Assembly: GCF_000002425.4 (NCBI RefSeq)
Contig: NC_037266.1
Location: forward strand, 7,691,180 to 7,755,179
Direction of reading: 5' to 3'
From: Physcomitrium patens
Lineage: Eukaryota; Streptophyta; Bryopsida; Funariales; Funariaceae
DNA length: 64,000 nucleotides
Numbering within the stretch: the stretch's first letter is position 1; every line of letters starts with the position of its first letter. The notes under the pieces were generated by a model. It was not told where the DNA came from. It saw only the letters and a list, made by a program, of their open reading frames with translations, and searched no databases. Of the stretch, positions 1 to 64,000 are shown one piece after another. The translations under genes were made by a program, and so were the position numbers.

Positions 1-2
1 CA

Positions 3-1191
3 TACTACCCAAAATTGGTGGACGTAATAAAGGTGAAGAAAGGTCAAGCGATTGTTACCATGCAGTGGATATTGTTGAAACAGATGGAAGCTTTCGGAGG
101 CCGCTCTGCAATATTGAACTCCTCAATAATTGTGAGTGTTAAAATACCCAAAATGGACATTTTTGAATTTGTTACGCATGCTATTGCTTTTCTCCCTAAG
201 GTTGTGTATCTTAAACAGTGATCAGTGCATTAGACCTTTTGAGGATTACCACAATAAAACCAAGAAAAGAAGGATGAACTACTTTGATGTACTGAGCCTT
301 GTTTTGGCAATTACCTAGCAGCAGTTTTAGGCATACAGGACAAGGGATGGGTAGGTCCCTTAATGAAGATGTCTCTTCCCAGTTTCAGGCGCGTTCTATC
401 TATACGCACTACATATTTGGTTTTGCATTAAGTTTTCGTACAGTCTTCATGGCAGATAAATCATACCTCTTAAATAATAGATTCTTTGATAATTGAAATA
501 AGATTCAGCCTTCACTTCTTTGCACTTTGTTCCATTGTTCTCTATGTTACGACTTCCCTCGTTTTTTTTTCTCGTTAGTTTCCAGTTGAGCGAATAGCCA
601 AATCTACTCGGGACTTCTTGTCACATGTTGCTCCAACCTTTTTCATATGGCAATGCAGTGGAAAGACAAAGAAACAGCCAGATCTTCTCAAGTACTCGTG
701 CAGACTAAATTGCAGGTAAGTGTTCTCTATATTCTATCTTGAGCATAATATGTGATTTGAAATCATTTCCTTTTGTGTGCCTTAACTGAACATGGGAGTA
801 ACTGTTCCAATTTAGAAACTTAGTAGTGTTGTCTAAGCGGGTCAGCTTGAAGTGGATGTGATTATTCAGTAAGGAATTCGCTAAAATTCATGTCTTGGTT
901 TGATGTATAATCAGAATAAGACCCGTATCTCCAGCACGAATTTCTCCTCTGCAGTTGACTGCGGAAGAGGAGCCAAGAAGCACAGAAACACAAGACCTTG
1001 GCACTGACGTGATGTCGGTGCTGAGTGGGAAGCCTATTGTAGCTCTAGCATTCGAGAACATGGCAATGTATGTTGATGCTCCCACAGTTGTATTAGCAAG
1101 ACAAGAACATGCCAAGATTAAGGAAGCCCACGGGCTGTTTAGTTGGTTCCCAAGATTCAAATCTCCATCCGTTCCAGCTCCATCAACATAA
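3..1191 (+). CDS. 3' end of an unidentified protein-coding gene (partial)
   Basis: Three phase-0 exons fit together: 3..131 (open from the window edge, donor GTGAGT), 660..716 (acceptor ATGCAG after a T-rich tract, donor GTAAGT) and 955..1191 (acceptor CTGCAG, stop TAA). They give about 140 residues of the C-terminus. The last exon carries the smooth stretch LGTDVMSVLSGKPIVALAFE and ends in a proline/serine-rich tail (SVPAPST). The phase match and good splice sites support a real gene. An alternative reading of the middle exon from an acceptor at 585 is open but does not join in phase with the last exon. I do not recognise the family and assign no function. The 5' part lies outside the window. 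Confidence 0.5.
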
Positions 1192-2185
1192 TTGGCTTTG
1201 CAATGTTTGTGAGGTTATTACACAGTCAGCATGCAACCTCTTCCCAAACTTAAGCAGAGGGCAATCGTGCACAGAAGCCACGAAATGAACATTCATTCTT
1301 GTGACTACTTTCAGATCTTGTAGTTTTATTGTGTGGACCGATGTATGCATCCTACAAATAGTTGTGGGGTGGTGCTACGTTTGGCACCCTTTTGCATTAC
1401 AAAATGATTTTAACCAGCTATTATTGCGCAATATCCCCTTGGTCCGAGATCTTATCTATCACTTATCGTCTGGAAATAATCTTTGATGTCTTGAAATGCT
1501 GGATTCTTCTGTCGAACCAGCACTTGTTTCTGTGTAGTATCAAATGGCGTATGTAGCAGAAACCGTGAGTAGTCGGACGGAACTATTTCTAGTTGGCAAC
1601 TGAAGACAACTGGAGTTTCTTTCCACTTGTGTACCAGTGAAATAAGAAACGTCTATGCAAAACGAAGATTATCTCGCCCCATCAACCAGGTTTTCCTGCA
1701 TGGATCTGCACCACGTAAATTGGAAATTCTTGGGGCTAGATCCACAATGAAACAATTGGACGTCACGATGAAATTCTGCTCTTCTAACTGTGCACAGACC
1801 CACCTGCCTAAGTAGATGAGACTCAGCTGTGTCAAAAGGAGCAGCAGTGTACGCATCTGTCAACGTGGAGCAGTTTGATGAAACTGTGCCAATATTTTGG
1901 TTGGGAAGTGGAAGTGCTGCAGTGGGCCACAACAGTGTTCCTCTTTTAACGCCATTCCAAATGCATGGCGAAACCACTCGTGGACCACCCTAGAGTTTCC
2001 CTATATTAAGAGCATCAAGCTTAGAAAATATGAGTTGGTACCATGTATTGGTGGAAAGCACATGGACCCCACATCATACTTCTTAATTTAAAATGGAAAG
2101 AAATGGTTTTTGGGCCCCACTTCCGCTCTTGATCTTGTTCATCTCAGTGGTGCCTTTGGGAATCCACTTGCCTCGTCTTAGGTAG
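1192..2185. other. 3' UTR and intergenic spacer
   Basis: No exon set or repeat is evident. Base composition is genic (moderate GC). Presumably it holds the 3' UTR of the gene at the left edge. Short ORFs on both strands around 1.65-1.98 kb overlap each other antisense and show no recognisable family. Confidence 0.4.
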
Positions 2186-2204
2186 CAGGTTTAGGGTTTA
2201 GGGT
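2186..2204 (+). repeat. Interstitial telomere-like repeat, left arm of inverted pair
   Basis: CAGGTTTAGGGTTTAGGGT contains two TTTAGGG units of the Arabidopsis-type telomere. Its exact reverse complement lies at 7169..7187. Base composition changes abruptly just after it, from genic to very AT-rich. Confidence 0.75.
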
Positions 2205-3717
2205 GAGGCCGCCTATAGTCAAATCATGTCACCTTGTCTCGCCTCTAGTCACAATTTTAATATTTTGTGGGATGATTCTGGCTATGTCATTATTTACAAT
2301 TACGAAATCAAATTCTATATTTATTAATAGTTTGGTCCTTGCAAAAATACAAATTGTGGAAGAAGCAAAGCAATTAAGTCTGTTTGACATAATGAATATT
2401 CTACAATCTCATGTTGAGGTAGTGTCAAGTGTTCTGTTGTGTCAATCCAAGTTCTTTGAGATTAACAACCTTTTGAGGTATAAATTATTCACCTGTATTC
2501 TTTGATTATTATGTAATAGGGAATACTACAAAAAGGCAGTGGTCAAGTTGTAATACTACAAAAACAGTGTAAATTTAAATAAAGAGTTTAATACCTTAGC
2601 TTGCATCAAAGAAGTAAGTTCATGATTGTCACTTCATGGCTCTCATTACTCTAAATTTTTAAACACATGTTATCTAAATATGAATGTGAACATTATCTCT
2701 TCTAGGATTTAAAAACATTATCACAAACATGTTGCACATATTTCAATATTGCAAAAATGCATTTAAAGTTGATAATTTAGAACAAATAGAAGACAACATC
2801 AACCTCTTTGGCACAACTTTAGAAAACAATACGATTTTTTGCATGATGCCACCAATAATATTATATTTGAAGTCATTGATGTTTTTTTTTTTTTTTTTTT
2901 TGTATAATATAGAGATCAAGGATGATGAAAATTTGCTCAAAGATAATAGTTTTTTATACCCATGAACAGTGCAAAACAAGTATGGTGAACCAAAGTCTCA
3001 TTTGGCCAAATTATTTTTTCATAATTAATATCAAATTCTTGGTCTAGAAAGAGATGTTTTGAATGCCTGCAAACGTTTCTAGAATCTTTTTTTATAGGAT
3101 TTCGGAAAGTATTAAAAACTATCTTATTTTTAGAAAAAACATATCATTAAGAAATAATTTGTAGTTAAATTTTAATTAGTTGTAGCATTGTTTAAATTTG
3201 GACAATATAACAATAGTTATTCACAATAATATATTACAGAGTTATTTGGAATTTGTACTATGACAATAATCATGTTTAAAAATTGCATTATGGTTGTAAT
3301 TTTATTATTCAAAAAACAACTAATATAATGGTCTGTGACAATGCAGTAGTGTTCAATTGCAACAAATTTTAATATGATTGGTAGATTTCTATGAGTAGTT
3401 AGCATTGTGGATGGTATGTGCATTGTGCATGCTTACAGACCCATTTAACATAACAAGGATTACCATTGCAAAATACAAATCTACATGTAAATTATTATCT
3501 ATTATTATAGGATATGATAACATTGAAAAATTATTATATACTCATTTTTTATTTTTAAAATATATTTAAAATTAATACACTTATTATTAAAATTTAAACA
3601 AAAAATAAAATGAAAGAAAATAAAAAAATACATTATTTATTTAATAAAATTAAATAATTCTATGATAATAATTATTCAGTATAAAATTATAATGTAATAT
3701 AAATAAATTTATTCTTA

Positions 3718-3724
<7 letters not shown>

Positions 3725-3752
<28 letters not shown>

Positions 3753-3771
3753 TGTGTGTGTGTGTGTGTGT
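3725..3771. repeat. (TATG)n followed by (TG)n microsatellite
   Basis: Eight or so TATG units run directly into a TG dinucleotide tract, visible by eye. Confidence 0.95.
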
Positions 3772-4087
3772 ACTATTCATGCTTGAGGTCTTTCTACTCA
3801 TATTTTAGTGATAAATATTGTACTCTTTTTACAAATTTGTTTTCATTGCATAGCTAGTTGTTGTTATAAAGATCTATTATTTTTTCATGATTAATCTATT
3901 TTGAGTTTCTTGCAAACTTTCTTATAAGTTGAGTAATTTTTCCACAAATTATTATTATTCTCATGTATTAAAATTTAAAGTTTTATAATTTATTTTTCTT
4001 ATTTTTCTTATGAGATAAAGGTATACTAGTAGGAATTGAATTTAGAAGAGAAATAAGAGAAGAAAATTTAGAGGCCTGAGATTCTAT

Positions 4088-4119
4088 AAGTTTTTTTTTT
4101 TTTTTTTTTTTTTTTTTTG
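4088..4119. repeat. Poly(T) tract of about 30 nt
   Basis: Uninterrupted T homopolymer inside the AT-rich segment. A shorter one (about 20 T) is at 2881..2901. Confidence 0.95.
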
Positions 4120-7100
4120 GTATTTTTTTTTAAAGTTATTTGTGAAGCATTAGAGATAGGAGAAGGAGATACAAGAAAAGATTGTGGAATCAACTAAAGA
4201 CTGTAAATTGTAATGCTATCAACTACATCTTCTAAATTTGTTTTATAATGAGATGCATTAATGGCTTATCTACTATAAATATTTATAAATAAGGGTAATA
4301 TTTAAATATAGACAACATTTTTTTAAATAGAGATATGTTTTGGAAGCAATTGTGAACATGGTTTTTGTAAAAAAGAATTGATTTATATTTAGTCCATTGA
4401 ACTTATAAGTATAAAGATAAAAGTAACTTTTTAATCTATATTGTAAATTTCTTTAATTAAAAATTATTTATAATTTTTAGTGTAAATTAATAAGTACAAT
4501 CCTCAAAAAAAAAGGAAAGAAGAAGGAAAAAACAAATGAAAGAAAGAAAGTCAAAAAATACACACTCTAATAAAATTTTATTCTTTATTTACTTGGTTTT
4601 AGAATTTTAGATTTTAGAATTTTATATTTATGTAAATTATTCTTTTATCTTTCCAATGAAGTAAAAACATATGAATTTAATTATAATGAATAAGTTATAA
4701 AGGTTTAAAAATGTGAAATATTTTTTTTTAAAGTTAAGATAATAGATTTTCGGTCAAAAATAACTTACTTAAGAAGTTAAAGAATTGAGTCTCACTAAGG
4801 CAAACAAAGTGTTGTGTAAGGTGTACTATAGGGACCACAAGACTTTAGTCTTATCTTCCTATCTACATCCAAGGTACTACAATCCATGTAAGACCTATAT
4901 ACTGTCTTTCCCAAAAGTACTACTCTAGTTGCTAGTCACTATGATTAATACAAGCAAAACATGTTTTCTAAAATTTTAACTATACTACAATCTTTAAAAT
5001 TATCCAATGAATATATGAATCATACAAGGCCTTCAAATCTTGCTCCAACTCTTTGTAATGGCCTCCCAAAGTGGTAAAATTATTTTTACCAAAATTTTCA
5101 AAATATATTCTAAATGTTCCTATAGAAATTCTTCATAAATTCCAAAAAATCCTATAATATTTTGGAGATATTAATATCAATTTAAGACTGATTATTCTAA
5201 CTTGGTGATTTTTTTATAAAAATAAAATCAATTTAAATTAACTAAAAATTCTATTTAACTACATAAATTATTAAAAAAATAATGAGACTCTTCTTCATAT
5301 CTTTATTTTTATCTACTAATTTATATTTATAATTTTTTAGTAAATAATATATATAAATAGAAGAAAAAATTAGAAATTATTTTTAATAAATAAATATTGA
5401 TTATCACAATTGAAATATATATTTAAAAAAACCAAGATAATTACCTTAAAGACTAACTAAGTTTCTATTTTATATTTTTTTTCCTAAAAAGACTCTTATA
5501 ACTTATAAGACCTTGTACATTCTAATAAATATTTAAATGATTAAATAGATTTTTATTCTTAATTTTTTTAATCTAAATAAATTTTAAAAAATATTTTTAG
5601 CAAATCCACCAATTAAAATATATTGGTAAGACTTACAACAAGCTACTACACTAGAATAGCAATAAGACCAAAAATTATAGCATAAACCAACACATGACTT
5701 GGATTAAATACTTAAATTATTGACATACAAATCAAACCCAACAAAGTAAGGTCTAGCTATCATTGATATAAAAAGAAAAATAAGAGTTAATCAAATTAAA
5801 ACATATTGCATATGCCAACTCTATTTGCAATATCACAATTGACTATACAATTCCAATTAAAGCACCATAGTCAATTGTTCCAATCTTGATTTCAATACTA
5901 TAGTCAATTATTCTAACATTGATTGCAACAACTTGATTGAAGTCAAAGTTACAACACCATTGTGGCTATAAGATTTTAATTTGCATTTTTCTTCATGCTT
6001 TGCATTAGTACATTTTTTTAAAAAAAATAGCATTTTTGCCAAAGCTTCAATAGATATCAATCTAATTCCAATCAAAGGAATTGAAGATAATATAATCCAC
6101 TATCACTTGATTAGCAAATGAATATTTTCTACTAAAAATTTAATTAAAAATCTTTCTTATAGATAGACTATAACATTGCACTATCATTGCAGATACTCTA
6201 AAAATGTGATATGTGATTGATTGATTTTTTTGAAATATTCTAATTTTTTTATTTTTGCAATCATAAATGAAATATTACTTGCAATTTAATCAATCAAGAA
6301 ATTGATTAAAATTAATGGTCACCATTTAATAGTTGGAATTTATACAATGAAGACAAATATCAATTTACTTTTATAAAAAGTAGATATGTTTGAATCTTTT
6401 TAAAAAATGAAATAATATTGGTTATTATGATATATTTTTAAATAAATATGATAACAATAAAGAGACCCTGTATAAGTCTTCATTAGTAATAGTGTTGTAT
6501 TGATTTTGCTATTATAAGATCAAAGTGTATCAAATTGACATAATATAGACATTTGAAATCATTGCAAGGAAATTGTGCTATTTATAAATCAAGTTATGAA
6601 TTTATTCTTACATGAGACAATTAATATTAAATATATAACTTTGGAACATTTAAAATTACATGAGTGTGGTATTGTTAATGCAACTCTTATACATACATTA
6701 TAGCACATTAGTGCATAATAATAATAATAATTATTTTTAAATTAAAAGATTGAGATTATTTAACACAATAATCATATGACATGATTAAGTCATATGGTTA
6801 TTTTGAAGAAGGGTTGCCCCGATCATGGCATGGCTACGATGCAAAAACAAGTGCCAGAAAACAAGCAGAATTAGGGTTTTGGAGAGATTGTCAAGTTTAA
6901 TCATAGGTTTTCATTGCTGTATTATGAGATTGACAAGTTTAATCATTCATCTTCAGATGCTTTGTTCCTTGGTCTTCTATCAATAACCCAATTTTGTGGC
7001 TTTTTAGTTTTTATTGCAATGTGTGTAGGCATTTATATGTATTTTTTAAAATCTTTGATTATGGTATACATACATACATACATACTCTTGTGTCTTAGAT

Positions 7101-7168
7101 AATGAAACTTAAATTTGTATTGACTCTTAGTTTACATGTTGGGGTGTTTTTAAGAAGGGCCAAAAATA

Positions 7169-7187
7169 ACCCTAAACCCTAAACCTG
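7169..7187 (-). repeat. Interstitial telomere-like repeat, right arm of inverted pair
   Basis: ACCCTAAACCCTAAACCTG is the exact reverse complement of the repeat at 2186..2204. It contains AACCCTAA telo-box cores, which in plant promoters are known cis-elements. It lies about 475 bp upstream of the start codon of the kinase-like gene at 7663, so it could be a promoter element rather than a transposon end. Confidence 0.75.
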
Positions 7188-7662
7188 GTCAGGGCAACCG
7201 GTTTCTGCATGTTACACTTGGTTGCTGCAGTTTGTGAGAAAGAGGATCCATTTCCAGCGCTGTTTGAAGATTCGTCGTTGCGAACCTTGATGGGTTTGCT
7301 GATATTTTGAAGTTGGATACAGTGGCTTTGCTGTCATCACTGACGAGTTCATCGTCCAGGATTGCGACAGGAATTGTAGCACAGGAATTGCATCCCATAC
7401 TTCGTAGATCAGTGAATATTGCCCTGCGTCCGTCCTGCATTATCTCATCGAGAGGCTCACCGAAGGTGGGGTCTGTTGAGTAGTTTTGTGCGGATGTATT
7501 GGCACTTGTTTAACTTTGTGCGCAGCGTTGCCATTGTTTCTGTCTTCGATTTTTTTGGAATATCTTGGAAGGGTGAATTCGAGAACGATTCTTGTCGAGT
7601 TCCGGCGTTCCGGTAGAGAGTCCTAGTTGAGAACTTTGAGATCTTTGGGTGTGAAGAGGGTC
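7188..7662 (+). promoter_or_regulatory. Probable promoter/5' leader of the ATP-cone/P-loop kinase gene
   Basis: Genic-composition stretch between the telo-box repeat and the ATG at 7663. No TATA box or transcription start could be fixed. Short ORFs here overlap on both strands and look like shadows. Confidence 0.3.
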
Positions 7663-10600
7663 ATGGCGTCTGGTTCTTATGGTGTGGCGATGATGGAGAA
7701 GATCGAAGAATTGACTGCAGCAGTTGGAAGTGCCGAGATTCCCTCCGCTGTGTCTCAGGGGAGCAGATCTCAGCCCACCCGAGGGACGGCTTCCAAGTAC
7801 GATTTCGTCAAAGTTGGTTTCGTTTCCTTGCTCCTCTCGAAGACTCTCAAATGCCGTCAGTGTGTCGACAATTATCAACTTGCGATCATCACTTCATGTC
7901 AAATCCATGTCAGAATTTGTCCAGAATGGTTGCAACTGAAAGTCTCTGGAACGAGAATCTTAAGTTTGGATTGTGGTAGTGTGAATCGTCTAGTTCCTGT
8001 CAATTGAAAGCTTACCGAGAGCAAGAATGGCTTGTTGCATCCGGGATGCAGGTGAAGGTGTGGTTGGGGGCCAACGCAGATCACTACTACATTTTGTCTC
8101 GATTTTTGATCAGTCGCATGCTGCTGGTTACCAAGGTGAGTCACCTTTCCTAGCATCTCTTCCAATTTGATTAACAATTGCCTGAGATAAGCCTTCTGTT
8201 TCATATTATGAGTCTCGAAGTCTGAATAATTTATGATTTGGGACGTTTGGTACGCGATGCATCGCATTTTTCTGATCTCTACTTTCCTGTGGAGTACTTA
8301 GAATATTAGGGTTAATTCTGTTTCAGATTCCAAACCACGCCGCCATCAAAATTTCTCTTGAGCTGAAGAAGCTGCTCATCGACAATAGCTTGCTCGATGT
8401 GTAAGACCCTCGTATATCATGATCAGCCACTGCGTTTTTTTAATTATGTGACGGTTTATATGGTATCTTTGTGCTATCAAGTGAGTTCTTTTGTTTTACT
8501 GCACTGGTTCGGATTTACAGTAGATCCCAAAATGTAGATCGTCCTCTAATGTGGACGAATTCTGGGCATACACAGCTCGCAGTCAGACCTGGAGGCAAAT
8601 TTATTCAAGGTACAGCACACTCTTACATGTGCTTGATTGAGAATGTAAGTTTTGAACAATAGGTGTTGTGGATCTATCCCTTGAAGAAACGCATTGTTTG
8701 TTTCTGTATCAGGTTTGTCTTGTTTGACTCAAGGCTGTCTTTCCGAGTTGTTTCTAAAGAAGCATGTTGCTGGATACAGCTGATGGAGCGACGTGGCTAT
8801 GGCGCAGAATACATCGAGCGCTACAAAATGATGACCAGGTTAATACCACACCTCTAACTTGGATGTCAAGTACGAAAACATTCATCTGATTTCTTCATAT
8901 GAATCCAGTTTCCAGTGAAGACAGTGTAGTGTTTAAAACGATCAGCCCAGGCACTGCTGTATTCTAGAGCTTAATGGCTGCATGCGAATTCTTGCACTAA
9001 TTACGAATGGTACGGTATTTAACGACGACGATCTCTTGTGCATCAGGTTCCATCACCAACGAACGCCACTGATTATTATTGTGTGTGGTACTGCGTGTGT
9101 TGGAAAGTCCACCCTCGCCACTCAACTTGCCCAGCGCCTCAATTTACCGAACGTTTTGCAGGTTCATTCGTCGTACTAGAAGCCTTGACATGAACTTAGT
9201 AGAACCCGTTGTCATTCTCTTACTCTTGGAATTTGTTGGTTTTCTCTTCTGACACTTTTGAATGGTTTTTGAGCTCGAAGACAGACATGGTCTACGAGTT
9301 ACTGCGCACATCGACAGAGTAATCGAACACGTCCCTTACATTCTTGTTGCAAACCATTCAACTTTGGTTCTTTAGCTCGTTTTATTTCCATATTTACGAA
9401 GGTTCTTGATTTTGTATGCTTCTGATTTTTTAACTTGTGTCTTGAGAAGTTCCTTGAACATCGCTCCACTTTCATCAACTCCTCTCTGGGCTCGAGATTT
9501 CGCATCTTCAGAGGAGCTTATTAGAGAGTTTTGTCGTGAATGTCGTATCGTTCGCAAAGGTTTGCTATCCATGCTAGATTCTCCTTTATTTATTTCGTCT
9601 CTAGTCGTTCTTCTTATGTCTATCAAATGGTTATTATGTAAGTAAATAAAATGTTTGTATGTATCTAACCCGCACGTTTCTCTTGACAAAGTTTAGATGT
9701 CAATTATGTTGTCTTAGAAATGTTTGGAGCTATTGAGACCATAATCTTGAGATGTTTGGGTTGCTAGGACTCGATGGTGATCTGAAGAAGGCAATGAAAG
9801 ATGGGAAGCCAGTCATTATCGAGGTTGAAATTTTGAACTTGTGCAGCGCGTTAGAATGTATGACTCATAGGATTAATACAATATCCTAATATCATGATAC
9901 CCTTTCACCCTTTGGTTAGATTTCTTAGCTGGTGTGGTTGTAGATCCTCTGATTTAAATTCCAAATTCTCTTGCTTGACATTTGAATTGTTGAGCTTTTT
10001 ATGTGGTTTGATTCACAGAGAATGGGAGAACTCGCATACTCAGAAGCTTTGATTGAATCTTTGAAGGAACTTGACATCTTTTATTGACAATAGCTTGGTG
10101 TGGAAGCAGGGTCTTCATTTGGATCCATCCATCTATCTTATGAATGAAGAAAGTGGGGGGTTTGGAAGTGGTGTTGTGCAAATGAAGGCTTTACCTTCCG
10201 CGGCGGATACAGTGACCGTTGCTGGAATCGAAAAAGATGGTAAACTGATTTGCGCCACAATCTGTCACACAATGTTTCTCCAAATTGTCAGTATTTACTC
10301 ATATTCTAGATGCCATTGTTGAATATTCGTCATTTTCTTCTAGTATTTGTGGTATATCAAGTCTGATGCACAGCAATAGTGTTGACAGTAACAAAATGTC
10401 TGTCGTATGTTTGGTGAATATGCAGGAGCAACCAGTGACGCTGTGATGAATAAAGAAATATCAAAAGAACCAATCAAGTGGACGCCACCTAAGTGCATTT
10501 TTGTTCCCATCGTGCTTAAAATGGCTGATGTAGATCACCGGGTATTTGACATGGCAACTAGATTGAGATTTAACCCTTCCAACAGTAAGAGATTTCATGG

Positions 10601-11667
10601 TTTCAGTGGAAGTAGCTTCTATATGCAATTTAACAGTTTTTTTATTTCGTTCGAACTTACACCTTATGCCAATTTAGTACTGGTTTCGTTTCAAAACCTA
10701 ATGTCTTTCTAAAAGCAAACCTGGTCTTGAAGCGTTGCCGTACTTGGTCTTTTTGATTATGCAGACCTTGCTGGAGGAATGGATTTCTGCACGTGCAGCA
10801 GATACCGAAACCAGTGTTTCAAAAGAGGTAGTTGTTTTTAGTTCCACTCTTCAAAGTCATTCGTATGTTCTATTATGTAGTGAATTATTGGCATTTACAC
10901 CTGAATCTGTTCTGTCGATTTACCTCGTAGGAATTCAGTTTGTGAACAGATTTTACTAAAAATGATGTTCTCCTGGGAAACTGGGTGATAGATTCTTTAC
11001 TCTCCTGATTCCATGGGTTTCTTGCAGGACAAAGAGGCTCTGATTAAAAGGCTTCAAACCATTGAGGACTATCTAACATCGTTTGAATCACAGGTATCAA
11101 TTGCAATAGCCTTCCATTTTCCTATGGAACAATATTCGATTCGATAGTTGTGAACAATAAACCGTTGTCTCATTCCTGAATCTTGCAGACAAAGGTCTCA
11201 CCATTTGCTACTTAGGTCCGTCTGATTGTTATTCACACCTGCTAATGTAAGGTTTGTGCTTCCGGGCTACATCAGGGACTGACTGTTGTGAACTTATCTG
11301 CCACAACTTTCCCACAAACACTTGATTGGATGCACAGCTATCTCTTAGAGGTATATAACTTGATGGCGTTCAGTTATTGATGTTTTCCTGACTTCGATTA
11401 AGCCGCTTTTTATCAGAAGCAGAAAATAAAAATATTGAGGAATGTCACTTAGTTATATATCTTACTTACTAGTCTTGTTTGTTGCATCTGATTTGTTGCA
11501 GAATCTGCTTTTCATATACCCCTGGATTATTGTGAGTGACTTTGATGTCTATTTTGGCTTGGTATATAGATTTCTATGAGGAGTTTACTGATCATGAGCA
11601 TGTTTGTGTTTATGTGCAGTGTATTAAGCAAGGATCTACCCAACCTTGTTCACGAGCTGGTTCTTAA
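7663..11667 (+). CDS. ATP-cone plus P-loop kinase-like protein (2-phosphoglycerate kinase / LPA1-like)
   Basis: Fourteen exons join in one frame (about 409 aa): 7663-7812, 8052-8135, 8327-8400, 8734-8838, 9047-9161, 9281-9318, 9450-9559, 9768-9823, 10110-10239, 10426-10541, 10765-10827, 11028-11093, 11276-11350, 11620-11667 (stop TAA). Residues about 45-137 resemble the ATP-cone that precedes the kinase domain in archaeal 2-phosphoglycerate kinases (ADHYYILSRFLISRMLLVTK, then LELKKLLIDNSLLDV). A Walker A loop GTACVGKST is at about 152-160, followed by NLPNVLQ-TDMVYELLRTST, REFCRECRIVRKG, KPVIIE, GLHLDPSIYLM and VPIVLKMAD, a conserved plant set related to LPA1 (low phytic acid 1) proteins. Role inferred from the family: kinase-like protein linked to inositol phosphate/phytate metabolism; substrate unproven. 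The start of exon 4 (8734 or 8780) is the weakest boundary, and about 12 family residues there look diverged. The start is the first in-frame ATG before the family block. Confidence 0.85.
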
Positions 11668-13400
11668 TCCAAGTGCTAAATGTACTTTCCACACTTTCAC
11701 ATGTATATATGGTCAGCCAGCACATCACTTTGAAGCACTTAGAGACTGTCCTCAAAACGCGAGGTTTATGACAGGGATGATTATAGCATAACAAAAACTA
11801 ACTGTTTTATCCAACCAAGAGTAAATATCTCATAAATAGCAAAGATGCCCATACTTAATCTTTTTTATGCAAGCAATTGAGTGAGTCAACCTTAGACAAC
11901 TTTGTTTTCTTTTCATTTGAAATTGCAAATGTTTGTATTGTTTCATATTGAGGCATAATCGTGAAAAATGACTCAAAGAAATAATAATTTATTTATTATT
12001 ATTCTCAAAAATAAACAAAACGATGTTTCCATACAAATTAACTTGGTCGACTTATCTTTTTCTATTTAAATACATAATATGATCAAGAAACAAATTTGAA
12101 AACTAAGAGGCAATTGAGAAAAATAGAGACTAGGTTATCAATAAATAAGATAACTTTGGCTGGTTTAAAAATCAAAGTTCAAGGTTTTTATTCTACAACT
12201 GAGGGTGATAAATTTAAGTGTAATTTAAGCGTGATGAGTATGATGAGTGCAAATGAAGATATGTATAGTAAAATAATATATATCGTATATAATAAACTCA
12301 ATTATATGTTGATATTTGGACTGAAACTTGGAATCTTGACCATGTAAGGTCTTGGTCTGATCATGCAATTCATAGTGTTTACTCTTTGGAATCTTCCAAT
12401 TAAATATCCAACAAAGGTCCTTATTCTTGTTTATTGTTTCTTGAGGCTCAAGAAGCAATCAACAAGGACAAAACCTTTTTCTTAAATGTAGATGAGAATC
12501 TAGTTGTAATGTTCATCTTTCATACGTGGGTTTGGGAGTAATTTTGCAAAAGCGGAGTTTATTGCTTAATATATTAATAAATCCTAGTAAAATAAAATAA
12601 AATGTATTACCTATTTAAAGCAACTAAAATTTACATTTTGATATTTATCAAAACTGAGAGTTTTACTTTGTGAGAAATAACCATTTTAAGATTACATCTG
12701 GTGTGATGTTTTCACAATTTATTATTTAAGATTCACTTGTAGGAATTAAAATAAACTAAAATTTTATCTTATTGATTGAAACTTATAGCATGCACATGAA
12801 TCTTTCTTATTAAAATCATACTTGACTAGAAAAAACGCAACAAAAATTGATGAGTAAATAAAATATTTACAAAAAAAAATTTAATATATCAATAAATAAA
12901 AATAGTTAACGCATTTGTGATAAAGTTATAAGATGATTAGTTGTAATCTATTATAGTAATGAAAGAATGCTTTTCTTTAATAATTTTCTATTTGAAGCAG
13001 TTGAAAACATCAGTACAATTCCTGTTGTAGTTTATCATATACAGTAATACTGCACAGTAAGTATGTGTATATATAAGTTGAAATATTAAAAGAGCCCAAA
13101 AGTAGCTTTTTTGTAAAAAGTTTCAAATGTAACTTTTTTGTAAGAGGGGAAAAGAAAAGAAAAGAAAAGAAAAGAAATGTATCAACCACCAAAAGTCATG
13201 ATAAACTTTTTAGAATAATATTTCTTTTACTCATAACAATGACATCATTGAGTCGCAACAGTATGCAATAGGGGAAAAGAAAAGAAAAGAAAAGAAAAGG
13301 AAAAAAGAAAATTAGAGTAAAAGAAAAGTAGGAATAACATATGGTCGAGCATGCTTCTCCTTGACTACGCCACGCGGCCAACATGGCAATGCGGCTCATT
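11668..13400. other. AT-rich intergenic spacer
   Basis: No convincing gene. It contains two (AAAAG)n microsatellites at about 13147..13177 and 13271..13300. An open stretch at 12096..12347 has no family resemblance and biased AT composition. Confidence 0.5.
13147..13300. repeat. Two (AAAAG)n microsatellite tracts
   Basis: A-rich pentanucleotide tracts at about 13147-13177 and 13271-13300, separated by unique sequence. Confidence 0.9.
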
Positions 13401-14215
13401 CGTTACGCCCTAAGCCCGCGTGGAAAGTTGTGGAGAACTACGGCGGAGGAAATATTCGCGCCGGTGCCACACTGGCGGCGATGTCGACGGATGGATGAAT
13501 ATAACGTATACATTCATTCAGCGGGGTGGGTTGGTGATGAGTAATCATCCCAAAAAGCCCCGGAAGGAGGGGTGGGACGTGTCCAGCTGGATTCCGCCAC
13601 AGGCCACGCAAGTCCCGCCCCCACCTACAGACACCCTACTCAAAGACCAGGGAGGAGAGCAGGAGTGACGTGCATCAGCGCGGCCAGCAGCCACATCATC
13701 GCAGGAGTCTACCATTCGGTCATGGTGCTTCGACCCGCCCTCGGCGAGCACCAAGTGCGGGAGAGTCAATCCGTCAGAGTGGAAGTCGCGTAAGAAGCAT
13801 GGCGATATTGCTGTTGTCGTCGTCTCTCGCAATTTCCCCAGGTTTCGTCGTATGCGGCCTCGAGGTGGCTTGCTTTAAGAACACCTTGACAATGTGCTAA
13901 TGCAGTCGCTGGTGGTCTTCCTCTTACGTTTCGTCACGCTTGTGCGGCAAGCAAGAAAGCGGTTGGTGAACCTGCGTGTTGTTCCTCCGGAATCAAGGCT
14001 CTTGAGGGAGCCGCCTCCAGATATTTGAATTCGTGCTTATCGCTTTGAGCGCACATCATTCTCTGTTTCTCTGTTTGCGTCGTTGCATACAGCGCTCGGC
14101 CGTTGCAGTGGTGGTGAGGAGGAGGAAGAGTAGGAGGAGGAGTAGGAGGAGGAGAATTGAGTAGTTAGGTGGTCGTTCTTCTGTTCGGAGGGTCGCTCTC
14201 AGGGAGAGTTCAGTC
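13401..14215 (+). promoter_or_regulatory. GC-rich promoter/5' leader of the C2-domain gene
   Basis: Composition switches sharply to GC-rich at about 13.4 kb and stays so up to the ATG at 14216. A purine tract of GGAGGA/GTAGGA units (about 14113-14157) sits in the probable 5' UTR. Overlapping ORFs on both strands here reflect GC richness and show no domain. Confidence 0.4.
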
Positions 14216-15554
14216 ATGTCTGCGGTTTACCGTGAAATTGAGTTCAACATTTTCTCAGCTCAAGATTTGCGAAATGTGCGAATCTTAGGAGGGAAAATGA
14301 GCCCGTATGTGGTGGCCTGGATTCATCCCGATTTGAAGGCGTACAGCCCCGCCGACGTCAAAGGTGGCCCGAATCCCAAATGGAATGCGGATATAGTTGT
14401 TTTTTGTGACGAGGCTTTACTGGACCGTCCTCATGATGCAGTTGTCAATCTGGAGCTCCACGACGCTGGTGGCAGCTCGAACAGGCTTATCGGTTCCGTT
14501 TCATTCCCTTTGTCCGACCTGCCTGGAAATATTTTTATGAACCACAAGGAACATAGCGACCCAGTGTTCTTAAACTTGCCGGTAAGTATGATGTTCCTTA
14601 TCGACTCTAAATCCATTATTAGATCCTGGCGTCTATGTTAACGCGTCTATGTCTTTTTACAACAATTTTTAAATACATTATATTTGATCATGCTTAAAAC
14701 CTCCATATTTGTGCTTGAAATGCTTAATAAATATTTGAAGAGGTTCAAATGATGTTGGCTCTCTCAATGTAAATAAAGTTGCCTTCATTTCTTGAGCCAT
14801 GCTAGACAAAGTTATTAAGTGCTAATAAAAGAAGTAATTATTCTTTTTCTTTTGATATCTTCTAAAGATGTACCAATTTCTCTTTGGATTGAATCTTCTT
14901 CTTTCATTGTAGCAATATAGCTTGAAATAACACCCTCCATAAGAGCTGAATTAAATTCTATATATGCCTTTCAATAACGCTCCACTTTATCAAATTCAAG
15001 TTTGTATTCTTCACTCCATTTTCTATAAATTTGAATTACCTTGTACTACAAATATTGTTGTAAGAGCTCAAAGGCATACCACTCATTGAAAGTGGAAGAT
15101 CTTTGATGCTTCTATTTCATATATATTTGAAACTTAAGTTAATATATATGTTAATGGGTCTTCATTAACTTCTATTTCATATATATATGTTAATGGGTCT
15201 TCATTAACTTGAACTCTAGATTAACTTGAATGTTTTGGATGTGCAGAGGAAATTAGGACTGTGATTGTGCTAAATCATACATTGTGACATCAATTTGTGC
15301 TGACAATTGTATGTTGTGAACCGCAGGTACGAAGACCCTCTGGACGGGAACAAGGAGTGTTGAACTTCTCCATGAGATTAGGAGGAGTGTCACAGAAGTC
15401 ACTCCCACCGGAAGCACGCTATGAGGTTGGCCAGCAGCCTTTAAACAACGAAGGTATGGACAACGGGCTCGGTTGTTGCGGCATTCCTACACATTTTTAT
15501 AAAGAACAGTATGATGTACATCTTCAAGATGGCAGAAATGTAATCGCACATTGA
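14216..15554 (+). CDS. Small C2-domain protein (SRC2-like)
   Basis: Two exons: 14216-14581 (donor GTAAGT) and 15327-15554 (acceptor CCGCAG, stop TGA), phase 0, 197 aa. The first about 115 residues form one C2 domain: IEFNIFSAQDLRNVRILGGK, then PNPKWN, VNLELHDAG and LIGSVSFPLSDL. This is the order seen in plant SRC2/BAP-type C2 proteins, which bind membranes or act as small adaptors in stress responses. The position that usually reads KMDxY (a calcium-binding Asp) reads KMSPY, so calcium binding may be weak or lost. Exon 2 encodes the rest of the domain (VLNFSMRLGG) and a short cysteine-containing tail. The intron of 745 bp is AT-rich, with a short local duplication around 15112-15212. The start is the first ATG after the GC-rich leader and precedes the C2 strand directly. 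Confidence 0.85.
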
Positions 15555-16204
15555 TTATGCGAACAGGAATCTATAGCCATTCAATGAAGTGTAAAAATTC
15601 ATGTACAGATTTATTTTTCTCCATGAGGGAAATGTCAGCGTAGATGCTCGTGAGAAAACGACTGTGCTCTTGAAAGGTAGCCTCTTTATTTTCTAGTTAA
15701 GTATGGTCATATTTACCGTTGGGACATCACTTGCGACATTTTCAATGGAATTGATCTGGGTAGAGCAATTCTCCAGAAGTCATGAATATTGCTAATGTAC
15801 ATGATGTTGACCATCAACATGAGTAACGAAAACGCTGTCAAATTCGCAGCCGCAGCAAATGCCATTTAGCTATTTCGCTATTCTGGGCTCGTGTTTAGTA
15901 CATGTGCACCTGTTTCCCAACTGAAAGAACCAAAAAATGGGTTATTATCTGCCATCACGTAGTTGCCATTGCTCACCGTGTTGAAAATTTTCCCAAAAAC
16001 CATGAAACTGGTACTCCAGAATTCTTATTGTGGTAAAAGTCTACTTAAGATGGTTCGATGTGTAATAACACCTCAGTAGCCAACTTACAGCCATGGGCTA
16101 CATGCAGTTCAGATTCGAAGAACGTCGCATACAAAAACCACATGCAGCACACATATTCGCTATGAATTTCACTTTACGAATCATTCCGAGATCCCCTTCA
16201 AGGA
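15555..16204. other. Spacer downstream of the C2-domain gene
   Basis: Probable 3' UTR followed by unique sequence. On the - strand an open stretch of roughly 45 codons (about 16018 to 15877) might be an exon of the small gene at 16205-16555, but no splice pairing or family supports it. Confidence 0.3.
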
Positions 16205-16555
16205 TCATTCATAGTTGACGTTAGTTGGCACGATACTCGAAACAAAAGCATATGAGAAAACGGAGGAACAAAGAAAACGGCGAATACCTGCAGGAGATGC
16301 CAGGGAATCGTTATCAATTTTCCACTTGTCGGAGACGGAGCGTGAAAGAACGCAGCCGTCACTGAAATCGAGACGCGTGAGAATGTCCAGCATCTGTACA
16401 GGGGTTTCTGAAGGAGCTTCAGAGATTGTCGAAGTGTCCCTCAGCGTCATGGGGGGCGGCGGCGGTAAAGACGTTGCAGCCGAGCTTGTCAAGCTTTCCC
16501 GTAGGATTATGATAATGAGAAAGCACAAGAAGAACTGCCCCGCCGTCATAGTCAT
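16205..16555 (-). CDS. Possible small secreted or membrane-anchored protein, unrecognised
   Basis: Open frame of 116 codons beginning with a signal-like hydrophobic segment (FFLCFLIIIIL at residues 8-18), then SSAATSLPPPPPMTL (proline-rich linker) and a polar region with one cysteine before the hydrophobic tail. A good donor (CTGCAG|GTATTC, coding part ending at 16288) suggests the real product may splice to further exons at lower coordinates. It is divergently arranged from the overlapping + strand ORF, which lacks these features. No family recognised. Confidence 0.35.
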   Translation of the reverse strand: MTMTAGQFFLCFLIIIILRESLTSSAATSLPPPPPMTLRDTSTISEAPSETPVQMLDILTRLDFSDGCVLSRSVSDKWKIDNDSLASPAGIRRFLCSSVFSYAFVSSIVPTNVNYE

Positions 16556-17961
16556 GGCAAGGTACTACAGTCACACAACTACGTAAGAGGTTGTGTACGA
16601 ATCGTAGGCTACTTGTCTACATACTTCCGAACTGCTCGTTACGCTTCGATTGCTTCATTTGCCTTCCCCTCGTCGCATGTCAGTTCTTCGAAATTGTCTC
16701 ACTACAATTGAGTTCCACGTCTATGAGCTTTCGAACGAAAACTATCCAAGAGTCACTCGATTCTACACCACAGTATGCTCTTCTCCTATCTCAGCATCAT
16801 CAATATTCTACAGGCCAAATTGCTACAAACTGCGACTTGAGGGAGGCTGAACTCAACCTGTGCATCTGAAGACGATCCGCTGCTGCATTGGTTACTATCC
16901 TCTCTAAATCCACAACTCTCACCTCTTGAAATTCCCTTAAATAAAGTACGGAGTGCATGAATCTGAAATCATTCTAGTGCTGCCGGCGGCCCGATTGAAC
17001 TTTCTACACACCCATAGAGATCCTCGCAGGATCCGGGCGAATAACTGGAGACAGATGATGATTGCATGGACTCAAGAGCGCCGCCTGGAGCTACGACTGA
17101 CGATCAACTGACTCTACATGTGGTGCACGCGCGAGGGAAGCGTGAAACTGCGAATCTTTTCGCAAGTGACAGGAATGTCCTTCGGGTTCATACGCATATT
17201 CCGAACGGCATCTTCCTAGTCTCTCTTGTAAAACCTCGTTCTGGATTTTGTAGATGAAATTTTGAAGTATATATTTCATTGTTGCAGATTTCAATGAGTA
17301 ATTTCTACTATATTGGTTATGGAGCCTGCAGATATTCTTACAGAAAAGTAAAAAGAGAACACAATTATTGCGATTGAGGTCACTACATGATGGGATGAAA
17401 ACTTGCGAAGGCTTCTGGCACGGCTTCTGAACTATTGCAATAGTGTATTCGTAGGATTTGTTGTCACGAACTGAGCTAAATAAGTTGTGGGTACTCGAAT
17501 TAGAATTCTCGCACTCCGTGTGTGCTGCAGTCCCTCAAGAATGCCGTTTCCAGCTATGTAGAATCAGAAAAATCATAGTGTGCTGATGTGGTGTATCATC
17601 TTCTTGTCTGAGGTAAGATAGAGAACCCTCTCGTAGTAAAACACAGTGCTTCTGCATGCAACTCTGGTGTTGAGGTGCAAGTGCTTTTGTGGTATAGAAG
17701 CAGAGAGACTTGTGAGTGCAAAAAGCTTTCTATTGAAATTAGAATAAATATTTAACTTGGAGATGAAATGGCGTGCATTTATCGTCCCACATGCCTCACA
17801 GAATCCACATCATCAAACAATATAGGTTCAAAATCTCCTCTTCAAAATTAATGATATTTTCCAGGTATTACTTTCATGTTAGTCCATGAATCAACGTCAG
17901 CCTTAACTCATGACTGACCCATGAATCAACGTCATCCCTAACTCATGACTAGCCGATTCTA
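16556..17961. other. Spacer between the small - strand ORF and the Nudix/PHPT gene
   Basis: Genic composition but no exon set I can support. It should contain the 3' UTR of the - strand Nudix/PHPT gene near its upper end. Confidence 0.4.
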
Positions 17962-20900
17962 CTATCCCCATGCTAGAGTAATGCTATGAAATGGATACCA
18001 TTGCCTGAGGATCGCACAAGTGACGGAATGATTTGCCAGACCAAATGCTTGCGAGGAACTGTAAACGTGAAGTTTGCGCTCCTTCACATTATGGTCAATC
18101 CGTCCTCCACCTAGTTGGGATACCTGCCATGTGCAGTCCCATTGCTAATTAGTCAATTGTGCGTTGATGCCTAACTCAGATGCAGAAAGTAATCACATCA
18201 CATAAATACAAGTACTTTAATAGCAACCCACCTGAAGACCCATATCCTTGACTTCCTCCTGGGCTGCTGTTAAAATGTCTGAATGGTATGCAAGCTTCGA
18301 ATTGCCTCTAACAATCTGTTTAATCCAAGCAACCCATTTCAGTTATATAAAGTTGATGATCTAATAACCTACAGCTCAAATACAAGTAAACAGAGCCGAG
18401 TAAAGAATATACATTCGGTAAAAGAAACGGTTTCGTCTCCAGTGAGCAAAGAAACATATGCTGAATCTTTTTTAGATATTTCCGCGTCTTACCAATTTTT
18501 CACGGCCCTTGTCATCACTAAGGCACATAAGTACATACTCGAAAACTCCTGAAACGACCGCAACAAACCTGTTACTTCAAGGCGCTCAATATCATGGATT
18601 TTAAATCCATATGGATGTGTGGATGGACTTAAAATGCACTACAAGAAACATGAAACAGGAGAAGAAATGAAGACCTCGAAACAATAAGTTTAAAACAAAG
18701 TGTTTGATAACGAGCCCCACCTTCATCAATATCAGCAGATATGACGTCGTCTCCGGCCCACATGGAGTCCTCACGTTTAGACTCTGTCCACCGGCTCAGA
18801 ATGATGTTGGCAATCGCATAGCTCCCCGGAATGCTAAATTCGACGCTGTGTGGTAATGGATTTCCCTTGAGAACCCATCTCAATAAATCCTTATGAACCC
18901 ACCTTGCATCCTACAGCTTAATTTAGAACATATCCAACATACTAGAAAGACCATCATCACATCCTTAGAGCCTAAAATTCTAAAATGACAAGATTATCAT
19001 TTTCACAACCAGCAAAAAAGTGATTCTAGACTGTAGGTTATATAGCACCAGTTTCCAATCAACAACCAGAGTGACAAAGATTTTGAAGTCTCAACTTTAG
19101 TTTAAATACCTCGAGCTCAAGCTCGTCAGCAGAAGTTTGAGGAAGTGCACGCAATTCATCGACAACGATGAGTTTATCAGGACTGACAGCTACGGCATTA
19201 TTGTCCTCCGATTCAGGACTATAAGGGTCACATTTATTTTTCTTAGCAGAGGCGCTGAAACCCACCATAAGCGATGACGGAAAGGGCCATGGTTGGCTGG
19301 CTATGTAGCTGGTCATTATCAACAGCAGATGTTAGAACAGACTTCTAAATAAAGCAGAAATGACTTGTGTGAACAAGTTAGTTTTTTCATAACGAGCTTG
19401 AACATTCTCTATGAACAAAAGTAGCACAAATGTCTAAAGTCCATGTGTATACAACAAGTAGACAAACAAAACAAAGAATACTGAGATGGAGACAACAAAC
19501 ATGGCTTCTAATTAATAAAGAGACGGGAAAGGCAAAAGTAGAGAAACAAGAAGCACCTCACACTAGTTTGGTCGATTTCTATTCCAGATTCCTCTTTCAC
19601 CTCCCTAGCAACACTCATTTCAAAAGTTTCCCCTATCTCCACAAACCCTGCCAACAACGAGTATCGACCAGGGTTCCATCTACTCTGCAAGCGTGTGAAA
19701 AAAACGATTTTCAATTTTCTTCGGTGCGTTTTTGTATTATGTTATTGGAATGTCATACTACACTTGTCCAGCTAACATGATCACAAAAATTGTTTGAAAA
19801 TACTGGACAAACATCAGGAATCTTCTTACTGAACCTTGGTTTGAAAATAGAAAAATTCACATAACCTAAACCAAATGAATCAACTCAAAGAAGTAGATCA
19901 CACAAAACTCTCACCTGTCGCCCTAGCAGCACATAATTGCCACATGCTACCAGCATGATAACAGCTGGGTCCTGCAAGCAGAATAAAAAGTTTAATTAAA
20001 GACGATACTTTTAGAGAACAATTCCCACGACAAAACATTCTTGCACGTCCTCCGATGAAACAATAATATAACAAATATCATATATACTAAAGGCTGTACA
20101 AGTAATAAGGATACGTGTACTGAAGGCAAGAGTGCAGAAAGATCATGGCAGCGACCGGTCATTATTACTCCCAAAAACAACCAGCTGCCCTCACAAACTA
20201 TCACTCTAAGCGTAGTGAGTGTTAGAGTGACAATATGATTCACGCAATAAATAAGTGAAAAGATCTAACGTAACGATCTTAGTATATACCAGTCTGAAGA
20301 ACGGAGAAATGTACCAGTCTCGGATAAGCAGAATGTTTACAGGAATCTAAAGAACAGTGCAATGAGTGACCACCATCTTTAGCAATCATTCGGCCCCCAC
20401 AACGCCCACAATGCCTCTGCATAATTCAAGAGAACAGCACGAACGATGAAAGCTTTAGCCAACATCAAAATACTAATATCAAGGTTTCAAGATATCTTCA
20501 TCCTATCCCAGCATTTTCAAGCTCATTCTAAAGAGGGACCGTTCAGGAGATAGTTTAAACTTTTGACGTACATTACTAACGCAAACCTGATTTGACTACT
20601 AACTAACTACTTTACTTAGATTCGCAACAGAGAAAGTAGAATCATTGTAAGGTCAGGAGAGGAGAGCAGGAACATGCATTGCGGGTTTGCCATTCCAACA
20701 TCCCACGAGCGTACGCAAGGAGGCCTGCATCTGATGGTTGAAGCTGGGAACCATACCGGCGCAAATCAATCCACTCACCACCATCTTCCCATGCTGGCCT
20801 TTCTTCACCTGCACTGCTACAGTTGGCTTCCGTTTACTTCCACGGGTCTCATAAACATTTCTTACTAGTGTCTTGGGATTCACACAATCATGTCTTGACA

Positions 20901-22163
20901 CTACTAAAAATTAGAACTCTTAATCAAAACACGTCACAATACTAAGTACCTGGGCACTTTCTCCAAGTTCACAGCAAATACCGGAGCTTTGGTGGAGTTA
21001 GATAGTCCAAGAAATACCGGAAAGCCAGCACTTTCATGATCTGCATTAGTCAACCGCAATGCAGAGGCTTCCACTAGAACAGACTTCCCTCCCTTCACTA
21101 AGTTTTTCGCATCCACCAACGGGACCACCTGTTAACCAGACCAAATCATCAAAACAAATTAGAGTCATACAAGCATGTTGAAAGCTTAGAATTATACCAC
21201 CCGCATAACCACATGCACAGCTTAAGGAGAGCAAATGTATTTCGTCTATTATACAGCTCACAATTTAAGGTCGATTCAAGTCGCTGTGATGTTAAACAGA
21301 TTCCCTATCTATTGGAAAAAAATCTGTCACACAGATCTAAGTAAGACGCTCGTACCAGAGCTTCTGGGCTGTCAAATGCTTCAGACAGCTTGGTTTTATC
21401 AACTCTCATCTCGGCTGCTCTGTTAAGTCCAGCATCTGAAAAGAAAATCGCCTGCTGCATTGCAACAAATTTTATTCTTTTACTTGTCTGAACATGATGA
21501 TATGCAATGCTCGCCAAGGTTATACCCAGAATCTAGTGAAGGCCGTGCAGTTGTCAAAAGATGTGGAAGCCACGAAATAGAAGCCATCCAATGGGTTTTC
21601 TAAAAAATTAACCAGGTGATGTCAGTCTTGCTCCCCTTCACATTACCATAGGTATTGTAGTGATTCATATATGAAAGGTTACTCAGTAATGGCTGAGGAG
21701 TGAGGATAAGGATAAGGGTGAAATCCAAAATACCACAAAAACTGAGCTTGAGACCCTCAAAGAGAGAATCTTGACTACTCCTACACGTACAACTTTCAAG
21801 GCGACAATAGGTCGTATGAAGGGTAAAAGATAACCAGAGTTTCAAACTGATGAAACTGTGGACTCTGTATTGAAGTGACTGCTTTCTATCTTCCAAAATA
21901 AAACAAGACTAACGCCCAGAACCAGAGGCAAATTCTATTTGCCCATCAAAATCCAGTTTAAAAGAGGCCAAGGCTACAATTATACGAATTGTGAATCCTT
22001 AGATCTTATACACGTCCCAACTTATAGTTGAAACAGTGTATAAAAGAGACTCTTGACTGAAATGTGTACAAGAAGTAAAAAACTTACGGAGGGGTTGGAC
22101 TCCTGGCTTCTTGTTGCGGTAGCTACAATAGTGACATGTGGACGGATTAACGAACTCTTCCAT
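17962..22163 (-). CDS. Fusion protein: NudC/NUDT19-type NADH pyrophosphatase + 14-kDa phosphohistidine phosphatase (PHPT1/janus)
   Basis: Twelve - strand exons join in one frame (482 aa): 22163-22088, 21435-21356, 21128-20950, 20813-20678, 20416-20315, 19971-19915, 19684-19557, 19308-19110, 18910-18721, 18548-18493, 18315-18232, 18123-17962 (stop TAG). Domains: rudimentary N-terminal Nudix domain from LNRAAEMR (about 27-150); zinc ribbon Cys160, 163, 178, 183; complete Nudix box at 223-245 (GFVEIGE to REVKEESGI); the NudC marker SQPWPFPSS at 257-265; and Nudix tail [13 protein letters not shown]. The same exon continues into SADIDEG, then [20 protein letters not shown] (His412 aligns with catalytic His53 of human PHPT1), LGGGRIDH (433-440) and VYSSSQAFG. 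The Nudix half should hydrolyse NAD(H) or NAD-capped substrates to mononucleotides; the second half should dephosphorylate phosphohistidine or phospholysine. The start at 22163 is favoured because an in-frame stop lies just upstream and phase fits. The exon ending at 20678 needs a GC donor. Confidence 0.88.
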
Positions 22164-23372
22164 CTTGCAGCTACACAATTACCTGTAATGAACGAATTCA
22201 CTCACATTAGGCTTCTAAGAGATTATTCATTTTTACATCGTCATCCAAAAACATTGCATATTGGTATCAACATAGATGGCACCGGTAAAATAAGCTCTCG
22301 AAATATCCGATCACAGGGAAAAGAAAAAACAAAAGACTGGTCGTGAAAGGCATTCAAAGCAGTAGGTTGCAGAGATAGAAAAGGAATGACCTAATTTCAG
22401 AGCCACACGAGCGGAGTCTGAAGCCTGCCCGCCCCAGAAGGAACTGGAAAGAAGGGGCAAATGCCACCCACGAGCAGCCGAAATATTGGCGAAGACTCTT
22501 ACGCACATTGTACCAGCTTTCGTCCCTTCCACTCCTCAATCCTTCCCAAGCTACTGAAATGACATCCACATCTGCACAGAATGTTCAACCACCTCAATTC
22601 CAAGCTTCAATCCACCCAACCCGCACCAATCTAACTCTGGCAATTTCTACCCAGACGTACAAAACCCCGGTGGCACAAGAGATTTCTACTACTGGAAGGA
22701 ACTTAAATCGAAAGAGCATTCGACTAAACAAGCACACGACGAGCACAAAACGAATGCACGACCTCGACAGCCTCGTCAAATGCCCACTTCCTAAGTCCCT
22801 CCCCCCCCCCCCCCCCCACCAATTCAGCAGCTCCACGAAAGAGTAAACACAAAGAGGGGAGGTTCACACCCACAGAACCTTTCCACAAGCTCAACAACTA
22901 ACACCCCAGCTCTGCGAAACCTTTCCTACACTTTCATCAGAATTCCACCCTCCTATTGTTAATGTGGAACAAGAGGACAAATTCTCCCATCGTTATCCTT
23001 TTCTTAGCATTTGACACACTGCATTGGCACGAAAACCTCAAATGTGCGACCCAATCGAACATAACCTCCGAACCAAGATTCAAAAGCGCACGGGCGATTC
23101 CCACTGACCTCTTTAGAAAAATGGGTACAGTCTTCTTCCTACGCCTTGCCACAGAAACAGACTTTCGGAAATTGCGGCCTCAACTGTAAACTCGCAACAT
23201 ATGCAGCTGTGGTAGCAGAGAATTCCACAGCAGCTAACGAATTGCAACGGAGATTGGGATTGACAAAATCAGATTGAAGCATGAGCTCTTGGCACAAGAC
23301 TCGATCGGCATAGCTCATAGGACGTGATGCGTTGGCTGAAGGCACAAGAACACGGTGGCTTTCTGTCCATAT
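22164..23372. other. Upstream region of the Nudix/PHPT gene, with a possible 5' exon
   Basis: Expected to hold the promoter and 5' UTR of the - strand fusion gene. A - strand open frame at 23345-23139 (MPSANASRPMSYADRVLCQE...) could be a non-essential 5' exon or the start of an upstream gene; no family is recognised. A C17 homopolymer lies near 22801. Frames at 22.35-22.57 kb on the - strand look like shadows. Confidence 0.3.
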
Positions 23373-23482
23373 GTATACGTAGATTCAGGATATCATCATA
23401 TGAACATTCATCCATTATGACCAGTGAGTATACGTAGATTCAGGATATCATCTTATGAACATTCATCCATTATGACCGGTGA
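23373..23482. repeat. Tandem duplication of a 55-bp unit
   Basis: Two adjacent copies (23373-23427 and 23428-23482) differ at about two positions. Each begins GTATACGTAGATTCAGG. A C tract follows near 23546. Confidence 0.9.
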
Positions 23483-24409
23483 TAGGTACAGCACGATTGT
23501 ACCGTGGAAGATCTTCCATCAGATGGTGTCCTATGACCATCCGTCCCCCCCCCCCCCCCCCAATTCACCATGAACCACAAACTAATAAGCATTCACTCTG
23601 AATGCAAGTTAATGAAGTTTTGTGGTTTCCTTTAACTGAAATCTACCCAAAATTTATTTTTTATAGAATTTTATGTGTAATAATACATAACAAAAAAAAT
23701 TAAAAAAACCCATATGCATGAATTTTTATTTCATTATTATCATTATTGTGATTATTAATAAATATTTGGCACTATTTTCCTAGTTGATTTACTTGTGATA
23801 ATTTCATTGTATAAAAATTAGCTCATAGTTGTAGTATCTTACCAATCCATGACATTGCTTGGCATTAAAAATGCCTACCTGCGAATTGAACCTCAGATAT
23901 TAGAGTCATCAAAAAAAATATTTGCATGAATATTATACATTTTGGCATTCTAAAATTATTGATTGGACTTGAAACATCGATGCTACATCTTATTGAAAAG
24001 ATTGAAGTACAATCTAAAAGCTAAAAAAATTATACCAAGAATAATATTTAAAAACAAATATAATTTGGGTTATTAAATTTAAATTTAAATTATTTTAAAT
24101 TTTTAATTAAAAATTAATTTAATATATTTTTTAGATATTTAAAAAGTTCTATTACATATTTCTGAATGTATATTAGAATAATAAGTTATAAAAAATAATT
24201 AATTATTAATAATAATAATTTGGTTTAGTAACTTAACCTTTGTTGTTAGGATATGCAAACAAATAAATTATTTAAATTTATATAATTGATTATTGAATTT
24301 ATAAGTTTGTATTATAATATCTATGTTAAATATGTAAGATATTGTAGTTCTTATTACTTTATTCCTAGTAGTGGGTAGCACATGGATTTTCTTCAAATTT
24401 AACAAAGAG
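23483..24409. other. AT-rich intergenic spacer
   Basis: No gene or named repeat recognised. It ends at the target-site duplication of copia element D. Confidence 0.5.
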
Positions 24410-24414
24410 TAAAC

Positions 24415-24577
24415 TATTGAGAGCATTAAATGTAGCTAGCGCTCTCTATAATATTTATTGTAGCCTACAGTAAATACTATAGCTATAGTATTTGGAATGT
24501 AGTAGAGAGGAACTGTTTATCCTCTCGCCTTCTCCTCTTATATATGAGATACAACCAGATCAATAGACTTTTGTATG

Positions 24578-24627
<50 letters not shown>

Positions 24628-24695
24628 TAGAAATTCTCTTATGTGTGTGTGTATTACTTACTACAACTCTTAAGTTTTTCTAAGCATTTTCAACA
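24415..24695 (+). repeat. 5' LTR of copia element D
   Basis: Matches the LTR at 53833-54085 and the copia E LTR at 62149. It has an expanded (CT)n tract at about 24580-24625. It is followed by TTATTAGCATGAC, loosely similar to an initiator-Met tRNA primer-binding site. Confidence 0.9.
24580..24625. repeat. (CT)n microsatellite within the copia D 5' LTR
   Basis: About 22 CT units, absent from the 3' LTR, so this is an expansion after insertion. Confidence 0.95.
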
Positions 24696-24850
24696 CATTA
24701 TTAGCATGACTCTCTTCTACTCACTATCGCAATTTTTTTTATTTTTTATTTTTTTTGCTCTAATCTTGACTCTTCAAACTTGTTGCTACTCTTGCTCCGT
24801 ATGTGACTCATGATCTTATTGTACTTCTTGCTGGCCCTTCACATATTAGA

Positions 24851-25400
24851 TGTCAAGAACAAGAACTTGATAAAAAATAAATAAACAAGTGAGACTTTTC
24901 TCAAAAAAAGATGACAAAATAGAAATAACTAAATATGTATATTAAAAAAGAAACTGGAATGGCTATTGCCAAAAGACAAGAAAACTAGAGACCCTTGAAA
25001 CTACACTAGAAGCAAGAAAGGAGTTGACAAGAGTGAAGAAGGCTTCATTCTTGCCTCTATATATACTATCTACTTATGAACTATGTGGCGACATCCTATA
25101 GGAGCTCCAAAAATTTGTTGACTTTGCAAAACATATATCTTAACTTGCAATGCAAGTTTTTATGTGGGTGCCATATAGTTAGCTTATTCCACAAGCTACC
25201 AACATGTATGGCACATAGTTAACTTGTTGACTAAGTTTTTAATCTACCAATCAAGTATAAACACATATAAAGTCAAAGCAACATCTATGGAGCTTTTAGG
25301 AAGATTTTCTAGAAGATATTATGAAATTAATCTACTTTTACTAACCTCTACCTATTCATATCACCTAGGTAATAATTATAGTAAATATATGTCTGTGACA
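24851..25400 (-). repeat. 3' LTR of chromovirus A
   Basis: Aligns along its length with 48762-49288. Related sequences are the solo LTR at 62383-62920 and a decayed fragment near 60.9-61.1 kb. Confidence 0.9.
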
Positions 25401-25984
25401 TTATCCCTCTTTCTAGGGATGAGTTCCACAAAGAGTGGTGATCACATGTCAAAGAAGTCTAAGATGCGGCAAATTGTATTTGCCACATACTCTGATCTTA
25501 GTTCTCTTTGAAGATGATTGATAAGGCCTCTCAACTATCGATAGTGTCCCATATCAGGGTGGAAAGACCACCTAGTTATTTGATTATTGTTGAGGCCTTC
25601 ATAACTTTTTTTAAATAAAATATTTGAAATACCATTAGGAGTTGTTCTTATCTCTAGTAAAATCACTAAACATTAGGAGTCCCTTCAAAGGTCGTGATAC
25701 CAAACACGTTGTATCTTGCCATCTATTTGATGAAGAACATGTCATTTTTGAGGATCTTCATCTCAATTGTATTGTCTTGAAGGTTGTGACAATTATAATG
25801 TCTCGTTTGACAAGTCAGCAAACAAAGGTTCTTGAGTCAAATTCGTTGATTATTGATTCTCCATCTCTTTAGTGCCACAACTATAAAGAAGTTACAAACA
25901 AGGATTTAAAGTAAATGTTATCTTGCTTAGAACTTGTTTCTTTCATAAGGAAGATTTTCATCTTAATTTTGATAGATGTCATCA

Positions 25985-27044
25985 ATGAAAAGCCTCCATC
26001 ATCTTTTTTGTATTTGCAAGATTCTTTACTAGCTCTCATGTGCGTTCATTAATATCATATCCGCACCAATGGATAAGATATTCTAATTTATTTTGATGCT
26101 ACCTTGAATCTAGGACTTCTTCTACTTCGAACTCTTTATTATTATCCACTTTTATAAGAAGAGGTGGAGCTTATCTTCTTCTTGGTATGTCCACTGTCTT
26201 GTATGGTTCAAGAAGAGACACATGGAATATTGGATGGATTTTCATTGACTCTGATAGGTATAAACGATATGCAAATGGATTGATTTGTATAGAAATAGAA
26301 AATGGTCCGAGCCTTTGATAGTTCAATTTATCACAAGGACAAGTGGTCTTGATATCGTGACAAAGTAACCATACCTTGTCACCTATGTGGAATGGTGATT
26401 GTTCCTTTCCATAGACATTCCCCATTGATCTTTTGTTATTCTTGAGTTTCTTTTAACTAGACCTTCATTGTTGCATATAGCTTTGACAAATGATTTTCCA
26501 AATATTTTGCTGCACGATTATCAGCTTTTGAAAAGTCAAAAGTATTAAGTCATGGATGATAACTACAATCGGCAAAGAAAGGTGTTTATTTTATAGAAGA
26601 ATGTACCGTGTTATTGTAAGCAAATTCTGCCAATGGTAAAAGAGTTGTCCAATCATCTTGTTGGTAATTAATGATATATCTTAAATACTGCTCCAAAACT
26701 TGATTAATATGCTCCATTTGTCCAATACTTTGAAGATAGAATGTTAAAGATAGTTTTATATCCACTTTTAGAATCTTGAAAAGAGTTTGCCAAAATCTTG
26801 ATACAAATTGAGTTCTCTTATCTTATATAATGTCCTTGGATAATCCATGATAGTGATAGATATTGTCAAGAAAGAGTTTAGCTATTTCTCCACCTGTGAT
26901 AGATTTTGTACATAGTACAAAATGTGACATCTTGGTAAAATGATTTACTATCAGAGATATGGAGTCATAGGAACCTGAGATTGGAAGATTTGTGATGAAA
27001 TCCATAGAAACAGAAGACCATGGTTGTTTTGTGATGGGTAACGG
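25985..27044 (-). pseudogene. Chromovirus A integrase C-terminal half and chromodomain (broken)
   Basis: On the - strand, the integrase core begins DFITNLPISGSYDSISLIVN (27005 downward). After a decayed stretch, the integrase tail GDKVWLL ... LGPFSI ... HPIFHVSLLEP lies at 26425-26171. It is followed by a chromodomain at about 26160-25985 (FEVEEVLDSR, LEYLIHWCGYD, ERT) that carries in-frame stops where Trp codons are expected. Chromodomains target integration to heterochromatin marks in this family. The upstream part of the integrase lies beyond insertion B at 37030 and above, and the frame is continuous across the B insertion site. Confidence 0.85.
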
Positions 27045-29033
27045 TGTCGTGATGTAACATGACTACTAGGTGAAAGAGTGTGGAAATTATTGTAATGTAA
27101 AAGATCTTAGTTCAAAGTATTAGAACAAATTATCTTAGAAATATAGTTAATAGTCAAAAGGGTAGTAAAACAAAAAGGTACCAATGCTGCATTTTAGAAA
27201 GGTGACTTCTATTTGCTTTGTAGGACCATAAGTAAGGCAAAACAAAGTAGATTGGAAAAATAAATGATATAGGCATCTTTAGAAGGAAGTTAAGAGTAAA
27301 TTCTAGCAAAATTTACTTAGAAAAACTAGATATTGATACCCGGAGAGGGCCGGTTATGAACCAAGATCGAAATCAGATCTTGAGGCACAAACTGAGTCTC
27401 GACGATGACTCCAAGGTTCTTTTGCAAATCGAATAGTGGAATTTGATGGCAGACTAGATAAAGTTTCTATGAGCATTAGTTTTGGGTGATTTGGATCTGT
27501 ATTAACTTTGTAAGAACTTTACAAAGTCAAGGTTTGTTTTGGATGACTTGGATATTATGAAATAAAATAGGATTTACATTTTGGATGATTTCAAGAGTTT
27601 TGTAATAGATCTATAGTTGAAATTTTGTGGATTAATGGTAATAGTTGTATTCAATATGTGTTATAAATTTGAGCTTGATCTAATAGTTGAAATGAGGATT
27701 ATTGAGGTTTAAGAGAGTCAAGATCTCAGAAAGTAGAATTTTAGGTCTAGTGAGGATTTTTAAGATTTCTTGAAATCTACTTGTTGGATTGGAGTGAAAC
27801 TTATGTAAGAAGATATTAGACTTATTTTTCTATGTATATGAAAATTTTGAGTTCAATAGAACGGTGAAAAAAAGAGATATTGGCTTTGAAAGATTGACAT
27901 TAAGGTTGGAGAAGGAGGCTGGCCAATACCCAAGCACATTTTTGATGTTATCGTCTATTTGATAATTTTGATCCTTTTAAAACTTATTGTGCTTATTTTC
28001 AACTTAGTTTTTAGAAAGTGTACAAAATTCAAGTTAAGATCAATAGTTTATTCATTAGTTATTGAGGTTTAAATCTGTTGTAGGAATTACTGGGGTTTGG
28101 TTGGGATTTGGTTTAGGATTTGATTTAGGATTTGGTTGGGGTTTGGTTTAGAATTTGTTTAGGATTTGATTTAGAGTTTAGGATTTGGTTTAGGATTTAG
28201 GATTGGGTTTAAAATTTGGTTGGAATTTGATTTAGGATTTGGTTTAGGATTAGGGTTTGATTTAGGGTTTAAAGTTTGGTTAGGATTTGATTTAGGGTTA
28301 GGATTTGGTTTAGGTTTAGAGTTTGATTTAGGGTTAGGATTTGGTTTAGGTTTAGAGTTTGATTTAGGGTTTAAGGTTTGGTTAGGGTTTGATTTAGGGT
28401 TTAGGATTTGGTTGAGATTTGGTTTAGGTTTAGGATTTGATTTAGGGTTTAAGGTTTGATTAGGGTTTGGTTTAGGATTTAGGATTTGGTTGGAATTTGG
28501 TTTAGGATTCAAAATATGGTTAGGGTTTGGTTTAGATTTAGGATTTGATTTAGGGTTTAGAGTTTGATTAGGATTTGATTTAGGATTAGGATTTGGTTAG
28601 GGTTTGATTTACGATTTAGGATTTGATTTAGGATTTAGTTAGGATATGGTTTAGGATTTTTTTAGGATTTGATTTAGGATTTAGGATTTAGAATTTGATT
28701 TAGGGCTTAGGATTTTATTAGGATTTTTTAGGATTTAAGATTTAGTTAATTTTGGCCTAAATTTTGAATAAATTCCAATAGGATTTTAACTAAGATTAAA
28801 TTAAGATTGAATTGAGATGTATTTGAGATATATTTGTGATCATTCTAATATTTCTTTAAGATTTCTTATTATTTCTTTGGAATTTCTTTGAGATTTCTTT
28901 GAATTTGATTAAAGTTTGTTTAGCATTGTTAGTATTCTATTAGAATTATGTTTTTTATTATTACAATTCTCATTCTACCTTCCAAAGTCAGGTGCTCGGA
29001 GCATTCTCAAGCAAGACTTCACTTGTTATGACA
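27045..29033 (+). repeat. 5' LTR of element B
   Basis: Starts TGTCGTGATGTAACA, ends TTATGACA, and is near-identical to 35080-37025. Its 3' third is a degenerate telomere-like repeat array (28085-28745). Confidence 0.9.
28085..28745. repeat. Degenerate GGTTTAGGATTT / TTTAGGG-like array in the element B 5' LTR
   Basis: Tens of short units of the form GGTTTAGGATTT, GATTTAGGGTTT and GGTTAGGGTTT follow each other without a fixed period. Many contain TTTAGGG or TTTAGG. Both strands stay open over about 100 codons, producing meaningless repeat ORFs (Asn/Pro/Lys-rich or Gly/Phe/Leu-rich). Confidence 0.9.
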
Positions 29034-29399
29034 TATTTGGTCAATCCGACGTGAAACGCTTGAGGTGGAAGGAATTTGGTTTTCTTGGATTATTTGAATT
29101 TTGGAGAAGGAAGGCAAGGAGATGGAAGGAGGAATTTTTGATGGTGCTTCAAGTGGACTTAGAAGTCGTATTTTAGGTGGAGTTGGAAGAGGAACTTCGA
29201 TTGGAGGACAAGGTATGCATTTTCATCCTAACTCTACAAACATGTTTGAAGCTTTGGCCTTATTCATACAACAGCAATAACAACAGGTTAAAGATCGCAA
29301 AGGGAGTATAACTAACAAAGCATTACAAGCAATTGTGGACAAGATCGATCAATTTGAAAGAAAGGATATTACAAAATATTTAAGATATTATGTAAAAAA

Positions 29400-31519
29400 A
29401 TGGAATTGAAGCGTATTTCAAAAAAGAAGATGGTTCAATTATTTGAATTAGCCTCTACACGAGAGATAAGAAATCAAGTAAAGTCTCTTATAGGACATTT
29501 TGGAGGTTCATGGGAGAAATTTTTTCAAGCATTGAAGGATGAATTTTTCTTAGAAGATAGTGATAGGGTTACAAAAAAGTCTTTTTTCGAATGGATTGAA
29601 TGGCCAGAGAAGGATCTTCTAGTAACAAAATTATTAAGAGAGTTTGAAAAGTAATATTCTTCTTTATCAAAGAAAGAAAGATAATTGTTGGATCCAAGTA
29701 AGGTGGAGCTCTTTCTTCAAGCAGCTGATAGAAAGTTACAAGAAAAGTTAGAAATCTTGCTTGAAGATAAAGAAGAAGATGAAGGATTTACAATAAATTG
29801 GAAAAAAAATAGAGGAGGCAGTAGAGTTGTTGGCAAAAAGAGAAAGGAGAAAAGATAGGATGGATGTTCAAAGACCATTACAAGCATCTAAGATAAAGGT
29901 GTCTAGTACCCATCCAACATCTTTGATTCAATCTTCAATAGCTACATCAAAGAAAGAAGAAATGGGCATCAATGAAATTACATGTAGGATGAGAGATTTG
30001 TAAATAAAATTTGCAAAACTTGAAGAGAAGGGTCAATCATTAAGAGTATCAATAAAATAAAGACTAGGACCAATAGAGGGTGTAGTACATAGGTACATGT
30101 GGTGTGATAGCATAGATCATTCAAGGAGGGAATGTGAAGATTTTACAGAGGCATTTTGTAAAAGAGTTGTTTTTTTTAAAGATGGTATGATATACTTAAA
30201 AGAAAGTAGAGAAAAATTAGAAACAAATTTTGGTAAAGGAGGAATGAAATTATTTGTTGGAGATACTTTTAAAGTGCATACAATCTCAAGCAATGAAGCA
30301 TCAACATATTCGATGGAAGCAGATCCTAGTAAATGTTTAAGTATAAATCTTGAATTTCTAAGAGAATCTAGTTCTTTGTGGACAAGTACAATGAGTTATG
30401 CTGAAAGGAAAAATTTTACTAGAAAAGATTTAAAACGTGTTGGTAATAAAATTTGACAAATTACTGGGTGGGATGATCCAGTAGATAGATTATTTGTGCA
30501 TGCTCATATTGTAAGAAGTCAACATGAAGCATTAATAGAAAAAAAATGAAAGAGAGATGAAAATAATGAAAGGCCCTCAAAAAGAACTACAAAGGGAGAA
30601 AAAGTACGACAATAAAAGAATCCTATTCATGAAGAGGCAACAAAGAACATTTCCACAAAGAGAAGAGAAATTAAAAAAGAAAAAGAAAAGGCTCATGCTT
30701 ATAAATTACAATCAGATATTGAAGCTGCTACATATTTGAAGAAGGTATTGGAGGAGCGGATTTTAAGTGAAAAGGTTGAATTCACAATTGGTGAAATTCT
30801 AGGAATTACAAAGCGTGAATTTCATGAAGTTATTATTGATATAATAAAGAAAAAATGACAATCTATAGGAGACTCTATGACATCAAATGTACAAGGAACA
30901 AAAGCAATGGAAAGCAATGAAGATGAAGAAGATGAAATACAAAATTTTGGAGATGTCTTGCGAGTAAGATTTGTAGAAAAAAAAAGATGTCATTCAAGCT
31001 TCTAGATATCATTCTAGAAGTCATTGGGCAAAGGCTAGGACAGAGACTTTAATAAAATTGGAGAATTTAAAAAAACCAGTTGTAGCATTGATTGATCATG
31101 GTTTTGAAATCAATCCGATGTCAAAAGAATTGTATAACAAAGAAAAATGGCCTATTGATACTAAACATGGGTGGATGATAACAGTAGCAAATAATTCAAA
31201 AGAAGATTTATATGGATCATGTCCAAATATCAAGGTGACAATAGGAGATGTTATTCATGAACAAAATTTCTTTGTACAAGACATGTCTACATATCCTATT
31301 ATATTTGGACAACCATATATTATTGCCATACGAATGGAAACAAAAGTAATGGATGACGGTTCAGCCTATGCAAGAATAAGAAGCCAAGATGGAATGAAAG
31401 CAGTTCAATTTTTAACTTTTTGCGCTAATCATGAGAGAAATCGTAATAAGTTGAGAGAAAAGCCATTATCAAATGAGAATTTTGAAGACCTTGAGGATTT
31501 TTACCACACACCATTGTAA
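29400..31519 (+). pseudogene. Element B gag and protease (ORF1, broken)
   Basis: The gag frame opens at 29400 but is shifted and stopped repeatedly. It contains a CCHC-like knuckle near 30097 whose first Cys is replaced by Tyr (YMWCDSIDHSRREC). The protease stretch at 31058-31519 carries VALIDHGFEINPMS, where plant retropepsins show DxGSE. It ends PL-TAA followed by AGC, at the same place as in element C. Confidence 0.8.
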
Positions 31520-34500
31520 AGCGGGGTTGCAATGGATTAGAGAAAAAAAAGCTCCCTTTTAATTTAGAAGAAAAAATATTATCTACCTAACTTATTGGAA
31601 TGACACAAGATTGTATATTCACTTTTAAGACTATTGACAAGATGAAAAAGATGGACAGATGTTATATTAAATATATTGAGCAAAACTTGAAAGAAAATGG
31701 AGAATTGGTTGAAAATGAATTTATTTCAGGAGCATATGAAGAAGTAGGTTTTGCAAACATTATGGAGAAATTAAATTATCTATTATAATGTAGGTTACAA
31801 GTAGAGAATAGAATTATTAATGTATATTCTAAAGAATTTTATGATGAAATTCAAGGATTTATAGAAAATTTAAGTCGCCAAGAGGTATGTGTTGAAATTA
31901 AGTATAAATCAGTAGCAAGAAAGGTCAAACCAGTGGCTTTGCCACTACCATCTGATTGTAAAGAAAAGATAAGTGGAGCATCGACACAACCAAATTTAAG
32001 AGATTCAAGGAAAATAGGGCATAAATTTATGGATGTTACATTAGATGGATTAAATGTTGGATGCGATGAATTTTTGAAAAAATGTGAAGAAAAATATTTT
32101 AGGAATATGCTTTCATGTCATGGAAAGGCTTTTGCATTTGAAGCACATAAAATTGGGTGTGTTGATCTAAGTATTGTAGCACCTATGGTTATTTTTACTA
32201 TTCTTCATGAACCATGGAATTTGTGACCAATTCTAGTACCAAGAGCACATTTATCTAAGTTAGTAGATTTACTCAATGAAAAGATTAAAATAAAAATTTT
32301 GGAATCATCTATGGCACCCTACTCTAATCGATGGTTTACAGTGCCAAAGAAAAATAGAAAAATGAGATTTATATAAGATATGTAATGCTTAAATAAAGTG
32401 ACTATTAGAAATATGGATTCAAGTCCAATTATGGATGAATTTGCAGAAGCATTTGTTGGAAGAACTATCTACTCAATGGATGATCTTTATTCAGGTTATG
32501 ATCAATTTTAATTGACAATACAAAGTAGAGATTTGACAACTATGAAGACACCATTAGGATTGGTTAAAATGTGTATATTACCACAAGGGGCTACAAATTC
32601 TGTAGCACATATGGTTAATGGAATGCATAAGGTATTAAGAGATTTTATTTCAAGAATAACAATGCCTTTCTTAGATGATGTACCAATTAAGAGATGTGAA
32701 GAAGAAAGAAAAGATGAGACTTTGGATTCAAAGGGATGTAGAAAGTTTGTGACAGATCATATTAAAGATTGTGAGAAGATTTTGAAAAGATTGAAAGAAG
32801 TTCATTTAACCTTATCGGGGGCAAAATCAATGTTTGGAATAAAAGACGTTTTGGTGGTAGGACACATATGTGGTTCATATGGTCGTAAGCCAAGTATAAA
32901 AAAGATTGATATTATTAAAAAGATGAAAGAATATACAAGTACAACGGAAGTGAGAAGATTTTTAGGAACATGTATTTTCTATTATATATGGATACCTCAC
33001 TTTGCACATATAGCAAACCCATTGTATGAATTGTTAAGAAAGAATAAAAAATTTCAATGGAAAGAACAATGGAAAGTTATAGAAAAATTGAAAGAACTTC
33101 TTTCTTCATCTCCAACTTTGAAGAAAATAAATTATGAAGGTGGAAGGCCGGTGGTATTAACAGTTGATACAAGTTCAATTGGAATAGGTTGGACACTTGG
33201 ACAAGATGATGAACAAGGGAATAGATATGTAGTAAGATTTGGAGCAAAGGTATTGAATTCCAAGCAAAAGGCATATGCACAAATCAAAAGAGAATTATAG
33301 GATGTACTAATAGATATAAAAAATAAAAAAGAATACTTGATTGGGACATCAGTAGTTATAAAAATAAATTGTCTACCTTTGATAGGCATGATTACAAGTT
33401 GTTCAACTCCTGATATTGCTATATTGAGGTGGATAGCATATATCAAATCTATGAATCCAGAATTTAAACATATTACAGGGAGAGAAAATTCAGTTGCAGA
33501 TATGTTATCAAGAGCAAGGTATAATGATGAAAAAGAGATGATTGATTTGGAAGATGATGTGGGTACAAAATTTAATACTAATGCATTATCAAAGGAAAAA
33601 GGTATATGTTTGAATATACCATTGGAAATATTTTCAAGAGATTTATATGAAAATGAATGGAAAGATGTTGGAGAGTATTTGAGCACATTAAAGCAACAAA
33701 AAGGTTAGACAGATCAAGAATTTAAGAAAATATATAAGAAAGCCTATGGATATTTTTTACATGATGGATATTTATGGAAGCATCCAAAAAAGAGAAGAAA
33801 AGTACCACAAAAGGTGGTATGTGGTTTAAAAGCTCAACAAAGGATTATTAAAGAATTTCATGAAAATTTATAGGCAAGACATCGAGGTATTTGGGCAACA
33901 TTCATTAAGTTAAGAGAAAAATATTGGTAGAAGAAAATATACAAAGATGTAGCAAAATTTGTAGGATCTTGTGAGACTTGCCAAGTGTATTCAAATATTC
34001 GGCATCAAGATGGGTTACATCCAACATACCCTTTGGCTTTATATTACAAGTGGGTAGTGGATTTAGTGGCAATGCCTATGGGACTTGGACAAATGAAGTA
34101 TTTGGTACTTGCATAAGAAGATTTATCAAATATGGTTAAAGGACGAGCATTAAGAACAAAGGATACTAAAAGAGTATGTCAATTTTTATTAGAAGAGGTT
34201 ATTTGTTGCTATGGTTGTATTAAAAAAATCACGGCGGATAGGGATGAATTGGATGCAAATGAAGCACGAGAATTCTTTAGTAGAATATAAATTAAACTTT
34301 CTTTAAAAACAACATATAATCCAAAAGGTAATGGTAAAAGTGAGTGTGGACATTCACCTATTGTTAAGGCATTAGTAAAGGCATACAATGGCAAAGCACA
34401 TGAATGGCCTAGACTACTACCATTTGTACTTTGGGCAGATCGTACAACTCATAGTATAGTAACAGGTTATATGCCTTCTAAATTAATATATGGGCAAAAA

Positions 34501-34990
34501 CCAGTAATGTTAATAGAAGATGTACCTATATGGAGTGTATTGCCTTGAAAGAATGACCTCAAAAGAGAAGAACTTTTAGCATTATGGATTCAATAACTAG
34601 AAAAAAAACCTAATGATATTGAAGTAGCAATAGAAAAATTGAAAGAAGCAAGGGAAAAGAATAAGGAAAGATTTGATAAAAAACATTGATTATGACCTAA
34701 GGCAATTGAAGATGGTGATTGGATACTAGTTTATGATAGTAGCTTAGACAATCAACATAGCACTATGAAGAGGTTTACAAAGAGATAGTTTTGGCCTTAT
34801 ATTGTCAAAAAGGCATACAACAATGGAACATATTCATTATAATAACTTGATGGTACAGAATTGAAGGTACACATAGTAGGCAAACGAATCAAGTTATTTA
34901 AACAAAGAGATGAAGATATTTTTTTTCATAAAGAATAAACTCCAATACATGATATTGAGATTGGAAAAAACAAGCATATTGAAGATCAAG
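31495..34990 (+). pseudogene. Element B RT - RNase H - integrase (ORF2, broken by nonsense codons)
   Basis: One frame runs from 31495, overlapping ORF1 by about 25 nt in the -1 frame, to about 34.9 kb, interrupted by many stops. RT: LPQGATNSVAHMVNGMHKV and MPFLDDVPIK (catalytic pair Asp-Asp kept). RNase H: VLTVDTSSIGIGWTLGQDD. Integrase zinc-binding and core regions follow (ETCQVYSN, ITADRDELDA). Many stops replace Trp or Gln codons of element C, consistent with C-to-T/G-to-A decay. Confidence 0.85.
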
Positions 34991-35079
34991 AATTAGACCA
35001 AGATAAAGAACATTCTACATCAATATATTGAAAAATTGTTGGTGCATGCCGGAAGATGTACAGATTCAGGGGAGTTGGA

Positions 35080-37025
35080 TATCATGATATAACATGACTA
35101 ATAGGTAAAAGAGTGTAGAAATTATTATAATGTAAAAGATCTTAGTTCAAAGTATTAGAACAAATTATCTTAGAAATATAGTTAATAGTCAAAAGGGTAG
35201 TAAAACAAAAAGGTACCAATGCTGCCTTTTAGAAAGGTGACTTCTACTTGCTTTGTAGGACCATAAGTAAGGCAAAACAAAGTAGATTGGAAAAATAAAT
35301 GATATAGGCATCTTTAGAAGGAAGTTAAGAGTAAATTCTAGCAAAATTTACTTAGAAAAACTAGATATTGATACCCGGAGAGGGCCGGTTATGAACCAAG
35401 ATCGAAATCAGACCCTGAGGCACAAACTGAGTCTCGACGATGACTCCAAGGTTCTTTTGCAAATCGAAGAATGGGATTCGATGGCAGACTAGATAAAGTT
35501 TCTATGAGCATTAGTTTTGGGTGATTTGGATCTCTATTAACTTTGTAAGAACTTTACAAAGTCAAGGTTTGTTTTGGATGACTTGGATATTATGAAATAA
35601 AATAGGATTTACATTTTGGATGATTTCAAGAGTTTTGTAATAGATCTATAGTTGAAATTTTGTGGATTAATGGTAATAGTTGTATTCAATATGTGTTATA
35701 AATTTGAACTTGATCTAATAGTTGAATTGAGGATTATTGAGGTTTAAGAGAGTCAAGATCTCAGAAAGTAGAATTTTAGGTCTAGTGAGGATTTTTAAGA
35801 TTTCTTGAAATCTACTTGTTGGATTGGAGTGAAACTTATGTAAGAAGATATTAGACTTATTTTTCTATGTATATGAAAATTTTGAGTTCAATCGAACAGT
35901 GAAAAAAAGAGATATTGGCTTTGAAAGATTGACATTAAGGTTGGAGAAGGAGGCTGGCCAATACCCAAGCACATTTTTGAGATTATCGTCTACTTGGTAA
36001 TTTTGATCCTTTTAAAACTTATTGTGCTTGTTTTTAACTTAGTTTTTAGAAAGTGTACAAAATTCAAGTTAAGATCAATAGTTTATTCATTAGTTATTGA
36101 AGTTTAAATCTGTTGTTGGAATTACTAGGATTTGGTTAGAGTATGATTTAGGGTTTAGGGTTTGGTTTAGAGTTTAGGTGGGATTTGATTTAGGGTTTGA
36201 TTCAGGGTAAGGATTTGATTAGGGTTTAATTTAGGATTTGGTTGGGGTTTGGTTTAGGATTTTTTTATGATTTGATTTAGAGTTTAGGATTTGGTTTAGG
36301 ATTTAGGGTTTGGTTTAGAGTTTGGTTGGGATTTGGTTTAGGGTTGAGGGTATGGTTAGGGTTTGGTTTAAGATTTAGGATATGGTTAGGTTTTGGTTTA
36401 GGGTTCAGGGTATGGTTATGATTTGGTTTAGATTTAGGGTTTAGAGTTTGATTAGGATTTGATTTAAGGTTAGGATTTGGTTAGCATTTGATTTAAGATT
36501 TAGGATTTAGTTTAAGGTTTGGTTTGGATTTGGTTTAGGATTTGATTTAGGGTTTAGGATTTAGGATTTGGTTTAAGATTTGGTTGGGATTTGATTTAGG
36601 TTTAGGGTTTGATTTAAGGTTTAAGGTTTGATTTTGGTTTGATTTAGGATTTAGGATTTAGGATTTGATTTAGAGTTTGTTCAGGATTTGGTTTAGGATT
36701 TAGGATTTTATTAGGGTTTTTTAGGATTTAAGATTTAGTTAGTTTTGGCCTAAATTTTGAATAAAGTCCAATAGAATTTTAATTAGGATTAAATTAAGAT
36801 TGAATTGAAATATATTTGAGATATATTTGTGATCATTCTAATATTTCTTTAAGATTTCTTATTGTTTCTTTGAAATTTCTTTGAGGCTTCTTTGAATTTG
36901 ATTAAATCTTGTTTAGCATTGTTGGTATTTTATTAGAATTAGGATTTTGTTGTTGCAATTCTCATTCTACCTTCCAAAGTTAGATACTCGGAGCATTCTT
37001 AAGCAAGACTTCACATATTATGACA
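35080..37025 (+). repeat. 3' LTR of element B
   Basis: Starts TATCATGATATAACA and ends TTATGACA. A purine-rich tract (GGGGAG) lies just upstream. It carries its own copy of the TTTAGGG-like array at about 36120-36745. Confidence 0.9.
36120..36745. repeat. Degenerate TTTAGGG-like array in the element B 3' LTR
   Basis: Same composition as the 5' LTR array but with different unit order and spacing, so the array has rearranged between the two LTRs while the flanking LTR sequence stayed nearly identical. Confidence 0.9.
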
Positions 37026-37029
37026 ACGG

Positions 37030-39431
37030 ATGAAGAAGTCCGTAAGATTGATGACAAGGAGTTTTTGATCTTGAGCAAACATCACAAGATTGTACATAAT
37101 CTTTGAGTGCCTTCTATATTTGGAGCCACCAAAAATCCCTGGATATTACTTCCAAAGTTTTATTATATCCAAAATATTGTGCTATGAGAAGATCATGATG
37201 AGCTTGAAGAACAGGTCATCGAGTTATTCCTTCTGGAATATATAGGCGTCTCTTATAATATAGTAGATTTTTCTTGAATTCAAACTTGAAAGTAACATGA
37301 GACTTTGAAGGATTTCCTTTAATATCACGAATAAAAGAATTAGAAGAAATACTTGACTAAACTTGCTTAATGAAAGTTGAATCAATAGTTAGTACTGATT
37401 TTATTGCTCGAAGATGAAGATGTTCTAGCTTCAAGAGAATTGTCCATTGTTGATCGAAAGTAACATCTCCTTCCTTTAGTATGAGGTAAGGTCGTCTAGA
37501 AAGTGCATTTGACAAACCTTACTCTTTTCTCGGTCGATAAGTGATCTTGAATTCAAATCTTGACAAAGATATACTCCAATGAGTTTAGAAATGGTTCAAA
37601 ATATGTGCTCACATAAAATATTCAAGGTTCTTGTAATCTGTATATACAGTGACTAGACTAAGAGCACCTTCTAGATAATGGCACCATTCTTGAAATGAAT
37701 CCACGATTACAAGAAGTTCTTTGTCATGGATTTCATAATTGATCTCGATTGCTAAAAATTTTCTAGAATGAAAAGCTACTAGATGAAGTTTATCATCTAT
37801 TTCCATTTGTGATAATATGGCATTCAAAGCAAAGTCTGATGCATATGTTTCCATAAAAAATGGCTTAGAAAAATCGATGCAATATAAGATTGGTGCAAAA
37901 CCAAAGGCTGTCTTCAAAGCTTCAAATACCACTTCGACTTCTTGATTCTATTGAAGTTTGTCTTTACAAGTCAAACGTGTAAGTGGAACTGCAACTTGAG
38001 AGAAGTCTTTGATAAAGATCTAGTAGTAGTTGGCAAATTCCAAAAAGCATTAGATATCTCTTATCATTTTTAGGATCTTCTAATCTGTAATTGCTTGAAA
38101 TTTCTTAGGATCTATCATAAGTCTATTATTTGAAATGATGTATCTTAAGAAGTCGACTTGAATAGTGTGAAATATATACTTTTTTATCTTGGCATAGAGT
38201 CTCGCATCTCTTAGTTTTTGTAACACATGACAAAGATGAAGTTCATATTCTTCTGTGTTCTTAGAATAGATTAAGATGTTGTCTAGGTAATAGACAACAA
38301 AATCATCTAAAAACTCTCAAAAGACATCATTCATTAGATGTTGGAATGCTGCTAGTGTATTTATAAGTCGAAAAGGCATGACGTTATCTTCAAAATATCC
38401 ATACCTTGTTCGAAACAAAGTCTTCCATTCATCTCTTTCTTTGCTATATACCAAATTGTATGCTCATCATAGATCTATTTTTGTATAGATCTTAGCTTGA
38501 TTCAACTCATCAAGGAATCCAGATATCAAAGGTAGTGGGTACCTATTCTTGATGGTGATTTGTTGAGTCCTTGATAATTGACACACATCCGCAATGACTC
38601 ATCTTTTTTTTTCACGAATAAAATTGGAGCTTTTATTGGAATTTTGGAATGGCGTATGAAGTTCTTGGCTAGATTTTCTTCAATACATTCCTTGAGTTCA
38701 ACCAACTCATTTTGTGATAAACTGTAGATTGATCTAAATGGTGGTTGTGCTCCTTCTTGAAGATCAATTGAGTAGTCATAGGAATGATGTTTTGGAAGAG
38801 TATCCACATTCTTCTTTTCAAATATATCTTGAAAATCTTGATATTGGCTTAGAATGCCACATAAAGTCTTTCCACTAATAGAAATAGGTGCGACATAAAT
38901 GATAGAAGGTGATCCTTCTTTTATAACATACAAGAAAATTCTTGCACCTACAAATATAGGTTTAATTGTACTAGACTTATGACTTTCTACTTCATTAACT
39001 ATGTTCTTGCTTATACTTTCAGAAAAGTCAAGACTACAAGAAGTCCAATCTATTTTAGGATTATATTTTTTTAGCCATGGTAAACCTAAATCTAAAATGA
39101 TTGGATTAGAAAGAAATCTAATGATATTAAATGTTACAATGCAACTATGACCATTAGTTGCTACTTCTATAGGAAGGATTTTATGGGTAACATCTCCTAA
39201 AGACAACGGACGACCATCTATGATTTCTGCATGAATAGGTTTAGTTTTCTTCTATAAAAGTATGTTATATCTTTTAGCAAATTCTTCATCTAAAAAACAT
39301 GTTAAGGCTCTTGAATCTAATAAGACAAAGGCTTTGTGATGTTTAGCTCCTAAAATAAAATTTATCCTAAAACAAGGAGAGGGTTCTAAAGAAAGAATAG
39401 GACCTTCACTAGGTGTTGTATAAGATTCTAG
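37030..39431 (-). pseudogene. Chromovirus A protease/RT/RNase H and integrase N-part (broken)
   Basis: From 39206 downward on the - strand: protease end and linker (ILDLGLPWLKKYNPKIDW), then RT N-part with [37 protein letters not shown]. The RT active site near 38280 reads YLDN instead of YLDD, losing a catalytic Asp. RNase H lies at 37932-37609 (METYASDFALNAILSQ). Frames are broken between these blocks. The integrase resumes on the other side of insertion B. Confidence 0.85.
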
Positions 39432-39435
39432 CCGC

Positions 39436-40764
39436 TGTCGTGTTGTAACACGAGTATATCATGAAAATATAAAGAAAGGAAACTTTTATTAATGTTCAAT
39501 TACCTCGAATATTGGGAGCAACGACCAATTCCAGTGTAAATACTGAGAGGCCAGGTTCAGTCACCCCATTACAGTCAGCCAGGGCATACTGAAATGCTCC
39601 ATTCGATTCCAATAACGGGAGTCAGCAGAAAGAGAAAGGACCAATTCAATGACGGATGAGCCTGGTTCGAAGAGCCAATTGGATCCAATTTCAAGAATCC
39701 AATCCGGATCCTCTTACCCAATATGAGACCTGCATTGGTTGGACAACCCAATGTAGTCTAATTACGGGAAAATCCAGGTCTTACTACGGGCCTCAGCTAG
39801 TCTGACGCGATGGACCAATTTGATCCAATTACGAGAACATCTAGGTCTTATTACGGGCCTCTTAGCCAATCTGACGCGAGGACCAATTTGACCTAATTAT
39901 GCGAACATCTAGGTTACTACGGACATCTTATCCAATATGAGACCTGAATTGGTCGGGCGACTCAATGTGGACCTGAGTACGGGGTTTCGATTCTGTTTCA
40001 GGCTGTCCTATTCTCTGTGCCGTTTCAGGGAACGTTGTTTTCGGTAAATGGATCTCTTAAAGGTAAAAACGGAGGAGAAAGCTCTGACGGCAGGAGCCAA
40101 TTTCGGATCTAAGCTCTGACGGTGGGAGCCAATTCCAGATCCAAGACGGAAGATTGAAGAAATTCAGAGGATAAAGTTAGGAGGAGAATAAGTTTTTGAA
40201 AGGTTTTTTGAAGATTAGGGGGGAGAGGAGCTTCATGCTTCGGGCGGAGAAAGAAGACAGAGAATTGGGTTTTTTTTTTCTTCATAGGATTTTGGGAAGA
40301 CTGAGGCAATCGTTGCTGAAGTCAGTGTTGTAATGGTGAATCAGGATTTTTAATGAAGTGGGTTTGATTACTCTTGACTGTTTTGTGAAATCGAGTTACA
40401 TCTGAGATTGAAGAATTAAAAGGGTGTCTATAGGATTGAGTATGCGGAGTGAATGAAATTTATTGGGTTAATCTAACAAGACAGTCAATGGATACAAGAT
40501 TGTAAGTACAAAGCGGTATCGAAGATTAACAGTTTGAGTTGTTCGGGGTTCTCTGTAACGTTTAGAGACCTACCGGCCGAGACAAAAAGGACTTCAGCGA
40601 GCAGTCGAAGGGGCATCCGTATAGATTTACGGTGTATTCTTGCAATCGTTTATATTCTAACAGTCAAAAACTGATAGACTGCTTCACTATTGGCGAATCT
40701 CCATACTACCTTCTACAGCGAGACGCCCGGCGCATTCTCAAGCAGGAAAGCATGTAATACGACA
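39436..40764 (+). repeat. 5' LTR of element C
   Basis: Longer than the 3' LTR because of extra copies of a subrepeat around 39773-39905 (units containing AATTACGAGAACATCTAGGT and ACGGGCCTC...CCAAT). Confidence 0.9.
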
Positions 40765-42782
40765 ACGGATTGTTATGGGAATTCATGGGAGGTTTTTTCA
40801 CATGCATTGAAAGATGAATATTTCTTGGAAGATACTGATCGCATTACTAAAAAGCTATTTCTGGAATGGATTGAACGGCCTAACAAGAATTTACAAGCAA
40901 CAGAGCTATTAAGGGAATTTGAGAGGCAGTACTCTCAATTATCGAAGGTAGAAAAATTGACATTCGAGCCAAACAAAGTTGATCTATTTCTTCAAGCTGC
41001 TGATGGAGAATTGCAAGGGAAATTAAAACTCCTTCTTCAAGACAAAGAAGAAGATGAAGGATTGACAACAAAGTGGAAGAACGTTGAAGATGCAGTGGGG
41101 TTGCTTACAAAAAGAGAAAGGAGGAAGGATAGGAGAAATATTCTGAAAACAATACAAGCACCCAAAGCTCCAGTACGTACAACACCACCAACAATGCCTA
41201 CAGTTCAACCTTCGACATTCTTATCAAAGAAAGCAGATATGGGGATGGAAGAAATTATACGAGGAATGCGAGATCTTCAAATCAAATTGGCAAGACTTGA
41301 AGAGAATACTTCTACAAATAATTCGAAGAATATTTCGAAAGAAGGATATATACAAAGATGCATTTGGTGTGATGATGCTTCACACACTAGAAAAGATTGC
41401 AATGAATTTAATAATATGATACGACAGGGAATTATTTGCTGGAAAGATGGGAAGATAGCATTGAAAAATACAGAGGATCTTCTTCAAACCAATTTTGGCA
41501 AGGGAGGAATGAGAGCATTGGTTCAAGATTACTTAAAAGAGCATAAAACAGCAGCATGAGAAAGTGCAAGTTATGGTGCTAGAGTAGATGATGACCTTGG
41601 TGGAAGTACGGAAACTAGTGAGTTTTGGGCTTCTGCCATTTCTACAATGCAAGAACGGAAATTACCTCGAGAAGCATTATTGAGGACTGCAGCTACAATA
41701 CGAGGTGCAACAGGTTGGGAGGATCCTGTTGAGTCTCTTTCAGTTCATGCATATTTTGCTAAGAGCCAACATAAAGCTTTGATGGAAGAAAAGAGACGAG
41801 GAAATTTTGATGATACTAGAGAAGAGAATTCTTCTAAGAAACAAACTCGAGGAAATAAGGCTCGGGAGGCAGCTTCATAAGAATTACCTGTAAAGGATAC
41901 CTCAGCATCATTGGAAGAAAAAACATGGGAGACAAAAGATAAGGGCAAATCAATTGCTTATAAACTACTTTCTGATATTGAAGCGGCAACAAATTTGAAA
42001 GGGATGTTGGAAGAATGTATATTAAACGCTAAGGTGGAATTCACATTGAAAGAAGTTTTGGAAATTGCAAAGAAGGAGTTTCATGATGTTATCATTGACA
42101 ACATTAAGCGAAAGAGGCAATTAATAGGCAAAATTGGAATGAGTCATGTTATTGATGGAAGAATATATAAAGAAGAAGAAGAGGTTGATATTGGTTACAA
42201 GCAACCAACAAATGAAAAGAATGGGTATAATCAACGAGTACGTTTCAAAGATTATAGTGATAAGGAAATAGAAACTTTGAGCCATTATACTCGAAAGCAT
42301 TGGGCAAGGGCAACTACTGAGGTATTAGTGAAAGTAGGAGATATAAAAGAACCAATAATTGCTTTAGTCGACCATGGTTCTGAAATAAATCTTATGTCTA
42401 AAGATCTTTATAAGAAGCAAAAATGGCCAATTGATATGGAACATGGATGAGCAGCTAATAACATACGGGGCGAATTATATGGAGCTTGTCCAGATGTCAA
42501 AATTCGGATTGGGGATGTTGCGATGGAGCAATATTTCTTTGTTCAAGATACAACGTCTTACCCGTTGATTTTAGGACAACCTTATATTATGGCAACACAG
42601 ATGGAAACAAAAGTACTTGACGATGGTTCTGCTTTTGTAAGGTACGTAGCAAAGATGGGAGGAAAGTTGTACAATTTCTAACAGTACCTCCTAACCATGA
42701 ACGGAATCGAGATAGGTTGAGGGAGAAACCATTGTCAAAGATTGTTGAAGGATTTAAGGATTTTGGGGAGGTACCACTGTAA
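40765..42782 (+). pseudogene. Element C gag and protease (ORF1)
   Basis: The gag frame is continuous with the 5' LTR end (open from 40690). It matches element B gag at WEVFSHALKDEYFLEDTDR and has an intact CCHC knuckle, CIWCDDASHTRKDC (about 41360-41401). Stops at 41557 (TGA) and 41878 (TAA) and a TGG-to-TGA-type stop at 42448 interrupt it. A one-base loss near 42641 shifts the frame. The protease has IIALVDHGSEINLMSKDLY (DHGSE). ORF1 ends PL-TAA-AGC at 42780-42782. Confidence 0.85.
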
Positions 42783-45700
42783 AGCGAGATTATGGAGGTA
42801 CAAAAGAGGAGGTACTCTCATGAGATGAAGGTGCCTTTAATGCCAGTTTTATTGGTATGTTGGAGAATGGAAATATTATGTATAAGAAAGTTAATGATTT
42901 TAAAAGAAAAGAAAGAAAAAGATTATATGATATTGAAGGACAATTATGCAAGTTAGGTACATTGCAAGATGATGAGAGGATTTTAGGTGATTATGAAGAA
43001 AATGGATTGGAAGATTCATTGGAATTGATTACATCTATTGGATTAAGGGATAATGATAAGATTGTTGAGATTCATTCAAGAGAGGTTTATACCATACTTG
43101 AATCTTTTCAAGCACCAGAAGTCACTGTAGAGATAAGATATAAAACAGCAGATAAGAAGGTAAAGCCTATTGTCGGACCATTACCAGAAGATTCTAAAGA
43201 ACAAATGGGAGAAGCATCAAAAGAAGCAAGTTTAAGAGATCCAATGAGTATTGGACACCAGTTTACTAAAGAGACTTTTGAAGAATTGAAGATTAGTTCT
43301 GATGGTTCTTTATTGCCGGAAGAAATTACTTGCTTCAAAAAGATGTTGGCTAAACAAGGTAGATCGTTTGCCTTCAAATCTCATGAAATTGGGTGTGTGG
43401 ATCCGAATATTATAACACCTATGGTTATCTTCACTGTACCGCATGTACCTTAGAATCTAAGACTGATTCCTGTACCGAGGGTACATTTATCTAAATTGGT
43501 GGAACTATTAAAAGAAAAGATAAAGATAAAAATATTGGAACCCTCATTTGCGCCGTATTCTAGTCGATGGTTTACGGTACCTGAGAAGAATGGATCACTA
43601 CGGTTTATTCAAGATATGCAACTAGTGAATGCAGTAACAGTCAGGAATGCAGGAATTGAACCTATTGTGGATGAATTTGCTGAGGCGTTTGCTGGAAGGG
43701 CGATCTATTCAATGGGTGACTTGTATTCAGGTTATGATCAATTTCAACTTGCCGAAGGAAGTAGAGATATGACAACAATGAGGACACCACTTGGATTGGT
43801 TAGAATGTGCACTCTTCCTCAAGGCGCGACCAACTCAATTACGCATATGATGAATGGGATCAATAAGGTATTGAGAGATTTTATTCTGGAAAAGACTATG
43901 CCTTTTCTAGATAATGTTCCTATAAAAGGGTGCAGAGAAGGAGACAAGGATGAAACTTTAAATAAGAGGAGGTATCGCAAATATGTTGTTGATCATATAC
44001 AAGATTGTGAAAAGATTTTAACTCGGCTTGGAGAAGTTCATCTTACATTATTGGGTATGAAGTCTGTATTTGGGGTATGAGAGGTTGTGATTATTGGACA
44101 TTTATGTAGATCTTACGGAAGAAAACCAGATCCGACTAAAGTTGATGCAATTGGAAGGATGAAAGAGGATTGTGATTCTTTAACAGAGATTTGCAGGTTT
44201 TTGGGTGCATGTGTATTTTATCAAATCTGGGTCCTTCATTTTGCTCACATAGCGGATCCATTATATGAACTGTTACGCAAGGGCTACCGATTTAAATGGG
44301 AAGAAAGGCATATTCAGGCAATGCAAAGATTGAAGAAATTATTGATGTTACCTCCAATATTGAGGAAGGTTGATTATAAGTGCAATAGACTAATGATTCT
44401 TACTGTGGATGCTAGTCCAATTGCCATTGGATGGGCTGTGGGTCAAGATGATTCAAGTGGGAATAGATTTGCAGTTCGATTTGGAGCTAAAGTTTTAAGT
44501 ATTCGTTAGCGTGCATATTCGCAAGTCAAAAGAGAACTTTGGGGAGTTGTTTCGGCTATGAAAGTTGAAAAGGACTATTTGATTGTGGCAGTAGTAGTAA
44601 TTGAAACAGATTGCTTGCCATTGCTTGGAATGATTACTAACTGTTCAATGCCAGATATTGCAATGTTGAGATGGATTGTTTATATTAAGTCACTAAATCT
44701 AGAATTTAAGCATGTTACTAGGAAGGACAATTTAGTAGCAGACATGCTATCTCGAGTAAGATACGAGAGGGAGGACGAAATGGTTGAAGACATTGATGAC
44801 GTCGGATTGAAATTCTATTCAATATCAAATCTCAACAGAGAAGACAAGCTATTTCTTGAAGAATCTTATGAAGGAGAATTATTGGATATTGGTCATTACT
44901 TGAATACATTAACTAAGCAGGGAAATTGGTCTACAGAAAAATTCAAACAAATAAGAAAAAAAACATATGGATTTTTACTTCGAGATGGATTCTTATGAAA
45001 GAGACCGAAGAAAGGAATTGGGATGCCACGACGAGTGATAGACAAAAAAGAAGAAAAACTAAAATTATTGAAGGAGTTTCATGATAGTTTATGGGCAGGG
45101 CATAGAAGAATCTGGGCTACTTTTGCTAAACTCAAGGAACGATATTGGTGGAAAAATATGTATCGAGATGTGCTCTCATTTGTAGAGTCATGTGAAATCT
45201 GTCAATCGTATTCTAATATCCAACATCGAGATAGTCTTCATCCTACGTATCCTCTGTCTATTCATTTTAAATGGATTGTTGATTTGGTTATTATGCCAGT
45301 TGAGTTATGGCAGATGAGATATTTGGTTTTAGCTCGTGAAAATTTATCAAATCAAGTAGAAGGAAGAACATTGAGGACAAAATCTACAGAGGGAATTTGT
45401 AGGTTTTTGCTTGAAGATGTCATTTGCCGCTACGGATGCGTAGGAAAAATCACTGCAGATCATGGAGAATTAAATGCATAAGAAGCTCTTAAGTTCTTTG
45501 AAAGATGTGGAGTTAAACTATCACTGACTACTACTTATAATCCAGAAGGGAATGCAAAAAGTGAACGTAGTCACCCACCGATTGTGAAAGCATTAGTTAA
45601 AGCTTGTAATGGGAAAGTTAAAGAGTGGCCACGGCTTTTGTCATTTGCATTATGGGCTGATCGAACAACACATAGTTTGGTGACAGGATATATGCCAGTA

Positions 45701-46258
45701 GAACTTATGACATGTCAAAAACCAATTATGTCGATTGAAGAAAAGGTACTTACTTCGAGGTGGCTACCATGGGAAGATGGATTGACAAGAGAAGAACTTC
45801 TGGCTATTAGGATTCGACAATTGGAGCAAAGATCGAAAGATGTGCAAATAGCATTGAAAAGGTTAAAAAGAGCAAGGTTACAAAACAAAGCACGATTCAA
45901 TAAGCAACATCGATTGAGACCTAAAGCAATCGAGGAAGGTGATTGGGTACTTGTTTATGACAATAGTCTGGATAATCAACATAGTACTTTGCGGAAATTT
46001 TCAAAACGTTGGTTTGGACCATATGTAGTAACAACTGTTCATGATAGTATGACTTACTCATTACGGGAGTTAAATGGTACAAAATTGAAAATACCAATTA
46101 CAGAGAAGCAAGTAAAAATATTTAAACAAAGACACACGGAGATGAATATGGAAGGTCTTAATGAAGGTATAGAGATTCCGCAGCAAGAAGATGAAAGTGA
46201 TTTAGATAATGAAGGTGACGAAGACGAACATGACAAAGACGTAGAGAATATATTCTAA
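42758..46258 (+). pseudogene. Element C RT - RNase H - integrase (ORF2)
   Basis: One frame from 42758 to the stop at 46258, broken by single nonsense codons (about 42821, 43451, 44078, 44507, 44996, 45479). RT: SMGDLYSGYDQFQLAEGSRD, TLPQGATNSITHMMNG, PFLDNVPIKG (second catalytic Asp changed to Asn). RNase H: ILTVDASPIAIGWAVGQDD. Integrase: zinc-binding region with ESCEICQSYSN, core with KITADHGELNA and NPEGNAKSE, then a C-terminal domain (EEGDWVLVYDNS ... WFGPYVV). It ends in an acidic tail. This order is Ty3-like; the QGATNS...FLDDV RT signature differs from common plant chromoviruses. Confidence 0.88.
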
Positions 46259-46320
46259 ATCAAACAGCAATTGGGTAAATTGGTGCATACCGGAGGATGC
46301 ACAGGTTCAGAAGGGGTGGA

Positions 46321-47529
46321 TTTCGTGTTGTAACACAAGTATACCGTGAAAATATAAAGAAAGGGGACTTTTATTAATGTTCAATTACCTCGAATATTAG
46401 GAGCAACGACCAATTCGAGTGCAAATATTGAGAGGCCAGGTTCAGTCACCCCGTTACAGTCAGCCAAGGCATACTGAAATGCTCCATTCGATTCTAATAA
46501 TGGGAGTCAGTAGAAAGAGAAAGGACCAATTCAACGACGGGTGAGCTTGGTTCGAAGAGCCAATTGGATCCAATTTCAAGACATCTAATCCAGATCCTAT
46601 TATGGGCCTCTTACCCAATATGAGACCTGACTTGGTCGGGCAACCCAATGCGGTCCAATTACGAGAACATCCAGGTCTTACTATGGGCCTCTAAGCCAAT
46701 ATGAGACCTGAATTGGTCGGACGACTCAATGTGGTCCCGATTATGGGGCTCCGATTCCGTTTCAAGCTGTTCTATCCTTTGAACCGTTCCTAGAACGTCC
46801 TTTCGGTAAAAAGATCTCTTAAAGGTAAAAATGGAAGAGAAAGCTCTGATGACGGAGCCAATTCCAAATCCAAGACGAAAGATTGAAGAAATTCAGAGGC
46901 TAGGGTTTGAAAGAGGGGAGAATTAGGGTTAAAGGGGAGGATAGGTTAAGAAATGGAGAGAGAAAATAAGATTTTTGGAAGAAAGGTCGGAGAGTAAGCT
47001 TCATGCTTCGGGGCGGGAAAAAAAGACAGAGAATTGGGATTTTTTTTTTTCATAGGATTTTGGAAAGACTGAGCCAATCGTTGCTGAAGTCAGTGTTGTA
47101 TTGGTGAATCGGGGTTTTAATGAAGTAGGTGTGATTACTCTTGACTGTTTTCTAAAATCGTGTTACGTTTGTGATGAAGAATTAAAAAGGTATTTATAGG
47201 ATTGAGTATGCAGAGTGAATGAAGTTTATTGAGTTAATCTAACGAGACAGTCAGTGGATACAAGATCGTGAGTATAAAGCGGTATCGAAGATTAATAGTT
47301 TGGGTTGTTTGGGGTTCTCTGTAACATCTAGAGACCTATCGATTGAGGCAAAAAGGATTTTGGCGAGCAGTCAAAAGACATCCGTATAGATTTACGGTAT
47401 ATTCTTGTAATTGTTTATATTCTAACTGTCAATAATCGATAAACTGCTTGAATATTAGTGAATCTCCATACTACCTTTTACAACCAGACGCCCGACACGT
47501 TCTCAAGCAGGAAAGCACGTAATACGACA
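46321..47529 (+). repeat. 3' LTR of element C
   Basis: Aligns with 39436-40764. It is preceded by a purine-rich tract (AGAAGGGGTGGA at about 46308-46319) that fits a polypurine primer. Confidence 0.9.
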
Positions 47530-47533
47530 CCGC

Positions 47534-48690
47534 ATTGTCTCTATTGTAGCTGGACAAACTTATTTTTTGACATACTATCTTTTTTGATAGCCATACTCCT
47601 CATTTTATAGTTGCGACATTTCTTTGGGCAATGTTGAATAATGTGCTTAAGTTCTCCACAATATAAATATAATCCTTCTTGACGATAACAAATCTTTTCT
47701 TGCTCAATAAGAGGTTTAAATTGTATTACATGAATTTTCATATCCTCTACTTTTGAATGTATATATTAAAGAGATGTTGGTATTGCCATTGAATTATAGT
47801 AGCGTTGAGGTCCACTTGTAGGGTTCTTAGATCAAAATTCAAAAAGATGATTGTCGCACTTCACAACAAAGTCAATTACTTGACTCAATATTTGAGGATT
47901 GGGTAAGTTGAGCATTAATTTTTTTACCTCATATTGTAATCTATAGAGAAATTGGCTAACAAGCGCAGCATCATCCCACTTGATATCAGTTAGAAGTTGT
48001 CAAAATTATGAAGCATACAGCGTTATTAATTGATTACCTTGTCACAAAATATGGATCTTCTTGGTTGCAATACAAATTACATCATATTATCCATACATGG
48101 AATGAAACTTTGCCAAAAAAAACCTTCAGATTATCCAATATTGGATCTCGTCATTCAAAAAAAGATGAAAATCATCATAATATTAAACCTAAAAGAAGCG
48201 TATCAATGAATCTAACTTGCAATCCTAGAGTTGGATAGCTTTGGGATTGGAGTTCAATTACAAGTTGTACTTGATTGATAAATCATCTAAACTTTGATCT
48301 AGTGCCATCAAACTTCTTGTATAGGATAATTCTTTGTTCTCTAACATTGGAAGGATGTTCCACCATAGGAAAAGGGACATTATTTGGTGTAGATATTGAA
48401 GCAGCTCCAATCATTTCTATGTCTTCACTTCCTGCCAATCTTGTTGTTCCTTGTAGTCGTAAATTGAGTTGATGCATCGTAAGCATTAACTCACTCAATT
48501 GCTCTTGCATTTGTGCCATTGCACTCTTCATTTCAGGAAGTTCTACTATGATAACACTTACAAAAGAGAAGATGTCTAATATCGCTAAAGATAAATAGAA
48601 GAGAGGACTTGAAAACAAAGAAAATACTAAGAACAATATCAGTTTACAAGAGGATAATCTGCAACTTCTAATATGCTTATGTCTTATCAA
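47534..48690 (-). pseudogene. Chromovirus A gag (broken)
   Basis: - strand blocks: N-terminal gag at 48690-48283 with an ELPEMKSAMAQMQEQLSELM coiled-coil-like segment and YKKFDGTRSKF. A nucleocapsid zinc knuckle lies near 47700-47600 (CGELKHIIQHCP, with its first Cys changed to Tyr). The region between is frame-broken. Confidence 0.75.
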
Positions 48691-48761
48691 GAGAAAGAAG
48701 TAATCTATTCTTAATCAAGATTAGACAAAGCTTTGATATTATAAGTACACTCTTGTCAATC

Positions 48762-49288
48762 TATCAAGGATAAGAACTTGATAAAAAATAAATAAACAAG
48801 TGAGACTTTTTTCAAAAAAAAATAAAAAAATAGAAATAATTAAGTATGTATATTAAAAAAGAAACTGGAATAGCTATTGCCAAAAGACAAAAAAAACTAG
48901 AGACCCTTGAAACTAGACTAGAAGCAAAAAAAGAATTGACAAGAGTGAACAAGGCTTCACTCTTGCTTCTATATATACTATCTATCTAGGAGCTATGTGG
49001 CGACATTCTATAGGACCTCCAAAAACGTGTTGACTTTACACAACACGTATCTTAACTTGCAAGGTAAGTTTTTTATGTGGGGGCCACTAACATGTGTGGC
49101 ATGTGGTTAACTTGTTGATCAAATTTCTAATCTATTAATCAAGTATGAACACATGTAAAGTCAAAATAGCATCTATGAAGCTTCTAGAAAGATTCTTTAG
49201 AAGATATTATAAAATTAATCTATTTTTATCTACTTTTATCTATTCATATCACTTAGGTAACAATTATAATAAATATATGTCCAACACA
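48762..49288 (-). repeat. 5' LTR of chromovirus A
   Basis: Counterpart of 24851-25400. It is followed on the copia side by TTAGC, the target-site duplication. Confidence 0.88.
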
Positions 49289-49815
49289 TTAGCTGCTTGC
49301 TTAAAACACTTGCTTCAGCCTAGCCTCCCTGCTGTGCCCCACGCCTGCTATCAAATAGTCGCCAAACTACTACTAAACAGCCACCGCTGCTTGTCGCCAA
49401 TCTTATTGCAGATACCTCTGTGGTGTCGTTGATGACCGCCAACTGCCACCAAACAGCCATTGATCCCGTTGCTAATTGCCACAGCTATTGATTGCCAATT
49501 GTTGTCAAACAGCCGCTAACCTCGTCGCTAACTATTACTACTGCCCTCCCGCCTTATTGCCACCATTGATAGCCGCCGACCCCACCGTTGACTGCCGCCC
49601 TGCTACAATTGCTAACTACTGTCGTCGCCCTACTAATGTTGCTATGTTGCCACAATCTACAACCTTGTTAAATAATAATAATAATAATAATAATAATAAT
49701 TAATATTTTTGATTTCAAATATATTTTTATCATTTTATTTGATTTTATATTTTAAGGTATATTTTACTCAACTTTTTTACTTGATATTATATTTCCTTTA
49801 TAGATTTATTTATAA
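49289..49815 (+). other. Leader region of copia element D
   Basis: Continuation of D downstream of the A insertion: a C-rich Ala/Pro-coding-like stretch, an (AAT)n tract at about 49672-49698, then a T-rich segment. A donor-like AAG|GTATAT is at 49756/49757. Confidence 0.6.
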
Positions 49816-52800
49816 TGAGTGCTTCAACGGCTTCAATAGCTTTTACTATGGTTCCAACTATTATCAATGCATCCCAGCATTTTTAGGCTCTTTTATTTCT
49901 ACCATTGACTATAGATGGAAATAATTATCTATTATAGGCAAAAATAGCAAAAGCAAATTTATTTGCACAACATGTCCTATCTACTTGTAGATAAGACCTG
50001 AAGTAGATAGGACCTGAGGCTCATGAAGTTCATACCATAGATGCGTCCATGGATTCAATTGGTCTTGATGATTTAGAGGCTTATATGAATGACAAAACCT
50101 CTAATGATGAATCAAATGATGTGCTCATTGATTCTGCAACAACACATACTATTCAATGGGATAGATGATTTTTTATTAAAAAATCTTCAACTTGGCAAAC
50201 TAATAATATGATGACAATAGCTAGAGTAAATGCATTTTGTTTCAAAAAGATGGCACAGCAATGGTAAAATTACGTGCAGGTTCGATCATAAAATATAAAC
50301 ATGCAATATTTGCACCCTCAGTACTTTGGAGTCTGATCAGCTACTGAGATGTGTATATCAATGGTTATTACTTTTCAAATGCCATTTTAAATAGAAAAGA
50401 TGTTTTGATTCTTGTGAAGAACCATAAAGTTGTTAAAAAAGCTTTTGCTATAAAAAATGGTTTATATCAAGTTATAATTCGACCTCCCATTATATTTAAT
50501 TTTGCATTGTCTATCACAGAGAGTCATGCTTCTCTCTGGCATGGACGATTAGAACATCTAGGATCTACATTATTTAAATGATCATTCCATATATAACTAA
50601 ACATAATTTAAAGCCTACGAATGTAGACTCTATGGAATTATGTCATGCATGGATGTAAGGCAAGATGATTACTCTGCCTTCAATTTGGAAACTCCTACAA
50701 GAATTACCACTAATACTTGAAAGGTTGTATAGTAATATTTGTGGTCCTATTAATCCAATATTTGGACCATTTCATTATTTTTTGATCCTTGTTGATGCAT
50801 CAGGTAAATAATCACGTATTTTATTATTATCAATCCAAAACATGGTGTTTGCCAATCTTATATCTATGCTTATTCTTTTTTGGACATATTTTTCTTGATT
50901 ATCCTATAAAAAAATTGTATATAGATAATGTAAAAGAATTTGCATCAAAGTCTTTTGAAAACTATTTTACTGCGAGAAGAATTGAGTTGACATATTGTGT
51001 TCTAAATGAACATACTCAAAATGGACTTGTAGAGTCATTTATAAAGCATATACAACTCATTACTTGGCCACTCCTCCTTCATGTAAATTTACCTGCATCT
51101 ATGTAGGATTATGCAATTTTACATGCTGTAGCATTAATATGTCTTTGTCCTTCTTCTCTTGAAATTGTTTACTACATGAGCTCATTTCGGGTTGTGTTCC
51201 AAATGTATCTCACTTATAAGTATTTGATTGCTGTACTTGGATTCCAGTATCAAAACTTCAATGGCGTACCATTGGAGCTCATCGACAAGAAGGCACATAT
51301 ATTGGTTTTGATTCACCAAGCATTATTTGTATTGTTAATCCATCAACTAGCACATTATTACGGGCATATTTGCAAAATTGTTGTTTTGAAGAAAATGTAT
51401 TCCCATCTCTTTAAAGAGGAGTATCCAATCAACAAAGAAATAAAGTACTTGTATTTGAAGTACCAAAAACGTTGACAATGAATCCCAATTTTAGGACATC
51501 TTTTGCTAAAACTGGAGTTGCTAAGTTTTTGCATCTAAAACGGATTGGAGATGAAATACCTGATGGCTTCAATGATGCACCTAGAATTATAAAAATTCCT
51601 ATTAATGAGGCTCAGAATGCACCTACTCAGAATGCACCTACTCAGATTGCATTCCTACTGATTACAATACCTCAAGTTATAACAACAACAACTAAAAGAA
51701 CTCATGGACCAGATAAGCAACCATGTAAAAAGAAAGCTATAATATTAACTAATCTTGGTATTATTTCTCAAGAAATTTTCACTCTTCCTTTGAAACCACC
51801 AATTCATGATGATATATCCATGCATAATGTACCTTCAATTCTTGTGAAAAATAATCTTCGAATTGGAAGGAATAAGAACAAGTTGAATAAAGAATTATCT
51901 ATTCTATATTGTGCTATAAATGATATTTGGGATAGACCATCTTTTATGGTAGATGAATCATTTGCATGTATGATTATAGAAGTTGTTTCTTGCGAGGAAG
52001 ATAAACTTGAACCTCAAACCATCGAGGAAGTGATGCATCGCTCTGATTGGTCAAAATAGAAAATTACTTTTGAGGATGAGTATGCCTCTTTGCGTAAGAG
52101 GAAAGTCTTTGGTCCAATTATAGATACTCTTACATCTTGCCCTGTGGGATATAAGATGGTATTAATATACAATCAAGATACTCAGGGTCAAATAACCAGC
52201 TATAAAGCTCCTCTTATTGCTTAAGGATTTACTCAACTATTCTGCATTGATTATGAATCTACATATTCTCCAGTCATGGATTCAATTACATTTTGATATG
52301 TTATTAGAATGGCAGTTCATGCCACCCTTGAGATGCATTTGATGGATGTGATAACTGCATATCTATATGGTTTTCTTGATGCAAATATTTATATGAAAGT
52401 TCCACTTAGCTTAGAAACAGGAACTCCAAATGTACCTACTCTAGGATAATATTGTGGTATTAAATTATGTAAGGCCTTATATGGTTTAAAATAATTTGGA
52501 TGCATGTGATATCAATGTCTTTGAAATCATTTAATTACACATAAGTTTGTAAGTGATCCACTAATCCCTTGTTTGTTTATCAAACAAGATAAAACTAGTT
52601 TTGTGATCATTGTTACATATGTAAATGATCTTAACTTAGTAGGCACAAAATCTGCATGTATTGCAGCTAATAACCTATTTATACATGAATTTGAGATGAA
52701 AATGCTTAGAAAAATAACTTTTTGTATTGGTCTTTAGATTATGCATCTTATAGATGGTAGCATTTTTTTATGCCAATTAATGTATATTAGGCAAATCTTG

Positions 52801-53601
52801 TGGAGATTCAATATGATTGATGCTTATCTATTCTCTATACCAATAGTTGGATGTGATCATGATGGTCATGATCCATACCGCCGATGCAAGGAGGAGGAGG
52901 AGGAAATATTGGAAGATCAATATCCATACCTCGTAGCGATTGGAACACTTTTATATTTGGCTATATCTACAAGACTAGATATTGCATTTGTAATTAATGT
53001 TCTTGCTAGATATAGTGCACATCCAACATTATGATATTGGAATGGCATCAAATATTTATTACATTATTTAAAAGGTATTGAAGACTTAGGATTATACTAC
53101 ACACAATTTGTAAATCCAAAATTGGTTGGATATTATAATACAGGATATAAATGTGATACTGCAACAGCTAAATCTCAAACAAGATATGTATTTTTAAGAT
53201 ATGGAGCTGCAATATCATGGAAATCAGTGAAATAAATAATAATTGCAACTGCATCCAACCATGTAGAAATTATTGCCTTATATGATGCATCTCAAGAATG
53301 TATTTGGTTGTGATCAATTGATAAATTCATTCAAACAACTTATGGATTTTCATATGATGATTTTCTAACTATCCTGCATAAAGACAATAGTGTTTGTATT
53401 ACACAGATGCAAGTTAGTTTCATTAAAGATGATAAGACAAAGCATATTGATCCAAAGTATTTTAATTATATCCATGACTTCATTACTGATAAAGCACTTA
53501 TAATTAAGAAAATTGAATCTATAAATAACCTTGTTGATCTCTTCACCAAAGCTCTCCTATTGTGCAACCATAGTCGACTTACTTATGGCATTGATATATG
53601 A
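49816..53601 (+). pseudogene. Copia D gag-PR-IN-RT-RH polyprotein (broken)
   Basis: The gag-like start at 49816 is soon stopped. A protease motif (VLIDSATTHTI) is near 50130. Gag-pre-integrase LWHGRLEHLG is at about 50537-50566, followed by fragmentary integrase with internal loss. RT at about 52065-53030 includes EYASLRKRKVFGPIID, YKAPLIA, DYESTYSPVMD and ITAYLYGFLDANIYMKVP. RNase H at about 53125-53600 includes KSQTRYVFL, AISWKSVK and KHIDPKYFNYIHDFI. Stops and gaps are frequent throughout. Confidence 0.85.
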
Positions 53602-53832
53602 CAACTTGCTTTTCTTGAATAAGAAAGTTAATGAGTTCTTTAAATAATTAAGAAAAATGATGTTGTACTCTTTTTCTTTCATCTACGGTTTTGTCCTTAA
53701 ATACAATAAGGTTTTTCTAGATAAGGTTTTAATGAGGCAACAATTGTTGATCTTGCAAAATTACAACAAAGTATAGATCATAATTCTATACAAATTTTAT
53801 ATTATATAAATATTATGATGAACGAGGAAGAG

Positions 53833-54085
53833 TATTGATAGCATTAAATGTAGTTGGCACTCTCTATATTATTTATTGTAGTCTATAGTAAATACTATAG
53901 CTACAATATTTGGAATGTAATGGAGAGGAATTGTTTATCCTCTCCCCTTCTCTTCTTGCATATGAGACACAACCAGATCAATAGACTTTTGTGTGAAGCT
54001 CTCTTTTTCCTTAAAAACTCTCTTATATGTGTGTCTGTGTGTATTACTTACTACTACTCTTGTGTCTTTGTAAACATTCTCAACA
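53833..54085 (+). repeat. 3' LTR of copia element D
   Basis: Matches 24415-24695 minus the CT expansion. It is preceded by the purine tract GAGGAAGAG and followed by TAAAC. Confidence 0.9.
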
Positions 54086-54214
54086 TAAACAAAAGTACTA
54101 TTACACATTTCACAAATCAATGAATTATAAAATTTAACTAGTAGAAAACCAAAGTCATCTACAAAGTTTGAAAATTAAATGTTTCTTATCTTCTAATTCT
54201 GCAATTGCAATATG

Positions 54215-54505
54215 ATAGAGGAACTGCTAGGTGGACACACCCTGTGCCATGCCCCTTCACATACATACAAAAAAAATCATTGCCATGTTTTTATTTTATC
54301 TTTCATTATTTATTTCTCCTTATATGAGTGCTTGCTAGTTTGGTTTTGTAATTCTTTTGAATTTAGAGGTCAAAATTAGAAAGTATGGTTATATATATAT
54401 ATATATAAAAATTTGTAAATATACCCATATTAAAATATATATAATAATGAAATGACAATAATATTAATATTTACATGGGGTGTGTGACATAGGCGTGTCA
54501 TTACG
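54215..54505. mobile_element. Possible MITE-like segment with imperfect inverted ends
   Basis: The left end (near 54219) reads GAACTGCTAGGTGGACACA. The right end (near 54475-54505) contains GTGTGTGACATAGG in the opposite sense, imperfectly complementary. The CTAGGTGGACA motif recurs at 60.25 kb. The interior is AT-rich with an (AT)n tract near 54391. Confidence 0.3.
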
Positions 54506-54525
54506 AAGAAGGGAGGAGGCCAGAT

Positions 54526-54768
54526 GAAGGAGGTATGAAAGGGGATAAGACGAAATCTAGATGAAGGCCTTATGAAAGAGGACGAGATGAATCCAGTTGA
54601 AGGAGGTATGAAAGGGGATAAGACGAATCTAGATGAAGGCAGTATGAAAGGGGACGAGATGAATCCAGATGAAGGCAGTATGAAAGGGGATAAAACGAAT
54701 CTAGATGAAGGCCTTATGAAAGGGGACGAGATGAATCCAGATGAAGGCGGTCTGAAAGAGGATAAGAT
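54526..54768. repeat. Minisatellite, about 36-bp period, upstream of the VPE gene
   Basis: About six to seven units alternate between two subtypes, ATGAAAGGGGATAAGACGAA and ATGAAAGGGGACGAGATGAA (first 20 bases), each followed by TCTAGATGAAGG or TCCAGATGAAGG. The period is a multiple of three, so the + strand stays open and reads as a 12-residue repeat (MKGDxxNxDEGx). The antisense frame is open as well. No evidence of real translation. Confidence 0.9.
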
Positions 54769-55555
54769 GTATCCAGAGGGAGCACTCTGGAGCAGGGTTT
54801 CGGAGGACCCAACGGGAGAAGGAGATGGCGAGAGAGCAGGGCATCGATCGATGCTTGTGGAAAACACGCACGCTCCTTCTCCGACCACGCGGTAGTAAAT
54901 TGGCGTCACGATGGCCAATCCGCCATAAATAAAAAAAATACTCTCCTGAGAATCCAAATATAACACAAGCAGAAGTGATTTTACTTTTTAAAATATAAAA
55001 TCCTTTCTTATTACGCCACTGGATTTGAAGCCGTGACGTTCTTAACACTCTTCGTTTCTCACACCAGCTCCATCGCATTGAACGCGTTACTTTAAATTCA
55101 ATCACCGCACTGCGGCGATTCGGAGGCATCCGTTCAATCACAGAAGTGGCCGTTGCAATTGAACCCTGATGTTGATCAATCATCAGTGTGGTACCGAGGT
55201 TTCCACACCATCTCCAGACACTGCTCCCTTTCTTACTACACTCGTGCTTTCATCCCAGCTCGTTGTCTTAATTGAGAGCCAGGTTTGTATTGGAATAGTC
55301 GGAGTGATTCCGGGGGTTGTGTGTAGTTGTGAAGTGAGGGTGGCGTTGCAGTGAATTTGCGTGAATTTTGCATACTGGGGACTACCAGAGGCGTACACAA
55401 GGTTGTGCAATGAAAAAACAGTTGCCTTGGCGTTTGAGTTTGAAGTGGACGAAGTGAATTTGGTGAGCTTAGCATGTGGAATGGGGTTGAGGTGAATGTA
55501 TGAGGTTTAGGGTTTGTAAGTGAGGGACAGGATCTAGAGGTTTGGGGCTATCGAG
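54769..55555 (+). promoter_or_regulatory. Probable promoter and 5' UTR of the VPE gene
   Basis: Genic-composition interval between the minisatellite and the VPE start codon. Transcription start not located; overlapping short ORFs show no family. Confidence 0.35.
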
Positions 55556-58500
55556 ATGGCGCTGTCGGTGGAAGGGATTTTCTTGATACTGTTGTGCTCT
55601 TTGGGGGCCATGGCTGTGGCTGCGAGGGAATGGGATGGGAAGATCGTAATGCCGACGGAAGAGGGGTCGAAGGACCCGCAGCCGACCGAGGATGGGCAGA
55701 GGTGGGCGGTCCTCGTTGCTGGATCATCTGGCTACGGCAATTATCGTCATCAGGTTTGTGAACTCAATCTTAATTTGATATGTCATGTAACCTGCGGGAT
55801 TTTGATGTATGTAAGAGGAGAGTTACGCATCGTGCTTGCATGTCTGCCTGCTCTCGTAGTTCTTCGTTGCAACGCAACGCTTGAATCTTCATTCTGGAAT
55901 GCATGTGCATCTCTAGTACCATTGCTTTTTGATGTCCATGAAGTAGGAAAATGCAGCAATTTATATTCCTGTGAAGAGTGTCATGAATAGTTGAATTTTT
56001 TTGCTGCTGTCGCACGAAATCATGTTGCTATGTTAGGTTTAGTTCGGCAGTGTTACAACTAGGTATGGGTGTCGGCATGCGAGGTCAATTTTGCTCTCGA
56101 GTTGTTTTATCAACCTGGTAATGACCGAACAGGTAGAATGTAATTTATGTACTGCAAGTTAAATCCATGAATGTAGAAGCGTCGTAACCAACTATAACAT
56201 GTCCTGGTTACAATCGCTCAATATAATGAATTGTTCTTAATCGACTGATGTGCAGGCTGATGTTTGTCATGCGTATCAAATTCTCAAGAAAGGAGGTATG
56301 AAAGACGAGAATATTGTTGTTTTTATGTTTGATGACATTGCACACAACCGCCATAATCCCAGACCAGGCGTCATCCTTAACCATCCAAACGGTGAAGATG
56401 TTTACCACGGAGTTCCCAAGGTCTTTTTCTGTTATTGATAAATTTGCCTGCCATTTTCCCCTTTTTTTCTATTCTTTGCATGCCTTGCTTTTCAACCATC
56501 TTCGCTAGTTGATGGCGGGAGATGTAGCTTCCCATGTTGGCCTTGTTAGTCCTTTTAGATTTGTTGTGCTCTGGTGGTAGGAATTCATGGAACCGCAGAT
56601 TCTTGATATGCGTATCTTATGGGAGCAATTGGCTGCATAATTTCAGGATTACACTGGTAAGAATGTGACCGTGAACAATTTATTAGCGGTGCTCTTGGGG
56701 GATAAGAAGACTCTCAAGGGCGGTAGTGGAAAAGTGGTTAACAGTGGTCCAAATGACCATATTTTCATCTATTACAGTGACCATGGAGGTCCGGGTGTTT
56801 TAGGTGGGCTACTTTGTCCAACTTTCCTTACTTTCGTTCTCTTTAAAGTGAGTGTTTTAGACAAGTTCCCTCTATCTCAGGGACTCAGGAGTGCATTCTC
56901 TCTTCTATTTATTCTATGTTGTTCCTTTTGTTGATGCTCTCGGTGTTTGCAAATTTGATTGTTCCAATCATTAATTGTTAACCAGTCATTTCTTAAGCTT
57001 ACCAAGAATAAGCTGGATCCTGTGTATCTTCTTATGTACCCATCGTAGACTTCTCTTGAAGAATTGAATCGATGCATGACAGGTATGCCTACAAATCCAA
57101 ATTTATACGCTGACGACCTCCTGAAGACATTTAAGAAGATGCATGAAGCGAAGACTTATAAAGAAATGGTATTTGTCTGAATCTTTATGTTCCATTTAAA
57201 TCAAGTGGATAGTTATCGTTTTATTAATGGACTTCGAGATAATTTTTCAACTTTCTTTTTGCGGGAAGAAATTGAAAGATAGATTTGAAATCATGCGTAA
57301 GATGTTAGAGTACGTCCTCAAGTCAACAGTGTATTTACTCTCTCGTGATGTAGGTGGTATATATTGAAGCTTGTGAAAGCGGCAGTATTTTCCAAGGGCT
57401 TCTGCCGAAGGACTTGAATATTTATGCCACCACTGCAGCTAATGCTGAGGAGAGTAGCTGGGGAACATATTGCCCGGGTATGTTTCCAGCTCCACTCGAA
57501 GAGTTCGACACTTGTCTCGGCGATCTTTACAGTGTTGCCTGGATGGAGGACACGTAAGTTCTGTTCTCTTTTTTGTCCGTTAAGTCACCATTTTCTAATT
57601 GCGACACATCTTAGCAGAGCATGATCTCGTGTGTTTTTTTGTTTTTTGTTTTTTTGACGACATTGTCAATGAATCACCAATCTCATTTGTTGCAAGTTGG
57701 ATGCCTTGTTTGATGTCATGATATCGCATCGATAGCATTGTCTTGTTATGCTTGGAATCGCGAGTTGTATGAGAAACACTTCGTTTTGGTTGAATTGACT
57801 CAACTATTATTTCCGTTTAATTCGAATTTTATGCAAACATTCGACTTTATGCAGATCACTAAGTCTTTGGTTTGTGGCAGTGAGGTTGAAAATCTGAAGA
57901 AAGAAACTTTGCGTGACCAATATATGATAGTGAGTCCTAAATCCCTCTTTTGTCTTTCTCTAATTCTGTATACAAATAAGTTGATTGTTCATGTATTTTA
58001 TTAACTTTTAGTAATTTGTTTTTTGAAATCTTTGTAAACTGAATTTGGTTTAACGTTTTATACTTAGTTTTCATCTTGCTTTCATATGGAACATTTATGT
58101 TTAAACGATTAGTTCCCTTCCCATTTTGAAATTTTATTGATGAGAAAATTATATGATTTTTGCAGGTTAAATCTAGGACCTCAAATCACAACACATATAA
58201 ATCTGGGTCACATGTGCTGGAGTTTGGCGATCTCAAAATGAAGCCTGAGGAACTAGATCAGTATCTAGGATACGATCCTGCAAATGAAAATGTGACGGGA
58301 CCAATATTTCTTCGGGAATATCTTGCCATCAGATTGGGAGGAGTTGAAGAACGCCATATTAACCAGCGGGATGCTGACCTGGTTCACTACTGGCACAGGG
58401 TACTCCCTTATGATCTTGCTCAACATTCAACAGCAATGCAAAAGAGTGTAAAACTTTTCATTGGATTATAATATGGACCTTGTGAGGTAAGTTCGCAGTG

Positions 58501-59098
58501 TTCTGGGTCTTGGGGTGATGATGTGAACTCTGACTATTTACAATCGACTTCTTGCATTTTTATAGTATCACAAGTCAAAAGTAGGATCCACAGCTAAGGC
58601 CGAAGCCGAACTGGATTTGATGAGGATCTTGAGCCATCGCATGTATATCGACAAGAGCGTGGATCTTGTGGGAAGACTGCTCTTTGGAGTAGAAGCTGGT
58701 CCTACTACGTTATCAGCTGTGCGTCCAGACGGGCTTCCTCTTACTGATGACTGGGCGTGTCTTAAGAGCATGGTAAGTGACATCACAAATTTTGAGAGAC
58801 AATGAGCTATGATTATTGAGTACAATTTTGTATATGATCTAACTTTGTATAGCCTGTTTTCTAATAATATGTATTTTACAATAGAAATGATTTGATTATC
58901 TATATTCAGGTAAGTGCATTTGAGTTGAGCTGCGGCGAGTTGTCTGAGTACGGGATGAAGCACATGCGCGCCTTCGCAAACATTTGTAATGCCGGAGTCG
59001 AGCCCTCCAAAATGAGCGGCGTGGCAGCTGAAGCCTGTGCTGTTAGTGCCTTTGGATCTGGGACTTTGCAAATCCCAACAACAGGTTTTAGTGCCTAA
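55556..59098 (+). CDS. VPE: Vacuolar processing enzyme (legumain, C13 asparaginyl endopeptidase)
   Basis: Nine exons, all in phase, 494 aa: 55556-55753, 56256-56420, 56647-56803, 57083-57168, 57354-57553, 57881-57929, 58166-58399, 58566-58772, 58910-59098 (stop TAA). N-terminal signal peptide ([19 protein letters not shown]), short propeptide, then the caspase-like core: [20 protein letters not shown], catalytic His167 in YYSDHGGPG, catalytic Cys209 in IEACESGS, and [15 protein letters not shown] in the substrate-pocket region. The C-terminal part (about 340-494) is the autoinhibitory death-domain-like propeptide with its paired cysteines ([20 protein letters not shown]). The enzyme cleaves after Asn/Asp in the vacuole, maturing storage proteins and vacuolar hydrolases and contributing to plant programmed cell death; many VPEs also ligate peptides. 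Length and motifs are complete, with no break. The start is the only ATG giving a signal peptide in frame. Confidence 0.97.
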
Positions 59099-60230
59099 GA
59101 AAATATCGGACCCTGAAGTATTTTACAAATATATTTCTGTCTTACACAGGTGTAAAAATCCACTTGTTTTCTGTAAATATGTGTAATTCTGAAGGTGCAA
59201 CAGGTGGAGGAAATGTGTGGAGCAACGTAGGTTGAAGATATGTCCTTCAGCCATATTGGTCGGCTGTATTTGACCCGATTTTTTATATTATTAGCTTTAC
59301 AGGCACTAAAGTGATGCTATTTGAAGCGACTAGATGCTATTTCAATGCTGCCCAGTCTGCTACTCGAGCATATGTTTCCAAGATCCATGGAATAATTAGT
59401 GAAGTGAATGGGGTTCTGCAATTTCTGAGACCAGTGTAGTCAACTCTCGGCTGAAGTTATCGCGGTAGTGCTCTTGTGTGTATTCCAAATTTTATTGTTT
59501 TATCTGATGTACGTGCCATCTTGGTCATTTATGCATAAGAGCCATGCGGCAGAAATAATAGGTGGTTCAAAATACTTGTTCAACATGGTTTCAATTCAGA
59601 AGTTTCTCCACTACCTCCTGGACTACCCACTGGCTTCCTGCTGAGGGTGGAAATGTTCCTACCTGAATACAGTCCTGCTTCCGATTTTACTAATTTCAGC
59701 CGTTGAAGTATTCAAATCCATTAAAGGACTTGTGATCTGAAAATCTGTCACTGTCTGCATTACTTAAGTAAGACCGATGCAAATCCACACGCATGTAGTT
59801 TTTACTTTTTACTTTCTTTCGACATTGCAAGGATAAATACTTGACAATTTTTGTCAAGGGCAGGTGTGATTTTACAACTGCACTTTGAATCATCAACTTT
59901 TTATATACAGTTTTAGTATATCCAAGAATAACATGCCATTCTCTAGTAGTTTATGGACATTGCATATCTACATGAATCCGTTATCTACATGAATCCGTTT
60001 TGACGAGTGTTCTGAGATGTACAACATGATGTCAGAAAGTGAACATTTACAATTTAATCCAAGATTTAGTCTTACATAGCTAAAAAAACAATCTACAAAC
60101 TAAAATTGATTTGCTGGTCGATTGTAGCAACCTTGTATTGAATTTTACTTGGTGAATGGATTATTTGCTTTAATCATATTATTATAATAACATTTCTTTA
60201 AAATTTGATGATAACAGTGTGTGAGAATAT
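59099..60230. other. VPE 3' UTR and spacer
   Basis: Presumed 3' UTR over the first few hundred bases, then AT-rich spacer. No second gene is evident. Confidence 0.5.
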
Positions 60231-60239
60231 ATATATATA

Positions 60240-60590
60240 TATATATATAACCACTAGGTGGACATCTCAGTAAAACTCTTCTTTACATTAAAAAGTCTCC
60301 AGATAAATTTATACTAAAAGATTTGTGTGCAATGGATTATGGCATTTTCTGTTTTCTGTTTTTGTTTTGTTTTATTTTTTTTCAATTATTTTTTTTAGAA
60401 ATTCATGTTGCATTTTATGTAAATTTTTCATTCATTTTGAAAATCTTATTCATTTCATGTAGAAAATCATTTATTGTAAATCTACTCGAAAACTTTTTAG
60501 TCTAAATAAAAGTTTTATTGCTCATATGTAAGAATGTATAATATGAGGGTATCCATGGAGTAAAAAGAAAGTGTCCATTTAGCAATTCTA
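60240..60590. mobile_element. Possible MITE of about 350 bp
   Basis: The left end CACTAGGTGGACAT (60251 onward) and the right end TGTCCATTTAGCAATTC (about 60570-60587) are imperfect inverted copies (core CTAGGTGGACA versus CTAAATGGACA). They are bordered on both sides by TATATA-rich sequence that could be the target duplication. The interior is AT-rich and non-coding. The left end is shared with the segment at 54215. Confidence 0.35.
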
Positions 60591-60884
60591 TATATATACA
60601 CACACATATAAATATAAGAATAGAAATCAACCTAATATCTTGCTTAAATAAAACTTATGAAAGATCATATAATATTATCTTTAGAAAAATAATTCAATTT
60701 TTAAATTTTTATTTTTATTTTTATTTTTCAATATACATTAAAAACATTCATCTTGATTATTTAGGTAAACTCTATTTTTTGTAATTTTTAATGTCATTAT
60801 AATTTTATTAATGTCTCCAAATATAATATTATATATAAAACTAGTTCAAGAAATCATTTACAAACATGATATATCTTTATCAAG

Positions 60885-61115
60885 AACAAAAATTTAAGGA
60901 ATGTAAATAAATAGAATAAGATGTATATCAAAGAAAGATGACAAAATAGAAATGAAAAAGATGTATATTCAAGAAAGAACTAGAATGATTGTTGCAAAAG
61001 ATAAGAAGACCAAAGATTCTTAAAACTAGACTAGAAGCAAGAAAAACATTGACAAGAGTGAAGAAGACCTCACTCTTGCCTCCATAGATACTAACTAAGG
61101 AACTATGTGATATCT
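60885..61115 (-). repeat. Decayed fragment of chromovirus A LTR
   Basis: Recognisable blocks of the A LTR in the same orientation as 24851-25400: AAGATGACAAAATAGAAAT, TGTATATTCAAGAAAGAACT, ACTAGAAGCAAGAA and TTGACAAGAGTGAAGAAG (about 60935-61060). More diverged than the other copies and truncated. Confidence 0.75.
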
Positions 61116-61149
61116 TTTAGTGGTTATAAACTTATAAAATAAAAAATCA

Positions 61150-61193
<44 letters not shown>

Positions 61194-61283
61194 TTAAAAA
61201 TATTCTTTAATTATCTTTAAAAAATCATCATTACATATATGGTAAATGAATAACTAGCTATATGAAAATAAATAGAGATGAAA

Positions 61284-61285
<2 letters not shown>

Positions 61286-61350
<65 letters not shown>
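61286..61350. repeat. (AT)n microsatellite
   Basis: About 32 AT units; shorter AT tracts are at about 61155-61186, 60226-60248 and 63331-63355. Confidence 0.97.
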
Positions 61351-61352
<2 letters not shown>

Positions 61353-62148
61353 CTTATGCAATTTTACATCTACTTTTTTTTGAATGCTTTCAATGATTTT
61401 TAAACATTGTCAAAAATTCTTATTTTATGCATTTTCAATTTTAATACAATTATTAATTGAACACTCATTTCTAAACTTTTGTAGTGGTAAATCCATCATC
61501 AATACATTTAAATCTAAAACATTTCAATCATGAGGTATTAAAGAAGATTACAAAAAATACTTCAAAACCAAAATTAAAAATACTTTTAGAGTTGTATTAC
61601 AAAAATATTGTTTTAGAAAAAATCTATCTAAATAAAGAAAAAAGAAATACAATTATTCACTACAAAACACAACATTGCCATGAAAAGATAAACATCCTTG
61701 TGCTTTTCTTCCTTACATGACATGATAAAGAAAGAATCCAATCTTCTTCCACTAAATCAAAAATAGAAAATGAAAAGAAATACATAATAAACTTAATCTA
61801 AATCCTCTTCTACAAAATCAACCTATGTATGGATTTAACAATAGTACATCCAAATAAAATTTCAAGTATCCTCATAGAAAACCAACCTCCTCCTTTATTA
61901 AAATAAGCTTTACATTCCATAATTATTTCACATATCTCTTATATAAAACAGCTCATGGGAAAAATCAACAAGATAAACTAAAAGAGACAAAAACCATCTT
62001 TGATTCGCTATATAAAAGTGAAGCAATAGCTCAACTTTTGATCAATCATAGATCAAAATCTTCATGCTATTGTTGTAGATTGCCAAGAGTAGCATTGCAA
62101 GTTCACTAGGCGTAGAGCTCAAAAGCTCCCAGTTGAAGCTGTGAAAAG
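61351..62148. other. AT-rich spacer
   Basis: No gene recognised. A + strand open frame at 61484-61720 (Lys/Asn/Ile-rich) has no known relative that I can see and is compatible with chance in AT-rich DNA. Confidence 0.4.
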
Positions 62149-62965
62149 TGTTGAGATCATTAAATGTAGCCGGCGCTCTCCATAATATGTACTGTAGACT
62201 ATAGTAATTACAATAGCTACAGTATTTAGAGTCTAGTAGAGAAGTACTGTTGATCTTCTCTTCTTTTCTCTTCTTGTATACGAGACAGAACCAGATGAAT
62301 AGATTTTTGTGTGTGTAAAGGTCTCTCTCCTTAGAAACCCTCTTGTGTGTATGACTTACTACTACTCTTGTATGTGTGTATGTGTCACGGACATACATAT
62401 AATTACCTATATGAATAGATAAAAGTATGTAAAAGTAGATAAAAGTAGGTTAATTGTATAATATCTTCTAGAGAAGCTTCTTAGAAGCTTCATAGACGCT
62501 GCTTTGACTTTATAGGAGTCTATAGTTGACTTTTAGGTTAGAAACTTGGTCAACAAGTTAGCCAAGTACCACACATGTTGGAAGCTTAAAGAACAAGCTA
62601 ACTACGTGGTCCATCCATAGAAAACTTGCCTTGCAAGCAAAGGCATGTGGCCTAGAAAGTCAACATATATTGGAGGTCTTATAGAACATCGCCACGTGGC
62701 TTCTAGTTAGATAGTATATATAGAGGCAAGAGTGAAGCCCTCTTCACTCTTGTCAACTCCTTTCTTGCTTCTAGTCTAGTTTCAAGGGTCTCTAGTTTTC
62801 TTGTATTTTGGCAATAGCCATTCTAATTTCTTTCTTAATATACATATTTCTATTTTGTCCTATTTCTTTGAGAAAAGTCTCACTTACTCTTTAGCTTTCA
62901 TCGAGTTCTTGTCCTTGACAGTATGACTTACTATTACTCTTGTGTCTTTCTAAACATTCTCAACA
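62149..62965 (+). repeat. 5' LTR of copia element E (with internal solo LTR)
   Basis: Similar to both D LTRs. The insert at 62383-62920 and the duplicated GTATG split it. Confidence 0.88.
62378..62925 (+). mobile_element. Solo LTR of the chromovirus A family with perfect TSD
   Basis: The LTR is 62383..62920 (538 bp): TGTCACGG...CCTTGACA, the same family as the A LTRs but on the + strand. GTATG occurs directly on both sides (62378-62382, 62921-62925). A solo LTR with an intact duplication is the product of recombination between the two LTRs of a full element. Confidence 0.92.
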
Positions 62966-63405
62966 TGTTATTAGCACGACTCTCTTCTACATACTATCAC
63001 AATTTTTTTTGCTCATGTCTTTGACTCTTCAAACCTGTAGCTACCCTTACTCAGTGTCTACCTCATGATCTTGTTCTTCTTACTAGCCTCTCAGACATTA
63101 GCTGCTTGCTTAAAGCACTTGTTCCACTCTCTGCCTTGCTTGCTTAGAATACTTGATCCAGTCCAACTCCATCCCAGCTTGCTTCCTAGTGCACCTCGCG
63201 CCTGCCGCCGAACACCCACCGAATCCACCACTACCGCCGCTGCTACCCTATCGCCCTGCCACCCTACCACTGCCTACTGCCGCCATCTTATTGTTGTTCT
63301 GTTGCCTTAATCTACAACTCTCTCCTTAACATATATATATATATATATATATATAATGTTTTTTCAAGTTCAAGTTTATCATTTTATTTGACTTTATATT
63401 TTAAG

Positions 63406-64000
63406 TACCAGAACCACAACGGTGTACCATTGGAGCTCATCGACAAGAAGGCATATATGTTGGTTTTGATTCACCAAGCATTATTTGTATTGTTGATCCA
63501 TCAATTGGCACATTATTACGTGCACATTTACAAAATTGTCGTTTTGAAGAAACTGTATTTCCATCTTTTCAAGGAGGAATATCCAATCAACAAAGAAATA
63601 AAGTACTCATATTTGAAGCACTAGAAACGTTTACAATGAATCCCAATCCTAGGACATCTTTGGCAGAAACTGAAGGTAAGATTTTGCATTTATAACGGAT
63701 CGCGGATGAAACACCTGATGGCTTCAATGATGCACCTAGAATTAGAAGAGTTTCTATTAATGAGGCTCAGAATGCACCTGCTGAGATTGCAGTGCCATTC
63801 ACTACAATACCTCAAGTTATAACAACAACAACTAAAAGAACTCGTGGACCAAATAAGCAACTACGTAAGAAGAAAGCTATAAAATTAATTAATCCTGTTA
63901 TTATTTCTCAAGAAATTGCCACTCATCTTGCAAGACTATCAATTCATGATGATATATCCATGCATAATGTACCTTCAATTCCTATGAAAAACAACCTTGG
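63406..64000 (+). pseudogene. Copia E coding remnant (region between integrase and RT)
   Basis: Parallels D 51248-51860: GVPLELIDKKAYMLVLIHQA, KEEYPINKEIKYSYL, then the linker with repeated AQNAP-type codons and TTTKRTRGPNKQ. Early stops break the frame. The product would lie between the integrase core and RT. Confidence 0.75.

Follow-up and report, generated by a model that had tools for sequence, protein, structure and literature searches.

A gene on the reverse strand of Physcomitrium patens contig NC_037266.1 raises the question of whether a single plant polypeptide joins a Nudix NADH pyrophosphatase to a PHPT1-type phosphohistidine phosphatase, and what such a protein would do. The gene lies in a window of 64,000 nucleotides (contig positions 7,691,180 to 7,755,179); all coordinates below are window positions, written in the direction of transcription. 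A preliminary description had read it as 12 exons running from 22163 to 17962, and our reconstruction of that model gives the claimed single frame and spliced length of 1,449 nt. The joint reading frame over both domains stands, whereas the 5' end had to be replaced. Its exon 22163..22088 is genuine exon sequence used in the wrong frame, and its second exon, as reconstructed, starts 16 nt too late. P0001, a transcript-derived protein of 541 amino acids, gives the true 5' end as exons 22532..22391, 22182..22088 (the one misread), and 21451..21356, which begins 16 nt before the acceptor used to obtain the 1,449 nt. The first ATG is at 22508, downstream of an in-frame TGA at 22538, so that the coding part of exon 1 is 22508..22391. 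The corrected gene model has 13 exons and encodes 533 amino acids, and its translation is the same as P0001 except at the first residue. Residues 1 to 25 of the earlier product are absent from the protein, and the joining codon also differs.

The evidence for a joint gene comes from the same source. P0001 matches the 13-exon translation across both domains, and its longest contig measures 2,178 bp, against 4,571 bp for the unspliced gene, which suggests that the source molecules had been spliced across the Nudix/PHPT boundary. The database source label "lgn" is taken here to denote assemblies of public read sets. Two separate transcripts, the outcome that would have divided the locus, are thus not what the data indicate.

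The Nudix half ends in exon 10. A profile search of the spliced product, proposed in the preliminary description, recovered PF09296 (1.7e-13), PF09297 (9e-07), PF00293 (5.2e-11), and PF05005 (7.4e-28), all above the curated cut-offs. The rudimentary NUDIX-like domain PF09296 (21361..20690) includes exon 4 (21128..20950); exon 5 (20813..20678) ends in a GC donor, and this GC-AG intron is backed by P0001, which reads across it. The zinc ribbon PF09297 is encoded by exon 6 (20416..20315), and the NUDIX domain PF00293 begins in exon 7 (19971..19915). Exon 8 (19684..19557) carries the Nudix box (codons 19648..19580), and exon 9 (19308..19110) carries the NADH-pyrophosphatase signature SQPWPFPSS (19298..19272). 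The order PF09296, PF09297, PF00293 is that of SQPWP or NUDX19-type enzymes such as NudC and NUDT12, and the strict forms of both the Nudix box (GX5EX7REUXEEXGU) and the signature (SQPWPFPxS) are present. P0001 scores 191 bits against the NAD(+) diphosphatase equivalog model NF001299 (cut-off, 158), although one of four fused proteins tested falls under that cut-off, and the zinc-ribbon CxxCG motif is found in only 23 of 39 fused rows. The N-terminus that begins in exon 1 is basic and poor in acidic residues, with one Asp/Glu and eight Arg/Lys in the first 65 positions, and residues 1 to 77 of P0001 have AlphaFold pLDDT values below 50; in composition this stretch resembles an organelle transit peptide.

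Exon 10 (18910..18721) is the junction exon. As had been noted at the outset, the Nudix tail and the first part of the PHPT fold share it, with a linker between them and the Ocnus match beginning at codon 18745. Exon 11 (18548..18493) encodes a PHPT strand, exon 12 (18315..18232) contains the equivalents of the catalytic His53 of human PHPT1 (codon 18285..18283) and of Arg45, and exon 13 (18123..17962) contains the LGGGR motif with the Arg78 equivalent (18102..18100), those of Ser94 (18054..18052) and His102 (18030..18028), and the stop codon. The PF05005 match at the C-terminal end reaches 97 bits against a cut-off of 23, so the lack of such a match, which would have undone the assignment, is not observed. 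The predicted fold of the fused PHPT domain superimposes on human PHPT1 with an rmsd of 1.6 over 112 residues, at 34 to 36% identity. Profile matches, sequence, fold, and active-site residues therefore support the fusion, the domain identities, and the placement in the PHPT1 or Janus-Ocnus family.

The active site is largely that of PHPT1, and its surroundings are not. In P0001 the equivalents of His53, Arg78, Ser94, Ala96, and His102 are His471, Arg496, Ser512, Ala514, and His520. Across the fused rows the catalytic residues are for the most part nearly invariant, with His53 conserved in 48 of 48, His102 in 48 of 48, and Ser94 in 48 of 49. The excess of conservation at the catalytic site, computed with a set of six residues that includes His102 and omits Ala54, is weaker but still holds with the literature residue set, which includes Ala54 (16 of 20,000). 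The substrate-contact positions are largely exchanged: Glu51 for Ala, Gly, Pro, or Ser; Tyr93 for Phe, Ala, or Ser; and Met95 for Gln, Ser, or Ala. Ala54, a backbone contact, is retained in 12 of 48 rows. With catalytic residues mostly kept and substrate-binding ones mostly changed, the substrate may differ from that of PHPT1, and a phosphohistidine peptide is not assured. Human PHPT1 is a small free protein of 14 kDa, and its Lys21 is kept in 45 of the 46 fused rows that have a residue at this position; the window protein alone has Glu (GAG, 18540..18538; position 445 in P0001). At Arg78, 9 of the 49 fused rows have Trp instead, namely P0016 and eight rows that are Sphagnum or Sphagnum-like. 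Available descriptions of human PHPT1 implicate the Lys21 and Arg78 positions in substrate anchoring or transition-state stabilization, so that activity may be low in mosses. Lys21 is not taken here as a criterion of the family; its replacement bears on the predicted activity of the window protein, in which it may weaken the PHPT site.

The preliminary description knew of no described plant fusion of this kind, but the architecture was already published in 2016. Maruta et al. (PMC5118724), in the portion available, describe a "subgroup II" of NUDX19-type enzymes, that of moss among them, with an "Oncus" (sic) domain. They list moss, Klebsormidium, Chlamydomonas, Volvox, Coccomyxa, and Micromonas as the organisms with this subgroup and find the Janus/Ocnus domain in all examined subgroup II enzymes except those of Micromonas. 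The window protein, an SQPWP enzyme with an extra C-terminal Ocnus domain, has the same domain set and belongs to the same group, and the window gene is very probably the moss subgroup II enzyme of that study. The architecture is therefore known and not new. That paper assigns the domain to a Janus/Ocnus family known from fly testis, the word "phosphohistidine" is absent from the main text, and loss of the domain is inferred in higher plants, whereas conifers retain it in the present data. What is added here is the PHPT1-like reading, the spread from chlorophytes to conifers, the congruence of the two halves, and the pattern of residue conservation. A literature search in which most papers were judged without full text found no plant PHPT1. 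A review of plant phosphorelays, in the portion available, states that auxiliary phosphatases like those of bacteria had not been described in plants, and that a phosphohistidine phosphatase role has been ascribed to the response regulator ARR22.

Among the matches listed (120 of 7,613), at least 49 proteins have a PHPT domain, and the fusion, with its active site largely retained, extends over green algae, mosses, ferns, and conifers. P0001 and 48 more listed proteins carry both domains according to the database's Pfam column, with the exception of P0037, for which the NUDIX-like domain only is given. No flowering plant appears among the named fused rows; of the 49 in the 120 matches listed, 24 carry an organism name, four a readable genome code, and 21 neither, and a flowering plant may yet occur among these 21 or outside the listing. 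Searching with the PHPT region returned 14 proteins from 59 candidates, every one a fused row. A search for a free-standing plant PHPT with the 106-amino-acid domain yielded three candidates, none at E 0.001; it requires shared five-residue words and thus excludes little.

Trees of the Nudix half and the PHPT half are congruent. These trees and the statistics use 39 rows, that is, the 49 fused rows without the near-identical Sphagnum P0005 to P0010 and without P0021, P0035, P0037, and P0050, which are duplicate-like, partial, or PHPT-weak. In a tree that includes 16 of the 71 unfused rows among the 120 matches listed (55 of the 61 rows of alignment A1, six partial or near-duplicate rows being omitted), the fused or unfused label changes three times. 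One 99% branch sets apart 14 unfused rows (five bear bacterial names), and the unfused P0034 and P0038 are nested within fused land plants. The way these two proteins end suggests that retention of intron 19109..18911 may give rise to a Nudix-only isoform. If the root is placed on the bacterial side, which is a choice and not a proof, the fusion would have one origin. The trees do not include P0063, an incomplete Closterium record that lacks the domain.

The reading favored here, which we hold to be somewhat probable, is an organelle-targeted NAD(P)H pyrophosphohydrolase and P-N phosphatase, the latter with changed specificity, inherited as one unit that would link NAD(P)H turnover to phosphohistidine removal. 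The preliminary description had proposed that NAD(H) or NAD-cap turnover would be coupled to the dephosphorylation of histidine or lysine in proteins. A single polypeptide of about 533 residues, with an N-terminal stretch that would direct it to an organelle, would combine a zinc-ribbon Nudix enzyme of the NUDT12/NudC type, SQPWP class, with a PHPT1-fold domain. The motif, the fold, and the Arabidopsis relative suggest that the Nudix half converts NAD(P)H to NMN(H) and AMP or 2',5'-ADP; NUDT12, NudC, and AtNUDX19 themselves lack the PHPT domain. The conserved catalytic residues suggest that the C-terminal domain cleaves P-N bonds, the putative general base being the histidine that corresponds to His53. 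The fusion probably predates the divergence of chlorophytes and streptophytes and has been passed on as a unit. Its most likely role would be to tie organellar turnover of reduced pyridine nucleotides to phosphohistidine dephosphorylation, with nucleoside diphosphate kinase (NDK) intermediates as candidate targets. The broader proposition, that green plants have an organellar, Nudix-fused PHPT1-type P-N phosphatase about as old as the chlorophyte/streptophyte split, with a pocket unlike that of animals, which was dropped in flowering plants, is offered tentatively.

That two adjacent genes were fused by the splicing of the earlier model is scarcely credible. The misread 5' exon of that model would fit such an artefact, as would the fact that P0034 and P0038 end at the intron preceding the junction exon; as far as sequence can tell, it is rejected on the fused proteins in the database, the match to P0001, the congruent trees, and contigs too short for unspliced molecules. 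A rather unlikely alternative is two-step nucleotide catabolism, in which the Nudix half would cleave NADPH (or some other dinucleotide) and leave a small-molecule product, for instance 2',5'-ADP or some nucleoside phosphoramidate, from which the PHPT half takes a phosphate, with no protein target. The replacement of Glu51, Tyr93, and Met95 beside a mostly kept catalytic site fits this idea, as would a long-lasting covalent link between two hydrolases that hand over a product, and the Arabidopsis subgroup I enzyme is reported to prefer NADPH (PMC5118724, portion available). However, the activity described for PHPT1 is on phosphohistidine, the evidence for phospholysine being limited, and 2',5'-ADP and NMN have P-O monoesters.

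It is also possible, but quite improbable, that the PHPT fold has a regulatory or scaffolding role and, in mosses at least, catalyzes little or nothing, serving as a reader of phosphate or phosphohistidine or as a dimer or partner contact. Glu at Lys21 in the window protein and Trp at Arg78 in some rows point in this direction, and flowering plants are reported with only the domain-free subgroup (PMC5118724, portion available). A mere scaffold would not need the near-invariant His53, His102, and Ser94 found from chlorophytes to conifers. The RHG histidine-phosphatase family is unrelated to PHPT1. Mycobacterial MutT1 (PMC11784022, portion available) likewise has a phosphatase domain after its Nudix domain and dephosphorylates phospho-NDK, but the phosphatase domain belongs to the RHG type and it is the Nudix domain that dephosphorylates NDK, so that domain labels can mislead.

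With a PHPT1-like identity and a mostly kept catalytic site, what was printed in 2016 as an unexplained extra domain becomes a testable enzyme. If the broader proposition is correct, the level of reduced pyridine nucleotides would be linked to dephosphorylation of histidine or another phosphoramidate, and the loss of the domain would be a biochemical step toward flowering plants. Mosses and liverworts are experimentally tractable. An exon-wise search, which divergent copies can escape, found no PF05005 locus in the moss genome beyond the window gene, and the same profile matched 0 of 14 control genomes; this sole match and the tractability of the plants make genetic analysis feasible. P0001 has 13 matches in the moss genome, 12 in the window gene and one, weak, elsewhere. 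A further locus (L014) has exons resembling a NUDX19-type enzyme and ending VPGPYAIAHHLISTW; the PHPT part has no tblastn match there at E 1, and a crude motif scan of 8 kb found no PHPT motif. The moss genome thus holds two NUDX19-type genes, the window gene and L014, and the available portion of PMC5118724 assigns both subgroups to moss.

The Nudix/PHPT fusion is real and had been correctly identified in the preliminary description, which proposed twelve exons joined in one frame. Spliced as reconstructed on the minus strand, those exons give 1,449 nt with zero inner stops, and the Pfam matches on the product to Ocnus (PF05005), NUDIX-like, zinc ribbon and NUDIX each score above the curated cut-off. 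The 5' end of that model did not hold: exon 1 had been translated in the wrong frame and its successor was begun 16 nt too late, which makes the first 25 residues incorrect. The matching database protein P0001 (541 aa, from 74 contigs, the longest 2,178 bp) came from a search covering 5.8 billion proteins. Thirteen window exons spanning 4,571 bp translate to P0001 except at residue 1, where the window codon is GTG and the database prints Met; the first ATG, at 22508, gives a protein of 533 aa. One donor (20677..20676) is GC instead of GT, marking a GC-AG intron in the zinc-ribbon region that is backed by the transcript-derived P0001. Separate transcripts for the two halves would have spoken against the fusion, but the P0001 contigs are too small for the unspliced gene and are therefore taken as spliced transcripts, so that this test favors the fusion.

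The preliminary description knew of no such plant fusion, but the architecture appears in Maruta et al. 2016 (PMC5118724), the sole one among 5.39 million open papers containing both "Ocnus" and "Nudix." It reports an additional "Oncus" domain throughout subgroup II, Micromonas enzymes excepted, the presence of both subgroups in moss, and the loss of subgroup II in higher plants; the word "phosphohistidine" is absent from the main text. No plant PHPT1 was found among the matches listed from the open literature. As an architecture the fusion is not new; what it does biochemically is a well-posed question.

Among the 120 matches listed, the precomputed domain column placed PF05005 beside Nudix-type domains in 49. 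These fused proteins include mosses (Ceratodon and Sphagnum), liverworts (Riccia, Marchantia, and Calypogeia), ferns (Adiantum and Ceratopteris), Selaginella, conifers (Cryptomeria and Taxus), the streptophyte alga Closterium, and the chlorophytes Coccomyxa, Symbiochloris, Parachlorella, and Picochlorum; the genome codes of four more presumably denote the streptophyte algae Mesotaenium, Spirogloea, Mesostigma, and Chlorokybus. No flowering-plant name occurs among the fused matches listed, of which 28/49 bear an organism name or readable code. Because conifer proteins are fused, loss is not common to all seed plants. A fresh PF05005 scan of the 61-row alignment, which has 45 fused rows, matched 45 rows. 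Across the 470-Mb genome of this moss, the only PF05005 match is the window gene; a second NUDX19-like gene is present elsewhere, with no PHPT part found within 8 kb.

The simplest reading of the sequence comparisons is that a single fusion would have preceded the chlorophyte/streptophyte split and been followed by vertical descent. Separate trees of the Nudix and PHPT halves, built for 39 nonredundant fused proteins, set the same 12 rows of chlorophyte type apart from the 27 of streptophyte type; moss, Marchantia-Riccia, fern-type, and conifer-type groups appear in each tree. Path distances in the two trees correlate (r = 0.81; 0/2,000 permutations as high), and 20/36 splits are common to both, versus 0.15 expected by chance. 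Single branches are often weak, with 14/36 starred in the Nudix tree and 3/36 in the short PHPT tree.

When unfused proteins were added, 14/16 fell behind one 99% branch. The other two, P0034 (from the lycophyte Diphasiastrum) and P0038 (a transcript grouping with conifers), were nested among fused land plants. Both diverge from the family sequence directly after "DELE," at the start of intron 9 (19109..18911), which precedes the junction exon, and for this reason look like intron-retained or truncated forms. Read through in the window, intron 9 encodes [16 protein letters not shown] and then a stop. This pattern suggests that retention of intron 9 recurs and yields a protein lacking the PHPT half.

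Published accounts place Lys21, His53, Ala54, Arg78, Ser94, and Ala96 in the human PHPT1 catalytic site, with Ala54, Ala96, and His53 acting also through backbone NH groups, and list Glu51, Tyr52, His53, Tyr93, and Met95 as substrate binding; a review adds His102 to the catalytic set and names His53 as the general base. Over the 49 fused rows, with gap rows excluded per position, the human residue is retained at His53 (48/48), His102 (48/48), Ser94 (48/49), Lys21 (45/46), Ala96 (44/48), and Arg78 (39/49), whereas Ala54 is retained in only 12/48. Arg45, a further position with a role in PHPT1, is kept in 47/48. Retention is lower at Tyr52 (34/48), Tyr93 (7/49), Glu51 (2/48), and Met95 (0/49). 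In the 39-protein set, the six catalytic sites counted with His102 and without Ala54 carry the human residue at a frequency of 0.957, versus 0.365 over all positions (0/20,000 draws); the literature six, with Ala54 and without His102, reach 0.838 (16/20,000 draws), and the contact set Glu51, Tyr52, Tyr93, and Met95 falls below average at 0.263. With catalytic residues mostly retained and the contact set below average, PHPT chemistry looks conserved in the fused proteins and substrate specificity probably is not. Glu replaces Lys21 (codon GAG, 18540..18538) in the window protein alone, and Trp replaces Arg78 in 9/49 fused rows, namely, seven named Sphagnum proteins, P0021, and P0016; these substitutions weigh against PHPT activity in mosses. 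Human PHPT1 ends in GY, as do 29/39 nonredundant fused proteins (exon 13); the ten without it come from four mosses, four liverworts, and Selaginella, plus P0016.

The fused protein would be a bifunctional enzyme, its Nudix half hydrolyzing NAD(P)H and its PHPT half performing water-mediated P-N hydrolysis. The Arabidopsis subgroup I relative is reported to prefer NADPH and to be located in chloroplasts and peroxisomes; when it is lost, NADPH and photooxidative tolerance rise (PMC5118724). Phosphohistidine phosphatases described as acting on nucleoside diphosphate kinase (NDPK, NDK) include SixA (Escherichia coli) and PGAM5 (human); the effect of PHPT1 on NDPK is said there to be indirect, via PHPT1 targets. 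Mycobacterial MutT1 resembles the fused protein in combining Nudix and phosphatase domains, and is reported to dephosphorylate NDK via the Nudix domain (PMC11784022). On these grounds organellar NDPK is no more than a candidate target.

Elsewhere in the window, an open frame at 14165..14641 with a C2 domain (PF00168, E = 5e-11) is probably a moss C2-domain gene, and an exon-like stretch of a legumain-type gene lies at 55538..55990 (Peptidase_C13, E = 1.5e-4, slightly below cut-off). LTR retrotransposons with broken reading frames and Pfam matches to reverse transcriptase, RNase H, and integrase H2C2 occupy 32512..45481; GC skew is strong over 28 to 48 kb, where these remnants occur. Two-copy tandem repeats of 55 bp (23373..23482) and 35 bp (17884..17950) lie near the two ends of the fusion gene.
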